From Mesorhizobium sp. (GTDB lineage: Bacteria; Pseudomonadota; Alphaproteobacteria; Rhizobiales; Rhizobiaceae): DNA of 54,739 nt. The stretch spans positions 1-54,739 of the forward strand of contig NZ_JANINM010000116.1 in NCBI RefSeq assembly GCF_024509055.1. The letters run 5' to 3'. Position numbers and translations under genes: made by a program. Below, piece by piece: positions 1 to 54,739 of this stretch. The notes beneath the pieces are model-generated. The model had not been told where the DNA came from and made no database searches. It saw nothing but the letters and a program-made list of their open reading frames with translations. How positions within the stretch are numbered: the first letter of the stretch is position 1; the number at the start of each line of letters is the position of its first letter.

Positions 1-54
1 CTCGTCAGGCTCATAACCTGAAGGTCATAGGTTCAAATCCTATCCCCGCAACCA
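1..54 (+). tRNA. initiator tRNA-Met (CAT), 3' part only
   Basis: The 3' two thirds of a tRNA are present. The anticodon arm is 5-21 with loop 10-16 and anticodon CAT at 12-14. The T arm is 27-43 with a TTCAAAT loop. The 3' acceptor strand is 44-50, discriminator A is 51 and CCA is encoded at 52-54. The acceptor strand ends in A at tRNA position 72, which gives the unpaired C1-A72 end typical of bacterial initiator tRNA. The anticodon stem TCAGG/CCTGA lacks the usual three G-C pairs next to the loop, so initiator is preferred over elongator from the acceptor end but is not certain. The 5' part lies left of the window. Confidence 0.9.
11..54. other. left attachment region (attL candidate) in the tRNA 3' end
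   Basis: The recombinase reading frame on the minus strand does not stop before the tRNA. It runs through the tRNA 3' end and terminates on TGA (complement of 11-13) in the anticodon loop. Its last 13 residues are therefore the antisense translation of the tRNA. Integrase genes that abut and enter a tRNA in this way usually mark the insertion point. The exact crossover is not visible, because serine recombinases may use a core of only a few bases. No second copy of this sequence was found elsewhere in the window. Confidence 0.6.
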
Positions 55-1660
55 TCTCAACTTGCGATCGGCCCGCCCCTCCGGCGGGCCTTTTGCTTTT
101 GAGCGAAATCGCAAGGATGCCAGCCAGATCGCCGTGCACGTCGATCTGAAGCTCGCCATCCTCCGGGGTCAGGATGATCTCCCGCACCAGTGATCGGATC
201 ACGTCGGACGCGACCATTCGCTTCTCCTCGGAATCTTCCTGAAGCGCCCCATACAACTCGTCGACCTGGACGTGGTAGTGATGTGCCATGTTGGGATGCA
301 AGAGGGGTGGTGGCTCCTCGGCGTCCTCAAGGAACGCTTTCAGTTCTTTCTGCCGACGCTCCAGGACGACCATCTTTTCATTGAGACGATCCGCGGCGCC
401 TCCCTTCAGGATGAGGTTAAGGAGTGTATCGAGTTCTCGGTCGATCCGCTTGATCTCCGCATCGGCTGCGTCGATTGACGTCCGCCCTTCCATACGGAGC
501 CGGTTCATCTCGCGCGTGAACTCCTCGCAGAACTCCTTGAACAGTATGGGGTCCATCAGGTGATGACGCAGCGCATTGAGGACGCGCGCCTCGAGCTGAT
601 CGCGCCGGATGTTCGTCCGATTGTCGCAGGTGCCTTTGTTGCGAGCGGTCGAGCAACCGACCAGATCGGCCGAGATCATCGAATATCCGCCGCCGCAACA
701 GGCGCACTTGCTCAAGCCCGAGAAGAGGTATTTGGGCCGCCGGCGATCGCGGAAATGGTTCTCGGCTTCGCCGTCCTCGCTCTGGCTGCGTTTGACGGCC
801 AACTGACGATCCTTGACCGCCTGCCACAGATCGTCGTCGAGGATGCGTAGCTCGGGCACCTCCTGAACGATCCACTCTGACTCGGGGTTCATGCGCGCCT
901 GACGCCGACCCGTGTCCGGGTCTTTGATGAAGCGCTGGCGGTTCCAGACCAGCTTGCCGAGATACATTTCGTTGTTAAGGATGCCGTTGCCCCGCTTCAG
1001 GTTGCCGTTGATGGTGCTGAAGCCCCATTCGCCGCCACCGGGCGCGGGGATACCTTCCTTGTTCAGTTCAAAGGCGATCCGCTTGGACGACTTGCCGGCG
1101 GCATAGTCGCGGCAGATGCGGCGGACCACCTCAGCTTGAAACTCGTTGATGGTCCGGTCGCCGCGCACCGGCTCGCCGCTGGCATCGAACTTCTTCACCA
1201 CATCATAGCCATAGGCATTGCCGCCGCCGGACTTGCCAAGTTCGACCCGGCCCCGCAGACCGCGCCGCGTTTTGTCGGCCAGATCTTTCAGGAACAGGGC
1301 GTTCATCGTGCCCTTGAGGCCGACATGCAGATGCGTGACCTCGCCCTCGGAGAGGGTGACGAGCTTCACGTCCGCATAGGCCATCCGCTTATAGAGACCG
1401 GCAATATCCTCCTGGTCGCGCGACAGGCGATCCATCGCCTCGGCCAACACGTAGCGAAAGCGGCCGCGCGTCGCGTCGGAGATCAGCGCCTGGATGCCAG
1501 GGCGAAGGAGCGATGCGCCGGAAATCGCGTGGTCGGTATATTCTTCGACCACCTGCCAACCCTGCTTTTCGGCATGGAGCCGGCAGACGCGGAGCTGGTC
1601 GGTGATCGAGGCGTCCCGCTGATTGTCGGACGAATAACGGGCGTAAATCGCAACCTTCAC
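11..1660 (-). CDS. large serine recombinase (ICE integrase)
   Basis: Site-specific recombinase that would integrate and excise the element at the tRNA. The N-terminal resolvase domain opens with KVAIYARYSSDNQRD, the first Ser of YSS being the expected nucleophile, and AEAMDRLSRDQED follows near residue 80. A Recombinase domain follows (about 150-260), then a zinc ribbon with CACC and two later Cys (about 312-346), a coiled-coil stretch (about 375-450) and a C-terminal tail. A GTG at 1660 is preferred: AGGAGG at 1668-1673 lies 7 bases upstream, and the protein then begins like family members. An ATG at 1678 would add six residues and sits on top of that ribosome site. The last 25-30 residues are encoded by the tRNA terminator and tRNA, so the C-terminus is element-junction dependent. 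Confidence 0.93.
   Translation of the reverse strand: MKVAIYARYSSDNQRDASITDQLRVCRLHAEKQGWQVVEEYTDHAISGASLLRPGIQALISDATRGRFRYVLAEAMDRLSRDQEDIAGLYKRMAYADVKLVTLSEGEVTHLHVGLKGTMNALFLKDLADKTRRGLRGRVELGKSGGGNAYGYDVVKKFDASGEPVRGDRTINEFQAEVVRRICRDYAAGKSSKRIAFELNKEGIPAPGGGEWGFSTINGNLKRGNGILNNEMYLGKLVWNRQRFIKDPDTGRRQARMNPESEWIVQEVPELRILDDDLWQAVKDRQLAVKRSQSEDGEAENHFRDRRRPKYLFSGLSKCACCGGGYSMISADLVGCSTARNKGTCDNRTNIRRDQLEARVLNALRHHLMDPILFKEFCEEFTREMNRLRMEGRTSIDAADAEIKRIDRELDTLLNLILKGGAADRLNEKMVVLERRQKELKAFLEDAEEPPPLLHPNMAHHYHVQVDELYGALQEDSEEKRMVASDVIRSLVREIILTPEDGELQIDVHGDLAGILAISLKSKRPAGGAGRSQVEMVAGIGFEPMTFRL
70..100 (+). terminator. rho-independent terminator after the tRNA
   Basis: GGCCCGCC (70-77) pairs perfectly with GGCGGGCC (83-90) around a 5-nt loop and is followed by TTTTGCTTTT. 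It lies 15 bases after the tRNA CCA and would end tRNA transcription. It is embedded, antisense, in the last codons of the recombinase frame. Confidence 0.85.
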
Positions 1661-1679
1661 CGCGTAGCCTCCTGCCATG

Positions 1680-1865
1680 TCAGGAGCGCGTCGTGCGGCG
1701 TTCCTTCATCTGCGCCTCGAACACCTTCCTCGCGGCACGACGAGCGAGCAGGCGAGCCAGCTCGACCAACCGCGGATCGGGGCCATTGCCACGCGGCGCG
1801 AGGGTTAGTTCCGGCTCCACGGGCCGAAGCGAACTCCTCTGCTTTAGGCGTTTGCCGTGATCCAT
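1680..1865 (-). CDS. small hypothetical protein upstream of the recombinase
   Basis: A 61-residue frame beginning MDHGKRLKQRS. It is rich in Arg and Ala, with the probable helix DPRLVELARLLARRAAR near the middle. Its TGA lies one base before the ATG at 1678, so it abuts the recombinase and was probably co-transcribed and translationally coupled with it. Small Arg-rich proteins of this kind often precede serine recombinases in rhizobial elements, but no function is known to me. An in-frame ATG at 1934 would give 84 residues. No strong ribosome site distinguishes the two starts. Confidence 0.5.
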   Translation of the reverse strand: MDHGKRLKQRSSLRPVEPELTLAPRGNGPDPRLVELARLLARRAARKVFEAQMKERRTTRS

Positions 1866-2132
1866 CGTTGCGCCGTCTGATGCCGGTTGCAAGTTGATGG
1901 CCTTCACGATTGTCGTGAATCCAAGTACAGGCAACGGAAATCAAACGCGAAAATTCGGTGGCGAACGGAGCGGATGCGCGCGGCATAGCGTGCGCCAGCG
2001 ACGAATGGGATACGCTGGCGTCGTGAAATGACCTACGGAAATTCCCCGAAATCTGCTCCATGTGAACTCCTCGGCAGCCATCCCTTTGAGCGTCTCTGAT
2101 CGAGACAGGGCGGCCTGCGGACGAACCTGATA
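1866..2132. other. non-coding stretch between recombinase unit and toxin-antitoxin pair
   Basis: No convincing gene is seen. It should hold the leftward promoter for the recombinase unit. It also contains a short inverted repeat GTCTC-TGATC-GAGAC near 2090-2106, of unknown role. Confidence 0.4.
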
Positions 2133-2169
2133 ATAACGTATTGCGTTTGGCACTACAAGACGTTATATT
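2133..2169 (+). promoter_or_regulatory. promoter and palindromic operator of the toxin-antitoxin operon
   Basis: TTGCGT (2141-2146), 17 bases, then TATATT (2164-2169) forms a good sigma-70-type promoter in otherwise GC-rich DNA. ATAACGT (2133-2139) and ACGTTAT (2160-2166) are a perfect 7-bp inverted repeat that brackets the -35 box and overlaps the -10 box. This is where an antitoxin operator would be expected if the RHH antitoxin autoregulates. Confidence 0.7.
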
Positions 2170-2188
2170 TCAGCCAAGGAGAATGGTC

Positions 2189-2488
2189 ATGGCTGCTACC
2201 GTTGAACGTAAGGAATACCCGATCTCGATGCGTCTGCCGGAAGCGGACGTCGCGATGATCGATCGCGCGGCCAGTCTGCGTGGTCGCTCTCGCACCGATT
2301 TCGTGCGGGATGCCGCCGTGCGGGCCGCCGAGGAAGTCGTCATGGAGCAGGGGCTGATCCGCATGAGCCCGGAGGGCTTCGCCGACTTCATGGAAATCCT
2401 GTCCCGCCCGCCCGCGATCGTTCCCGAGATGATGGAAGTGCTCAAGCGGCCTGCTCCGTGGGAGCCCGGCTACGTCACGAAGCGGTAA
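2189..2488 (+). CDS. DUF1778 (TacA/AtaR-type) antitoxin
   Basis: A 99-residue protein with an N-terminal ribbon-helix-helix region: strand near EYPISMRLP, then two helices including GRSRTDFVRDAAVRAAEE. A C-terminal tail would wrap and neutralise the partner acetyltransferase toxin. The ATG at 2189 has AAGGAG 7 bases upstream (2176-2181). An ATG at 2183 is too close to it. The toxin gene begins three bases after its stop, the usual order for this class. DUF1778 antitoxins usually repress their own promoter, and an inverted repeat sits on the promoter here. Confidence 0.9.
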   Translation: MAATVERKEYPISMRLPEADVAMIDRAASLRGRSRTDFVRDAAVRAAEEVVMEQGLIRMSPEGFADFMEILSRPPAIVPEMMEVLKRPAPWEPGYVTKR

Positions 2489-2491
2489 GTC

Positions 2492-3013
2492 GTGGCTCTG
2501 TCGACTCCTGAACCACTTACTGCCGAGCATGATGTTTCCGAATTCTCCTGTGGCAAGACGACACTCGATCATTGGCTGAAAACGCGCGCCCTTTCCAATC
2601 AGGAAAAGGGTTTCACCGCAGTCATGGTCGTCCATGATGCCGGTCGCGTCGTCGGATATTATGGCCTTGCGCCGACGGGGGTTGTCCCGTCGATCCTGCC
2701 TCGCGCAATTCGCACCGGACAACCGCCCAATCCCATTCCCTGCCTGCTGCTCGGGCAACTCGCGACGGATACGGCTTGGGCCGGACAGGGCATCGGCACC
2801 GGCTTGATCAAGCATGCCCTTGAACGTTGTGTTCAGGCTGCGCGTTTGATCGGCGGGCGGGCGCTAATAGTCAACGCCGTCGACGACGAGGCTGCCCGGT
2901 TCTGGCAGCGACGTGGCTTTATTCCATCGAAGGACGATCCATTGGTTCTGCTCCGATCGATTGCCGACATCGCTGCGATGCTGGCGCCCGGGGGAAATAA
3001 CCATGAAGGATGA
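2492..3013 (+). CDS. GNAT-family toxin (TacT/AtaT-like acetyltransferase)
   Basis: A 173-residue GNAT protein with GTG start. In the studied TacT/AtaT family such enzymes acetylate the amino acid on charged tRNAs and stop translation. GRVVGYYGLAP forms the central sheet, LGQLATDTAWAGQGIGTGL carries the acetyl-CoA-binding Q-x-x-G-x-G loop (about residue 90-100), and RFWQRRGF lies near 140. In many relatives the last motif reads RFY..GF, with Tyr as the proposed catalytic residue; here it is Trp. Activity may therefore differ or be lost, although the family is large and variants with FW exist as far as I recall. Pairing with the DUF1778 gene upstream is clear. Confidence 0.88.
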   Translation: MALSTPEPLTAEHDVSEFSCGKTTLDHWLKTRALSNQEKGFTAVMVVHDAGRVVGYYGLAPTGVVPSILPRAIRTGQPPNPIPCLLLGQLATDTAWAGQGIGTGLIKHALERCVQAARLIGGRALIVNAVDDEAARFWQRRGFIPSKDDPLVLLRSIADIAAMLAPGGNNHEG

Positions 3014-3117
3014 ACGATAAGCCTGTTCCGACTTGATATGGGGAGGGGAACGCCTTCCCCTGCGGCCGAGCCCATAGTCTCGGCCGACCCCTTCTGCGGG
3101 GAGACCCCGCAACGCCC

Positions 3118-3201
3118 CGAGAGTGAGAGTGCAGACGGGTTTTGCCGTGACGGGTTGAGGGCTGGGAGAGAGGCTCCCGGCGCCCGTCGCGGAGAACCGC
3201 G
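3118..3201 (+). promoter_or_regulatory. structured leader A, upstream of ardC
   Basis: A purine-rich start (GAGAGTGAGAG, from about 3119) is followed by a two-level hairpin. The outer stem is CGTGACGGG (3146-3154) with CCCGTCGCG (3183-3191), nine pairs with one G-T. The inner stem is GCTGGGAG (3161-3168) with CTCCCGGC (3174-3181), loop AGAGG. The ribosome site GGAG begins at the last base of the outer stem. Leader B before the next gene has the same architecture with compensating changes. It may be a regulatory RNA or a single-stranded-DNA promoter. The preceding bases 3014-3117 hold no gene. Confidence 0.72.
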
Positions 3202-4173
3202 ATGTCCAGACACGATCGCACTTTAGGCGCCGACGGAAACCGGGCGAGCCTTTATGATGAAATCACCGGCAAGATCATCGCCGAGCTTGAGGCCGGGCGC
3301 TTCCCATGGGTCCAGCCCTGGAGCAAGGCCACGGCGAAAGCCCCGCTTGGCCTGCCGAAGAACGCCAGCACCGGACGCGCCTATAGCGGCATCAACATCC
3401 TGATCCTCTGGGGCGCCGTCGTGCAGCACGGCCATCCCGGTCAGGGTTGGCTCACTTATCGCCAAGCCGCCGCGCTCGGCGGCAATGTGCGCAAAGGCGA
3501 GCGCGGCATCACGGTCGTCTATGCCGACCGCTTCATCCCCGAGGACGAAAAGCGCCGTGCGCGCGAGACCGGCGAGGACGCTCAGGCCATTCCCTTCCTG
3601 AAGCGCTTCACCGTGTTCAACACGGCGCAATGCGAGGGCCTGCCCGAGGACATCACCGTCGCCGCGCCGCCTCCGCCGCCCGGCCTGATCGAGCCGAAGG
3701 TTGAAGCGCTCATCGACGCGACCGGAATCGACTTCCGCATCGGTGGCGACCGGGCCTTCTACATGCCCGCCCGCGACTACGTGGTCGTCCCGCCGCCGCA
3801 TGCTTATTTCGAGCCGATCAACTGGCACCGGACCGCGCTGCATGAGATCGGCCACGCCAGCGGACATCACAGCCGGCTCAACCGCGATCTGTCCGGTTCC
3901 TTCGGCACGAAGAAATATGCGTTCGAGGAACTGATCGCCGAGATGAGCGCCGCTTTCTGCTGCGCCTCGCTCGGCATCGTGCCGACCGTGCGTCACGCCG
4001 ACTATATCGGCTCGTGGCTGGAGGTGCTGCGCGAGGACAATCGCGCGATCGTCCGCGCCGCTTCGCAGGCCAGCAAGGCGGCCGACTGGATCTTGTCCTT
4101 CCTGCCGGAAGCCAGCGACGCCAATGACGCCGGCGACGTCGATGCCGCCGAGATCGACAGGAGGGCGGCATGA
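3202..4173 (+). CDS. ardC: ArdC-family antirestriction protein
   Basis: A 323-residue protein of the ArdC type. Members bind single-stranded DNA and protect incoming conjugative DNA from restriction in the recipient. The N-terminal half (about 15-150) matches the DUF1738 ssDNA-binding domain: SLYDEITGKIIAELEAG, FPWVQPW, GINILILW. The C-terminal half carries a zinc-metallopeptidase-like site, HEIGH at 214-218 with EELIAEMSA about 25 residues later. The ATG at 3202 has GGAG 7 bases upstream at the foot of leader A. Its presence beside parB and upstream of ssb is typical of a leading region. The protein looks full length. Confidence 0.95.
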   Translation: MSRHDRTLGADGNRASLYDEITGKIIAELEAGRFPWVQPWSKATAKAPLGLPKNASTGRAYSGINILILWGAVVQHGHPGQGWLTYRQAAALGGNVRKGERGITVVYADRFIPEDEKRRARETGEDAQAIPFLKRFTVFNTAQCEGLPEDITVAAPPPPPGLIEPKVEALIDATGIDFRIGGDRAFYMPARDYVVVPPPHAYFEPINWHRTALHEIGHASGHHSRLNRDLSGSFGTKKYAFEELIAEMSAAFCCASLGIVPTVRHADYIGSWLEVLREDNRAIVRAASQASKAADWILSFLPEASDANDAGDVDAAEIDRRAA

Positions 4174-4316
4174 TTGTCCCGCTATGCGCCATGCGGCTAC
4201 GAGGCGCGCGCGGTACTGCTCTCCGCGTTTGAGAGGGAGAGAGGGGCCGGGTTTTTCGTGACGGGTTGAATGGTTGAGAGAGTGGCTCTCGGCCGCCCGT
4301 CACGGAGTAACCTGCC
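4174..4316 (+). promoter_or_regulatory. structured leader B, upstream of the ParB-like gene
   Basis: From 4230 a GAGAGGGAGAGAG tract precedes a two-level hairpin. The outer stem CGTGACGGG (4257-4265) pairs perfectly with CCCGTCACG (4296-4304). The inner stem GGTTGAGAG (4272-4280) pairs with CTCTCGGCC (4286-4294), two G-T pairs, loop AGTGG. GGAG follows immediately at 4304-4307. The inner stem is GAGAG/CTCTC here but GGGAG/CTCCC in leader A, and the outer stem A-C pair here is replaced by G-T in A, which is covariation supporting a conserved fold. Confidence 0.75.
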
Positions 4317-6470
4317 ATGGCGAAAGCTGCCAAGAAGAAGCCCGCCCCCGCGATCATCGTCTTCTCCCGCGCACGGGACATTCCTTTCAACCGCATCAGG
4401 CTGTCCGAAAGCAATGTTCGCGAGACCGACGTCGAGGCCGGTCTGGACGAACTCACCCATGACATCAACCGTCGCGAGGATCTCGTGCAGGGTCTCAATG
4501 TCCGCGCCATCCTCGATGGCGACGGCAATGAAACGGGCGATTTCGAGACGCCGGCCGGCGGCCGCCGCTATCGGTCGATCGCGCGCCTCGTTGAGGCTGG
4601 CCGCTTCCCCGCCGATGGCCTCGTCCCCTGCATCGTCAAGAAGGCTGACGCCAAGACCACGGCGCTCGATGACTCGCTTGCCGAGAACACGTTCCGGCTT
4701 GCGTTGCATCCGCTCGACCAGTTCAAGGCGTTCAAGCGCATGGTCGACGGCGGTATGACAAAGGCCGAGGTCGCAAGCGCCTACTTCACCACGGAGCGCT
4801 ATGTCGATCAGCGTCTCGCGCTCGCCAAGGTCTCGCGCGCGCTTCACGAGGTCTATGCCACGAATGGCATGACGCTTGCGATGCTGGAGGCGTTCACTGC
4901 GCACCCGGATCATGCGCGCCAGGAGCAGGTCTGGGAGGCTGTCAGGCAGTCCCATTATCGCGAGCCCTGGCGCATCCGGAATATGCTGACCGAGACCAGC
5001 GTAGCGGCTTCCGATAAGCGCGCCCATTTCGTCGGCATCGACGCCTATCTGGCGGCCGGCGGCTCGCTGCTGCCGCGCTACCTCTTCGATGATGATGAGG
5101 ATGGCTGGCTGGAGGACGTGGCGCTTCTCGACCGACTCGTTGCCGAGAAGCTGAAGGCCGCCGCAGACGAGGTGGCCGCCGAGGGCTGGAAGTGGATCGC
5201 GGTCGATCTCGAACTTCCCTACGGCCACGACCACGGGCTGCGCGCGATCGCCGGCACGTTCACGGAGCTGACCAAGAAGGATCATCGGGAGCGCGAAAAG
5301 CTGCGCAAGGAGCAGGAACGCCTTGAGACCGAACACGCCGATTACGACGAGTTGCCGGACGAGATCGACCAGCGCCTCGGCGAGATCGAAAAGCAGCTCG
5401 ATGCTTTCGAGCGCCGGCCGGCCATCTACGATCCGGCTGAGATTGCTATCGCCGGCGTCTTCGTCAGCGTCGACGAAGATGGCGAGCTTATCGTCGATCG
5501 CGGCTGGATCCGGCCCGAGGACGAGCCGGGCGCGACCGTCGAAGGCGGCTCGCCGGACATGGAGGGCGATGACGTCGCTGGCGGGGCTAAGCCCGATGTG
5601 CAGCACGCCGTCATCACCGTCGGCGGTCGGCCCGTCGAGACGGACGAGGAAGAGGAGACGATCAAGCCTCTTCCCGAACGGCTCGTCGCCGAACTGACCG
5701 CTCATCGCACCGTGGCGCTGGCCGATGCCGTCGCCGCCAATCCGCATATCGCCATGACGGCGCTGCTGCACCGGTTGGTGCGCGACCGCTTCAAGCAATC
5801 CACCAGCGGCTCGGCCGTCCGGGTTTCCGTCCAGGAGGTGTATTTCCGCGAGCAGGGCATCGACCTCAAGGACAGCCCCTATGCAAAGTCGGTCGCCGAG
5901 CGGCACGCGGGATGGAAGGCGGACGTGCCCGCCGATCCCGATGCGCTCTGGGACTGGCTCGATGCGCTCGATGACGCCAGCCGCATGGCGCTGCTGGCGC
6001 ATTGCGTGTCGTTCGCGATCAACGCGCTCTATGAGCGGCCGAATCCCTTCAGCGCGACCGGCATCACCGAGCAGGGCTTGCGAGCCCGCATGGCGGAAGC
6101 CGGTCGGCTCGCCCGCGTCACCGGCCTCGACATGGCGGAGGCGGGTTTCAGGCCGACCGTCGTGAATTATCTCGGCCGCGTCACCAAGCCGCGCATCCTC
6201 GAAGCCGTCCACGAGGCGCTTGGCGAAGACAAGGTGCGCCTGATCGACCACCTCAAGAAGGACGACATGGCGCGCGAGGCCGAGCGTCTCCTGGCCGACA
6301 CCGGCTGGCTGCCGGAGCCGCTGCGCCTTCTCGCGGAGGAGCCGGCCGTCGATGCCTCGGACGACGCGCAGGCGGACGACGTGGCGCTGCCGGAGTTCCT
6401 CGTTGGCGACGACGACGCAGACGCGGCCGATGCGACCGGCGACCCGTCGGTTCTCGGCGCCGCCGAATGA
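4317..6470 (+). CDS. ParB/RepB/Spo0J-like nuclease-domain protein of the ICE leading region
   Basis: A 717-residue protein whose N-terminal part is ParB-like. IPFNRIRLSESNVRE starts the domain near residue 25, ETPAGGRRYRSI is the conserved GxRR-type loop near 80, and SLAENTFRLALHPLDQFKAF leads into the helix-turn-helix region around 120-190. The long C-terminal part, with an acidic coiled segment around 320-370, has no family I recognise. Large ParB-like proteins of this kind recur next to ardC in alphaproteobacterial ICEs and plasmids. It is far from the parA gene at 24.5 kb, so a role in segregation is not implied. A role in handling incoming DNA is as likely. Confidence 0.85.
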   Translation: MAKAAKKKPAPAIIVFSRARDIPFNRIRLSESNVRETDVEAGLDELTHDINRREDLVQGLNVRAILDGDGNETGDFETPAGGRRYRSIARLVEAGRFPADGLVPCIVKKADAKTTALDDSLAENTFRLALHPLDQFKAFKRMVDGGMTKAEVASAYFTTERYVDQRLALAKVSRALHEVYATNGMTLAMLEAFTAHPDHARQEQVWEAVRQSHYREPWRIRNMLTETSVAASDKRAHFVGIDAYLAAGGSLLPRYLFDDDEDGWLEDVALLDRLVAEKLKAAADEVAAEGWKWIAVDLELPYGHDHGLRAIAGTFTELTKKDHREREKLRKEQERLETEHADYDELPDEIDQRLGEIEKQLDAFERRPAIYDPAEIAIAGVFVSVDEDGELIVDRGWIRPEDEPGATVEGGSPDMEGDDVAGGAKPDVQHAVITVGGRPVETDEEEETIKPLPERLVAELTAHRTVALADAVAANPHIAMTALLHRLVRDRFKQSTSGSAVRVSVQEVYFREQGIDLKDSPYAKSVAERHAGWKADVPADPDALWDWLDALDDASRMALLAHCVSFAINALYERPNPFSATGITEQGLRARMAEAGRLARVTGLDMAEAGFRPTVVNYLGRVTKPRILEAVHEALGEDKVRLIDHLKKDDMAREAERLLADTGWLPEPLRLLAEEPAVDASDDAQADDVALPEFLVGDDDADAADATGDPSVLGAAE

Positions 6471-6481
6471 CGCGCATCACC

Positions 6482-6513
6482 TGGCCCGCCGTCGCGAGAC
6501 TGCGGGCCATTTT
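6482..6513 (+). terminator. hairpin with T-run between the ParB-like gene and the next gene
   Basis: TGGCCCGC (6482-6489) pairs perfectly with GCGGGCCA (6502-6509) over a 12-nt loop and is followed by TTTT. It lies 11 bases after the ParB-like stop and would act as terminator or attenuator before the small gene at 6531. Confidence 0.6.
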
Positions 6514-6530
6514 CGTTTCAGGAGAACATC

Positions 6531-6794
6531 ATGGCCATTCCCAATCCCGTTCGTACCAACTTCAACACGCTGCTGCGCGCCGCCGACGACGGCCATCTCG
6601 CACTCATGGAGTGCCTGGATGCCGTCACCCGCGAGCGTCGCTATGTCGTCTGCGCCGTGCGCCACGCGGACGACGGCGATTTCGTCATGACGCCGTTCGG
6701 CCATCTCGCGGACGGCAATCCTTACGACGCCTACCTGCCTCCCGATCCCGACGATCCAAACGGCTTCATCGAGAACACGGGAGACACATCATGA
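6531..6794 (+). CDS. DUF6117-like small protein
   Basis: An 87-residue protein starting MAIPNPVRTNFNTLLRAA, with ALMECLDA, RYVVCAV and FVMTPFGHLADGNPYDAYLPP. This pattern I associate with the DUF6117 family found downstream of parB-like genes in alphaproteobacterial mobile elements; the family number is from memory. The ribosome site is AGGAG at 6519-6523. Function is unknown. Its stop overlaps the ATG of the following short frame. Confidence 0.75.
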   Translation: MAIPNPVRTNFNTLLRAADDGHLALMECLDAVTRERRYVVCAVRHADDGDFVMTPFGHLADGNPYDAYLPPDPDDPNGFIENTGDTS

Positions 6795-6919
6795 TGACGG
6801 TCGATGAGATCTTCGCCGACGATCGCCGCTATCCTCCTGTGGAGCGTTCGCTTTCATGGGAGGAGACACGCGGCGGCTTCCCACCCAGCGAATTGTTGTC
6901 CGGGTGCGCTATCCACTAA
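6791..6919 (+). pseudogene. short frame, probably the 5' stump of an ICE gene cut by the defence island
   Basis: The 42-residue frame starting MMTVDEIFADDRRYPP begins on an ATG that overlaps the stop of the gene before it, so its start looks genuine and coupled. It then ends abruptly in a region of different composition. The ordinary backbone continues only after 11.9 kb. The likely reading is that the rest of the gene was lost or displaced when the Vsr/methyltransferase island was inserted. No family is recognised. Confidence 0.45.
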
Positions 6920-6932
6920 GGCAAGTTGCCTT
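6918..6932. repeat. perfect 15-nt inverted repeat at the island boundary
   Basis: AAGGCAA-G-TTGCCTT starts on the stop codon of the truncated frame and sits where backbone-like sequence gives way to the defence island. It could be a remnant of an insertion site or a simple hairpin. No matching copy was found at the right side of the island. Confidence 0.5.
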
Positions 6933-7121
6933 GGCTTTCAGGCGCAGAAAATCGCGGGAGATGGCAAAGGCGATCGCGCGGCTTGCAGCAGAGAGCTCTA
7001 GCGCCATCGACATCGGGATACGGAGATCGCGCTGCCACGACACATCTATCGCTGCCGGTCGCTTGGGATCACTGAACGTTTCGTCCTGCGGGAGGCGAAA
7101 TCGACGCCCGGCTGTCAATTT
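6933..7121. other. short unassigned stretch left of vsr
   Basis: Two overlapping frames of about 70-90 residues are open here on opposite strands. The minus-strand one would start on TTG four bases after the vsr stop, without a ribosome site. Neither resembles a known family, so neither is called. Confidence 0.3.
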
Positions 7122-7565
7122 CTAGTCGGGTCTAATCCAATTGTCCTTTTTGCCATCGCTGCCACGAATTTTCCTCAAAAGCGCTTCCAATTTCGAAATC
7201 TTTTTGACCTCGCATTCCCAGATCGTCAGACATTTCCATCCGTCCCTCACAAGAGCACGCCGGTGTCGATGATCACGCACTCTGTTCGTATCCACTTTCG
7301 CGAACCAATATGCGGAGTTCGACTTGACCCTCCGTTGGCCGTCGACGCATTTGGTGCACCCATGCCAAAAGCATCCGTGGACGAATATAGCGATTCGGCG
7401 CCCCGGCAGCACGATATCGGGTTTACCTGCCAGAGAAGCATCGTGTATGCGGTAACGGAGCCCGCGGCTGAATAGAAAGCGGCGCACGATGAGCTCGGGC
7501 TTTGTATCTTTCGATCGGATCGCCGCCATATTTCGGCTGCGCCGCTCCACCGATAATTTATCCAT
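7122..7565 (-). CDS. vsr: very short patch repair endonuclease
   Basis: A 147-residue Vsr endonuclease, the usual length. Vsr nicks T:G mismatches created by deamination of 5-methylcytosine at the sites of a partner cytosine methyltransferase. RSKDTKPEL (residue 17 on) and GKPDIVLPGRRIAIFVHGCF followed by WHGC carry the catalytic Asp and zinc-site Cys/His residues. It is divergent from the cytosine methyltransferase gene with a 144-base AT-rich gap between them, the expected pairing. In some defence clusters Vsr-like proteins have been proposed as the restriction nuclease. Confidence 0.93.
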   Translation of the reverse strand: MDKLSVERRSRNMAAIRSKDTKPELIVRRFLFSRGLRYRIHDASLAGKPDIVLPGRRIAIFVHGCFWHGCTKCVDGQRRVKSNSAYWFAKVDTNRVRDHRHRRALVRDGWKCLTIWECEVKKISKLEALLRKIRGSDGKKDNWIRPD

Positions 7566-7709
7566 TCAAAGTCGGGATCCCTGTGTCGACAAAGCACTGA
7601 TATTAATATACTTTTTACAGCATTGTTTCAAATTGCTCAAGAAAGTGATGCCGTATACTATTAGTTGCCGCGCAACTGACCGCACCCACCTTAGCGCGAG
7701 AGAAATCAT
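7566..7709. promoter_or_regulatory. divergent promoter region between vsr and the methyltransferase
   Basis: An unusually AT-rich 144-base gap. It contains the 10-bp palindrome ATATTAATAT (7600-7609), the hexamer TATACT (7654-7659) as a candidate rightward -10, and the inverted repeat GTTGC-CGC-GCAAC (7664-7676) just after it, which could be an operator. -35 boxes are not clear. Confidence 0.45.
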
Positions 7710-8759
7710 TTGGCGAAGAAGCCGTTCAACACTCGCAACGTGAGCAGGCGTATCGCGAGTAAAATAAGAGGCCGCGGTCTCCCCAAGATCGTTAGCCTTT
7801 TCTCGGGCGCCGGCGGCCTAGATCATGGATTCAAGGCTGCCGGGTTTAAGATCAGCGCTGCTTTTGATCTTTCACCGGCCGCAATTCTAACTCACAAGCG
7901 CAACTTCCCGCGCTCAACCTCGATCGCTGGAGACCTAAGGCTCCTCAAACCAGCCGGTGTTGCTGCCGTTGTTCGCGCAAGCATTCCCGATGGAGATAGA
8001 ATCGGGATCATCGGTGGACCACCATGCCAAGGCTTTTCCCGCGCAAATACGACAGCAGAAGCCGCCGATCCCAGAAACAAACTTCCAGCGCTCTACATCG
8101 AAATTGTACGCGAACTTCAGAAATTTTTCGAGGTTGAGTTCGTTGTTTTTGAAAACGTTCTCGGCATGAGGGACAAAAAGCATGCTGACGCTTATAAGGG
8201 TCTGCTCTCAGGTCTGCGGAATCGTGGCTTCGAGATCACCGAAAAAGAGTTGTGCGCGACGGAGTTTGGTGTACCGCAGACGCGCAAGCGAATAATTCTC
8301 TCTGCGATGCGCAAGGGCATGGGTTACGGCGCAATCCGGCCACGCCGACGAAAAGGCAAATCGAATGTAAAGGAAGCGATAAGCGACTTGCCACCTCCCA
8401 TCTACTTCGCACGGGATCTTACCGCAGAAAATATTCCATTTCATCCCAATCACTGGACCATGAATCCAGTGTCGCCACGCTTCGGAAGCGACATGCGTAG
8501 CAATGGTGGCCGCTGCTTCAAACGGCTTGATTGGAACAAGCCGAGCCCAACGATAGCGTTCGGCCACAGAGAGATTCACGTGCATCCAAACGGATTACGA
8601 CGCCTTAGCATCTTCGAGGCGATGCGTTTGCAAGGTTTCCCAGACGATTTTGTGCTGGAAGGCAATCTGTCCGAGCAAGTTGAGCAAATTTCAAATGCCG
8701 TTCCGCCTCCTGTTGCCAAGAGCGTCGCAAACGCAATTCGACGAACGCTGGCGGGTTGA
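7710..8759 (+). CDS. DNA (cytosine-5) methyltransferase
   Basis: A 349-residue C5 methyltransferase with all core motifs in order: SLFSGAGGLDHGF (I, SAM binding), GGPPCQGFS (IV, catalytic Cys), VFENV (VI), QTRKR (VIII), a short target-recognition region, RLSIFEAMRLQGFPDDF (IX) and QISNAVPPPVAKSV (X). The start is uncertain. TTG at 7710 is the longest frame with a weak GAGAGA site, and a GTG at 7740 is also possible. With Vsr it makes a methylation/repair pair. With the two genes downstream, which it overlaps or abuts, it forms a predicted restriction-like operon. Recognition sequence unknown. Confidence 0.93.
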   Translation: MAKKPFNTRNVSRRIASKIRGRGLPKIVSLFSGAGGLDHGFKAAGFKISAAFDLSPAAILTHKRNFPRSTSIAGDLRLLKPAGVAAVVRASIPDGDRIGIIGGPPCQGFSRANTTAEAADPRNKLPALYIEIVRELQKFFEVEFVVFENVLGMRDKKHADAYKGLLSGLRNRGFEITEKELCATEFGVPQTRKRIILSAMRKGMGYGAIRPRRRKGKSNVKEAISDLPPPIYFARDLTAENIPFHPNHWTMNPVSPRFGSDMRSNGGRCFKRLDWNKPSPTIAFGHREIHVHPNGLRRLSIFEAMRLQGFPDDFVLEGNLSEQVEQISNAVPPPVAKSVANAIRRTLAG

Positions 8760-8761
8760 AA

Positions 8762-10735
8762 ATGGCCCCGTCTATCTTAGAGCAAAAGGAGCCCGTCGAG
8801 AATGAACTCGTCGCGAAAATCAAGCAGAGCGAGAATCGCGACGTTCTGATTCAAACAACTCTTCAAACCAATGAACAAGTAATCGCGCGCGTCACAGACG
8901 GTATATACCGTCAGCCGGCGTCGGCTTTGAGAGAATTGATTTCAAACGCATACGATGCAGACGCGACACGAGTAACCATCAAGACAGATGCTCCACGCTT
9001 CGAGCAAATTACGATCGAGGACGATGGCGCAGGTATGTCGCCCGAAGTTCTTGCTCATCTTCTTTATAACATCGGTGGGAGTGCCAAACGCAATCGTGAA
9101 GGCGAGCAGCTCGGGATTACCTCAAGGAATGATAGCACCCGAAGTCCGGGCGGACGGCAGTTAATCGGCAAGATCGGTATCGGCCTATTTTCGGTGTCTC
9201 AGCTAACCCACTCGTTCCAGATCGTAACGAAGACGAAGGGGGACAACCATAGAACTGTCGCAACTGTTTCGTTGAGGCAGTTCTCTGACTCCGCAACGAG
9301 CGATTCTGAAGACACTAGTAAATTCGAATCCGGCAAAGTCACCATATGGCGCGAACGGGCTACGGATAAAGACCGTCATGGCACAACCATCGCGCTCACA
9401 AAAATTCGGCCGCAGGCCCGCGATACGCTGCGTAGTCGGGAAATTTGGGATGCTATCGAGCGGAATGAAGAAACCGCGGATGAAGATGAAAAGCAAGCAA
9501 TTGAGCCGCCGCGCTTCCACATCGGAAGAGTCGATAGCACCGGTCGTCTCCTTAAAAAGACAGGTAAATCTTATTCTGACCTCCCCTGGCTCAAGGCTGA
9601 CAAGCCCGGTGAAGCGTTCGAGAAGCTAGTCAACGCTGTTTGGAATCAGCTCGATGAGGCTAATCCAAATCCGAAATTGGAGAGGATTTTCGACTATTAT
9701 CTACGAATGGTTTGGCAGCTCGCCCTTGCGGTGCCACTGCCTTACGTCGACGGTCATCTGTTTGATATGCCGACAGGCGGATGGGCGAAGACATTCGAAT
9801 TGTCGAATAAACGGCGTGGCACGGCCGAGCTAGTAAAGGTGCGCCAGGAGACTAAGATCCGTGACGCGCTATCGTTAACTGATCCGCCTAAATCAATTGG
9901 GAAGTTCGCTGTCATCATTGATGATTTGAAACTTGCTCGTCCAGTGCGTTTCAAGAATTTGCCGACAACCGACCATGCGTTGAAGCATCCGCTTGTTTTC
10001 GTCGGCAAATGCAGTGAAAGCTTTGAAAAGCTGCCGCCAGAGCTGAGCGGCGGTCCTTTGAGATTTGAAGCATATCTCTTTTGGTCGCCAAAGATTGCTC
10101 CAAGCGAACACCAAGGTGCGCTCGTGCGCATTCATGGGGCGAGCGGCACCCTCTATGACCCCACGTTCATGCGGTATCAAGTTGCTGAGTTAACGCGTCT
10201 ACGTCAGATCACCTGCGAAATATTGGTGAGCGAAGGCTTGGAGAGTGCCCTCAACATCGATCGCGAGGCTTTCAACAACGCGCATCCTCATGCGGTATTT
10301 ATCACTCGCTGGCTGCATTCTGCACTTAGGCAGCTTGCTACAGTTCAGAAGAAAGAGGCTGCCGCTGTCCGATCCCAAAAGCGGGAGATTTCCAAGGACG
10401 AACAGACCGGGGCGATACAGAAGATCGTCGTCGAGGCTTGGGCTAAGCAGACTAAGGATCCAGCGTCAATTCCACCGGCTGTTCAAATCGTAGACGAAGA
10501 AAAGGCATTCAAGAAGACGTCGGGTTCCTATGTATTCCGAAGATCGGCTGTCACCGACAAGAAAGATCCGCCGAAAACTCCCAAGGAGAAAGCGCGGAGA
10601 GAGATCGTCGAGGAAAAACTGAAGGCAATCACTCAGATTCTAGCTGCCTTCAATGTTTTGGATCGCATAACCAAACCGGAACAAGAAGAACTACTCCTTG
10701 CGATCAGCAAAGTCCTGGAAGAGCGAGAAGAATGA
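8762..10735 (+). CDS. GHKL (Hsp90/MutL/MORC-like) ATPase of a restriction-like operon
   Basis: A 657-residue protein with a GHKL ATP-binding fold at its N-terminus: RELISNAYDADA (N box, about 58-69), DDGAGM (G1, about 87-92) and GKIGIGLFSVS (G2, about 136-146). The middle and C-terminal parts contain a second alpha/beta region and a basic coiled segment. ATG at 8762 is chosen; the longer frame would begin on TTG at 8756. It follows the methyltransferase stop by two bases. GHKL ATPases of the MutL/MORC group have been described in bacterial operons with cytosine methyltransferase and Vsr and were predicted to drive a restriction reaction. That function here is inference. Confidence 0.85.
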   Translation: MAPSILEQKEPVENELVAKIKQSENRDVLIQTTLQTNEQVIARVTDGIYRQPASALRELISNAYDADATRVTIKTDAPRFEQITIEDDGAGMSPEVLAHLLYNIGGSAKRNREGEQLGITSRNDSTRSPGGRQLIGKIGIGLFSVSQLTHSFQIVTKTKGDNHRTVATVSLRQFSDSATSDSEDTSKFESGKVTIWRERATDKDRHGTTIALTKIRPQARDTLRSREIWDAIERNEETADEDEKQAIEPPRFHIGRVDSTGRLLKKTGKSYSDLPWLKADKPGEAFEKLVNAVWNQLDEANPNPKLERIFDYYLRMVWQLALAVPLPYVDGHLFDMPTGGWAKTFELSNKRRGTAELVKVRQETKIRDALSLTDPPKSIGKFAVIIDDLKLARPVRFKNLPTTDHALKHPLVFVGKCSESFEKLPPELSGGPLRFEAYLFWSPKIAPSEHQGALVRIHGASGTLYDPTFMRYQVAELTRLRQITCEILVSEGLESALNIDREAFNNAHPHAVFITRWLHSALRQLATVQKKEAAAVRSQKREISKDEQTGAIQKIVVEAWAKQTKDPASIPPAVQIVDEEKAFKKTSGSYVFRRSAVTDKKDPPKTPKEKARREIVEEKLKAITQILAAFNVLDRITKPEQEELLLAISKVLEEREE

Positions 10736-11925
10736 GCGGCAAAGTCTCTACATCTGAAAAAATTGCAAGGAACGCAGACAGCGAAGACTTAACAGACGAT
10801 ATTGTTAGCGTCTCCGGCTACGCGTTTTCCGTGCCGCCGAAGAAAGAATTTAAGCCTTGGCACAGGCCACGAAAGCAGTTTGTTCGTAACGATCAATGGC
10901 TTTTCTACGTCACTGAACTCGTTAGTGAACGATCTCCTTTCGATGGTCCTTTAACCTACTTCGGTCTGCCCGGCGCTGACTTGCTCGATATTCGCTTTTT
11001 CGACAAGATGGTATGCGACCAAAACAATGTTAAGTTGCGCTTCCTTGGTTTCGACCTTGGTGCCGCCCCAGATAGCGAAACTGCCTCGGAATTCATTATA
11101 TCGCGTGACGAGGTAAGCAAGCTGGCGTCGATCGATCCACAATCCGACGTTATCGCTCACGACATACGCGAGCTGTCCAATGAAGACTCAATTGCCTGGC
11201 AGAAAACGCTGGAGTACGGCCCGTACGACGTCGTGAACCTCGACCTTTGCGATGGAATCACCAAAGAAGAAGGCGGCAACATCAACGACACATATTACAA
11301 CGCGGTATCTCGACTTCTTACTGTTCAATCTCGTCGCAAGTCGCCATGGTTGTTGTTCCTTACAACTCGGGTCGGCAAGCGCCACATCCATGATGATGCA
11401 CTTGAGAAGCTGTGTCGCCTTTATCTGAAGAATCTTGCCGACTGCGCTCCCTTCCGTGAGCAGTCTAAAGCGAAATTCAGTATAGAAAACGAAACAGGGT
11501 TCGATCTAGCTAAATCGGATGACCAAGGACTCCAGCGTATCGTCTTGACCGGGCTCTGCAAATGGCTGCTTGGTCTAACACTAGGACAGCAGCCTCCCAC
11601 CGTAATGGAGGTAAAGAGTTTGTTTGGCTATCGCGTCAGGCAGGGCGCGTCAGCAGAAGACATGGTTTCGATAGCCATTCGGTTCCAGCCCACACATGTG
11701 CCACCAAACGATCCAATTCAGCTTGCCGTGGCTAAAGCAGCCGCACCTGACGAGTGCGTACTCGCCGAAAAAGCGGCTGTTCGTGTCAGCACTTTGGTTG
11801 ACGTGGACGACGTGTTGGCGTCGGATCCTAACGTGAGGAGCGAGATGACCGAGGCGATGTGCTCGCTATTGGAGTCCGCGCGTTATGATATTAATGCATA
11901 TCGCAAATGGGCAGCAACCGCGTAG
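10732..11925 (+). CDS. unknown protein coupled to the GHKL ATPase, Rossmann-like
   Basis: A 397-residue protein whose ATG overlaps the GHKL stop (ATGA), so it is part of the same operon. No family is recognised. Residues about 75-210 show five hydrophobic strands in an order reminiscent of a SAM-dependent methyltransferase: LTYFGLPGADLLDI, LRFLGFDLG with acid at the strand end, DVIAHDIREL, YDVVNLDLCDGI, SPWLLFLTTR. The usual glycine-rich SAM loop is not clear. It may be a degenerate methyltransferase fold used for DNA or nucleotide recognition. The C-terminal 150 residues are helical. Base composition resembles the rest of the island, lower in GC than the flanking backbone. Confidence 0.7.
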   Translation: MSGKVSTSEKIARNADSEDLTDDIVSVSGYAFSVPPKKEFKPWHRPRKQFVRNDQWLFYVTELVSERSPFDGPLTYFGLPGADLLDIRFFDKMVCDQNNVKLRFLGFDLGAAPDSETASEFIISRDEVSKLASIDPQSDVIAHDIRELSNEDSIAWQKTLEYGPYDVVNLDLCDGITKEEGGNINDTYYNAVSRLLTVQSRRKSPWLLFLTTRVGKRHIHDDALEKLCRLYLKNLADCAPFREQSKAKFSIENETGFDLAKSDDQGLQRIVLTGLCKWLLGLTLGQQPPTVMEVKSLFGYRVRQGASAEDMVSIAIRFQPTHVPPNDPIQLAVAKAAAPDECVLAEKAAVRVSTLVDVDDVLASDPNVRSEMTEAMCSLLESARYDINAYRKWAATA

Positions 11926-12223
11926 CTTGCGAATTCGCGCGTCGAAGAATGGCGGCCGGGCAAATTATTGCTGATTGCGATTGCAACAAATGCATGAAGC
12001 CTTGATTGATGCGGCGGATATAGCCTGATCGGATCGACGGTTATATCGCCCAGTAGCCTATCGATTGGGTTTCACAAGCGTCCCGTCTCTTGGCGGAGCG
12101 TTTTTTCCATGCCCGTCCACTTCACCTTGAGAGGGAGAGCGCCGCCGGGACGGGTTTGAGCCGTTGCGGTCGAGAGAGAGCGCCGCGTGGCTTCATCCCG
12201 TCCAGCTCTCCCGAGGCATTCCC
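11926..12223 (+). promoter_or_regulatory. structured leader C, upstream of the strawberry-notch gene
   Basis: The first 200 bases hold no gene and include the right edge of the defence island. From 12130 a leader like A and B begins: GAGAGGGAGAG. GGGAGAGC (12133-12140) pairs perfectly with GCTCTCCC (12205-12212). GGACGGG (12148-12154) pairs with CCCGTCC (12197-12203). Inside, GAGCC (12158-12162) can pair with GGCTT (12189-12193) and GCGG (12166-12169) with CCGC (12183-12186). GAGG (12213-12216) just after the outermost stem is the ribosome site for the ATG at 12224. The order of elements matches leaders A and B while the sequence has changed on both arms. Confidence 0.7.
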
Positions 12224-15200
12224 ATGAACACGATCTCCGCAGCCGCGCACGCCGCGGCGTCGCTTCCGCTCGTCTCCGCTTCCAATACGTCCGCATCGGT
12301 CTTCGCCGCCGCGCAGTTCCTTCTTCCGCATCTCGAACGCGGCCGGCGCGTCGACGCCGCCACGTTGCGCGGCGCGATGCAATCCGCCTTCGGCGCGTCC
12401 GACACCACTGGCGCCTGGGACTGGAAAACCGCCTACGACGCCTGCGAGGTCCCGACCGTCCTCATGCTGCGCAAATACGGAAAGCCGCTTTTCCGCAAAG
12501 CCGGTTCTCCGGCGTCGATCCTGCCGCAGTTTTCCAAGATCACCGGCCTGATGCCGACGCACACGCGCCGGTCCGAAGAAGCGCAGACCTTCCAGCAGTT
12601 CTCGACCCCGATCCCGCTTGGCCTGGCGGCTTCGACCGCGGCGGCGATCACAGCGGCAGACCGCGTATTGGAGCCATCGGCCGGCACCGGCCTTCTCGCC
12701 ATCCTGGCCGAGATCGCCGGCGGGACGCTCCTGCTCAACGAGCTTGCCGAAACCCGCGCCGATCTTCTGTCCCTCCTCTTTCCGGCCTTGTCCGTCACGC
12801 GCTTCGACGCCGCGCAGATCGACGATCACCTCGATCCGGCGCTGGTTCCGACCGTGGTGCTCATGAACCCGCCATTCTCCGCCATGGCGAATGTCGAGGG
12901 TCGGATGGCCGATGCCGCCTTCCGCCATGTCACCTCGGCGCTGGCGCGCTTGGCGCCCGGCGGCCGGCTCGTGGCGATCACCGGCGCGAACTTCGCCCCG
13001 GACGCACCGGCCTGGACCTCAGCTTATACCCGTCTGCAGGAACGCGGCCGCATCGTCTTCTCCGCCGCGATCGACGGTTCGGTTTACGCGAAGCACGGCA
13101 CGACGTTCCCGACGCGGCTCACCGTCATCGACAAGCTGCCTGCCGACGATCCGTCTGTCTTTCCCGCCGCACCGGGCGTCGCGCCAGACGTGGCGACGCT
13201 GCTCCGTTGGCTCGCCGAGCATCTCCCGGCACGCCTGCCGATCGACCCTGCGATCGCCGTGCCGGTCGCCGCGTCTGCCGCGCCCCGGACCGTGCGCGCC
13301 TACATCAACCGGGCGGCCAGGGCCGCGCCGACTGTGGCGCATAGCGAACCGCAGGGCGCTCCGCTCGCCTATGAAACCGTCGACTGGAAGCCCGCCGAGG
13401 CCGGGCGTCTGTCCGACGCGATCTATGAGGAATACGGACTCCAAGCCATCCGGATCTCCGGCGCGGCGGCACATCCGACCCGGCTAGTGCAGTCGGCGGC
13501 GATGGCGAGCGTCGCTCCGCCGAAGCCGAGCTATCGGCCGGTGCTGCCGGCGAACGTCCTCGGCCTCCTGTCCGACGCGCAACTCGAAACCGTGATCTAT
13601 GCCGGCGAGGCGCATTCCGATTTCCTCGCCGGCGCGTGGACCGTCGATGAGACGCTCGACAAGCTGACCGCTGCGGCCGAGGACGCCAAGGGCGCCGTTC
13701 GCCTTCGCCAGGGCTTCATGATCGGCGACGGCACCGGCGTCGGCAAGGGCCGGGAATCCGCTGCCATCATTCTCGACAACTGGCTTCAGGGACGCCGCAA
13801 GGCCGTCTGGATCTCGAAGTCGGACAAGCTGATCGAGGACGCGCAGCGCGATTGGGGCGCGCTCGGCATGGAGCGCCTGCTGGTCACGCCGCTGTCGCGT
13901 TTCCCGCAGGGCAAGCCGATCGCGCTGAACGAGGGCATCCTATTTTTAACCTACGCCACGCTGCGCTCCGACGATCGCGGAGAAAGGGTTTCGCGGGTCA
14001 AGCAAATCCTCGAATGGTTGGGCTCCGACTTTAACGGAGTGATCGTTTTCGACGAGGCGCACGCCATGCAGAACGCTGTCGGCGGCAAGGGAGAACGCGG
14101 CGATGTCGCCGCCTCGCAGCAGGGCCGCGCCGGCCTGCGCATCCAGCACGCGCTTCCGAACGCGCGCGTGGTCTATGTCTCCGCCACCGGCGCAACCACT
14201 GTCCACAATCTCGCCTATGCACTGCGGCTCGGATTGTGGGGCGGCGAGGATTTCCCCTTCGCCACGCGCCCCGAGTTTGTCGAGGCGATCGAGGCCGGCG
14301 GCGTCGCGGCGATGGAAGTGCTCGCCCGCGATCTTCGTGCGCTCGGCCTCTACACCGCGCGCTCGCTCAGTTTCGCCGGCGTCGAATATGAGCTGGTCGA
14401 GCACGAGCTGACGCCGGAGCAGGCCCGCATCTACGATGCCTATGCCGGCGCCTTCGCCATCATCCACAACAATCTGGATGCCGCGATGCAGGCCGCCAAC
14501 ATCACCGGCGGCGGCGAAGGCGGCTCCGGCACGCTGAACAGGCAGGCGAAATCCGCCGCCCGCTCGGCGTTCGAAAGCGCCAAGCAGCGCTTCTTCGGTC
14601 ATCTGCTCACCAGCATGAAGACGCCGACCTTGCTGCGCTCGATCGCCGCCGATCTGGAGGCGGGCCATTCGGCCGTCATCCAGATCGTGTCGACCGGCGA
14701 AGCGCTGATGGAACGGCGGCTGGCCGAACTGCCGACGGAGGAATGGGGCGACGTCCGCGTCGACATCACGCCGCGCGAATATGTCCTCGATTATCTCGCC
14801 CATTCCTTCCCCGTCCAGCTCTACGAGCCGTTCACGGATTCAGAGGGCAACCTGTCGTCACGCCCCGTCTATCGTAACGGCCAGCCGGTCGAAAGCCGCG
14901 AGGCCGTCGCCCGCCGCGATACGCTGATCGCCAAGCTCGCCAGCCTGCCGCCGGTGCCCGGTGCGCTCGACCAGCTCGTCCAGCATTTCGGCACGGACAC
15001 GGTTGCCGAGGTAACGGGCCGCTCGCGGCGCATCGTGCGCAAGCGCGGCGGCAGCGTCACCATCGACCGGCTCGTCGTCGAGACGCGCGCCGGGGCCGCC
15101 AATCTCGCGGAGACGCAGGCGTTCATGGACGACGCCAAGCGTGTACTCGTGTTCTCGGATGCCGGAGGCACCGGCCGCAGCTACCATGCGGAGAAGTCGG

Positions 15201-16577
15201 CGAAGAACACGCGGCTGCGCGTCCACTATCTGCTCGAGGCCGGCTGGAAGGCGGACACCGCCATTCAGGGCCTCGGCCGCACGCACCGCACCAACCAGGC
15301 GCAGCCGCCGCTGTTCCGGCCGATCTCGACCAACGTGAAGGCGGAGAAGCGATTCCTCAGCACGATCGCCCGCCGTCTCGACACGCTGGGCGCGATCACG
15401 CGCGGCCAGCGCCAGACCGGCGGTCAGGGTCTGTTTCGGCCGGAGGACAATCTGGAATCCCACTATGCCCGCGGTGCGCTTCGCCAGCTCTATCTCCTGC
15501 TGGTGCGCGGAAAGGTCGAGGGTTGCTCGCTCGACCGCTTCGAGCAGTCCACCGGACTGAAGCTGATGGACTCGAACGGCATCAAGGACGACCTGCCGCC
15601 GATCACCACGTTCCTCAACCGGCTGCTCGCCCTCACCATCGAGCTTCAGGGCATCCTCTTCACGGCCTTCGAGCAACTCTTGACCGCCCGCATCGAGGGC
15701 GCGATTGCATCGGGCACCTATGATGCCGGGCTGGAGACGCTGCGCGCGGAGAGCTTCGTCGTCGTCGATCGAAAGACGATCTACACGCATCCGCGCACCG
15801 GTGCGGAAATCAGCCTGCTCACGATCACCGAGCGCAGGCGCAATCGGCCGGTGGCGCTCGACGCCGCTTTGGCCGAACTCAATGACGCGCGCGCGATGCT
15901 GCTCGACAACGAGCGCTCGGGCCGCGCGGCCGTGCAGATCCCCGCCAGCAGCGTGATGCTCGACGATGGCGAGATCGAACGTCGCATCCGCTTGATCCGC
16001 CCGATGGAGGCGCACAACGTCCCGGTCAGGATGTTGGGCGAAACCCATTGGGTCGAGGCCGACAGGGATGTGTTCGCCTCGGCCTGGAATGCCGAGATCG
16101 CCGACGTGCCGGAGTTCTCCGACTCCACGCTGCACATGGTGACGGGCTTGCTCCTGCCGATCTGGAAGCGGTTGCCGAACGAGTCGACGCGCGTCTATCG
16201 GCTCCAGACCGACGAAGGCGAACGGATCATCGGCCGCAAGGTTTCGCCGGCCTGGGCCGCGAATGCGACCACGACCGGCACGGCCTCGATCACACCCGAC
16301 GACGCCTTCACGGCGCTGATGGATGGCCGGACGATCTTCGATCTCGCCCGAGGGACTTCAGCTTCGTCGTATCCGCGTGATGGGCGCCAACCGCATCGAA
16401 CTGTCGGGTTTCGACGACACGATGCGCAAGCGCCTCACGGCTTATGGCCTGTTCCATGAGATCATCTCGTGGAAACTTCGCATGTTCGTCCCGATCGACG
16501 CGAACGGACCGATCGTGCTCGGCAAGGTGCTCGACCGATGGCCGGTCGCACGCATCGGCGAGCGGGAGGCGGCGTGA
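12224..16577 (+). pseudogene. strawberry-notch-like methylase/helicase, one-base frameshift near the 3' end
   Basis: About 1450 residues. The N-terminal part is a class I methyltransferase fold: RVLEPSAGTGLLAILAE (about 147) and VVLMNPPFS (about 213), the signature of an adenine-N6 enzyme. The second half is an SF2 helicase of the strawberry-notch type: GDGTGVGKGR Walker A (about 500), VIVFDEAHAM (about 607), VYVSATGAT, and a helicase C part with GRTHRTNQ. The reading frame breaks at the CCC run 16347-16349. Upstream frame ends at 16459 with an unrelated tail, while GLQLRRIRVMGANRIELSGF and onward continue in another frame to TGA at 16577. Removing one C restores a continuous protein, and the restored stop overlaps the next ATG as TGATG. 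This may be a real mutation or a sequencing error. Confidence 0.88.
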
Positions 16578-17689
16578 TGCACCGTCACGACGCTTCCGAA
16601 CTGGCAATCCGTCTCGGTCACCACGCCGAGGCGGTTTGCCGACGTTATCTATCGTCCGGCAAACGCGCCGGACGATACTGGCTGGTTGGCGACGCGCGCA
16701 ACAACCCCGGACGCTCGATGTACGTCCGCCTGACCGGGCCGAAAACCGGCAAGGGCGCTGCGGGGAAGTGGACTGACGCATCGACGGGCGAGCATGGCGA
16801 TCTCCTCGACGTCATCCGCGAGGTGCTTCGTCTCGCCGACTTCGAGGACGTGGCCGACGAAGCGCGCCATTTCCTCTCGCTCCCGCATCCCGAGCCGGAG
16901 AAGATGAGAACGCCGACCGGCAGAACATCCGCCCGCGCACCGTCCGGATCACCCGAAGCGTCGCGCCGGCTCTTCGCTATGTCGCAGCCGATCGGCGGCA
17001 CGCTTGCGGAAATCTACCTCAGCGGTCGAGCGATCACCTCGCTCGTCGGCGTCACCGCGCTGCGCTACCATCCGCGATGCTACTACAAGCCCGACGAGCA
17101 TTCGCCCACCGAGATCTGGCCGGCAATCGTCGCTTCCGTCACCGATCTCGACGGACGGCAAACCGGCGCGCACCGCACCTGGCTCAATCCCGACGGCTCG
17201 GGCAAGGCGCTGGTCGAGTCACCGCGGCGGGCGATGGGCGACCTTCTCGGGCACGGCGTCCGCTTCGGCGTCGCTGGTGATGTGCTCGCAGCCGGCGAAG
17301 GCATCGAGACCGTGCTGTCGCCCCGTCAGGTACTGCCCCATATGCCGATGCTGGCGGCGCTCTCGGCGGCACACCTCGCCGCCATCCTTTTCCCGCCGAC
17401 GCTGCGCAGGCTCTATGTCCTGCGCGATCGCGACCCAGCAGGGGACGGCGCGAGAGATTGTCTCATCGCCAGAGCAACGAGTCTCGGGATCGAAGCGATC
17501 GCGGTGTCGCCGGTGCTTGAGGACTTCAACGATGATCTGCGCTGGCGCGGCGTCGATGCCCTTCGGGCGGCCCTGATGGAGCAGCTTCATCCTAATGACG
17601 TCCACCGTTTCATGGAGGGAATGAGCGGATCGGCGGGGACGAGGCGCGGAGCAGGCAACTCCACCAGCCGCCTCCCTTCATCATCGTGA
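16577..17689 (+). CDS. Toprim-domain primase-like protein
   Basis: A 370-residue protein, ATG sharing one base with the restored strawberry-notch stop. N-terminal part (1-115) has the DUF7146-like pattern: LAIRLGHHAEAVCRRYL, SGKRAGRYWLVGDA and the GxAGKWTDASTGEHGDLLDVI stretch. The C-terminal Toprim domain has VLAAGEGIETVLS (catalytic Glu about 240) and RLYVLRDRDPAGDGA (D-x-D about 282). Proteins of this type are related to phage and plasmid primases and occur beside the strawberry-notch gene in alphaproteobacterial ICEs. It may prime complementary-strand synthesis after transfer, but this is inference. A zinc-binding module typical of full primases is not evident. Confidence 0.88.
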   Translation: MHRHDASELAIRLGHHAEAVCRRYLSSGKRAGRYWLVGDARNNPGRSMYVRLTGPKTGKGAAGKWTDASTGEHGDLLDVIREVLRLADFEDVADEARHFLSLPHPEPEKMRTPTGRTSARAPSGSPEASRRLFAMSQPIGGTLAEIYLSGRAITSLVGVTALRYHPRCYYKPDEHSPTEIWPAIVASVTDLDGRQTGAHRTWLNPDGSGKALVESPRRAMGDLLGHGVRFGVAGDVLAAGEGIETVLSPRQVLPHMPMLAALSAAHLAAILFPPTLRRLYVLRDRDPAGDGARDCLIARATSLGIEAIAVSPVLEDFNDDLRWRGVDALRAALMEQLHPNDVHRFMEGMSGSAGTRRGAGNSTSRLPSSS

Positions 17690-17954
17690 GCATCCTTGTG
17701 TTGTCGGAGAGGACCACACCCACGGCCTTCTGAGAGGGCGATCGGCCCACAAGCGGCCCGGCCGGGCAATGGCGGCGCTCCGGCTATTTTCCGCCGGCGG
17801 GGCGAGCCCCGCCTTTGCAGCGCGAAACAAAATAGCCAAGCTTGGCCATCAAGGCTCTCGCGAGAGGGCGAGGGCTGCCCGGTCGTCCCGCCCGCGGGCT
17901 TCGACGCCTGCGAAGACCGCGATGGGCGCGGTCTCCAGACCAAGGACGCTCCCG
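17690..17954 (+). promoter_or_regulatory. structured leader D, upstream of the DUF2493 gene
   Basis: A 265-base gap made almost entirely of hairpins. GGCTATTTT (17782-17790) pairs perfectly with AAAATAGCC (17829-17837) and encloses GGCGGGGC-GA-GCCCCGCC (17796-17813). Next come the 12-bp palindrome CTCTCGCGAGAG (17855-17866) and GACCGCG-ATGGG-CGCGGTC (17915-17933). AAGGA at 17942-17946 is the ribosome site for the ATG at 17955. No T-run follows the long stems, so simple terminators are unlikely. Purine-rich GAGAGG segments recall leaders A-C, but I could not align them further. Confidence 0.65.
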
Positions 17955-18890
17955 ATGACGAACGAAGACGACAACGCAGGTTTCGAACCGATCCACACCT
18001 CGTCTCCCACCGATCATCTCCTCACCGAACTCCAGCTCTACGGCTGGCGTCCGTTTCAGGACGAACCCGATCCAAGGCCGCTGCCCGAGGGCAATACCGT
18101 CGCCGCCGCTGTCGCAGACATCTTCGACGCGCTGGTCGCAACGCTCGGCGACACCCGCCTCGAACCCGACCTCGCAGAATTGCTCTGGGGGACCGTCAAT
18201 CTCTTTCACCGCGCCGCGAGCCGAGTGGAGCGCGACCTTGACGACAACGAGCAATCGCAGCGCCGCCTTCAGAAGGAACAGGACGGCAGTGAGGTGAAGT
18301 CGGTCGAACTGGAGCGCGTCACGGCTGAAGGGCAGACCATGATCGAGCGGCGCAACAGCATGGAACTCTTCCGCGACATCGCCGCCGAAGCGTTCGAGCA
18401 CCATACCGGCGCCGCGTGGCGGCCGCGCACCGGCTCGAAGGTCAACCACCGCAATCTGACCGCAGCGATGATCGACAGCCGCGACTTCCTTGCCGCGAAA
18501 CGCCGCGCCGACACCGAGGTGATGATGCCCGCCGGTCCAAAGGTTGCCGTCTCGGGCGGGACCGACTTCAACGACCATCGCCTGATCTGGGCGAAGCTCG
18601 ATCAGGTTCATGCGAAGTATCCCGGCATGGTGCTGATGCACGGCGGAACGCCGAAGGGCGCCGAACTGATCGCCTCCCGTTGGGCGGACACCCGCAAGGT
18701 GCCGCAGGTCGCCTTCCGGCCAGACTGGACGAAGCACGGCAAGGCCGCACCGTTCAAGCGTAACGACGCCATGCTGGACGTCCTGCCGGTCGGCGTCCTC
18801 GTCTTCCCCGGCACGGGAATTCAGGAGAACCTCGCGGACAAGGCCCGCAAGCTCGGCATCGCGGTCATGAAGTTCGACGGCGGCGCGTAA
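17955..18890 (+). CDS. DUF2493 (SLOG-superfamily) protein
   Basis: A 311-residue protein. The C-terminal third is the DUF2493 domain, a Rossmann-like SLOG fold thought to bind a nucleotide-derived ligand: KVAVSGGTDFNDHRLIW, GMVLMHGGTPKGAELIASRWA, then VAFRPDWTKHGKAAPFKRND and the closing VLVFPG. The N-terminal part contains a coiled segment (about 80-125). ATG 17955 is chosen because AAGGA lies 8 bases upstream. A longer frame from 17769 would be translated through the hairpins of leader D. DUF2493 genes are common in ICE leading regions; their role in transfer is not known. Confidence 0.85.
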   Translation: MTNEDDNAGFEPIHTSSPTDHLLTELQLYGWRPFQDEPDPRPLPEGNTVAAAVADIFDALVATLGDTRLEPDLAELLWGTVNLFHRAASRVERDLDDNEQSQRRLQKEQDGSEVKSVELERVTAEGQTMIERRNSMELFRDIAAEAFEHHTGAAWRPRTGSKVNHRNLTAAMIDSRDFLAAKRRADTEVMMPAGPKVAVSGGTDFNDHRLIWAKLDQVHAKYPGMVLMHGGTPKGAELIASRWADTRKVPQVAFRPDWTKHGKAAPFKRNDAMLDVLPVGVLVFPGTGIQENLADKARKLGIAVMKFDGGA

Positions 18891-18899
18891 AGCGCCGCC
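18879..18899. terminator. hairpin at the convergent stops of DUF2493 and flavin reductase genes
   Basis: GGCGGCGC (18879-18886) and GCGCCGCC (18892-18899) form a perfect 8-bp stem around GTAAA, which contains the DUF2493 stop. There is no T-run, so it may slow or block convergent transcription without being a classic terminator. Confidence 0.5.
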
Positions 18900-19463
18900 T
18901 CAACCCAGCATCTCCGGTTTGAATAACGAACGCCGGCTGATGATTTTACCCGACACCATGAACACACCGTCGCCGGTGTAATGCAGTGTCTCAGGATGCT
19001 TCGGTGACCCCGCAACATGCGCCTTCACCACCTCGAAAATAAAGAAGTTGTAGCGGTCGACCAGTGCATCCTCATGCAAGCGGCACTCGAAGCTCGCATG
19101 GCATTCGCAGATCATCGGCGCCGCGACCTCTTGAGCAACATCCGCCGTCAGACCGAACTCCACGAACTTGTCGATCTCGGCGCCTGTCGTGTTGCCGATC
19201 TTGACCACTGTGTCAGTCATCGCCGTGGTCGGCAGGTTGATGACGCATTCGCGGCTGCTTCTGATCATGTCGAAGCTATGATTGCCGCCCGAAATCATCA
19301 AGCCGACCAGCGAAGGCGAGAACTCCAGAATCGTGTGCCAGCCCAGCGTCATGATGTTGGTCTTGCCCTGCCACTTCGACGACACGAGCACGATTGGACC
19401 GGGTTCGAGATAGCGACGCACCTGGCTGACGGGGAAGTCGTTCTTGCGCATTGCCCGTGTCAT
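18900..19463 (-). CDS. flavin reductase family protein (FMN-binding split barrel)
   Basis: A 187-residue protein of the flavin reductase-like / DIM6-NTAB group. VRRYLEPGPIVLVSSKWQGK with NIMTLGWHT is the strand-loop that cradles FMN. SLVGLMISGGNHSFDMIRSS and ECVINLPTTAM follow. The ATG at 19463 has GGAG 7 bases upstream on the minus strand; upstream in-frame starts lack this. It is the only leftward gene in the leading region and has no functional link to transfer, so it is probably cargo. Substrate unknown; such proteins either supply reduced flavin to monooxygenases or act on their own. Confidence 0.85.
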   Translation of the reverse strand: MTRAMRKNDFPVSQVRRYLEPGPIVLVSSKWQGKTNIMTLGWHTILEFSPSLVGLMISGGNHSFDMIRSSRECVINLPTTAMTDTVVKIGNTTGAEIDKFVEFGLTADVAQEVAAPMICECHASFECRLHEDALVDRYNFFIFEVVKAHVAGSPKHPETLHYTGDGVFMVSGKIISRRSLFKPEMLG

Positions 19464-19699
19464 GACATGACTCCGTTTCGCGACAGCATACCGATGCGCG
19501 CCGGCCCTGCATCTCACAATGGCGGCAGGCAAAGCTCCGCTCCATGCAATCCGCCGATCTCTCAAGGTGACTTGACGAGACCGGCACACTTAAGAAAAAT
19601 GCCGCATCCATGCAGAACCGGCAAAGCAGCATAGTCGCAGGCGGAGCACATCCATAGGCAGCCTGTCGTGAACCCTTAATCGTTCATGTGGAGGTTTCC

Positions 19700-20116
19700 A
19701 TGACCCTGATCCTGCTCGCCATCGTCTTGACCATCGTCTTCTCTGTCCTCGCCTACAATCTCGCGATCTATGCGCTTCCGTTCTCGGTCGGACTGACAGC
19801 AGCCCAATACACTTGGGCCGCGGGGGCCGGCATCGTGAAGTCTGGTTTCGCCGCTATCACCGCTGCATTGATGTCGCTTGCCGTGGTCATCGCCGTTCTC
19901 GGCTTCGCGAAGAATCCGATTGTGCGCTTGATCGCGCTCGCCATCTTTGCTGTGCCCGCCGTGATCGCCGGCTATGCCGTCGTGCATGGTGTGGCGAAGC
20001 ACGTCATCGATTCAACGATCGCGCTCAATCTGCTATGCGGCAGCGCCGGCCTGTTCATCGGCAGCGCCGCAATCGTCAACCTCAACGCATTAGGTGAAAG
20101 CGTCTTGTCGCGCTGA
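19700..20116 (+). CDS. small four-helix membrane protein
   Basis: A 138-residue protein with about four hydrophobic segments: LILLAIVLTIVFSVLAYNLA, ITAALMSLAVVIAVLGFA, LIALAIFAVPAVIAGYAVV and LLCGSAGLFIGSAAIV. No family is recognised. GGAGG at 19690-19694 lies 5 bases before the ATG. Similar small membrane proteins occur near the ssb gene in rhizobial ICEs as far as I recall, but this is not certain. It could be ICE backbone or cargo with the neighbouring flavin reductase gene. Confidence 0.65.
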   Translation: MTLILLAIVLTIVFSVLAYNLAIYALPFSVGLTAAQYTWAAGAGIVKSGFAAITAALMSLAVVIAVLGFAKNPIVRLIALAIFAVPAVIAGYAVVHGVAKHVIDSTIALNLLCGSAGLFIGSAAIVNLNALGESVLSR

Positions 20117-20611
20117 AACGCTCGAGATCTTCTGCTTGCGGGAAAATTCGGCGGCATAAGCCGCCGAACCTTGCCTTCTGCGCTCTGGACATGACGGCCA
20201 AATCGAGACTGTCCTGACCACCGCTGTTTCGATCGGCGTCGCCCGGCTCAGGAAATCGATCTTGGCGCGTTGATCTTGCACGGCCGCAAACAGCGCACGC
20301 GCCGCATTGATCGTCATCATATCGTGAACGTTGGCCGTAGCAACTTCATTGCCACTTGTCGCAATGCCAGTGGATCGCGCCTCCGCCGATTGAACGGCGA
20401 TGGCGGCCATCCGCAACGGGACCCATAGCCTTTCGCATTTTCCCGAACAACCTTCCATTGGCGGTACAACCGGTGGCTGTGAAGTGGTTGCGAGTCTGCA
20501 AGATGGTGTGGCGTAGGTCCTGGAGCGATACTGCTCTTGGCGAGAACAATGTCCTGCTGGGCGCCTCCGTAATCGGGCTCTCAGGGGCGCCAATCCCTCC
20601 GACTGACTGAT
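20117..20611. other. about 500 bases without a convincing gene
   Basis: Minus-strand frames are open here for up to 170-180 residues, one containing NVHDMMTINAARALFAAVQD. They lack ribosome sites, overlap each other or run into the ssb leader, and match no family I know. The stretch may be the decayed end of cargo. Confidence 0.35.
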
Positions 20612-20804
20612 CCCCTAAGTCCGTTCGGTTTCCGCCCGCAACCCCCGCGGCTCCGGACCGTGTTGGCGCTAAAGCGCCTGCCCGCACCACTCCGGGCCTT
20701 AGGGGCGAGCTGCCAGCAAGCAGGCAGTTGCAGGGGGATCCCAACGTCCTTGGCCGGGTCTCGTCGGAGGGAATGGTCCCTCTGAGGAGCAACGGAGACT
20801 TAAA
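20612..20804 (+). promoter_or_regulatory. structured leader E, upstream of ssb
   Basis: A long-range stem CCCCTAAG (20612-20619) with CTTAGGGG (20698-20705) encloses CCGGA (20653-20657) with TCCGG (20691-20695) and the tight hairpin GGCGC-TAAA-GCGCC (20665-20678). Two more hairpins follow: CTGCC (20710-20714) with GGCAG (20723-20727), and GGAGGG (20766-20771) with CCCTCT (20778-20783). The ribosome site GGAG is at 20794-20797. A 94-nt imperfect hairpin just ahead of ssb is what the Frpo-type single-strand promoters of F-like plasmids look like in outline. It could also be a leader RNA controlling ssb. Confidence 0.65.
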
Positions 20805-21206
20805 ATGCAGAACATCGTCATTCTCGCCGGCAACATCGGCCAGGACCCCGAATCCCGCAACACCCAGGGCGGGACTCATATCACCCACTTCACGCTGGCC
20901 ACTTCACGGCCCCGCTACTCGGAAGGCAAGGCTGTTCGGGACGACAATGGCTACCGGGTCCAGGACACGGAATGGCACCGGATCACCTGCTTCAACGGCC
21001 TCGGGAAGACGGTCCAGGAGCATTGCCAGAAGGGCATGAAGGTTCTGGTGCGCGGCCGCATTCACTACACCAAGTGGACCGACGACAAGGGCGTTGAGCG
21101 CTACGGCTGCGAGATCATCGCCGAAACGGTCGACTTCCTGAGCCGGGCGAAGCAGACCGAAAGCGCCACCGGACAGCGCGATCTCGATGACGACGTCCCG
21201 TTCTGA
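20805..21206 (+). CDS. ssb: single-stranded DNA-binding protein
   Basis: A 133-residue SSB with one OB fold: MQNIVILAGNIGQDPESR, ITHFTLATSRP, DTEWHRITCFNGLGKTVQEH, KGMKVLVRGRIHYTKWTD and CEIIAETVDFLSRAK. It ends in the acidic tip DLDDDVPF that recruits partner proteins. A short linker makes it smaller than chromosomal SSB (about 160-180 residues), as in other mobile-element SSBs. It would coat the incoming strand in the recipient. GGAG lies 7 bases before the ATG, and a perfect terminator follows the gene, so it is probably monocistronic. Confidence 0.95.
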   Translation: MQNIVILAGNIGQDPESRNTQGGTHITHFTLATSRPRYSEGKAVRDDNGYRVQDTEWHRITCFNGLGKTVQEHCQKGMKVLVRGRIHYTKWTDDKGVERYGCEIIAETVDFLSRAKQTESATGQRDLDDDVPF

Positions 21207-21222
21207 CCGGGGCGTCAGGAGG

Positions 21223-21250
21223 CCCGGCGGCAAAAGCCGCCGGGTTTTCT
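21223..21250 (+). terminator. rho-independent terminator after ssb
   Basis: CCCGGCGGC (21223-21231) and GCCGCCGGG (21236-21244) form a perfect 9-bp stem with an AAAA loop, followed by TTTTCT. It lies 16 bases after the ssb stop. Confidence 0.92.
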
Positions 21251-21413
21251 CAACGTCGCAGCAGCTCCATCTCGCCGTTTCGCTTCGGCCAGGACGGGGC
21301 TTCGTATCTCGCCCGTACCGGCCGTGGAGCGACGCTCCGTCCGAATCAGTCGTCGTGACAAATTGGAAAGTAGCTCCCATTAGGGATTTCCAGCTAGCTC
21401 TTGTGGCGAAGAG

Positions 21414-21428
21414 CGACTAAAATAGTCG
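21414..21428. promoter_or_regulatory. inverted repeat in the XRE gene promoter region
   Basis: CGACTA-AAA-TAGTCG is a perfect 6-bp inverted repeat 44 bases before the XRE start. It contains TAAAAT (21418-21423), which could be a -10 box. The shape suits a dimeric XRE repressor, so autoregulation is plausible. No clear -35 was found at 17 bases. Confidence 0.5.
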
Positions 21429-21460
21429 TAGTTCTGGCGTGCGCGTAGGTCCGAATGGGA

Positions 21461-21480
21461 GGTGATCATGCATGATCACC
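21461..21480. promoter_or_regulatory. perfect 20-bp palindrome over the XRE start codon
   Basis: GGTGATCATGCATGATCACC is its own reverse complement. It begins at the end of the ribosome site (GGGAGG 21457-21462) and includes the ATG at 21472. It may be a protein-binding operator, or in the mRNA a hairpin masking the start codon. Confidence 0.7.
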
Positions 21481-21723
21481 GCCCGGCAGTCGCGGGCCGC
21501 ACGCGCGTTACTTGGTTGGACACAGGAAACGCTCGCTGACAAGGCTCGAACATCACTGACTTCGCTGAAGCGCCTTGAGTCCGGGAATGGACTCGCCGTG
21601 TATGAATCAACACGCGATCAGGTTCGGCGGGCGCTTGAAGCGGCGGGTATTGTTTTTTTGTCCACCGAGCGCGGGGAGGGCGTCTTGCTGGTCAAGAAGC
21701 GCGAGGGTCATACGCGTCCGTAA
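21472..21723 (+). CDS. XRE-family regulator (QseC-like position)
   Basis: An 83-residue protein with an XRE helix-turn-helix at residues 3-55: RQSRAARALLGWTQETLADK, then TSLTSLKRLESGNG. The C-terminal segment VRRALEAAGIVFLSTERGEGVLL is a common ending of short HTH_3 repressors. It precedes the DUF2285 protein and the FseA-like genes, the position of QseC in ICEMlSymR7A, which represses qseM and itself there. Here it is in the same direction as the next genes rather than divergent, so the assignment is by context only. Confidence 0.8.
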   Translation: MITARQSRAARALLGWTQETLADKARTSLTSLKRLESGNGLAVYESTRDQVRRALEAAGIVFLSTERGEGVLLVKKREGHTRP

Positions 21724-21785
21724 GTCTTATTGAGAGGACCAAACCGACTCTCCTAGATACGACGTCGGAAGTATGGAGAGACAGG

Positions 21786-22046
21786 ATGATCGAGTCGTTT
21801 GACGATACCGCTCCTTCAGGCGACGAACTCACCGACTATGACCGTGCACATATCAAGCTCTACATGCGGCTGCTCGACGCCGCTTCTGACGGGGCAGATT
21901 GGCGGGAAGCTGTTCAAGTGCTGTTCGGTATCGATCCGTGCAAAGACCTCGAACGTGCAAGGCATGTCCATGCGAGCCATCTCGCGCGTGCGCAATGGAT
22001 GACTCGTACGGGCTACCACCATCTTCTACGACAGAACGCTCACTGA
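21786..22046 (+). CDS. DUF2285 protein, QseM-like antiactivator candidate
   Basis: An 86-residue protein carrying a DUF2285-like pattern: DYDRAHIKLYMRLLDAASDGADWREAVQ, FGIDP, ARHVHASHLARAQWM and GYHHLL. In ICEMlSymR7A the similar-sized QseM binds and blocks the excision activator FseA and the quorum sensor. No LuxR-type gene is seen in this window. It lies 62 bases after the XRE gene, with the short repeat GAGAG...CTCTC in the gap. Assignment as QseM-like rests on domain, size and neighbours. Confidence 0.78.
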   Translation: MIESFDDTAPSGDELTDYDRAHIKLYMRLLDAASDGADWREAVQVLFGIDPCKDLERARHVHASHLARAQWMTRTGYHHLLRQNAH

Positions 22047-22175
22047 TTCAGAATTTCTCTAAAACTGCGATGTCTTTACGGCATTGGGCGATGTCGCGCC
22101 TCCGACTTCCAACGATCTATACGAACCGGAATCATTTTCCACTCGACTTGCCCGCAATGAGTGAGGAGTTGAAGA

Positions 22176-22463
22176 ATGAAGCCGGAAACTTCCCATTGGC
22201 GAGACCGTGATCGATATGACTTCTTCGACGGTTTGACCGTCGAAGGCCTTGCTTGGGAATGTTTAAGGCGGCACGAGCCTTATCAGACGTACTATCGGTC
22301 ACTCGTTATCGCCGGAGCCGAATTCGCGCCGTTATCCGCGGAAGCCCAGAACCAGTGGGGATTGCGATTTCGCGGCCCGGCCGCGTCTGTCCGCCTTGGC
22401 TCAAAACGTGATCTGGTCGCCTTTCAGCGATCCCGCGGCTTTGATGCTTGCGGGTGTTCCTGA
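22176..22463 (+). CDS. FseA-like activator, upstream frame (DUF6499-type N-terminal domain)
   Basis: A 95-residue frame: WRDRDRYDFFDGLTVEGLAW, ECLRRHEPYQTYYRSL, then NQWGLRFRG, the Trans_reg/DUF6499 pattern that begins FseA-type transcriptional activators. GAGGAG (22163-22168) is 7 bases before the ATG. After about residue 75 it reads into an atypical tail and stops at 22463. The natural continuation (VIWSPFSDPAAL onward) lies in the +1 frame and overlaps. In ICEMlSymR7A the two halves of FseA are encoded as separate overlapping genes and joined by programmed +1 ribosomal frameshifting, so the same is likely here. Confidence 0.85.
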   Translation: MKPETSHWRDRDRYDFFDGLTVEGLAWECLRRHEPYQTYYRSLVIAGAEFAPLSAEAQNQWGLRFRGPAASVRLGSKRDLVAFQRSRGFDACGCS

Positions 22464-22941
22464 CTTTCTTCCGATTTCGCTGCCAACGCGGCTTGCCGAT
22501 CTTGTTGATGTTCGTGACAGTCCGGAGGGGTATTACGCCATCCATCGCGAGGGCATCGCAACGCAACTTCTTTTCGTTCACGGCACAGATCCCAACGTGC
22601 CGCTGGCGGTCCTCGTTCCCTTGGACGTTAATACGCTCGCCCGCGCTGAATCCTTGATACGTTTCTGGCGGGGGCGTCATGGGCGTAGGGCGCTTCCCGA
22701 TACGAGAATGACGCCACAGCAGCGCCGCCGCCTGCGCTTGATGATGCAAGCCGTTGATGGTCGGACAAACGGCGCTAGCTATCGCGAGATCGCCGTCGCG
22801 ATCTACGGCGCGTCGCGTGTCGCGAGCGATCCGTGGAAGACCTCGCCATTGCGCGATTCCGTGATCGGGCTGATCGAGGGCGGCTCCGCCATGGTCGCGG
22901 GTGGCTATCTGAATCTCCTGCATCATCGCCGTCGATCATAG
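22396..22941 (+). CDS. FseA-like activator, downstream frame (DUF2285), no start of its own
   Basis: The frame is open from 22267 (after a TAA at 22264) to TAG/TGA at 22941. The first start-like codon is a TTG at 22396 without a ribosome site, so it is probably translated only as the second half of the protein begun at 22176. The DUF2285 region is clear: TPQQRRRLRLMMQAVDGRTN, GASYREIAVAIYGASRVASD, PWKTSPLRDSVIGLI and AGGYLNLL. The fused product would be about 250 residues and would be expected to activate the excisionase gene downstream. The relation of the frames, 0 to +1, is the same as in ICEMlSymR7A. Confidence 0.85.
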   Translation: MAQNVIWSPFSDPAALMLAGVPDFLPISLPTRLADLVDVRDSPEGYYAIHREGIATQLLFVHGTDPNVPLAVLVPLDVNTLARAESLIRFWRGRHGRRALPDTRMTPQQRRRLRLMMQAVDGRTNGASYREIAVAIYGASRVASDPWKTSPLRDSVIGLIEGGSAMVAGGYLNLLHHRRRS

Positions 22942-23035
22942 CCGCCCGCGCACCGGCGGCAGGGGTGGGGATTTTCGCATCCTCAACTTCCCCATCCCTC
23001 CTGACGCTTTCCCTCCGCCACCGTGGTCGCCGTCC

Positions 23036-23054
23036 GCCGCTGATCGCCAGCGGC
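23036..23054 (+). promoter_or_regulatory. hairpin in the leader of the excisionase gene
   Basis: GCCGCTG (23036-23042) pairs with CAGCGGC (23048-23054) over ATCGC. It lies 14 bases before the ribosome site CGGAGG (23069-23074). It could be a transcript structure or an activator target. Confidence 0.4.
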
Positions 23055-23082
23055 AATCAGCAAGCCCACGGAGGCCCGATCC

Positions 23083-23364
23083 ATGCCCCATGAACCCGTC
23101 ATTCTGCCGCCGCGCTACCTGCGCACCAAGGAAGCCGCCGAGTTTTTGAGCCTCTCGGCGCGGACCCTCGAAAAACACCGGACCTACGGAACCGGCCCTG
23201 CCTATCGCAAGCTCGGCGGCCGCGTCGTCTATGCGATCGACGATCTCGAAACCTGGGCCGATCGCGGCGCGGTGACGTCTACCTCCGATCCGCGCGGATC
23301 GGTGCTGCCCGCCAAGCGCCATGCCGTCCCTGCCGGACGGCAGGCTGGCCGCTACGCCCGCTAA
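23083..23364 (+). CDS. helix-turn-helix excisionase, RdfS-like recombination directionality factor
   Basis: A 93-residue protein with a MerR/AlpA-type winged helix at 12-60: RYLRTKEAAEFLSLSARTLE, KHRTYGTGPAYRKLGGRVVY, AIDDLETWADR. Proteins of this kind immediately upstream of repA/parA/traF are the RdfS excisionases of rhizobial ICEs, which turn the integrase from integration to excision. CGGAGG is 8 bases upstream of the ATG. If the parallel holds, the FseA-like protein encoded just upstream activates this gene. Tyrosine integrases are the known partners of RdfS, whereas here the only integrase seen is a serine recombinase. Confidence 0.82.
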   Translation: MPHEPVILPPRYLRTKEAAEFLSLSARTLEKHRTYGTGPAYRKLGGRVVYAIDDLETWADRGAVTSTSDPRGSVLPAKRHAVPAGRQAGRYAR

Positions 23365-23381
23365 CGCTGCAGGAATCATTC

Positions 23382-24548
23382 ATGGCGGTGCGGCGTCGAC
23401 CTCTCTCGGAGCGCGGTCAGCTCGACCTGTTCAGAGCGCTCCCCGGCGACTTCGCGCCACGAGACGCGCAGGATCTCATGGCCTATCCCTTCTTCTCCCT
23501 CTCCAAGACCCATCGCATCGCGCCGATCGATTTCGTCGCTGGCCATGTCTCGATCCGGGTCGAGGCTGTGCCCGATCACGGCATGGCGACCATCTGGGAC
23601 GCCGACATCCTGATCTGGGCGGCAAGCCAGATAGTCGAAGCCCGCGATGCAGGACTTCGCACCTCGCGCCTGATGGCCGCCACCCCATACGAGATTCTCA
23701 CCTATGTCGGGCGCGGCACCAGCCTGCGCGACTACCAGCGCCTGAAGGCGGCGCTCGATCGCCTGCAATCGACGACGGTTTGCACGTCGATCCGCCAACC
23801 GGCCGAAGGCCGCCGCCATCGCTTCTCGTGGATCAACGAATGGCAGGAACGCACCGACCGCAACGGACGGCCGGAGGGTATCGAGCTGATCGTGCCCGAC
23901 TGGTTCTACCAGGCAGTTCTCGACGACGCGCTCGTGCTGACGATCGACCGCGCCTACTTCGACCTGACGGGCGGCCTCGATCGCTGGCTCTACCGCCTGG
24001 TCCGCAAGCACGGCGGCCGCCAGCGCGACGGCTGGCGCTTCGACCTCCGCCACCTTCATCAGAAGTCCGGCAGCCTGTCGCCGTTCAAGCGCTTCGCGTT
24101 CGAACTACGCGACATCATCCGTCGCCAGCCTCTGCCGGGCTACGCGCTGTTTCTCGAAGTCGAGATCGGCGGCCGCGTCCTTCTCGCCTTCGAGCCCACT
24201 CCGCCCTGTGGGCAAGCTGGGGACGGGCTCGTGCTATCGGGAACCCGGACTATCGTGCTATCGGGAACCCGAGGCTCGTGCTATCAGGAACCCAAACAGG
24301 GATTAACGCGCGGAAACCAAAAGCAAAATCGCGCCCTTAACTTAGAGTCTAACCAAGAATCTAACCTTGAAGAGAGCGCGCGCGATGTGGAGAAACTCAT
24401 CCGCAGCGCCGCAGAAAGTGTCGGCGTAGCCGCACACGCGCGTGCGCGATCCGCTCTTCCGTCGCCTTCGGAAAGCTCAACCCCGCCAGCATCCGCCGAT
24501 CCCGCCTCGCACCGGCATCCTCTCGATCCATCGGAAGGACGCCGATGA
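23382..24548 (+). CDS. repA: replication initiator protein RepA (RPA/TrfA-like)
   Basis: A 388-residue protein. Residues 1-285 match plasmid replication initiator A proteins: QDLMAYPFFSLSKTHRIAPI, GMATIWDADILIWAASQI, TPYEILTYVGRGTSLRDYQR, LKAALDRLQSTTV and YFDLTGGLDRWLYRLVRKHG. The tail (about 285-388) is low-complexity and includes translated iterons. The ATG at 23382 follows AGGAAT. Its stop overlaps the parA start (ATGA). RepA-like initiators in ICEs allow the excised circle to replicate and be kept during transfer. Confidence 0.88.
   Translation: MAVRRRPLSERGQLDLFRALPGDFAPRDAQDLMAYPFFSLSKTHRIAPIDFVAGHVSIRVEAVPDHGMATIWDADILIWAASQIVEARDAGLRTSRLMAATPYEILTYVGRGTSLRDYQRLKAALDRLQSTTVCTSIRQPAEGRRHRFSWINEWQERTDRNGRPEGIELIVPDWFYQAVLDDALVLTIDRAYFDLTGGLDRWLYRLVRKHGGRQRDGWRFDLRHLHQKSGSLSPFKRFAFELRDIIRRQPLPGYALFLEVEIGGRVLLAFEPTPPCGQAGDGLVLSGTRTIVLSGTRGSCYQEPKQGLTRGNQKQNRALNLESNQESNLEESARDVEKLIRSAAESVGVAAHARARSALPSPSESSTPPASADPASHRHPLDPSEGRR
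24230..24293 (+). repeat. three iterons inside repA, candidate replication origin
   Basis: CGTGCTATCGGGAACCC occurs at 24230-24246 and 24254-24270, and with one change (A for G at position 11) at 24277-24293. The periods are 24 and 23 bases, about two helical turns. The next 80 bases are the most AT-rich part of repA, and TGTGGAGAA (24386-24394) is one base from a DnaA box. This is the layout of an iteron origin (oriV). Confidence 0.75.
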
Positions 24549-25198
24549 TCGTCGCGTTCCTGAACCAGAAGGGCGGCGTCGGGAAGACCACGCTCGCGCT
24601 GCATCTCGCCGGCGAGATGGCGAGCCGCGGCAAGCGCGTCATCCTGATCGACGCCGACCCTCAGGGCTCGGCCCTCGACTGGTCACAGCAACGATCGCGT
24701 GAGGGCCTGCCGCGCCTGTTCGGCGTCGTCGGCTTGGCGCGCGACACGCTCCATCGCGAAGTTCCCGAGGTTGCCCGCGACGTCGATCATGTCGTCATCG
24801 ACGGCCCGCCGCGTGTTGCTGGCCTCATGCGCTCCGCGCTGCTCGCCGCCGACCTCGTCCTGATCCCGGTGCAGCCGTCGCCGCTCGACGGCTGGGCCTC
24901 TGCCGAGATGCTGGCCCTCCTGACGGAGGCGCGCATCTACCGGCCGCAGCTCGTCGCCCGTTTCGTGCTCAACCGTCGCAGCGCGCGCACCGTCATCGCC
25001 CGCGAAACGGCGGAGACACTAGCCGATCACGATCCGCCGGTGCTCGCCAGCGCGATCGGACAGCGTGTCGTGTTTGCCGATTCCGCACAGACCGGACGGC
25101 TCGCCGCCGACATCGACGCGCGATCCGCCGCTTCGCGCGAGATCGCCGCACTTGCTGCCGAGATCGAACGGCTGCGCATCGGGAGGGCGACATCATGA
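24545..25198 (+). CDS. parA: ParA-family partition ATPase
   Basis: A 217-residue small ParA. It begins MIVAFLNQKGGVGKTTLALH with the deviant Walker A (KGGVGKTT) at 9-16, then VILIDADPQGSALDW (A') and HVVIDGPPRV (B). Short ParA proteins of this size usually work with a small RHH centromere-binding protein rather than a classic ParB, and an RHH gene lies two genes downstream. The ATG overlaps the repA stop and the parA stop overlaps the next ATG, so the set is a tightly coupled operon. Confidence 0.93.
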   Translation: MIVAFLNQKGGVGKTTLALHLAGEMASRGKRVILIDADPQGSALDWSQQRSREGLPRLFGVVGLARDTLHREVPEVARDVDHVVIDGPPRVAGLMRSALLAADLVLIPVQPSPLDGWASAEMLALLTEARIYRPQLVARFVLNRRSARTVIARETAETLADHDPPVLASAIGQRVVFADSAQTGRLAADIDARSAASREIAALAAEIERLRIGRATS

Positions 25199-25938
25199 TC
25201 GTCCTCAGCGGCGACTGCCGCGAATTGATGCCGGCGTTCGGGCCATTCGACATGATCGTCGCCGACCCACCCTACAGTGACACGTCGCTCGTCTGGGACA
25301 GGCGCGTCGAAGGCTGGCTCTCGCTCGCCCACCAGGCGCTGCGACCGACCGGTTCGATGTGGTTGTTCGGCTCGCTGCGCGCCTTCATGGCCATCGCCGC
25401 GGAGCTTCACGAAGCCGGTTTCTGCTACGCTCAGGAGGTCGTCTGGGAGAAGCAGAACGGCTCAGGCTTTCACGCCGATCGCATCAAGCGCGTACATGAG
25501 CTGGCCGCGCAATTCTACCGCACCGATGCAAAGTGGAGCGCGGTTTACAACGACGTCCAGACGACACCCGATGCCATAGCGCGCACCGTGCGGCGAAAGC
25601 GCCGTCCGCCGCACACCGGGCATATTGAAGCCGGCCACTATGTCAGCCATGACGGTGGCCCGCGCCTGATGCGCTCCGTCATCTATGCGCGCAACGCGCA
25701 CGGCCGCGCCATCCATCCGACCGAGAAGCCGTCCTCGCTTCTTGAAATCCTGATCCGCACGAGCTGCCCGGAAGGCGGCCTGGTTGGTGACTGGTTCGCG
25801 GGTTCTGGTGCCGCCGGCGAAGCCTGTCGCCTGTCCGGCCGGCGTTACATTGGCTGCGAGATCGACGCCGACATGGCGGCGCGCGCCCGCGCCCGCATCG
25901 CCACCGTGCTGCCGTTTCACGACGGAGGTGCGTCATGA
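25195..25938 (+). CDS. beta-class DNA methyltransferase in the repA-parA operon
   Basis: A 247-residue site-specific DNA methyltransferase (N6-adenine or N4-cytosine). DPPY (motif IV) is at about residue 24 and the SAM-binding motif FAGSGAAGEACRLSGRRYIG is near 200, the motif order of the beta class, with the target-recognition region between them. IHPTEKP supports the same family. No restriction nuclease is adjacent, and the gene is coupled by ATGA overlaps to parA and to the RHH gene. It is thus a solitary methyltransferase belonging to the maintenance operon. It may protect the element or mark its copy state. Confidence 0.9.
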   Translation: MIVLSGDCRELMPAFGPFDMIVADPPYSDTSLVWDRRVEGWLSLAHQALRPTGSMWLFGSLRAFMAIAAELHEAGFCYAQEVVWEKQNGSGFHADRIKRVHELAAQFYRTDAKWSAVYNDVQTTPDAIARTVRRKRRPPHTGHIEAGHYVSHDGGPRLMRSVIYARNAHGRAIHPTEKPSSLLEILIRTSCPEGGLVGDWFAGSGAAGEACRLSGRRYIGCEIDADMAARARARIATVLPFHDGGAS

Positions 25939-26189
25939 CGGTGCGCGCAGACAAGCGCAGCTTCGCGGCGCGGCCGGGCGATCCAGATGGCTGGATCAAA
26001 GCCGGCGAGTCGACAACAACGCGCAGCGGCGCGGCTGAAACCTACACCGCGCGGCTGACTGTCGACATCACGCCGGACATGCGCGGACGCATCAAGGTCG
26101 CCGCCTTCCGCCGCGGCGAGACCGTTGCCGACATGCTGCGCGATCTGTTCGCCCGCGAATTCCCGACCATCGAAGGAGATCGCCAATGA
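25935..26189 (+). CDS. small ribbon-helix-helix protein, possible ParA partner
   Basis: An 84-residue protein: a basic flexible N-terminus, then AETYTARLTVDITPDMRGRIKVA and AFRRGETVADMLRDLFAREF, a ribbon-helix-helix. Size and shape are those of ParG-like centromere-binding proteins that stimulate small ParA ATPases. It overlaps the methyltransferase stop and the DUF2840 start by ATGA. The centromere sites are not identified. Confidence 0.7.
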   Translation: MTVRADKRSFAARPGDPDGWIKAGESTTTRSGAAETYTARLTVDITPDMRGRIKVAAFRRGETVADMLRDLFAREFPTIEGDRQ

Positions 26190-26704
26190 CCGGCCATGCG
26201 GCACGGCGCGCGCCCTGGCGTTCGTCGTCGGACGGACCGGCGCCGTTCACCACGCTCGTTCGTCTGACGTGGCGTCAGAAGAAAATCGAGCACTGGATCA
26301 GGTTCGGTCACAAGACCCACGAACAGATCCTCGACCGGAACCGCAGCGTCGTTGGCTTCGCGCCGAACACCGTGTTCGCGTTTGTCCGCTGGGCCGCGAA
26401 CGACTACGGCACGATCGTCTCGCGGATGGACATCGTGCGCGCCGTGCGCCGCGGCGAGCCGTTTCAGACGCTGCCGTTTGTGCGTCCGGGCGGTGAAATT
26501 CTGCTCAAGGTAGAGAACTGGCCGACTGTCGAGCGCGTGCTTCGGCAGATCGATGCGATCGAGGCGATCGGCATCCATCCCGTCGATGTCGATCCGGATC
26601 ACTGGCGCCACGTCCACCATTGCCTGCGGGCAGGAGAACAACCGACCGCCTACACGGCGCTGCGCCATGAAGCGTGGCTGATGCGTCGGAGGATCGCGCC
26701 GTGA
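26186..26704 (+). CDS. DUF2840 family protein
   Basis: A 172-residue protein with the DUF2840 pattern: TTLVRLTWRQKKIEHWIRFG, QILDRNRSVVGFAPNTVFAF, VRWAANDYGTIVSRMDIVRA and the closing WRHVHHCLRAG. This conserved gene sits between parA and traF in many rhizobial and sphingomonad ICEs. Function unknown; a DNA-binding accessory role is only a guess from its basic composition. Its stop overlaps the traF GTG. Confidence 0.85.
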   Translation: MTGHAARRAPWRSSSDGPAPFTTLVRLTWRQKKIEHWIRFGHKTHEQILDRNRSVVGFAPNTVFAFVRWAANDYGTIVSRMDIVRAVRRGEPFQTLPFVRPGGEILLKVENWPTVERVLRQIDAIEAIGIHPVDVDPDHWRHVHHCLRAGEQPTAYTALRHEAWLMRRRIAP

Positions 26705-27246
26705 CGCGCTTCGGTCTTCTCCTCTGCACATCGCTCGCGACCATCGGCGTCGGCTATCCGGGCCTCACGCCGATGCCAATCATGCTGATCTGGAATGCGT
26801 CCGCGAGCGCGCCGATCGGCTTCTACACCATCGACTTTGACGGTCCATTCGAGGTCACGGACCTCGTGGCCATCGACACGCCCGAGCCGCTCGCCAGTTT
26901 CCTCGACGCGCGCGGTTATCTGCCGAAAGGCGTGCCGCTTCTCAAACGTGTTCTCGCGGTCTCCGGACAAACCGTCTGCCGCACGGACTTCACGATCACC
27001 GTCGATGGCGTCGACATGGGCCGCGCGCTCGCACGCGACCGCGCCGGTCGCGCTCTGCCGGTCTGGCAAGGCTGCAAGCGCATCCAGACCGGCGAGTTCT
27101 TCGCGATGAACTGGCAGGTCGAAGACAGCCTTGATGGGCGCTACTTCGGCCTTCTCTCCACCGACCAGATCATCGGCCGTGCTGTGCCGCTGTGGACCGA
27201 CGAGGAAGACAACGGCCGCTTCGAATGGCGCGCGCCGACACGCTGA
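26701..27246 (+). CDS. traF: TraF-type S26 signal peptidase (pilin maturation)
   Basis: A 181-residue membrane protease that matures or cyclises the TrbC pilin in this class of transfer system. A single N-terminal membrane segment is followed by LIWNASASAPIGFY with the catalytic Ser of SxPxGxY (about 37-42). The general-base Lys is in PLLKRVLAVSGQTVC (about 81). GTG at 26701 is chosen: GGAGG (26688-26692) is 8 bases upstream, and it overlaps the DUF2840 stop as GTGA. A GTG at 26674 would add nine residues. Confidence 0.9.
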   Translation: MTRFGLLLCTSLATIGVGYPGLTPMPIMLIWNASASAPIGFYTIDFDGPFEVTDLVAIDTPEPLASFLDARGYLPKGVPLLKRVLAVSGQTVCRTDFTITVDGVDMGRALARDRAGRALPVWQGCKRIQTGEFFAMNWQVEDSLDGRYFGLLSTDQIIGRAVPLWTDEEDNGRFEWRAPTR

Positions 27247-27314
27247 CCGCTTTCCCATCGGCGGGAGCGGTGCTCGCTGATGGCTTTCCCAACCTCACCG
27301 CCAAGGAGAAAGTC

Positions 27315-27662
27315 ATGCCGCAAATAGGTGAATTCACGCGCGACGAGGCCGGCCTTATCGGTAACCTCGCGACGCTCTTACTGCATCAGGACATCATCAT
27401 CATCCCGGCAGAACCGTCCGAGACGGAGAACGCACCAGATCATCGCGTTCACGTCTTCGACGGCATGAACAACGAGACAGGCCCAGAGATCGGCGCGGGT
27501 TGGAAACGCACCGGAGAGAAGGCGGGCGAATACATCGCACTGCTGATCGACGATCCGACTTTCCCGCATCCAATCCGCGCCAACCTGTTCCGCGACGACG
27601 ATACCGGCAACGCCTGGTCGTTGCACTGGTCGCGTCCGCGCGATCGCGGCGAGAAGGATTGA
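27315..27662 (+). CDS. DUF736 family protein
   Basis: A 115-residue protein: MPQIGEFTRDEAGLIGNLAT, ENAPDHRVHVFDG, GPEIGAGWKRTGEKAGEYIA, LLIDDPTFPHPIRANLF and WSLHWSRP. This is the DUF736 family, present in most alphaproteobacterial conjugative elements beside traF and the relaxase. AAGGAG lies 8 bases before the ATG. Function unknown; co-conservation suggests a role in transfer or excision. Confidence 0.93.
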   Translation: MPQIGEFTRDEAGLIGNLATLLLHQDIIIIPAEPSETENAPDHRVHVFDGMNNETGPEIGAGWKRTGEKAGEYIALLIDDPTFPHPIRANLFRDDDTGNAWSLHWSRPRDRGEKD

Positions 27663-27665
27663 GCG

Positions 27666-28442
27666 ATGCCTGCTCGCCGCAAAACGACGAGCCATCAGAG
27701 TGCGACCGGGCCGCGCTGCGCTGCCCGGCGCATGGCTCTCCTTCTCCTTTCCGGCCTGATCTTCTCCGTAGCCTCGGTGCCCGCGGCCATGGCGCAAGGC
27801 TCGCCCACCGTGCGCGTTGCGTCCGTTCATCCACATGCAGCACATATCGCCGAAGCCTCGCGGCGTTTCGGCATCCCTGCGGCATGGATCTTTGCCATGA
27901 TCCGCGCCGAAAGCTCCGGCGATGTTCACGCCGTGTCGTCGGCCGGCGCGAGAGGATTGATGCAGGTCATGCCCCGAACATGGGCCTATCTGCGCACGCG
28001 CTACGGTCTCGGCCGCAATCCCTATGATCCGCACGACAACATCATGGCCGGCGCGGCGTACCTGCGCGAGATGTGGGATCGCTACCGCGATGTCAACGCG
28101 ATGCTCGCAGCCTACAATGCGGGACCAGATCGCTACGACGAACATCGCGCGACCGGCAAAAAACTGCCGCCCGAGACACGCGCCTATGTCGCCGCGCTCG
28201 CGCCGATCATGCTCGGCGAGCGTCCTTCGGCAACCGCTTCGGCTACACCACGGCTGCTCGACTGGCGCAAGGCGGCGATCTTCGTCGCGCGCGCCATCGG
28301 CTTTTCGGCTGACGATCCGGCGGCGCCCGAACGCCGCTCGACCGACGATCGCCCGCCCGTTCCAGCCGCGTCGAAAGCGCTCGCGCCGCCGCAGCCGAAG
28401 GGCCTGTTCGTAGCCCGCGACGCCGGTGGAGACCGGCAATGA
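27666..28442 (+). CDS. lytic transglycosylase (VirB1-like), secreted
   Basis: A 258-residue protein with a signal peptide (hydrophobic core LLLLSGLIFSVASVPAAMA, about residues 25-43). An SLT domain follows: catalytic Glu in IRAESSGD (about 82), GARGLMQVMPRTW, DPHDNIMAGAAYLREM and AAYNAGPDRYDEH. It would open the peptidoglycan for the transfer channel. Its start is three bases after the DUF736 stop. The C-terminal 80 residues are Pro/Ala rich and not part of the fold. Confidence 0.93.
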   Translation: MPARRKTTSHQSATGPRCAARRMALLLLSGLIFSVASVPAAMAQGSPTVRVASVHPHAAHIAEASRRFGIPAAWIFAMIRAESSGDVHAVSSAGARGLMQVMPRTWAYLRTRYGLGRNPYDPHDNIMAGAAYLREMWDRYRDVNAMLAAYNAGPDRYDEHRATGKKLPPETRAYVAALAPIMLGERPSATASATPRLLDWRKAAIFVARAIGFSADDPAAPERRSTDDRPPVPAASKALAPPQPKGLFVARDAGGDRQ

Positions 28443-28685
28443 CTCGCGTGATAGCGTTTCGCATCTTCTCGTGCGCTGGCGTGTCATGGCGAGCGCCACG
28501 GGTGGAGGCAGGCACACCAACCGAAGCAGGGCAGGATAAAAGCGCGCACGGTGCGCTTCGGTCGGGCGGTTGTTGTTGTTCATGTTTTTGGCGCGTTCCG
28601 CACCGTGCAGCGCTCTCGCGCACCGTGCGCTCCGCGCCCATCTTCCTGTTTTCCTTTTCTGTTTTGCACCGTGCGGGGCCGCGTC
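28443..28685 (+). other. candidate oriT / relaxase promoter region with four GCACSGTGC repeats
   Basis: The gap between transglycosylase and relaxase carries four near-palindromes: GCGCACGGTGCGC (28544-28556), GCACCGTGC (28600-28608), GCGCACCGTGCGC (28618-28630, the exact reverse complement of the first) and GCACCGTGC (28666-28674). Between them are pyrimidine/T-rich stretches, unusual in this GC-rich context (28567-28590 and 28641-28665). Repeats of this kind next to a relaxase gene suit relaxosome-protein binding or autoregulation, and the nic site may be here. Frames through this region are ignored because the relaxase family start is at 28686. Confidence 0.6.
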
Positions 28686-30425
28686 ATGGCCGATGAGCGC
28701 GAGTTTCGCGTTCGACCGGGACGCATCCGATCGACCCGCGCCCAGCAGGCCCGGCCCTTCATCGCGCAGGCGCTGGCGGCGGCGAAGAAAGCCGGTGGGG
28801 GTATCTCGCGATCCGGCCGGGTCGTGTCCGGCAATCGCTCCCGCTTTGGGCGTGGCCAGCGCGCCAGCATCCAGGCCAACCGCCTCATCACTTCCCGCAC
28901 GCGCGGCGCTGTCGTGAAAGCTCGCGTCGTGCGGCATACGGCGCGGTCCGCGCCGCTCGGCAGGCATCTCGATTATCTGCGCCGCGACGGCGTGACTCGC
29001 GACGGAGAAAAGGCGCGGCTGTTCGGGCCGGAAACGGAGAATGCCGATGGCCGCTCCTTCGCCGAACGGTGTGAAGGCGACCGGCATCATTTCCGGTTCA
29101 TCATCTCCCCCGACGACGCCCCCGAGATGGTGGACCTGAAGCAGTTCACCCGCGATCTCGTCGGGCAGATGGAAAAGGATCTCGGCACCAGGCTTGACTG
29201 GGTGGCGGTCGATCACTGGAACACCGAGCATCCGCATGTCCATCTGATCGTGCGCGGCGTCCGCGATGACGGCCATGACCTCGTAATCTCCCGCGACTAC
29301 ATCAAGGAGGGGATGCGTGATCGGGCGCGTGATCTCATCACGCAAGAACTCGGGCTTCGCTCCGATTTCGACATTCACCGGACACTCGAAAGCCAGATCG
29401 AGGCCGAGCGCTGGACGCAGCTTGACCGGCAGCTTGTCCGCGACGCCGGCAAGGCCGGAATCATCGACCTCGCCCCACACCCGGACCGGCAGCCCGACGA
29501 GTTTCATGCGCTGAAGGTCGGTCGGCTACGGACCCTCGAAATCCTCGGTGTCGCCGGGCAGGTCGGGCATCAGCAATGGTTCATCAGGCCGGAGGCCGAG
29601 AGCGTATTGCGCGAACTCGGTGAGCGCGGCGACATCATCAAGCGCATGCACCGCGCGCTGACCGAACGCGGCATCGAACGCGGTTCGGCCAACTACGTCC
29701 TCGCCGGTGAAAGCCTCGATGTTCCCGTCATCGGTCGCCTGATTGAGCGCGGCCTGGATGACGAGCTGAGGGGCACGGCCTACGCCGTGGTCGATGGCGT
29801 CGATGGCCGCACCCATCACATCAAGCTGCCGCATCTCGACGCTGCCGGAGACAGCCTGCCCGGCTCGATTGTTGAACTGCGCGCCTATGAGGATTCGCGG
29901 GGAGAGCGCCGTGTCGCGCTCGCTGTCCGTTCCGACCTCGACGTGCAGGCGCAAGTCATCGCAACGGGCGCGACCTGGCTTGACCGACAGGCCGTCGCTC
30001 GCGCGCCGATCGCGCTTTCGGAAGGCGGCTTCGGCTCCGAGGTGCGTCAGGCGATGAATGAGCGCGCCGAACGCTTGATCGGCGAAAGTCTGGCCGAGCG
30101 TCAAGGCGACCGCGTCGCCTTCGCGCGCCGGCTGCTCAACACCTTGCGCGATCGGGAACTGAATGCGCTCGGGGAGAGGCTCGCGGCCGAAAACGGCTTG
30201 CCGTTCACTCGTGCTGGCTCAGGCGAATATGTCGCCGGCTCCTATCGCCAGCGCTTCACGCTCGCCTCCGGCCGCTTCGCCATGATCGACGACGGCCTCG
30301 GCTTCCAGCTCGTGCCCTGGTCGCCCTCCCTTGAAAAGCAACTCGGCCGCCACGTTTCCGGCGTCGCGCGTGATGATGGCGGCGTCGATTGGGATTTCGG
30401 CCGCAAGCGGGGGCTCGGCCTTTAG
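28686..30425 (+). CDS. VirD2-type relaxase with DUF3363 domain
   Basis: A 579-residue relaxase. It would cut one strand at oriT, stay attached through a Tyr and pilot the strand into the recipient. After a basic, Gly/Arg-rich N-terminus, RHTARSAPLGRHLDYLRRDG, FRFIISPDDA and the metal-binding HxH in WNTEHPHVHLIVRG (about 175-188) define the nuclease domain. The DUF3363 region follows from about 250. ATG 28686 gives the family-like beginning MADEREFRVRPGRIRS; the ribosome site is weak (GCGGGG). It corresponds to RlxS of rhizobial ICEs. traG follows after 15 bases. Confidence 0.93.
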   Translation: MADEREFRVRPGRIRSTRAQQARPFIAQALAAAKKAGGGISRSGRVVSGNRSRFGRGQRASIQANRLITSRTRGAVVKARVVRHTARSAPLGRHLDYLRRDGVTRDGEKARLFGPETENADGRSFAERCEGDRHHFRFIISPDDAPEMVDLKQFTRDLVGQMEKDLGTRLDWVAVDHWNTEHPHVHLIVRGVRDDGHDLVISRDYIKEGMRDRARDLITQELGLRSDFDIHRTLESQIEAERWTQLDRQLVRDAGKAGIIDLAPHPDRQPDEFHALKVGRLRTLEILGVAGQVGHQQWFIRPEAESVLRELGERGDIIKRMHRALTERGIERGSANYVLAGESLDVPVIGRLIERGLDDELRGTAYAVVDGVDGRTHHIKLPHLDAAGDSLPGSIVELRAYEDSRGERRVALAVRSDLDVQAQVIATGATWLDRQAVARAPIALSEGGFGSEVRQAMNERAERLIGESLAERQGDRVAFARRLLNTLRDRELNALGERLAAENGLPFTRAGSGEYVAGSYRQRFTLASGRFAMIDDGLGFQLVPWSPSLEKQLGRHVSGVARDDGGVDWDFGRKRGLGL

Positions 30426-30440
30426 AAAGGAATCGCCGTC

Positions 30441-32423
30441 ATGTCCGGAACGAAAATCCTGTGGGGACCAATCACCGTCGTCTTCCTCATCGTGCTCGCG
30501 ACCACATGGGGCGCGACGCAATATGTCGCCTGGAACCTCGGCTATCAGGCGCAGCTTGGCCATCCGTGGTTCACGCTCTTCGGCGTGCCGATCTATTTCC
30601 CGGCCGCCATCGCGTGGTGGTGGTATTTCTACGACGCCTACGCGCCGGGCATCTTCGCCACCGGCGGCTTCATCGCCGCGTCCGGCGGCTTCATCGCCAT
30701 CGTGGTCGCGATCGGCATGTCGGTCTGGCGGGCGCGGGAGAAGAAGAATGTCGCCACCTATGGCTCGGCGCGCTGGGCCGAGCGGCCAGAGATCAAGGAA
30801 GCCGGCCTGCTCGATCCCGACGGCGTCGTGCTCGGCCGTTACGAGAACGAGTACCTGCGTCACGATGGCCCGGAGCACGTGCTGTGCTTCGCGCCGACGC
30901 GATCAGGCAAGGGCGTCGGCCTGGTCGTCCCGTCGCTCCTGACCTGGCCGGGTTCGGCCATCGTTCATGACATCAAGGGTGAAAACTGGCAACTCACGGC
31001 CGGCTTCCGGTCGCGGCACGGCGGCGTGCTGCTGTTCGACCCGACGAACCCGAAATCGTCGGCATACAACCCTCTGCTCGAGGTGCGCCGGGGCGAGTGG
31101 GAGGTGCGTGACGTGCAGAACATTGCCGACATCCTGGTCGATCCCGAAGGGTCGCTCGACAAGCGGAACCACTGGGAGAAAACCAGTCACTCGCTCCTGG
31201 TCGGCGCCATCCTCCACGTGCTCTACGCCGAACCCGACAAGACCCTGGCCGGCGTCGCGAACTTTCTCTCCGATCCAAAACGTCCGATCGAGTCAACCCT
31301 GCGTGCCATGATGAAAACTGCGCACCTTGGCGAAGCGGGACCGCATCCTGTCGTCGCTAGCACCGCGCGGGAGTTGCGAAACAAATCCGACAACGAGCGC
31401 TCCGGCGTGCTCTCCACCGCCATGTCGTTCCTCGGACTCTATCGCGATCCGGTCGTCGCACAGGTGACGCGGCGGTGTGATTGGCGCATCCACGACATCG
31501 TTGGCGGCGACAAGCCGACCACCCTCTACCTCGTCGTACCACCGAGCGACATCAACCGCACCAAGCCGTTGATCCGCTTGCTGCTGAATCAGCTCGGCCG
31601 CCGCCTGACCGAGGATCTGCAGAAGGCCGGGCGGCATCGCCTGTTGCTGATGCTGGACGAGTTTCCTGCGCTCGGCAGGCTGGATTTCTTCGAGACCGCG
31701 CTGGCCTTTATGGCCGGCTACGGATTGAAGAGCTTCCTGATTGCACAGAGCCTCAATCAGATCGAGAAAGCCTATGGCCCGAACAACTCGATCCTCGACA
31801 ACTGCCATGTGCGCGTCAGCTTCGCCACCAACGACGAGCGCACCGCTAAGCGCGTCTCCGATGCCCTCGGCACCGCGACCGAAATGAGGGCGATGAAGAA
31901 CTATGCCGGGCACCGCCTGTCGCCCTGGCTGGGGCACCTCATGGTCTCGCGCCAAGAGACGGCCCGCGCGCTGTTGACGCCCGGAGAGGTGATGCAGCTT
32001 CCGCCGGCCGACGAGATCGTCATGGTGGCAGGCATCCCACCGATCCGCGCGAAGAAGGCGCGATATTATGAGGACCCCCGCTTCAAGGAGCGCGTGTTGT
32101 CGCCGCCAGCTTGGTCCAAACTTGGGCAATCGCATCCTGACGAGTGGAGCAAACTAGCACTTCCCGCGCGACCGGAGCCGAATGAATCGCAATCGGAAAA
32201 CCGATCCGACGACGAAGATCCGATGCAGTCCGAACGCCGGCTGCAACACGAACTCCATCTCGTCAGGTCAGTGGAGAAGAAGGAGCCGATTACGAACGAG
32301 TTCGAAATCGAACCACCGGACGAAGATGACGAGGATGCTGTTCGAAATCGGCGCCTCAGCGGAATCATGCAAGGTGTAGCCCGGCAGGTCTCGCTTGATC
32401 CCGATGACGGTATGGATTTGTGA
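30441..32423 (+). CDS. traG: TraG/VirD4 type IV coupling protein
   Basis: A 660-residue coupling protein that links the relaxase-DNA complex to the mating channel. It has N-terminal membrane helices (about 7-27, 45-65 and 70-92), Walker A in FAPTRSGKGVG (about 150-160) and Walker B in LLLMLDEFPALG (about 401-412). FLIAQSLNQIEKAYG and the TraG/VirD4 C-terminal core are intact. The last 110 residues are acidic and variable. AAGGA lies about 13 bases before the ATG. It is followed by an overlapping RHH gene, as in Tn4371-like ICEs. Confidence 0.95.
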   Translation: MSGTKILWGPITVVFLIVLATTWGATQYVAWNLGYQAQLGHPWFTLFGVPIYFPAAIAWWWYFYDAYAPGIFATGGFIAASGGFIAIVVAIGMSVWRAREKKNVATYGSARWAERPEIKEAGLLDPDGVVLGRYENEYLRHDGPEHVLCFAPTRSGKGVGLVVPSLLTWPGSAIVHDIKGENWQLTAGFRSRHGGVLLFDPTNPKSSAYNPLLEVRRGEWEVRDVQNIADILVDPEGSLDKRNHWEKTSHSLLVGAILHVLYAEPDKTLAGVANFLSDPKRPIESTLRAMMKTAHLGEAGPHPVVASTARELRNKSDNERSGVLSTAMSFLGLYRDPVVAQVTRRCDWRIHDIVGGDKPTTLYLVVPPSDINRTKPLIRLLLNQLGRRLTEDLQKAGRHRLLLMLDEFPALGRLDFFETALAFMAGYGLKSFLIAQSLNQIEKAYGPNNSILDNCHVRVSFATNDERTAKRVSDALGTATEMRAMKNYAGHRLSPWLGHLMVSRQETARALLTPGEVMQLPPADEIVMVAGIPPIRAKKARYYEDPRFKERVLSPPAWSKLGQSHPDEWSKLALPARPEPNESQSENRSDDEDPMQSERRLQHELHLVRSVEKKEPITNEFEIEPPDEDDEDAVRNRRLSGIMQGVARQVSLDPDDGMDL

Positions 32424-32428
32424 GCGCC

Positions 32429-32857
32429 ATGGCCGGTCACAGGAAGAAGAAAAAGACGACCGTCTATCTTGATCCCGACGTAGAGCAGAAGCTGGTTGAT
32501 TTCGCCGCGCGCCGCGACCAGTCGCAATCCATGATCGCGGAGGCCGCGATCGCATCGTTCCTCTCGTCGGACGATGCGGAGCGCCGCGAGGCAATCGTCG
32601 CTAAACGCCTCGATCAACTCGATCGCCGCATAACACGCATGGAGCGGGATGTCGGCATCGCCGTGGAAAGCCTGGCGGTGTTCATCCGGTTCTGGCTCAC
32701 CACCACGCCGGCTCTCCCGGAACCTGCGGCGCAGGCGGCCCGCGCTAAGGCGTCAGAACGATACAATGCCTACATCACCGCGCTCGGCCGGCGTCTCGCC
32801 AAGGGGCCGAAGCTCAGGCAGGAGATCTCGGAGGATGTGACGGACGTGGATCAGTGA
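32429..32857 (+). CDS. CopG-type ribbon-helix-helix protein
   Basis: A 142-residue protein. The N-terminus KKKKTTVYLDPDVEQKLVDF, AARRDQSQSMIAEAAIASFL is a CopG RHH. A coiled segment (DQLDRRITRMERDVGIAVES) and a basic tail follow. Equivalent genes sit between traG and trbB in Tn4371-like ICEs and probably regulate transfer genes. ATG 32429 is used; a GTG at 32420 overlapping the traG stop (GTGA) is equally possible and adds three residues. Confidence 0.85.
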   Translation: MAGHRKKKKTTVYLDPDVEQKLVDFAARRDQSQSMIAEAAIASFLSSDDAERREAIVAKRLDQLDRRITRMERDVGIAVESLAVFIRFWLTTTPALPEPAAQAARAKASERYNAYITALGRRLAKGPKLRQEISEDVTDVDQ

Positions 32858-32986
32858 ACACGTGGTGCTGGCATGCATGCTATTGTATGCCATTGGTTTA
32901 GCGGCGACAGGCATGCTTCATGTCAGTCCACGCCACTGTCGCAGGTTTTGGGACTTTCGCGACAATCTTAAATAAGGAAAAGAATT

Positions 32987-33394
32987 ATGACCGACGCCCC
33001 CGCCCTGCCAGAGGTATTCAGCCAATGGGAGAAGGTTTGGCACGAGAGGGCTTATGATCTCGCCCCCGATTGTGTCGCTGACCACTATATTCGCCATGAC
33101 GAGAGCGGCAACCGCACCGTCACCCGCGAGACGTATCTACAGGAAATCCGCGGCATCCACGCGCAGCGGCCGGATATTCGCGTGATCGTGTTCGATCATG
33201 ACTTCGGGAAAGATCGCGCGTGGTTTCGCTTCATGTTCCGATGGACAGACGCGGAGGGCAAGACCATGACCCGCGCCGGAATGCAGTCGTATCGCACGGA
33301 GGGCGGCCGGCTGGCCGAGACATGGATTGCCATGCAGCCGCTAGGCTCGACTTGGGCCGACACCGCACAACCGACTTGGACGACGCGGCTGTGA
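32987..33394 (+). CDS. NTF2-like (SnoaL-type) protein, cargo
   Basis: A 135-residue protein with an NTF2-like fold pattern: PEVFSQWEKVWHERAYDLAP, VADHYIRHDESG, TRETYLQEIRGIHAQRPDI, RVIVFDHDFGKDRAWFRFMF and GMQSYRTEGGRLAETWIAMQ. Such proteins are isomerases, hydrolases or binding proteins; the substrate cannot be told. AAGGAAAAG lies before the ATG. It is not part of the transfer machinery and sits at the cargo site between the traG-RHH pair and trbB. Composition is like the backbone. Confidence 0.75.
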   Translation: MTDAPALPEVFSQWEKVWHERAYDLAPDCVADHYIRHDESGNRTVTRETYLQEIRGIHAQRPDIRVIVFDHDFGKDRAWFRFMFRWTDAEGKTMTRAGMQSYRTEGGRLAETWIAMQPLGSTWADTAQPTWTTRL

Positions 33395-33768
33395 TGCTGT
33401 CAATCTCGCGGCCATTGTGGCGCAACTCCTGACTCGTGCGCTTGGTGTGCAGCGACCCGGAATCCGGATTGCGACGTGTCGTAAAAATCAGTCGCGCAGG
33501 TTCGGACTTGCACACCTGACTTTTGCGACACCAACTTCCCTGAAAATTCAGCGCTGGCGATTTTGTCGCAAAACTTCCAATAGCGGAACGGCTCGACAAG
33601 GGTAGGAAGCGGTCGTGACAAATGGCTAGCGGCGAACGAGTGCTTGACGCCAAAAGCAGATATTCCCAAGTGTAGTATACTTTTAGGATAGCTATCAGGC
33701 GATTTGCGCACAGCGAACGCGCACAATCAGCTTGAAATACCTTTTGTTGTCGTGATGATGAGCGTGAT
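33395..33768. other. junction region left of the SIR2/SMC operon
   Basis: No gene is called. GGTGTGCA (33444-33451) and TGCACACC (33509-33516) are a perfect 8-bp inverted repeat. TTGCGAC is repeated at about 33469 and 33533. A minus-strand frame of 108 residues is open but unlike any family I know. The region should contain the promoter of the defence operon, and the repeats may be a relic of insertion. Confidence 0.4.
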
Positions 33769-35499
33769 TTGGGGGTAGGGTATTTGGTTGCACTGCCGGC
33801 TGGCGTTACGGCCGCAAACATATCGATTTTAAAGGTGTTGGAGCTGCTCGATGGTCATTTCAAAGAGACCGCCGACGGAATTGCCAACGGCGAATACGTG
33901 TTCTGGCTAGGGTCCGCAATTTCAAAGGAAAAGGTCGACGACCTTGGCAAGATCTGTCGCCGGATTTTGAAGCATCTGTGGGATAAGCGCGCCGACGAAG
34001 GTGGTGCGGGAGCGTTCACGAGCGCGTTCCACAAGGCGATTGGTCTCGCAGGGCTAAGCGACGCCGAGAAGGCCAGCATCGATTTCACGACGTCTCCCGA
34101 AACCTGGGCAATGATCGACGACGTAGTCGGTCGGCTCGTTAAGAAGTATTCTGACCTTCTTTCGATCGTCGTCACGGGCAAGGAGGCCGACTATCTGCTT
34201 TGGGAAGTTGTCGATGTTCCCGGCACATACGCCAATGCCGGTACCGAGCCTGACTGCGAGCACTTCTGTGTGGCGATACTCGCGCTAGAAGGACTATTGG
34301 CGAATGTGGCAACGGCGAACTGGGATGGTCTCGTGGAGAAGGCTGTTGCTCAGCTCTCAGCCGGTACCGCTGGAATATTGTCCGTGTGTGTGACCGCCGA
34401 GGATTTCGGCGCAGGTGCCCCCCGAACGCGGCTTCTTAAGTTTCACGGTTGCGCCGTCCGTGCGAAAGCTAACGCGACGGTATATCGACCGTATATTGTT
34501 GGTCGCGGATCCCAAATTTTGGGGTGGACTGCCGACGACAACTACAAGCTGATGCGCCGGGAGCTTGAGGGGCTTGCGAGCAAAAATCCGTCGCTCGTGG
34601 TTGGCCTCTCAATCCAGGACTTCAATATCAAGGCGGTCTTTGCCAAAGGCAACCAGCTGAAACCTCACGCCTTTCCGTCCCATCCGCCAGCCTACGTATT
34701 TGCACAACAGGAACTGGGCATCGACCAGGAACAGTTGCTTCAATACGTCTATGGCGATCAATATGCGAGGCGTCAGGCGGACATCGAAGAGTCGGCCAAG
34801 TTGCCAGCGTACTCTAAACCGCTTTTGACGGCTCTTGTGCTCTGCATGCTTACGAAGAAGCTTGTCGCATATTCTGATCGAGCAAACGCGCCTGGGTTTG
34901 GGGCAGCGGATCGCGAGGCGATTGCAAAAGGCGTATTAGCCCTGCGTGATCGCATCGCCGGAGGGGGCGATGCCGACCGTTTGGCCTTCGTGAAAGCGAT
35001 TATACAGCGGGGGTCTCAACTGCTAAGTGCGTTTCGGGGTGCGGCCTATCCCGGCAACGGCACCTTTGCCGGGCTTGGCATTCTCCCTGTGTCTCAGATT
35101 GCCAATGATCCCAATCTTGGGACCACGGGCCTGCCCGAACTGGCAAATGTCGCCGGGATACTTGGACAAGTTGCCAACGACAACTGGACGATGTCTGTTG
35201 TAGACGGTGGGGCGGTTGAGATCGACAACGCGGGCGCGAAACGCAAGGTGTTCTTCGTAGCCACAAGCGATGCGGCGGCCGGTCTCGTGCTTGACGGGAC
35301 GATCGACGAGGACGATCCTGATAATGTTGTGATCATCTGCACTGCGGCGGCTCCGCGCATGAAGCGCAACCCGACGTCGGCACCCGGAAGAGTCCTTGAT
35401 CCGGATGCGGCGACAGACGTTGCCGTGCGATCGATCCTTCTGGCGGCGGCAAATGCTGACGAGGCTGTGCAACTCTTCAGGGAGCAAGCCGGACTATGA
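33769..35499 (+). CDS. SIR2-domain effector of a Lamassu-type defence operon (LmuA-like)
   Basis: A 576-residue protein with a SIR2-like N-terminal half: GEYVFWLGSAISKEKVDDLG (about 41-60, nucleotide-binding start), NVATANWDGLVEKAV (about 180-195), LLKFHGCAVR (about 222-231) and SLVVGLSIQDFNIKAVF (about 281-297). SIR2 effectors in phage defence deplete NAD+ on activation. The start is uncertain: TTG at 33769 or TTG at 33784, the latter 4 bases after GGGGTAGGG; no ATG is suitable. The two downstream genes overlap by ATGA, making a three-gene unit in the effector-small protein-SMC order of Lamassu (DdmABC-like) systems. Confidence 0.8.
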   Translation: MGVGYLVALPAGVTAANISILKVLELLDGHFKETADGIANGEYVFWLGSAISKEKVDDLGKICRRILKHLWDKRADEGGAGAFTSAFHKAIGLAGLSDAEKASIDFTTSPETWAMIDDVVGRLVKKYSDLLSIVVTGKEADYLLWEVVDVPGTYANAGTEPDCEHFCVAILALEGLLANVATANWDGLVEKAVAQLSAGTAGILSVCVTAEDFGAGAPRTRLLKFHGCAVRAKANATVYRPYIVGRGSQILGWTADDNYKLMRRELEGLASKNPSLVVGLSIQDFNIKAVFAKGNQLKPHAFPSHPPAYVFAQQELGIDQEQLLQYVYGDQYARRQADIEESAKLPAYSKPLLTALVLCMLTKKLVAYSDRANAPGFGAADREAIAKGVLALRDRIAGGGDADRLAFVKAIIQRGSQLLSAFRGAAYPGNGTFAGLGILPVSQIANDPNLGTTGLPELANVAGILGQVANDNWTMSVVDGGAVEIDNAGAKRKVFFVATSDAAAGLVLDGTIDEDDPDNVVIICTAAAPRMKRNPTSAPGRVLDPDAATDVAVRSILLAAANADEAVQLFREQAGL

Positions 35500-36083
35500 T
35501 CTTGAGCCCGTCTGTAGCGCAGATCGTGGACATCCTGATCGGCGCGGGGTTTAAGACCCTGCCGACTCCCTTCAAGGTGGGTAGTATTCCGTTCGAGTTT
35601 GCTGCGATGCTAGTTGGCACGGACAAGGCACCTGACCTCGTCGTCATCATCGACACCGTGACTGAGAAAGAGGAGCGCGCTCGACAGAAAATTGGCGGAT
35701 TGGGTCGCGCGCTTGATGCAGTGCAATCGCGTCGGCCCGTGACTGCCATTATCACAGGACCGACTCCCGGCGAGCAGACGCTGGAGTCTATCTCGAAGGT
35801 TTGTCGCGTTCTGCCGGTCGGTACACCTACCGGACCGTCAGACGACAGCCTCTTGCGCGACTGGTTAGCAGTTCTATTGCCGTTGAAGGTGCCTGATACA
35901 TCGGCGGTAGCAGCAGATCCACTAATCAACTTGCGCAATCAAACGGATGAATTGGGAGCGCTCATAGTGGGCGCGGCACCACGTGGTGCGCGCGCTGTCC
36001 AGGACGTCCTACGCAAGCGTTTGGAAACGCCGCTCAAAGCGGCCATTGCGACGCTGTCGGACAGCGACGGGGATTTAATATGA
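35496..36083 (+). CDS. middle protein of the Lamassu-type operon (LmuC-like)
   Basis: A 195-residue protein overlapped at both ends by ATGA. No catalytic motif is certain. The segment FEFAAMLVGTDKAPDLVVII followed by DTVTEKEERARQKIGGLGRA and SRRPVTAIITGP resembles the core of a restriction-endonuclease-like fold but lacks an obvious E-x-K. In Lamassu systems the small middle protein (LmuC, DdmB) joins the SMC dimer and the effector into one complex. Assignment rests on position, size and the identity of the flanking genes. Confidence 0.65.
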   Translation: MILSPSVAQIVDILIGAGFKTLPTPFKVGSIPFEFAAMLVGTDKAPDLVVIIDTVTEKEERARQKIGGLGRALDAVQSRRPVTAIITGPTPGEQTLESISKVCRVLPVGTPTGPSDDSLLRDWLAVLLPLKVPDTSAVAADPLINLRNQTDELGALIVGAAPRGARAVQDVLRKRLETPLKAAIATLSDSDGDLI

Positions 36084-38512
36084 CCGTTCTCGATCCGATT
36101 GAAGGTCTGGTTATTCAGAATTTCCGCAGCATTCGAGGAACGGTGCCTGTCCCGCTTGATGCCCCTATAGTGCTGATCCACGGCGCGAATGGCGCAGGCA
36201 AGACCAGCATTCTGGCGGCTCTTGAACTGGCGCTTACTCGGGAAATTCCCGCAATGAGGCGGGACGACGAGGCCTTTGAGCGTTTCCTTGTACATCAAGG
36301 GCAGGAGAAGGCCTCTGTCTCACTCGTCGGGAGGAACAATGTTCCACTAGAGCAGGGAACAATAACCGTTGAAGGCGGCATGGTTAATGGTACCGCGCTT
36401 CTCAATAGCGAGGACGCGCAGTTCTTCAGCAACCGTTGCATGCTGGCGCAGTCGGTCCTGAGCCGTTTGTTGAAAATTTATCAGGATGCCGATCCTAACA
36501 AGGAGTCGGCCCTCACGCATTTCGTGAAGGACCTGTTGAGGCTGGACCAGCTCGACGCCGTCATTGATGGGCTTCAGCCTGTCGGCGATGTCCGCAATGT
36601 ACGAAAGCTTGCTCCGGCTTACAAGGACGCAGAAGACTTGAAGAAATCAAAGGAGGCTGAGCGCTCGCGCTTGGTCCGAGAGCGTTCTGATGTTTCGCAG
36701 CAGGTCACAAGTGAACTCACCCTTCTGCAAGAGGAACTGGACGTCGCTTTGCCGGGCCGCAAGGCCGATCTTCAGGCATTGGAGACATTGCGCGACGAAC
36801 TTCGGCAACAGGATACTGGATCTCGATTGCTCGATGAGCGCGGTCGCTTGAATGAACTTCAGTCCGTCGAGAAGGCTTGGTCGAGTATCGCGAAAAATAT
36901 CGGCTCGCTTCAACGCGCCGAGGTTGAGTATCGCGCGAGTCAGGCTACCGCGAACGCGAGCAAGTGGCGCGAGGCAACCGGCGTTGAGCTGGAGGCGATC
37001 ACCGCTGCACTGCGTGAATTTTTCCCCGATCTTCCATCCTGGTCGTCGACCAGTCCTGACCTTGCCTATGCCTCCGCCCATCAACGCCTTGAGGAGGAGC
37101 TGGCGAGGTTGAATGGGCTGCTATCTAAGGATGACGACAATCTCGCGTCGCAGAAGAGAGCGGCTGAATCCCAGGCGCAGGATGAGGCCCGACTTAAGAT
37201 CATTTCCTCTCAGATTGCCGAGATCTCCCAGACGTCCAGCCAGATTGCAACTGCATTGGCAAGCGTTCTTCCGCATATCCATGACAATGAATGTCCCGTG
37301 TGCGGTCGCGATTACGGCGAGGTCTCGAAGGAACCGCTGTCTGCCCACGTGCAACAGCATATAGCGCGGATAACGACGGATGCGGCGCGTCTCGGTCAGT
37401 TGTCCAACGAGCAGGCTGCGACCGCGACACGCATTACCACAACGACGCGACAACTTGATCGGCTGCGCACTGCAATTCTTTCAGATGAGGTTAAGCTTCA
37501 GACACGCCGAAGGATTGTTTCGCTGACTGAACGTCAGGTTGCTCTTGCGCGAATTTCCGATGCTGTCGCTGCAGGAGCGAAGCTTCTCTCGGACGAGGCC
37601 GTCGCCTCACGCGATCTTGGTCGCTTCGGGGAGAACGATCGACTTTCGAACGAGCTGCGCGGCAGTGCATCGCGCATCAGTGAAGCCTTCAGCGGTAAGC
37701 CGATAGCCCAGTCGGACCAGTTGGGACCGTTTCTTGCGGAGCTTCGGCAGGCGATCGCGGGTCGCGTGGAGAGCCTTCAGCGCATCCAGCGGGGGATCGA
37801 AGCCGCAACCAATCGATGCACGCTTGTCCTCCGGCTGCGCTCGCAGCGGGATACAGTTGCCGATGATATCGCGCGTCTAGATGGAGACATCGAGAAACTG
37901 GACGAGGCTTTTGCGGTTGCAGACGCGGACCGCAAGCGCGCTAAGGAACTCTCCGATATCGCTCGGAAAGCCAGAACCAATACAGTGCGCAACGTGTTCA
38001 ATAACTCCCTGAACATGCTTTGGCGTGATCTGTTTGTGAGGCTGGCTCCGACTGAGCCGTTCATTCCGGCTTTTCGCATTCCGGCAGATGCGACTGAGAT
38101 CAGCGCAACCCTAGAAACCCATCACCGCAAAGGAATGCCCGGCGGCACGCCGGGCTCAATGTTGAGTTCCGGCAATCTCAATACGGCAGCGCTAACGCTG
38201 TTCCTTGCGCTTCATTTCTCCGTCGCTACTTCACGGCTGCCGTGGTTGGTTCTCGACGATCCAGTGCAGAGTATGGACGAGTTGCATATTGCTCAATTCG
38301 CAGCGCTGCTGCGAACGATATCGCGCAACCAGCATCGGAAGATCATCATCGCCGTGCATGAGAAGCCGTTGTTCGACTATCTGGCTCTCGAACTGAGCCC
38401 TTCTTTCGAGACGGACAAACTCCTTACATTGGAAATACGTCGCGGCATCGAAGACGACACGCAGGTGATTCCGCGCTACCTGCCGTATCAGAAAGACGCT
38501 GTAGCTGCCTAG
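36080..38512 (+). CDS. SMC/Rad50-like ATPase of the Lamassu-type operon (LmuB-like)
   Basis: An 810-residue SMC-type ATPase: IQNFRSIRG, Walker A GANGAGKTS (about 35-43), two long coiled-coil arms, and a Rad50-like zinc hook CPVCGRDYGE (about 405). The C-terminal signature region MLSSGNLNTAALTLFLALHF and Walker B WLVLDDPVQSMDE (about 722-734) close the head. This matches LmuB/DdmC, which senses foreign DNA ends or structures and releases the effector. It is shorter than true Rad50 and has no Mre11 partner. The operon lies in the traG-trbB cargo site. Confidence 0.85.
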   Translation: MTVLDPIEGLVIQNFRSIRGTVPVPLDAPIVLIHGANGAGKTSILAALELALTREIPAMRRDDEAFERFLVHQGQEKASVSLVGRNNVPLEQGTITVEGGMVNGTALLNSEDAQFFSNRCMLAQSVLSRLLKIYQDADPNKESALTHFVKDLLRLDQLDAVIDGLQPVGDVRNVRKLAPAYKDAEDLKKSKEAERSRLVRERSDVSQQVTSELTLLQEELDVALPGRKADLQALETLRDELRQQDTGSRLLDERGRLNELQSVEKAWSSIAKNIGSLQRAEVEYRASQATANASKWREATGVELEAITAALREFFPDLPSWSSTSPDLAYASAHQRLEEELARLNGLLSKDDDNLASQKRAAESQAQDEARLKIISSQIAEISQTSSQIATALASVLPHIHDNECPVCGRDYGEVSKEPLSAHVQQHIARITTDAARLGQLSNEQAATATRITTTTRQLDRLRTAILSDEVKLQTRRRIVSLTERQVALARISDAVAAGAKLLSDEAVASRDLGRFGENDRLSNELRGSASRISEAFSGKPIAQSDQLGPFLAELRQAIAGRVESLQRIQRGIEAATNRCTLVLRLRSQRDTVADDIARLDGDIEKLDEAFAVADADRKRAKELSDIARKARTNTVRNVFNNSLNMLWRDLFVRLAPTEPFIPAFRIPADATEISATLETHHRKGMPGGTPGSMLSSGNLNTAALTLFLALHFSVATSRLPWLVLDDPVQSMDELHIAQFAALLRTISRNQHRKIIIAVHEKPLFDYLALELSPSFETDKLLTLEIRRGIEDDTQVIPRYLPYQKDAVAA

Positions 38513-38836
38513 CTAATCTGTTAGTTGGATGCGGGCTATTACAAGGTCCGCGCTGGGCCGTTAACTCTGCACCAATGGGCATGAGGTCGAAGCTGAGCGC
38601 TCGAATCAGGGCTGATCGCGCCTTGCACTGGAGGCCAAGTATTTTGCATCTCCGCGGCTATCGAATCAACGAGTGTAGAGTACGCCACCGGTGATGAATC
38701 TCCGCGGACCAAGACCAAGGCAATACCGCCGTTCTCCTGTATTTGCACGCCACAGTGCTACTACGACCAAAACTTGTTGAACGAACCTGATTTGAGGCTC
38801 TTTTAGTCAACCCCAACCGGGGACCTGCGTGAGGCG
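38513..38836. other. about 320 bases right of the defence operon, no gene
   Basis: A 69-residue minus-strand frame (38539-38748) has no recognisable domain. The stretch should contain the promoter of the trb operon and the right edge of the cargo. No copy of the left-edge repeats was found. Confidence 0.35.
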
Positions 38837-38861
38837 CGCCCCGTGAGAGAACGGGGCGGGG
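38837..38861 (+). promoter_or_regulatory. hairpin covering the trbB ribosome-binding site
   Basis: CGCCCCGT (38837-38844) and ACGGGGCG (38851-38858) form a perfect 8-bp stem with loop GAGAGA. The 3' arm is the G-rich ribosome site (GGGGCGGGG) of trbB, whose ATG is at 38862. Folded, it would hide the site and limit translation of the first gene of the coupled trb operon. Confidence 0.65.
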
Positions 38862-39845
38862 ATGACTTCCAACCACCACAAGCCGGAGGCGATCGCACGC
38901 GGCGCACGCATGCTGCGCACCGCTCTGGGGCCGGCGATTGCGCGATTTCTGGAAGACCCCGCTGTCGTCGAGGTGATGCTGAACCCGGACGGTCGGTTGT
39001 GGATCGATCGTCTCTCCGAAGGTCTGGCCGACACGGGCGAGATGATGTCGGCGGCCGATGGCGAGCGCATCGTGCGCCTGGTCGCGCACCATGTCGGCGC
39101 GGAGGTGCATCCGCGTTCGCCGCGCGTCTCGGCGGAACTGCCCGAGACCGGTGAACGCTTCGAGGGCCTGTTGCCGCCGGTCGTCGCAGCGCCGGCCTTC
39201 GCCATCCGCAAGCCTGCGGTCGCGGTGTTCACGCTCAACGACTATGTGGCGTCCGGCATCATGGGCGCCGATCAGGCGGAGACGTTGCGCGCCGCTGTCG
39301 CGTCCCGCGCCAACATTCTAGTCGCGGGCGGCACAAGCACTGGCAAGACAACGCTCACCAATGCGCTGCTCGCCGAAGTGGCGAAGGGCGCCGATCGCGT
39401 CGTCATCATCGAGGACACGCGCGAGCTGCAATGCGCCGCGCCGAACCTCGTGGCGATGCGCACCAAAGACGGCGTGGCGACGCTCTCCGATCTCGTGCGC
39501 TCGTCATTGCGCCTGCGCCCCGACCGCATTCCGATCGGTGAGGTGCGCGGCGCTGAAGCGCTCGACTTGCTCAAGGCATGGGGCACCGGACACCCCGGCG
39601 GCATCGGCACCATCCACGCTGGCACCGGCATCGGCGCGCTGCGCCGACTCGAGCAGCTCATTCAAGAGGCCGTCGTCACCGTTCCGCGCGCCCTCATCGC
39701 CGAGACCATCGATCTTGTCGCCGTGCTCTCCGGCCGCGGCTCCGCGCGGCGGCTGGCCGAACTCGCCCGCGTCGACGGGCTCGGCCCGGACGGCGACTAC
39801 CGCATCACCCCCGCAACCATCTCGAACAACGGAGAGTCAGAATGA
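38862..39845 (+). CDS. trbB: TrbB, VirB11-like ATPase
   Basis: A 327-residue secretion ATPase that powers pilus assembly from the cytoplasmic face. Walker [10 protein letters not shown] (about 155-163), ASP-box region [12 protein letters not shown], Walker B-like [18 protein letters not shown] and His box [12 protein letters not shown] are present. First gene of the trb operon. Its ribosome site is within a stable hairpin. Its stop overlaps the trbC ATG (ATGA). Confidence 0.96.
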
Positions 39846-40174
39846 TCCATGCCGCCTCCCGCATCCGTCGCCATCTCGCGACGGCCGCCGCCTTCGTGAC
39901 CGTCACCTTGCTCATGGCACCGGCCGCCTATGCGTCGGGCTCGTCGATGCCGTGGGAACAGCCTCTGCAAAAGATCCTCGATTCCGTCGAAGGACCGGTC
40001 TCCAAGATCATCGCCGTCATCATCATCATCGTCACCGGCCTGACGCTGGCCTTTGGCGATTCATCGGGCGGCTTCCGCCGCCTGATCCAGATCGTGTTCG
40101 GCCTGTCGATCGCCTTTGCGGCGTCGAGCTTCTTCCTGTCGTTCTTCTCGTTCGGCGGTGGAGCGCTGGTCTGA
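39842..40174 (+). CDS. trbC: TrbC, pilin precursor
   Basis: A 110-residue pilin: signal peptide with core TAAAFVTVTLLMAPAAYA, then SSMPWEQPLQKILDSVEGPV and two hydrophobic helices (KIIAVIIIIVTGLTLAFG; LIQIVFGLSIAFAASSFFL). Matured probably by TraF. ATG 39842 overlaps the trbB stop, and its TGA shares a base with the trbD ATG (TGATG). Confidence 0.95.
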   Translation: MIHAASRIRRHLATAAAFVTVTLLMAPAAYASGSSMPWEQPLQKILDSVEGPVSKIIAVIIIIVTGLTLAFGDSSGGFRRLIQIVFGLSIAFAASSFFLSFFSFGGGALV

Positions 40175-40455
40175 TGGCCGTCGCCTTCGAACAGCTCGAC
40201 GCCGTGCCGGGGTTTTCAGTCCCGGTCCATCGCGCGCTCACCGAGCACATCATGCTCGGCGGCGCTCCACGCTCCATCGCCATCATGAACGGGACGCTCG
40301 CCGGCGCGGTCGGCCTCGGCCTGCGCCTCTGGCTGGTCGGACTCCTCATCTGGGCGGTCGGTCACTTCGCCGCCGTCTGGGCGGCGAAGCGCGATCCGCT
40401 GTTCGTGGAAGTCGGCCGTCGCCATCTGCGCATCCCCGGTCATCTGGCGGTCTAA
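40174..40455 (+). CDS. trbD: TrbD, VirB3-like inner-membrane protein
   Basis: A 93-residue protein: VPGFSVPVHRALTEHIMLGG, APRSIAIMNGTLAGAVGLGL and the membrane segment LRLWLVGLLIWAVGHFAAVW. VirB3-family subunit that works with TrbE. The closing RRHLRIPGHLAV is typical of the family. It lies between trbC (one-base overlap) and trbE (13 bases). Confidence 0.94.
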   Translation: MAVAFEQLDAVPGFSVPVHRALTEHIMLGGAPRSIAIMNGTLAGAVGLGLRLWLVGLLIWAVGHFAAVWAAKRDPLFVEVGRRHLRIPGHLAV

Positions 40456-40468
40456 GGGAGATGCGCCC

Positions 40469-42907
40469 GTGATGAATCTCGCCGAATATCGCCACAATGC
40501 TCAACGTCTGGCGGACTATCTGCCCTGGGTCGCGCTCGTCACGAAAGGCGTCGTGCTGAACAAAGACGGCTCCTTCCAGCGGAGCGCACGCTTTCGCGGC
40601 CCTGATCTGGATTCCGCGGTCGCCGCCGAACTGGTTGCCGTCGCCGGCCGCATCAACAACGCCTTCCGCCGTCTCGGATCGGGCTGGAGCATCTTCGTCG
40701 AGGCGCAGCGCCACGAGGCCGCGACCTATCCGAACAGCACGTTTCCCGATCCAGCCTCCGCACTCGTCGATGCCGAACGCAAGGCCGACTTCGAGGAAGA
40801 AGGCGTCCATTTTGTATCGAGCTATTTCCTCACCTTCCTGTTTCTGCCGCCCGCCGAGGAAGCCGCGCGCGCCGAGACCTGGCTTTACGAAGGACGCGAA
40901 CGCTCAGGCGTCGATCCCCGTGAAATCCTGCGCGCCTTCACAGATCGCACCGACCGCGTGCTCGCGCTGCTTGACGGATTCATGCCGGAATGCGCGTGGC
41001 TCGATGACGGCGAGACGCTGACCTACCTGCATTCGACCGTTTCGACTAGGCGCCATCGCGTGCGCGTGCCGGAGACGCCGATCTATCTCGACGCACTGCT
41101 GGCGGACCAGCCACTGACGGGCGGGCTGGAGCCACGCCTTGGCGATCAGCATCTGCGCACCCTCACCGTCGTCGGCTTCCCGACCGCGACGACGCCCGGC
41201 CTGTTGGACGAACTGAACCGGTTGCCGTTCCCCTATCGATGGTCGACCCGCGCCATCCTGCTCGACAAGCTGGAGGCGACGAGGCTGCTGACGAAGATTA
41301 GGCGGCAATGGTTCGCCAAGCGCAAATCCATCGCCGCCATCCTGAAGGAAGTGATGACGAACGAGCAATCCGTGCTCGTGGACACGGACGCATCGAACAA
41401 GGCCGCCGACGCCGACGTGGCGCTGCAAGAACTCGGCGCGGACGTGGCGGGCATGGCCTATGTCACCGCGACCATCACGGTGTGGGACGCCGATCCCCGC
41501 GTTGCCGACGAGAAACTGCGGCTGCTTGAGAAGGTCATCCAGGGCCGCGACTTCACCGCCATGATCGAAACGGTGAACGCGGTCGATGCCTGGCTCAGCT
41601 CGTTGCCGGGACACGCCTACGCGAACGTCCGACAGCCGCCGATCAGCACCTTGAATCTCGCCCACATGATTCCCTTGAGCGCAGTGTGGGCGGGGCCGGA
41701 ACGGGACGAGCACCTCGGCGCACCCCCGCTGCTTTATGGCAGGACCGAAGGCTCAACCCCGTTCCGGTTTTCCCTGCATGTCGGCGATGTCGGCCACACC
41801 CTCGTCGTCGGCCCGACCGGCGCCGGCAAGTCGGTGCTGCTGGCGCTGATGGCGTTGCAATTCCGGCGTTATGAAAGAAGCCAGGTCTTCGCCTTCGACT
41901 TCGGCGGCTCGATCCGTGCGGCGGCGCTCGCGATGGGCGGCGACTGGCACGATCTCGGCGGCGGTCTGACCGAAGGCTCGGATGCGTCCGTGTCACTCCA
42001 GCCGCTCGCCCGCATCCACGACACTTATGAGCGCGCTTGGGCAGCCGACTGGATCGTCGCCATCCTCATGCGCGAAGGCATCGCGGCCACGCCCGAGGTA
42101 AAGGAGTATCTTTGGACCGCGCTGACTTCGCTGGCTTCCGCGCCAATGGAGGAACGCACGATCACCGGGCTTGCGGTGCTCCTGCAATCCAATGACCTGA
42201 AACAAGCCCTTCGGTCTTACTGCGTCGGCGGTCCCTATGGCCGGCTGCTCGACGCCGAGTCCGAGCACCTCGGCAGTTCGGACGTGCAGGCGTTCGAGAT
42301 CGAGGGCCTGGTCGGAACCGGCGCGGCGCCTGCCGTCCTCGCCTATCTGTTCCATCGTATCAGTGACCGGCTCGACGGCCGGCCGACGCTGCTCATCATC
42401 GATGAAGGCTGGCTCGCACTCGATGACGAAGGATTCGCCGGCCAGCTTCGCGAATGGCTCAAGACGCTGCGCAAGAAGAACGCCAGCGTTATTTTCGCCA
42501 CGCAGTCGCTTTCCGACATCGACAATTCCGCTATCGCGCCCGCGATCATCGAAAGCTGCCCGACACGCCTCTTGCTTCCCAACGAAAGGGCGATCGAACC
42601 GCAGATCACGGCGATCTACCGCCGCTTCGGCCTTAATGACCGCCAGATCGAAATCCTCGCGCGGGCGACGCCGAAGCGGGATTATTACTGCCAAAGCCGC
42701 CGGGGCAACCGCCTGTTCGAGCTGGGCCTGTCCGAAGTCGGCCTCGCGCTCTGCGCCGCATCCTCCAAATCCGACCAGACCCTGATCGCCAGGATCGTCA
42801 CCGAGCACGGTCGCGACGGCTTCCTCGCCGCATGGCTCAACGCCCGCGATGTGAACTGGGCGGTCGACCTCATCCCCAACCTCATCAACAAGGAGATGTC
42901 CTCATGA
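40469..42907 (+). CDS. trbE: TrbE, VirB4-like ATPase
   Basis: An 812-residue ATPase of the transfer channel. The N-terminal VirB4 domain starts MMNLAEYRHNAQRLADYLPW. Walker A is GPTGAGKSVLLAL (about 449-461) and Walker B LLIIDEGWLAL (about 640-650), followed by IFATQSLSDIDNSAIAP. The start is either GTG 40469 (AGGGAG 8 bases upstream) or the adjacent ATG 40472. The stop overlaps trbJ. Confidence 0.96.
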   Translation: MMNLAEYRHNAQRLADYLPWVALVTKGVVLNKDGSFQRSARFRGPDLDSAVAAELVAVAGRINNAFRRLGSGWSIFVEAQRHEAATYPNSTFPDPASALVDAERKADFEEEGVHFVSSYFLTFLFLPPAEEAARAETWLYEGRERSGVDPREILRAFTDRTDRVLALLDGFMPECAWLDDGETLTYLHSTVSTRRHRVRVPETPIYLDALLADQPLTGGLEPRLGDQHLRTLTVVGFPTATTPGLLDELNRLPFPYRWSTRAILLDKLEATRLLTKIRRQWFAKRKSIAAILKEVMTNEQSVLVDTDASNKAADADVALQELGADVAGMAYVTATITVWDADPRVADEKLRLLEKVIQGRDFTAMIETVNAVDAWLSSLPGHAYANVRQPPISTLNLAHMIPLSAVWAGPERDEHLGAPPLLYGRTEGSTPFRFSLHVGDVGHTLVVGPTGAGKSVLLALMALQFRRYERSQVFAFDFGGSIRAAALAMGGDWHDLGGGLTEGSDASVSLQPLARIHDTYERAWAADWIVAILMREGIAATPEVKEYLWTALTSLASAPMEERTITGLAVLLQSNDLKQALRSYCVGGPYGRLLDAESEHLGSSDVQAFEIEGLVGTGAAPAVLAYLFHRISDRLDGRPTLLIIDEGWLALDDEGFAGQLREWLKTLRKKNASVIFATQSLSDIDNSAIAPAIIESCPTRLLLPNERAIEPQITAIYRRFGLNDRQIEILARATPKRDYYCQSRRGNRLFELGLSEVGLALCAASSKSDQTLIARIVTEHGRDGFLAAWLNARDVNWAVDLIPNLINKEMSS

Positions 42908-43662
42908 TCCTGCGCCATTCCCGCGCGGTGCAAGCCGCCGTCGCATTGCTTTCCGCGCCGATCGCGTTTGCGCCTGTCCTCGTCACGCCCGCCCACGCGC
43001 TCATTGTGTTCGATCCTTCGAACTATGCGCAAAACGTGCTGACCGCCGCGCGCGCCCTCCAGCAGATCAACAACCAGATCACCAGCCTGCAAAATCAGGC
43101 GCAGATGCTCATCAATCAGGCCCGCAATCTGGCGAGCCTGCCGTATTCGTCGCTCCAGCAGATCCAGCAGAACGTCCAGCGCACGCAGCAGCTTTTGAAC
43201 CAGGCGCAGAACGTTGCCTTCGATGTCCAGAAGATCGATCAGATGTTCCAGCAAAAATATGCCAGCGTGTCGATGTTGGCGACGGATCAGCAGCTCGTCG
43301 CCGATGCTCGCTCGCGCTGGCAGAATACCGTCGGCGGATTGCAGGACGCCATGCGCGTGCAAGCGGGCGTGGTCGGCAATATCGATACCAACCGCACGCA
43401 GATGTCAACGCTCGTCGGACAGAGCCAGTCGGCAACCGGCGCACTGCAGGCAACCCAGGCTGGCAACCAGATTCTCGCGCTCCAGTCGCAGCAGCTTTCC
43501 GATCTCGTCGCGGTTCTGTCCGCCAACGGCCGCGCGAGCGCGTTGACCGAGGCCGAACGCGCCGCCGCTGTCGCGCAGGGGACCGAGCAGCGTCGTCGTT
43601 TCCTGACACCGGGCAGCGGCTACACGCCCGGCAATGCGCAGATGTTCAACAGCGGCAATTGA
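42904..43662 (+). CDS. trbJ: TrbJ, VirB5-like periplasmic protein
   Basis: A 252-residue protein with a signal peptide (AVQAAVALLSAPIAFAPVLV then TPAHA, cleavage near residue 32). A long Gln/Asn-rich coiled domain follows: ALQQINNQITSLQNQAQMLI, SLQQIQQNVQRTQQLLNQAQ. This is the minor-pilin or adhesin subunit. ATG 42904 overlaps the trbE stop. Confidence 0.95.
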   Translation: MILRHSRAVQAAVALLSAPIAFAPVLVTPAHALIVFDPSNYAQNVLTAARALQQINNQITSLQNQAQMLINQARNLASLPYSSLQQIQQNVQRTQQLLNQAQNVAFDVQKIDQMFQQKYASVSMLATDQQLVADARSRWQNTVGGLQDAMRVQAGVVGNIDTNRTQMSTLVGQSQSATGALQATQAGNQILALQSQQLSDLVAVLSANGRASALTEAERAAAVAQGTEQRRRFLTPGSGYTPGNAQMFNSGN

Positions 43663-43684
43663 GCGCCAGAGGGGGAGCATCGCC

Positions 43685-43966
43685 ATGGACGGCAAGTTGT
43701 TGGCGCGTATTGGCGCTGTCGTGTTCATCGCCGTCGCCATCACGGCGGCTGTGATTCAGTCGGCCCGGAAAGAGGAGCAGCCGGCGCTGCCAGTGCCGAG
43801 CGCTCCCAAGACCAGGCAAGATCCGCTGCGCGAGGGCCAGCTCCGGTGTCAGGAAATCGGGCAACAGGCAGCCGCCGATCCGCAATGCCTGCGTGTCTGG
43901 GCCGAAACCCGCGACCGCTTCCTGGGCCACGCGCCGGCGTCGCCGTCATCGAACGATCGGCGGTGA
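43685..43966 (+). CDS. trbK: TrbK-alt, putative entry-exclusion protein
   Basis: A 93-residue protein with one N-terminal membrane segment (LLARIGAVVFIAVAITAAVI) and a small outside domain with two Cys (RCQEIGQQAAADPQC, RVWAETRDRFLG). This pattern is the TrbK-alt family, thought to block entry of a second copy of the same element. GGGAG lies 7 bases before ATG 43685. No lipobox is present, unlike RP4 TrbK. Confidence 0.85.
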   Translation: MDGKLLARIGAVVFIAVAITAAVIQSARKEEQPALPVPSAPKTRQDPLREGQLRCQEIGQQAAADPQCLRVWAETRDRFLGHAPASPSSNDRR

Positions 43967-43970
43967 GCAC

Positions 43971-45353
43971 ATGGGCGGTTCCGGCGTCATCGACAATTTC
44001 CTCGGGGTGTTCACCCGCTATATCGATTCCGGCTTCGGGCTGTTGTCCGGCGAAGTCGGCTTCATCGCCACCACGCTGATCGTCATCGACGTGACGCTCG
44101 CGGCGCTGTTCTGGAGCTGGGGCGCGGACGACGACATCATCGCGCGGCTCGTCAAGAAGACGCTGTTCGTCGGCGTCTTCGCCTATCTCATCTCCAACTG
44201 GAACAATCTCGCCAAGATCATCTTCGACAGTTTCGCCGGCCTTGGCCTCAAGGCGAGTGGCACCGGCTTCACCGTGGAGGATCTGCTCCGTCCCGGCAAG
44301 GTTGCGCAGACTGGCCTCGACGCGGCGCGGCCGCTCCTTGAGGCCATCTCCCCGCTGATGGGCTGGATCGCGGTGTTCGAGAACCTGATCCAGATCGCTT
44401 GCCTGCTGTTCGCCTGGGCGCTGGTGATCCTCGCCTTCTTCATTCTTGCGATCCAACTGTTCGTCACGCTCATCGAGTTCAAGCTGTCGACGCTCGCAGG
44501 CTTTGTACTCATCCCCTTCGGCCTGTTCGGCAAGACCGCTTTCATGGCCGAGCGCGTGCTGGGCAACGTCATTTCCTCTGGCATCAAGGTGCTGGTGCTC
44601 GCTGTCGTCATCGGCATCGGCTCGACATTGTTCAGCCAGTTCACGCAGGGCTTCGGCGGGACCACGCCGACCATCGACGATGCGATGGCCATTGTCCTTG
44701 CCGCCTTGTCGCTCGTCGGCCTCGGCATCTTCGGTCCCGGTATCGCCAATGGCCTCGTGTCCGGCGGTCCTCAGCTTGGCGCGGGCGCCGCGATAGGCAC
44801 GGGCCTTGCGGTGGGGGGCGCAGCGTTCGCCGCCGGCGGCGGCGCCATGCTGGCTGCGCGAGGTGGAGCGGCTGCGCTTTCCGGTGGCGCGGCGGCCGTT
44901 CGTGGCGGCGCTGCCGCGGCAGGAGCCGCATCGTCCGCCTACACGCTTGGCTCGCTCGGCCAGTCCGGTGCATCTGGCGTGGCCTCCGGACTAGGCGGTG
45001 TGGCGCAGGCGGCAGGCCCCGCCGCCGTTTCACCTCTCAAGCGTGCCGCCGCGCGTGCGGCCGAAAGCGTCAAATCGAGTTACGCCGGTGGCGTGAAGGG
45101 CTCGTTCGCAGCAACAGGCGGCTCATCGACCATGGGCACGGTGGGCGGCGGCGCGGAAGCCGCGAATGACGCCTCCTTCTCCGCAGGCGGCGCGGCCAAC
45201 GCATCCTCGAATGCTCCGCCAGCCTGGGCGAGACGCATGAAGCGCGGACAGTCCGTCAGCCACGGCGTCCAGACCACCGCCCATGCGGTCCGCTCCGGCG
45301 ACAGCCACGGCTCCGGCTCTTCCGTCAACCTTTCTGAAGGCGATCAAAAATGA
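43971..45353 (+). CDS. trbL: TrbL, VirB6-like polytopic membrane protein
   Basis: A 460-residue protein with several membrane segments in the first 280 residues (for example IATTLIVIDVTLAALFWSW, LFAWALVILAFFILAIQLFV, TLAGFVLIPFGLFGKTAFM, VLVLAVVIGIGSTLFSQF). A Gly/Ala-rich low-complexity C-terminus follows, as usual in TrbL. ATG 43971 is 4 bases after the trbK stop with GGTGAG before it. Its stop overlaps the trbF ATG. Confidence 0.95.
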   Translation: MGGSGVIDNFLGVFTRYIDSGFGLLSGEVGFIATTLIVIDVTLAALFWSWGADDDIIARLVKKTLFVGVFAYLISNWNNLAKIIFDSFAGLGLKASGTGFTVEDLLRPGKVAQTGLDAARPLLEAISPLMGWIAVFENLIQIACLLFAWALVILAFFILAIQLFVTLIEFKLSTLAGFVLIPFGLFGKTAFMAERVLGNVISSGIKVLVLAVVIGIGSTLFSQFTQGFGGTTPTIDDAMAIVLAALSLVGLGIFGPGIANGLVSGGPQLGAGAAIGTGLAVGGAAFAAGGGAMLAARGGAAALSGGAAAVRGGAAAAGAASSAYTLGSLGQSGASGVASGLGGVAQAAGPAAVSPLKRAAARAAESVKSSYAGGVKGSFAATGGSSTMGTVGGGAEAANDASFSAGGAANASSNAPPAWARRMKRGQSVSHGVQTTAHAVRSGDSHGSGSSVNLSEGDQK

Positions 45354-46039
45354 ACTTCTTCAAGCGGCCCGCCGCGCATTATGGCAAGTCACCGCAACCC
45401 GAGACGCCCTATCAGCGCGCCGCGCAGGTCTGGGATGAGCGCATCGGCTCCGCGCGCGTGCAGGCAAAGAACTGGCGCACCATGGCCTTCGGATCGCTGA
45501 TCCTGTCGGCTGGCTTCGCAACGGCGCTCATCTGGCAATCGGCGCGCGGCATCGTTGTGCCCTGGGTGGTGCAGGTGGACAAACTCGGCCAGGCGCAGGC
45601 CGTTGCGCCGGCGACGGCCGATTATCGGCCGACCGATCCGCAGGTGGCATGGCACCTGGCGCGCTTCATCGAGCAGGTCCGTTCGATCCCGGCCGATCCG
45701 GTCATCGTCCGCCAGAACTGGCTGCGCGCCTATGAGTGGACCACCGACCAGGGCGCGATAGCGCTCAACGACTACGCCCGCGCCAATGATCCTTTCGCCA
45801 AAGTCGGCAAGCAACAGGTCGCCGTCGATGTGTCCAGCGTGATCCGGGCATCCCCGGATTCCTTCAGGGTGGCCTGGACCGAGCGCCATTATGAGAGCGG
45901 CCAGCTTGCCGCCACGGAGCGCTGGACCGCGATCCTGACAATCGTCATCCAGCCGCCCCGCGACGCGGACCGCCTCAAGGCCAATCCGCTCGGGATTTAC
46001 GTCAACGCCGTCAACTGGTCGCGGGAGATGAGCCAATGA
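45350..46039 (+). CDS. trbF: TrbF, VirB8-like assembly protein
   Basis: A 229-residue VirB8-type protein. A cytoplasmic N-terminus (TPYQRAAQVWDERIGSARVQ) precedes one membrane segment (TMAFGSLILSAGFATALIW) and a periplasmic NTF2-like domain ending LKANPLGIYVNAVNWSREM. It bridges inner-membrane and outer-membrane parts of the channel. ATGA overlaps on both sides. Confidence 0.96.
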   Translation: MNFFKRPAAHYGKSPQPETPYQRAAQVWDERIGSARVQAKNWRTMAFGSLILSAGFATALIWQSARGIVVPWVVQVDKLGQAQAVAPATADYRPTDPQVAWHLARFIEQVRSIPADPVIVRQNWLRAYEWTTDQGAIALNDYARANDPFAKVGKQQVAVDVSSVIRASPDSFRVAWTERHYESGQLAATERWTAILTIVIQPPRDADRLKANPLGIYVNAVNWSREMSQ

Positions 46040-47019
46040 ACCGGACGACCATCCGCAAAAACGGAAACACGCCTTTCAGTAAATCCGCAATCGCGGCTTT
46101 GCTGTTGTCCGGTTCGGTGCTCGCCGGCTGCGCCACGGGGCAGAAGCCGCCGCAGATCGGCTATGACGCCGATGTGCCGCCGTTGCCGGCTGTACCCGCA
46201 TCCGTCATCGACGATCGACCGAAGCCGCTGCATATCCCGCCGGCCTGGACGCCCGCCAGGGGAGGCGCAGCCGCCACCACGCCGACCGCGCGAATCGAGA
46301 ACGCCAATGCGGCGGCCCGCGTGCAGCCTCGCCGCGAAGGCTACTACAACGCCATCCAGATTTATCCCTGGTCGGATGGCGCGCTCTATCAGGTCTATGC
46401 CGCGCCCGGCCAGATCAGCGACATCGCGCTGGAGCCCGGCGAGAACCTCACTGGCGCGGAACGGATCGCGGCCGGCGACACCGCGCGCTGGATCATCGGC
46501 GACACGGAATCGGGGTCTGGCGTCACTCGCCGCGCCCATGTGCTGGTAAAGCCCTCGCGGCCTGACATCACCACCAATCTCGTTATCACGACGGACCGGC
46601 GCACCTACATGCTCGAGCTACGCTCGGACAAAAAGCCCTACATGCCGTCCGTCGCCTGGTCCTATCCGCAGTTGCCGGCCGGGCAGCGCGCGAGCGTCCC
46701 CGCAACCCCCATCATTCCGGCCGCTGCCGCACGCAACTATCGCTACGGCCTGACCGGGGACAATCCGCCGTGGAAGCCCGTCGCTGTCTATGACGATGGC
46801 CGCAAGGTCTATGTCGAATTCCCGCGTGGCATCGTGCAGGGCGAGATGCCGCCGATCTTCGTCATCGGCCCGGATGGCGAGGCGCAGATCGCCAACAGCC
46901 GCATCTACCACAACATCCTGATTGTCGACCGCTTGTTCGGCGCGGCCGAACTGCGCCTTGGCGGCGGCGACAAGCAACAAACCGTCAGGATCGTCCGCAC
47001 GGACGGGAGGCCGTCATGA
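46036..47019 (+). CDS. trbG: TrbG, VirB9-like outer-membrane lipoprotein
   Basis: A 327-residue protein with a lipoprotein signal (AALLLSGSVLAGC, lipid-modified Cys about residue 33). VirB9/CagX domain: IQIYPWSDGALYQVYAAPGQ, ISDIALEPGENL, DTARWIIGDTESGSG and a C-terminal lobe from NYRYGLTGDNPPWKP. Part of the outer-membrane core complex with TrbI. Confidence 0.96.
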   Translation: MNRTTIRKNGNTPFSKSAIAALLLSGSVLAGCATGQKPPQIGYDADVPPLPAVPASVIDDRPKPLHIPPAWTPARGGAAATTPTARIENANAAARVQPRREGYYNAIQIYPWSDGALYQVYAAPGQISDIALEPGENLTGAERIAAGDTARWIIGDTESGSGVTRRAHVLVKPSRPDITTNLVITTDRRTYMLELRSDKKPYMPSVAWSYPQLPAGQRASVPATPIIPAAAARNYRYGLTGDNPPWKPVAVYDDGRKVYVEFPRGIVQGEMPPIFVIGPDGEAQIANSRIYHNILIVDRLFGAAELRLGGGDKQQTVRIVRTDGRPS

Positions 47020-48173
47020 GCGAGAACAATGAAACGAACACTGCTGCGCCGATGCGGCTTCGCGCCGAACCGCCCCGCGTCACCCGCCTGTCACGCAAGG
47101 TCCTCGCCGGGATCGGTGTCGTGGGCTCCCTCGGGATCGGCGGGGCGCTGATCTATGCCCTTCACACGCACGATAACGGCAATAGCGGCCAGGAGCTTTA
47201 CTCCACCGCCAATCGGCAACCTGCCGATGGTATCGCGGGCCTGCCGCGCGACTATACCGGCCCAGCCCTCGGGCCGCCGCTACCGGGCGATCTTGGCCGT
47301 CCGATCGTCGACGCGCAGAACAAGGGCCAGCCGGTCGTGCCACCGACCATCATGACGCCGACGGTCGATGAAGCTGAGCAACGCCGGCGGGCCGAGGAAG
47401 AGGCCGCGCGCGTCAGCCGTGTCTTCTTCCAGACCGCGCCGGGCAATACGGCCACGGCCGCAACTTCGGCAGGTACGACCATGCCTAACCTTGCCGGGCT
47501 CGATCTGACCGGCCAAGCTGGTCAGCAGAACGCGCAGGACAAACAACTCGCCTTCCTCAACGCCGCTGTTGATCGCCGCACCACGTCATCCGATCGCGTC
47601 ATGGCTCCCGCGTCGCCGTTCGTGCTCCAGGCCGGTGCTGTTATCTCCGCCGCTTTGATCACCGGTATTCGCTCCGAACTGCCGGGACAAATCACGGCGC
47701 AGGTGACGGAGAACATTTACGACAGCCCGACCGGCCGTATCCTCCTCGTGCCGCAGGGCACGCGCGTGATCGGCCAATACGACAACAACGTCCAGTTCGG
47801 GCAGCGCCGTGTGTTGCTCGTCTGGAACAGGCTCATTCTGCCGAACGGCCGTTCCATCGTTCTGGAGCGTCAGCCCGGCGCCGATGGCCAGGGCTATGCC
47901 GGTCTGGAGGATGGCGTCGATTATCACTGGTGGGATCTCGCCAAGGCGGCCGGCCTGTCGACGCTGTTGTCCGTCGGAGCCGAGCTTGCCATCGACGACG
48001 AGAATGCATTGCTTCGCGCGATCCGCAATGGCGGTCAGGACACCATCAACAACGCGGGGCAGCAGATCATCCGTCGTCAGCTCAATGTGCCGCCGACGCT
48101 GACTATTCGGCCGGGCTTCCCTGTCAGGATCGTCGTGACGCGAGACCTAGTATTCGAACCATATAGAGGCTGA
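47016..48173 (+). CDS. trbI: TrbI, VirB10-like channel protein
   Basis: A 385-residue VirB10-type protein. One membrane segment (VLAGIGVVGSLGIGGALIYA, about 29-48) is followed by a Pro-rich linker. The beta-barrel domain opens SPFVLQAGAVISAALITGIR and includes GRILLVPQGTRVIGQYD and LILPNGRSIVLERQPGADGQ. The C-terminus PTLTIRPGFPVRIVVTRD is complete. It spans both membranes. Confidence 0.96.
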   Translation: MSENNETNTAAPMRLRAEPPRVTRLSRKVLAGIGVVGSLGIGGALIYALHTHDNGNSGQELYSTANRQPADGIAGLPRDYTGPALGPPLPGDLGRPIVDAQNKGQPVVPPTIMTPTVDEAEQRRRAEEEAARVSRVFFQTAPGNTATAATSAGTTMPNLAGLDLTGQAGQQNAQDKQLAFLNAAVDRRTTSSDRVMAPASPFVLQAGAVISAALITGIRSELPGQITAQVTENIYDSPTGRILLVPQGTRVIGQYDNNVQFGQRRVLLVWNRLILPNGRSIVLERQPGADGQGYAGLEDGVDYHWWDLAKAAGLSTLLSVGAELAIDDENALLRAIRNGGQDTINNAGQQIIRRQLNVPPTLTIRPGFPVRIVVTRDLVFEPYRG

Positions 48174-48412
48174 TGATGACGAAACTGAAACTCGGCGCGA
48201 TTCCCGAGGACAAGCCCGTGAAGGTATCGCATGAGATACCTGCGCCGGTGTTTGAGGACTTGACGCTTTATGCACGCCTGATGGCGGAAAGCGGTCAGCC
48301 ACCGGTCGAGCCCGTCAAACTGATCGTGCCAATGATTGCGCGCTTTATGGCGACGGATCGTGCTTTTGCGAAAGCGCGCCGTTCGCTCCAATCGTCGAAG
48401 ACCGGAGTTTGA
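48173..48412 (+). CDS. DUF2274 family protein
   Basis: A 79-residue protein: KLKLGAIPEDKPVKVSHEIP, APVFEDLTLYARLMAESGQP and PVKLIVPMIARFMATDRAFA, a pattern resembling a small RHH-like DNA-binding protein. DUF2274 genes follow trbI in many alphaproteobacterial ICEs and close the operon. The ATG shares one base with the trbI stop; a second ATG lies at 48176. Its last 68 bases overlap the 3' end of the convergent LysR gene. Confidence 0.9.
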   Translation: MMTKLKLGAIPEDKPVKVSHEIPAPVFEDLTLYARLMAESGQPPVEPVKLIVPMIARFMATDRAFAKARRSLQSSKTGV

Positions 48413-49325
48413 CACTCCCTGACTTCTGCGACGACGCCATCGAGCGCGCCAAACTGAGGAAACGCCGAAACGCCGGATTGTCGTTCCTCGGCGACCAGAC
48501 GGCACTGAACGGAAGCATCTCGCCAGTGATTGGCCGGTAAACGGTCCCGGGAAACTGTGCAGCGGTCGTAGCCTCACTGGTCAATGTAAGCCCTCTACCC
48601 AGAGCAACAAGTCCAAACAGACTGTCCCTGTCAACATATTGTAGCTGAATATCGGGATGATAGCCGAGATCAGCGAAATGTTGGATCAAGTAATCATGAA
48701 TTATAGGGCCTGATGCAAGTTCGCTAATAATAAAGCTCTCGCCCGCGAGATCGGTCCAGCCGAGCTCAATTCTCTCCGCGAGTGGATGTCTTGCAGGTAA
48801 TACCGCAAACACCCGCTCTGACCACAAGTGTGCCGTATCACAGTCTTTCCACATGGACATTCCGGTTATGAACGCAACATCAAGTCTGAGTTGTCGAATA
48901 GCTGCGATATGCTCGGCTGGACTACCATGGATGAAATCAACTGTTACATTGTGGTGTCTCTTGTCAAACGCGCACATTAGCTTTGACAAAAAGCCAGAAG
49001 CAAGCGATGAAAAAATGCCGATCCTGACAACGCCCTCTTCGCCGCGCCCCACTGTAGCGATAGTTCGAGTACCTTCACGGATAATTTCGAGTCCCTGTCT
49101 TGCTTTTCGGAGGAAGCGTTCGCCCGCATAGGTCAACGACACGCCATACGCGCCGCGTTGAAACAGTGAAGCACCGATTTCATCCTCGAGGTCGCGAATA
49201 CGGCGACTTATCGCTGATTGCTGGACATTCAACGTGCGAGCTGCTTTCCGAAAGCTGCCACATTCAGCCGCCGCTATGAAATAGCGTAACTGGCGGAATT
49301 CGACTGACGCGCTACCGTTCTCCAT
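48345..49325 (-). CDS. LysR-family transcriptional regulator
   Basis: A 326-residue regulator. The HTH is at residues 9-68: VEFRQLRYFIAAAECGSFRK, AARTLNVQQSAISRRIRDLE, DEIGASLFQRG. The substrate-binding domain follows from about 95 (GVVRIGIFSSLASGFLSKLM). A LysR gene convergent with the end of trb is a common feature of Tn4371-like ICEs. It overlaps the DUF2274 gene tail to tail by 68 bases, so the two transcripts are antisense there. The C-terminal 25 residues within the overlap are atypical and may be an extension. Effector unknown. Confidence 0.92.
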   Translation of the reverse strand: MENGSASVEFRQLRYFIAAAECGSFRKAARTLNVQQSAISRRIRDLEDEIGASLFQRGAYGVSLTYAGERFLRKARQGLEIIREGTRTIATVGRGEEGVVRIGIFSSLASGFLSKLMCAFDKRHHNVTVDFIHGSPAEHIAAIRQLRLDVAFITGMSMWKDCDTAHLWSERVFAVLPARHPLAERIELGWTDLAGESFIISELASGPIIHDYLIQHFADLGYHPDIQLQYVDRDSLFGLVALGRGLTLTSEATTAAQFPGTVYRPITGEMLPFSAVWSPRNDNPAFRRFLSLARSMASSQKSGSVKLRSSTIGANGALSQKHDPSP

Positions 49326-49357
49326 TACAGTTATCCTGTCGGCTGTTCACCGCGATA

Positions 49358-49371
49358 GACAGCATGCTGTC
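49358..49371. promoter_or_regulatory. 14-bp palindrome upstream of the LysR gene
   Basis: GACAGCATGCTGTC is a perfect palindrome 33-46 bases upstream of the LysR start. It is a candidate operator for autoregulation. A divergent target gene is not apparent. Confidence 0.45.
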
Positions 49372-50889
49372 CGCGACGCGCGTTCTTCACGGCGACGATG
49401 AAACGCTTAGTCCACTGTCCAGTCATCAACGTATCCTATGAGGACGCTGTTTCGGCTTAGGTGGAAGTCTCGCGCCGAGATGGCGGCAGTCGATAGTTAC
49501 TTCAATTGTCGGGTGAAGATCGAATTTGTCCGGACGCTTCTCCTACGCTGCCGTTGCGTCATTGTTGTCCAGCCGTTGGGATGCCGCTGACGATCGTTAA
49601 AAAGACCTCTTCGAGACGCGGCCTCAAATGAAAACACGATCCTCGTGCTCAGATAACAAGTATGTGTTCTTACCAGGAATTAAGAACTATTCTGAATAAA
49701 TCACCGTTACGGCTTCCAACTCTGTGATTGATTAAAGAAGTACATGGAGGATCACCCGCGCAATCTGTTACGCTTTACTATCCAACGCGCGTACATCAGC
49801 GTGGAGCCTACGCTGCAAGGAAAGCAACATTAGCGACAAGGTAACGCAAGCACTCGACAGCAAACTCATGCACCCGGACATCTGCGATCCCATGAGTCAG
49901 ATTACTGCTTTTCGGGTGATCTGAGGGCGCGTAACAATCCATATAGTCGAGCAGGCAAGCTAGGATAACGCAATGCGTTATCTCCCTATGGGAGATGAAT
50001 GTGAGCCGAAACCGCCCTGCGATTGAATTTGGTAGAGATTGTATCGGCAGGCGAGGAGCGAGGTCGACGCAGCAGTCGTTGCGGCGAAGTGGATAGGAGA
50101 TTATCGGTAAATTGACGACATGCTCAACGGCCACAACCCTGCCTCGGCAAGCATCCTTGTTGTGCTGCGCGTGTTGCGACCCGCGCGACGCCGAGTAAGG
50201 ACTCGCGTTCAAGGAAGAGCGGAAGCCAATTTTCAAATAGATCTGCAGCATGATATCAGGAAGTACTGGTATACACTCGTAGGCCGGCAGGCCGATGGGC
50301 ATCACTTGATCGCCGTTTACGACATGTATTGATGCTTCACGGGGAAGCAATGAGTTCGGCAATATTCCCGATCCTGATGCGGGGTCCGCGAGGTGGATCG
50401 GCGCGCTTCGATGCAGAATCCCAGAACTGTCAGGGATTTCCAAGCCGTGATAGACGTTTCTTGCGGAAACTAGCCGGTCTTTCCTTGGAAATCTGCAGAG
50501 GCGTTGCTGAAAAGGATATCCTGGTTTGCCATCGTGACCGCCTCATGCAAACTCTGCGACGGGACATCCTAGACGGCTCGCTTTATCATTCGCATTGAGT
50601 TCGGCGCGCACCAAGTCACGATTTTTTTGGTATAGGCGTGGTCGCCGGGGCGAGGTCGGTCTGTGGATGGATATTTGACAAGTCCAGGTCGGAGCGCGTC
50701 CGGAAAGCAGGAAGTCCAACGTGCTTGCGATGATCATCATTGCCGGGGCTAAACTTAAGAAGAGCGAGGCTCGCTGCGAGTGTGGCCGGTTTTGCGTTAT
50801 GAAATTCGGCTTGCGTAACGCGTGATCTTCCCGCATGCAGTTAGAAGTACACGACATCGGGATGTTTATTGCGGCGAGGTTCTGCCGAG
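49372..50889. other. 1.5 kb gene-poor stretch
   Basis: Base composition is close to even and codon structure is poor on both strands. The longest frames are a minus-strand one of 211 residues (49808-50443) and a plus-strand one of 89 (50329-50598); neither has a recognisable domain or a good ribosome site. The stretch looks like decayed sequence, possibly at or beyond the edge of the conjugative backbone. Confidence 0.4.
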
Positions 50890-51762
50890 ATGGGTATACT
50901 GCAACCGAGAGGCTCGCGTGAGCAAAGTTCGCACAAGCGCGCGCAGGAACTTGCGTCGGCAGAGGCCCTCATAGTGGTCGGTGCTGCGAGTAGCGGACCT
51001 CGCGCGCTACCGCGTATGCTCGGGATATTCGACGCCATCGCCAAGTCCCCGGATGGCCTCTCTCTGGCCGAGCTTTCCAGCAGATTGAAATCGCCTAAAA
51101 GCAGCCTGCTCACCCTGTTGCGCCCCATGGTCGGCGGCAACTATCTCATCCATTCGAACAATCGGTACACTCTCGGGAACGAGAGCTTCATCCTCGCGAC
51201 TAACATTCTGTCTGCACGGAAATTTAGTTCCCTCGTGCGTGGATTGATGATGGAACTACAGCGAAGCTGCCCTGAGACCATCGTTTTGGCTGTCATCGAT
51301 CGCGCCGCGCAAACCGCCATCTATTCCGATGTGATCGAGAGCCCGCAGCTTGTGCGCTATTCGGTGCCTAACGGCACGTCGCGACCTCTCTATACATCCG
51401 CAGCTGGTCAGCTCTTATTGGCCTTCCAAGATGACAAGTGGCGGGATCAATATCTGCGACGGGTGAAGCTTAGTCCGCTAACTGCACGTACACTCACTAA
51501 GGTCGAGCAACTGCGAAAGAAGCTGAACGCGATCAGGCAAACTGGACTGAGTGTGAGTGTGTCCGAAGCGGTCGAAGGAGCAACTGGCGTCGCCGCCCCG
51601 ATCTTTGGATCCGACGGCGCGATACTGGCTGCCTTGCTGATCGCCGGTCCAACTGATCGATATAACCGCGAGGGCGAAAATTGGGGCGAACTGGCCAAAG
51701 ATGCAGCTTTTCGCGCCTCTCGCGCCATAGGTTTTGCCGGCACCGCCCAGGAGCACGACTAG
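50890..51762 (+). CDS. IclR-family transcriptional regulator
   Basis: A 290-residue regulator. The N-terminal winged helix is at about 40-100: PRALPRMLGIFDAIAKSPDG, LSLAELSSRLKSPKSSLLTL, LRPMVGGNYLIHSNNRYTLG. The effector-binding domain includes LVRYSVPNGTSRPLYTSAAG, QLLLAF and GATGVAAPIFGSDGAILAAL. ATG 50890 is chosen over TTG 50869. IclR proteins usually control small catabolic operons. The dehydrogenase gene 690 bases downstream is a possible target, but the link is unproven. Confidence 0.9.
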   Translation: MGILQPRGSREQSSHKRAQELASAEALIVVGAASSGPRALPRMLGIFDAIAKSPDGLSLAELSSRLKSPKSSLLTLLRPMVGGNYLIHSNNRYTLGNESFILATNILSARKFSSLVRGLMMELQRSCPETIVLAVIDRAAQTAIYSDVIESPQLVRYSVPNGTSRPLYTSAAGQLLLAFQDDKWRDQYLRRVKLSPLTARTLTKVEQLRKKLNAIRQTGLSVSVSEAVEGATGVAAPIFGSDGAILAALLIAGPTDRYNREGENWGELAKDAAFRASRAIGFAGTAQEHD

Positions 51763-52448
51763 GCTTCCCGTATCGCACAACTCATATGTATTTTGGTTTT
51801 CGCATCGCGGCGACGGCGCCCAGCCGCCTTCAGTGTGAATTGGCGACGGCTTGCTTGCGATAATGAAAGTCTCGCCGTTGAGTGGGGCCGAAAGGAATTT
51901 TCCCTATCGGTGGCTCGGGTCTATTCTAAAGTAAGGGCGCGTGGGATCGCCTATATCCCGATCAGTCCCAACCGGAGCTACAGGAGTTTCTCTTGTCGGA
52001 TCGCTCGGGCTACATCAATGGCAAATGCATAATCATCAATGGTGGCCGATCGCTCAAGAGGCTGCGCGGCGGCGCCAAGACATTGTTCGAATGGTCGCCA
52101 ACACTATGGGATGATTTCGAGAGGAGACTTGTGCAGACGTAGCGCCGAGGCCGTAGTCGATGGTATGCGCTCCCAGGTAATCGCAAGCGGAAATCTGCCG
52201 AATAAGGATCGTCGCTGTCCTTTCTCCGCGACGCCGACCAAGGCCATTTCGTGCTTCTCTCGATGAGATGCCAATTCGCGCGCAGTGGAGAAGCCATTGC
52301 TAGTTAAGCTTCGGCCGATTCTACTCAAAAAACACAGGTATGTGCTTTTGCCTCTCCGCAGTGAATTGAATTGACTGATCCGAGCTAAAAAGGCCTTTGA
52401 TGTCAGATATTAGTCACAGCCGCGACGGCTTGAACTGTGAGGCGATAG
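51763..52448. other. 690-base gap between IclR and dehydrogenase genes
   Basis: No gene is called. Short frames exist on both strands without domains or ribosome sites. The gap should hold the promoter of the dehydrogenase gene. TTGACT at 52371 is a possible -35, but no matching -10 is clear. Confidence 0.35.
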
Positions 52449-53246
52449 ATGGACTTGGGCTTGAGGAATAAATCCGTAATCGTCACCGGCGGTGGCTCCA
52501 ATATCGGACGCGCAATCGTGTTAGGTTTTGCCTCTGAAGGAGCGAACATTACGATCGGTGACATCGATGCCGGTCAGGCGGAGGACACCGCCAAGCTCGC
52601 GCGAGAGCAAGGGGCCGCGTCATGCCAAGTCGTCAAGACCGACGTCACCGACCTTGCGTCCGTTCAAGCGATGTTCAAGGCCGCGACTGATAAATTCGGA
52701 AGCGTTGACGTGCTAGTCAACAATGTCGGATGGGATAAACTGATGTTCTTTACTCAGACCGATCCCGAGTTCTGGCGCAAGGTCATTAACATCAACTTCG
52801 TTGGTAATCTCAACTGCACGAAGACCGCGCTCGAAATCATGATCCCCAAGAACACTGGTTCGATCGTGTCGATCAGCTCCGACGCAAGCCGCCAAGGTGA
52901 GCTACGGGAGGCCGTCTACGGTGGTATGAAAGCGGCGGTCAACAGTTTCACGAAGACAGTGGCGCGGGAAAATGGCCGTTATGGTATCCGCTGCAACGTG
53001 GTGTGTCCCGGTGTCACCATACCTAAGGACCCAAGTGACGTGGGGGGCTCGAGCATGTGGTCCAACATGGCCGACATGTTCACACCTGATCAGCTGGAGA
53101 AGGTAGCAAAGGCCCTCCCCTTGCGGACGATCGGACACCCGGAGGATATCGTCGGCGCGGTAATGTTCTTGTCATCCAGAAAGGTTGCGGGCTACATCAC
53201 GGGGCAGGTTCTGTCGGTGTCTGGCGGCTACAGCATGATCGGCTGA
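52449..53246 (+). CDS. short-chain dehydrogenase/reductase
   Basis: A 265-residue classical SDR. The cofactor loop is TGGGSNIGR (13-21) with an acidic residue GDID after the second strand suggesting NAD preference. NNVG is at about 91, catalytic Ser in VSISSDASRQG (about 141-143) and YGGMK (Tyr-x3-Lys, about 157-161). The C-terminus ITGQVLSVSGGYSMIG is typical. It resembles the BadH/FabG group of hydroxyacyl-CoA or 3-oxoacyl reductases. The substrate cannot be assigned. It is complete, unlike the genes to its right. Confidence 0.88.
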   Translation: MDLGLRNKSVIVTGGGSNIGRAIVLGFASEGANITIGDIDAGQAEDTAKLAREQGAASCQVVKTDVTDLASVQAMFKAATDKFGSVDVLVNNVGWDKLMFFTQTDPEFWRKVININFVGNLNCTKTALEIMIPKNTGSIVSISSDASRQGELREAVYGGMKAAVNSFTKTVARENGRYGIRCNVVCPGVTIPKDPSDVGGSSMWSNMADMFTPDQLEKVAKALPLRTIGHPEDIVGAVMFLSSRKVAGYITGQVLSVSGGYSMIG

Positions 53247-53301
53247 CGCTTAACTCGACCATTGACGAGTATCCTCATCTTCGGATCAGGAGTGCAAGCG
53301 T

Positions 53302-53628
53302 TTGCGTGCCATCATCCGGAGGGAAGGCGGGCGAGCAGCGCCGGCCTTGACGCACGGCTCTATTATCCTTTCACCTGCAGATTTTTCGGCCACATTTGAT
53401 GGTGAAGCTGTCGGTCTGTCGAGACGTGAGTTCGCGATGTTGTCCGCTCTGATGGGAAGCTCCCGGCAGGTACGCTTCCGGGCCGAGCTTGAAGAACGCC
53501 TCTATGGCTGGCAGGAGGACGTCGAGAGCAACGCGGTTGAAGTACATATCCACACTCCCCGCGCCAAGATCAAAAAGGATGCCATCCAGACCCTGCGTGG
53601 CATCGGACACGGATGGGGAGCCCGATGA
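53302..53628 (+). pseudogene. response-regulator remnant (OmpR-type DNA-binding domain only)
   Basis: The frame encodes SIILSPADFSATFDGEAVGL, SRREFAMLSALM, then RAELEERLYGWQEDVESNAV and EVHIHTPRAKIKK, ending IQTLRGIGHGWGAR. This is the winged-helix output domain of a QseB/PmrA-type response regulator. The receiver domain is missing and the recognition region is altered (VHIHTPRAKI for the usual VHIHxLRxKL). Its stop overlaps ATG 53625 of the kinase remnant, as in an intact regulator-kinase pair. Confidence 0.8.
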
Positions 53629-54126
53629 GGTCCTGAGACCGAGGCTTTCGCGACATTGCTTGTAGCGACCGGGATTGTCTGCGTGACGACGGTCGCCTGG
53701 ATCCACGTCGGCAGCCGCGCTGAAGTCGAGCAGGTTCTAATCTCCTGCAGGAGGCGGCGCGCATGGTCTCGTCGCCACCACCGGCTTTGAAAATCTGTCG
53801 GGTAAGTCCGTGTCGGATGCCATCAAACATCTCGGCTACAAAAAAGCAATTGTCGTGCCAGGTCTGGCCGCTCGACAACTGCATGGTCACTAAAATAGAG
53901 CGGCGCGCCTGATAAGCAGCTGTTATCGGGATCTTCCGGATATCCGACCGGACCATCGAGGACGAGACCTCGCGCGTGTTCATCGTCGGGGGACGCCAGC
54001 CATAATCTTCGAGTGATGGTGGGTGGCAGATTGCCTTTTCGAGCGCTTGGTAACCGACCTCATCAAAGGTCTGAGCTGCCGACGCCGCTGATTACGCCGC
54101 TGCTCGACGCGGTGATTTTGGCTCAG
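53625..54126 (+). pseudogene. decayed sensor histidine kinase (QseC-type), N-terminal part
   Basis: Reading in successive frames recovers a QseC-like sensor. MRS is followed, after a lost base, by LRPRL, then AFATLLVATGIVCVTTVAWI with HVGSRAEVEQVL (53644-53740, membrane segment), LQEAARMVSS (from 53745), KKQLSCQVWPLDN, SDRTIEDETSRVFIVGGRQP (near 53950) and LVTDLIKGL (near 54050). At least four frame changes are needed. It ends before the second membrane segment is complete, so the kinase core is gone, probably by deletion at the AraC gene. Confidence 0.8.
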
Positions 54127-54140
54127 TGACACGTGTGGAT

Positions 54141-54739
54141 TCAGCGCGGACGCTTCGATTCAACGCCGGCCAACTTTCGCATGTAGACGTGGGGACTTGA
54201 CCCCATCTCACTCCGAAACGCGAAGACAAAGGCGGATGCGGACCCGTAGCCTAGTCGCATTGCGGTCTCGGTGACACCCGTACCGCTACTCAGAAGCTCG
54301 ATCGCGCGCAATAGTCGAAGTCGTCTTCGCCATGATCGTAAACTTGAACCCATCTCAGCTTCGAACTGCCGCGTGAGCGTGCGGGATGACATGCCAAGTG
54401 TCTTCGCCCAATCGTCTGAACTGCGAGCATCCGCTGGATCAACGTAGAGGACCTCACAAAGACGGAGCAGGCGTCCGCCGCGGGGCCAAGGCAGCCCAGC
54501 AATCAATGATGGAGCTCTGCGCAGTTGATCGAGAATGAGGGTCGCAACGCGGTCGGGATAACCGTCTCCATCCCGGCTTCCTTCGATAGTGGCGGCCTCG
54601 ACAATCAATTCCTTCAACAGGGACGAAACGGCCAACACCGTTGATGCGCATGGCAAGTTTTGACCGGCATCGACGGCGATCCAAAGGCTGCGAAACTCTG
54701 CGCCGAGTAGAGATCCCACGCGATGATGGACTCCGCTCG
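54141..54739 (-). CDS. AraC-family transcriptional regulator, 5' end outside the window
   Basis: The frame is open to the right edge of the window, so the gene is partial. SGVHHRVGSLLGAEFRSLWI is the end of the N-terminal cupin-like sensing domain. The C-terminal half holds the two AraC HTH motifs: DDWAKTLGMSSRTLTRQFEA with EMGSSLRSWRRRLRLLRAIE, and GTGVTETAMRLGYGSASAFV with FAFRSEMGSSP. A GTG at 54719 exists but is unlikely to be the real start. It is convergent with the kinase remnant, 14 bases apart. Confidence 0.87.
   Translation of the reverse strand, partial: SGVHHRVGSLLGAEFRSLWIAVDAGQNLPCASTVLAVSSLLKELIVEAATIEGSRDGDGYPDRVATLILDQLRRAPSLIAGLPWPRGGRLLRLCEVLYVDPADARSSDDWAKTLGMSSRTLTRQFEAEMGSSLRSWRRRLRLLRAIELLSSGTGVTETAMRLGYGSASAFVFAFRSEMGSSPHVYMRKLAGVESKRPR

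Follow-up and report, generated by a model that had tools for sequence, protein, structure and literature searches.

Two related families of hairpin leaders before anti-restriction and other genes in Alphaproteobacteria

Described structured elements near anti-restriction genes

In the pLS20 plasmid family, a conserved inverted-repeat region known as EGeRS1 precedes ardC and other establishment operons of a single conjugative element, and its authors judged a single-stranded promoter highly unlikely (PMC8708921). STAXI (RF01728) is a candidate structured element found near SSB, topoisomerase, antirestriction and integrase genes, for which single-stranded DNA was considered possible, and the radC RNA motif (RF01754) is a proteobacterial candidate structured RNA (PMC2864571 for both). 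The Frpo/ssi promoters are described as secondary-structure elements before leading-region anti-defence genes (PMC11541004). As far as the literature was searched, the timing of anti-restriction genes in alphaproteobacterial conjugative elements is unexplained.

The leaders analysed here lie in a 54,739-nucleotide stretch of Mesorhizobium sp. DNA (contig NZ_JANINM010000116.1), which is referred to as the window. Like EGeRS1, they are conserved inverted-repeat regions before ardC and further genes. However, compared by description, EGeRS1 comprises 400 to 600 bp with multiple inverted repeats and belongs to Bacillus plasmids, whereas the two models of the present leaders (R1 and R2) are 85 and 99 positions long and the leaders belong to Alphaproteobacteria. 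In addition, action as RNA or as DNA was left undecided in the description of EGeRS1, whereas the leaders covary in a way that points to the coding strand. STAXI resembles them as a candidate structured element near antirestriction genes, but it consists of repeated pseudoknots and is listed for Enterobacteriales, and the Rfam scans made here gave no STAXI match. The radC motif is likewise a proteobacterial structured RNA, and one leader (L164, of type II as defined below) precedes a protein that is RadC-like by eye.

Kinship with a known Rfam leader such as radC, raised in an earlier note on this DNA, was not borne out. A scan of the window at gathering thresholds returned only an edge tRNA, and scans at E ≤ 5 of the two stretches around the ardC and parB-like leaders and around the helicase leader returned neither radC nor STAXI. 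Overlaps with flg-Rhizobiales (15.5 bits at the ardC leader) and mir-636 (20.2 bits at the helicase leader) fell far under the respective gathering thresholds of 55 and 99. Six relatives scanned at gathering score yielded two tRNAs and one ar35; thus, in the window and these relatives, no Rfam family reached its gathering threshold at a leader. Among the open-licence papers listed in literature searches, no title or abstract opening mentions these leaders.

Two leader families and the genes behind them

The earlier note had proposed one leader plan for three unrelated genes. A similar plan is indeed present in all three leaders, each combining a GA tract, a hairpin and a ribosome site at the hairpin foot (Table 1), but a single common fold is not. 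Leaders A (ardC) and B (parB-like) belong to one family, type I, and leader C (helicase) to a second, type II. Model R1, built from 69 type I rows that include A and B, recovers these two rows at 91.4 bits (E 1e-22) and 83 bits (E 1.9e-20), and model R2, in which leader C is a row, recovers C at 96.6 bits (E 8.8e-20). R1 scores leader C at 15.7 bits (E 0.023), next to a chance-like match at 15.0 bits (E 0.038). Because R1 cannot separate C from chance, a common fold of the three leaders was rejected.

Table 1. Leaders A, B and C and their genes in the window (some leader positions were counted by hand)
Feature	Position	Strand	Remarks
Leader A, type I, of ardC	3119..3204	+	GA tract, two-level hairpin, GGAG, ATG; fold z and R1 match
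Leader A GA tract	3119-3129	+	
Leader A hairpin	3145..3192	+	outer helix 3145-3154/3183-3192; inner helix 3162-3168/3174-3180
Leader A loop AGAGG	3169-3173	+	
Leader A ribosome site and start	GGAG 3191-3194; ATG 3202	+	first two G of GGAG (3191-3192) inside outer helix
ardC gene	3202..4173	+	ArdcN and MPTase-PolyVal domains
Leader B, type I, of parB-like gene	4231..4319	+	fold z and R1 match
Leader B GA tract	4231-4241	+	
Leader B hairpin	4256..4305	+	outer helix 4256-4265/4296-4305; inner helix 4274-4280/4286-4292
Leader B loop AGTGG	4281-4285	+	
Leader B ribosome site and start	GGAG 4304-4307; ATG 4317	+	
parB-like gene, 717 aa	4317..6470	+	three weak sub-cut-off NCBIfam matches
Leader C, type II, of strawberry-notch helicase gene	12129..12226	+	fold z and R2 match
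Leader C GA tract	12129-12139	+	
Leader C stem	GGACGGG 12148-12154 / CCCGTCC 12197-12203	+	
Leader C apical GA loop TCGAGAGAGAGCG	12170..12182	+	
Leader C GCTCTC segment	12205..12210	+	directly 5' of ribosome site; covaries with apical loop among relatives
Leader C ribosome site and start	GAGG 12213-12216; ATG 12224	+	
Strawberry-notch type helicase gene	12224..16459	+	AAA_34, Helicase_C_4

Within the window, RNA folding z-scores are -3.97 for A, -5.27 for B and -2.35 for C (200 dinucleotide shuffles per leader; five of the 200 shuffles of C fold equally well). The inner stem differs between A and B on both sides (GGGAG/CTCCC versus GAGAG/CTCTC), as the earlier note had observed. An outer pair differs as well, although the change described there as A-C partners becoming a G-T wobble is more correctly U.G in A (3148/3189) and U-A in B (4259/4302). 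The GA tract alone has 10 matches in the window with at most one mismatch, a number equalled by 8 of 100 shuffles and hence not significant, so the significance of the leaders rests on comparative data. The product of the parB-like gene had no match in a Pfam scan, and its three NCBIfam matches (nucleoid occlusion, plasmid partitioning and ParB) are each under their own cut-off.

Seed leaders were chosen by patterns that require, for type I, CGG...CCG together with GGAG and, for type II, GAGAG together with GCTCT, and constancy at these motifs is therefore partly built in. The first type II alignment gave a poor RNAalifold fold with misaligned right arms, and consequently a smaller alignment was used.

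Type I leaders were present in 21 of 289 and 30 of 349 sampled genomes, and all genome matches fell within Alphaproteobacteria, the class of the window. Matches lie almost exclusively on the coding strand (289 of 290 for R1 at E ≤ 1 in parB-oriented loci; 57 of 57 for R2 at E ≤ 0.001). Leader A had no match in 50,697 phage records, and the exact type I pattern occurs in two viral contigs. The proposal that unrelated genes share a leader is well supported: 269 leaders precede nine protein clusters without BLASTP links between them, encoding ArdC, ArdB/KlcA (PF03230, one member tested), ParB-like, helicase, DUF6878 and unknown proteins. Each of the eight larger clusters carries one leader type only. 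The leading-region placement assumed in the earlier note is putative, as no oriT was located.

Paired changes and the strand that folds

In the MAFFT alignment of 69 type I sequences, 98.0% of cells are paired, compared with 39.5-47.8% in slid controls, and both sides have changed in 9 of 17 pairs. The corresponding values are 97.3% and 12 of 17 for 150 sequences (147 distinct) in an alignment fitted to the model. Compensatory changes support the fold, more weakly in the first all-pairs test, where one of 3403 column pairs was significant among the 69 sequences. Because this result was weak, the test was repeated on 112 more diverse sequences (<90% identity). The top six of 3403 column pairs were then all proposed base pairs; two were significant when all pairs were tested, and 5 of 17 when the test was limited to proposed pairs. 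On a tree of 29 loci inferred from the genes without their leaders, 9.0 changes from one Watson-Crick pair to another were counted in five pairs, against 0, 0, 0 and 1 in four slid controls. Selection on a folded single strand with paired changes, as the earlier note had argued, is thus borne out by the multi-element alignment, and the opposite outcome, no covariation or likeness by common descent only, did not occur.

The type II alignment, which is fitted to its model, is 88.0% paired, with both sides changed in 15 of 22 pairs. The additional stem GGGAGAGC/GCTCTCCC once proposed for leader C can form in its own copy, but in relatives the substitutions on the tract side are not compensated. 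The apical loop and the GCUCUC segment covary in most, though not all, copies. With relatedness ignored, the mean loop-GCUCUC match is 17.48 versus 16.85 when shuffled (0 of 500 shuffles as high), and loop and tail are poorly complementary (score ≤13) in 11 of the 80 type II leaders. The 5' tract was rejected as a conserved partner of GCUCUC (mean 16.34 versus 16.22 shuffled; 145 of 500 shuffles as high, relatedness again ignored). A simple one-molecule pseudoknot is unlikely, because GCUCUC directly follows a stem of ~22 pairs with no linker.

Wobble pairs indicate which strand folds. Type I alignments contain 279 G.U cells and 22 A.C cells, and changes from Watson-Crick pairs to G.U outnumber those to A.C (100.6 versus 18.3 events). 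Single-step events were compared with fourfold sites of the parB-like gene, with the two pairs at the ribosome site left out. Against this background, 63 of 71 events in GC pairs (p 0.0085) and 21 of 30 in AU pairs (p 1.5e-6) lead to G.U. In the coding background C>T is already more frequent than G>A, and this bias accounts for most of the wobble excess in GC pairs; AU pairs carry the decisive part of the asymmetry. One pair runs against the trend (columns 56-83 of alignment A5; A.C 10, G.U 3). The fold is thus specific to the coding strand, as judged by background-controlled counts in type I and by raw counts in type II. The earlier note had left a choice between a cis-regulatory RNA and a single-stranded promoter; since G.U exceeds A.C on the coding strand, RNA is favoured and a promoter on the entering template strand is disfavoured.

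Such a promoter, of the Frpo/ssi type, would be a hairpin in the entering template strand that attracts RNA polymerase ahead of second-strand synthesis. The leaders resemble the described Frpo/ssi elements as structured elements before anti-defence genes: their hairpins are stable, anti-restriction genes are among those that carry them, and the ardC, parB-like and helicase genes of the window point towards the relaxase/transfer module, the orientation needed if the transfer origin lies there. However, Frpo depends on promoter hexamers, not found here, and on hairpin formation by the template strand that is transferred. Here the coding strand is favoured instead (taking the template as the transferred strand), and the tolerated wobbles would be A.C mismatches on the template. 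The ribosome site is also built into the helix. A search of either strand for sigma-70-type hexamers with up to two mismatches each found a -35/-10 pair once among 147 type I leaders and once among 86 distinct rows of the type II alignment, and a sigma-70-like single-stranded promoter in the hairpin was rejected because the pair is almost absent. Overall, a template-strand promoter is very improbable. A lone -35-like hexamer with one mismatch occurs on the + strand of 21 of 147 type I leaders. In the 60 nt 5' of the tract, 0 of 269 leaders have a TATAAT-like hexamer with one mismatch, so no consensus -10 adjoins them.

Wobble asymmetry also bears on a double-stranded DNA operator, in which long dyads would be bound by an element-encoded repressor and paired changes would keep the DNA symmetric. 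The arms are well conserved, every copy lies upstream of a gene, and repressor control of establishment genes is described for the p576 clade of pLS20-family plasmids (PMC8708921). DNA symmetry, however, predicts equal numbers of G.U and A.C, contrary to the counts, and some arm positions vary freely by compensation, unlike a sequence that is read (type I columns 51-88 appear as C-G, G-C, U.G and U-A). An operator has only a slim chance of being correct. An intrinsic terminator or attenuator was rejected, as TTTT is present in the final 25 nt of a single type I leader among 147 and a single row of the type II alignment among 86.

Predicted control of translation and its meaning

These patterns of substitution indicate that the hairpins are most probably maintained in the form of folded RNA. 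The explanation held to be probable, with some reserve, is that two related hairpin-leader families, placed immediately ahead of anti-restriction and other genes in conjugative elements of Alphaproteobacteria, fold in the sense strand, most likely as mRNA, and gate translation jointly via a putative shared factor. The leader would be transcribed as part of the mRNA. In type I, the outer helix covers the GG at the start of GGAG and may thereby limit access of the ribosome. The constant GAGAG tract and the GA apical loop could be bound by a common protein or small RNA. In type II, GCUCUC may pair with the GAGAGC of the loop in an alternative or intermolecular state. An arriving element would release its anti-restriction and DNA-handling proteins jointly and later turn them off.

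Predicted occlusion of the type I ribosome site is modest (mean openness 0.215, n=145, versus 0.263, n=200, at further candidate sites, before putative genes, in these loci; p 0.0075). This modest effect would also suit a passive 5' structure, either an mRNA-stabilising hairpin or a ribosome standby site, maintained separately for each gene and without a regulator. With a GA tract ahead of a stable hairpin, the leaders resemble ribosome standby or S1 sites. However, the conserved sequence of loop and tract, the association of either architecture with its own set of gene clusters, and the type II loop-tail covariation suggest more than a stabiliser. A passive structure is considered unlikely.

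Post-transcriptional zygotic induction is put forward as a tentative and still doubtful idea. An element-wide regulator, present in the donor but absent from the fresh recipient, would recognise the GA tract and the GA loop in both of the co-evolved RNA leader architectures and keep the anti-restriction regulon silent until entry, with type II loop-GCUCUC pairing as a switch.

The analysis provides two RNA models suited to searches, a list of genes with two unrelated anti-restriction families and a strand-deciding wobble test, which together make the level of control, RNA or entering DNA, directly testable. The leaders also flag further candidate anti-defence or establishment genes, namely families of ~185, 400 and 128 aa, DUF6878 and the helicase. 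If the leaders act as folded RNA, the element could control the genes that bear them together.

Two leader families and the genes behind them

Leaders had been placed by the earlier note before three genes of the window, ardC (leader A), a parB-like gene (leader B) and a strawberry-notch helicase gene (leader C), and a sequence check confirmed all three positions. Their RNA folding beats that of shuffled sequence, with z values of -3.97, -5.27 and -2.35, respectively. The plan said to unite them stood in part: all three combine a GA tract with a long hairpin that is GA-rich in its apical part and has the ribosome site at its foot, but leader C is a member of a second family (type II), separate from that of A and B (type I).

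A search with the parB-like protein returned 80 loci in genomes and MAGs, with alphaproteobacterial titles except for one labelled only Proteobacteria. Among the 53 loci inspected, the parB-like gene has a visible leader except in L041, where the site is masked; the stretch inspected in L066 is shifted. Pattern searches yielded 174 type I leaders, 92 of them distinct. The covariance model R1 was built from 69 of these, aligned as A1, in which the constancy of CGG...CCG and GGAG is partly by construction, as the search patterns require them. At E≤1, R1 gives 290 matches across 81 sources. Of these, 289 are on the coding strand and the lone opposite-strand match has E 0.58; on a reading of the match table, L071 is the sole source without one. 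R1 matches 21 of 289 sampled genomes of the window's class (E≤0.01) and, in a sample from the whole phylum, 30 of 349 (E≤0.001), the latter all in the window's class by the kinship column; these samples overlap, each includes the window's own genome, and stricter filters lose weak matches. Within that genome, R1 finds A and B only. Leader A alone matches 150 of 72,556 plasmid records (E≤1e-3) and none of 50,697 phage records.

Several side observations concern these relatives (table). Two IMG/VR contigs, L174 and L175, both contain the exact type I pattern and may be conjugative elements classed as viral. In a subset of parB leaders, judged by eye, an extra GC-rich inverted repeat upstream (GCGCTGCCCTC...GAGGGCGGCGC) encloses the GA tract in its loop. 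In one locus the ardC leader has, about 1.3 kb upstream, a 57.6-bit match to the alphaproteobacterial sRNA ar35. In another, the parB-like frame carries a C-terminal TrbI domain, absent from the window copy; this arrangement is a fusion or rearrangement.

The type II model, R2, was built from 22 leaders and at E≤0.001 gives 57 matches, all on the coding strand, in 43 sources; the search covered 43 of the 81. At E≤0.01 it matches 5 of 142 genomes of the window's class, counting the one that contains the window. Among 47 other type-I-positive genomes it matches 19/40 and 4/7 at E≤0.05; a few of these matches are weak, and weak cross-matches of R2 to type I leaders can occur.

Regular expressions collected 269 leaders, of which 180 are type I and 89 type II; the genes they precede fall into nine protein clusters that BLASTP at 1e-5 does not link (68, 61, 51, 48, 16, 12, 10, 2 and 1 members). 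Each larger cluster has one leader type, also after further genomes were added (99 matches, 6 without an open frame). Type I leaders precede parB-like (96), ArdC (69), ~185 aa (48), ~400 aa (16) and ~128 aa (10) families; type II leaders precede helicase (81), ArdB/KlcA (18) and DUF6878 (17) clusters; six small clusters have one or two members each. The clusters take their names from one or two members each that match Pfam (ArdcN/MPTase-PolyVal, Antirestrict PF03230, DUF6878 PF21798, AAA_34/Helicase_C_4). The single copy tested of the ~400 aa family has no Pfam match; from reading the sequences, we take this family to resemble DUF932, and the L164 protein presumably resembles RadC.

Paired changes and the folding strand

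The compensatory changes proposed earlier find support in multi-element alignments. In the type I MAFFT alignment, 98.0% of 1171 cells are paired, versus 39.5-47.8% when the partner arm is slid out of register, and both sides change in 9 of 17 pairs. The type II values are 88.0%, 36.5-52.2% and 15 of 22. Both-side change reaches 12/17 pairs in 150 model-aligned type I sequences, an alignment that leans to the model. Significance was assessed against a tree-based null of our own, modelled on R-scape and run with 100 simulations per test. With 69 type I sequences, one of 3403 column pairs is significant over all pairs; with 112 (<90% identity), the top six are all proposed base pairs, two are significant over all 3403, and 5/17 are significant when proposed pairs only are tested. 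On a gene tree without leaders (parB-like coding sequence, 29 of 32 listed loci), five leader pairs account for 9.0 Watson-Crick to Watson-Crick changes, versus 0, 0, 0 and 1 in four slid controls, where fewer cells pair initially.

Each G.U wobble corresponds to an A.C mismatch on the complementary strand, and the ratio of the two therefore reveals which strand folds. The 112 non-redundant type I leaders contain 279 G.U, 22 A.C and 35 other unpaired cells, with 100.6 events from Watson-Crick pairs to G.U versus 18.3 to A.C; the parB-like gene tree gives 17.8 versus 2.5. Type II leaders (39 sequences, without background control) have 140 G.U versus 25 A.C cells and 78 other mismatches. The background, taken from fourfold sites of the parB-like gene (125 sites, 46 loci), is itself biased: C>T exceeds G>A and T>C exceeds A>G. 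Leaving out the two type I pairs that contain the ribosome site, GC pairs change to G.U in 63/71 cases versus 77% expected (p 0.0085), a modest excess, and AU pairs in 21/30 versus 27% expected (p 1.5e-6), a strong excess against the background direction. Where both sides vary, type I G.U counts are 167 versus 234.8 expected and A.C counts 20 versus 87.8; one contrary inner pair has 10 A.C and 3 G.U. Because G.U exceeds A.C, also against the coding-sequence background, the comparison provides good evidence that the folded strand is the coding strand.

In type II leaders, GCUCUC directly before the ribosome site is complementary to GAGAGC of the apical loop. Over 80 rows (90 matches minus 4 judged type I leaders and 6 duplicates), true loop and tail partners score 17.48 versus 16.85 when shuffled, and 0/500 shuffles, which ignore relatedness, are as high. 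The second stem drawn earlier for leader C, pairing tract with tail, was not borne out (16.34 versus 16.22; 145/500 as high). Joint loop-tail change occurs in single cases, such as L144 with a match of 10 pairs and L024 with one of 9. Contrary cases are the 11/80 rows that score ≤13 and L149, which has an altered tail with an unaltered loop. Geometry argues against a simple pseudoknot because the tail directly follows the stem without a linker; an alternative or intermolecular state appears more likely.

Promoter, terminator and ribosome site

A single-stranded promoter on the incoming strand had been offered as another reading. None of the 269 leaders has a TATAAT-like hexamer (≤1 mismatch) within 60 nt upstream of its tract, and the median distance from stop to next tract, with tract starts approximated, is 69 nt in 37 cases of leader genes <300 nt apart. 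Inside the leaders, lone -35-like hexamers on the plus strand (21/147 type I, 5/86 type II alignment rows, 4 of the latter 86 being type I leaders) are commoner than -35/-10 pairs on either strand (1/147, 1/86). U-runs 3' of the hairpin are equally rare (1/147, 1/86). With both features nearly absent, a sigma-70-like single-stranded promoter does not fit, nor does an intrinsic terminator.

In type I leaders the GGAG begins with two G that form the final two outer-helix pairs (A1 columns 83 and 84; 68/69 paired in each). Predicted GGAG openness is 0.012 in leader A and 0.042 in leader B; over 145 type I leaders it averages 0.215 versus 0.263 at 200 control sites, a small gap from unverified controls. 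For these reasons, we only infer from the position of the ribosome site that the leaders may control translation.

The window element and published relatives

The window is a conjugative element. Besides the features tabulated, it encodes ardC, parB-like, helicase, toprim, SSB, RepA, ParA, TraG-type coupling protein and trb-type secretion genes. Its gene order bears a resemblance to that of Tn4371-like elements (PMC2789088). Gene content and the orientation of these genes, which read toward the transfer module, are the basis for inferring the labels "leading region" and "establishment". Between leaders B and C, neither R1 (E<1) nor R2 (E≤0.001) finds a further leader.

Coordinates of features in the window and in related loci
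Feature	Source	Coordinates	Strand
Large serine recombinase	window	11-1678	minus
Small ORF, apparently shortened by the restriction-modification-like cluster; longer in L044 and L049	window	~6792-6919	
Restriction-modification-like cluster separating leaders B and C (Vsr nuclease, cytosine methylase, HATPase/REase-like protein, unknown)	window	7122-11925	
DUF3363 relaxase	window	28551-30425	
SIR2-domain protein, unknown protein and SMC-like ATPase matching Lamassu LmuB, between TraG-type and trb genes; likely an element-borne Lamassu-type defence cluster	window	33769-38512	
sRNA ar35	L003	6761-6897	minus
parB leader of the subset with an inverted repeat around the GA tract	L022	9919-10003	
parB-like frame with TrbI domain	L064	3727-6246	

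In an Rfam scan of the window, an edge tRNA alone reaches its family threshold, and permissive scans at the leaders give matches all far below threshold. No published report of these leaders appeared among the matches listed in the open-licence literature. The nearest published analogues are EGeRS1 of pLS20 plasmids (PMC8708921), the STAXI and radC motifs (PMC2864571) and Frpo promoters (PMC11541004). Structured elements common to establishment genes are known; the leaders here add strand-resolved evidence for RNA.
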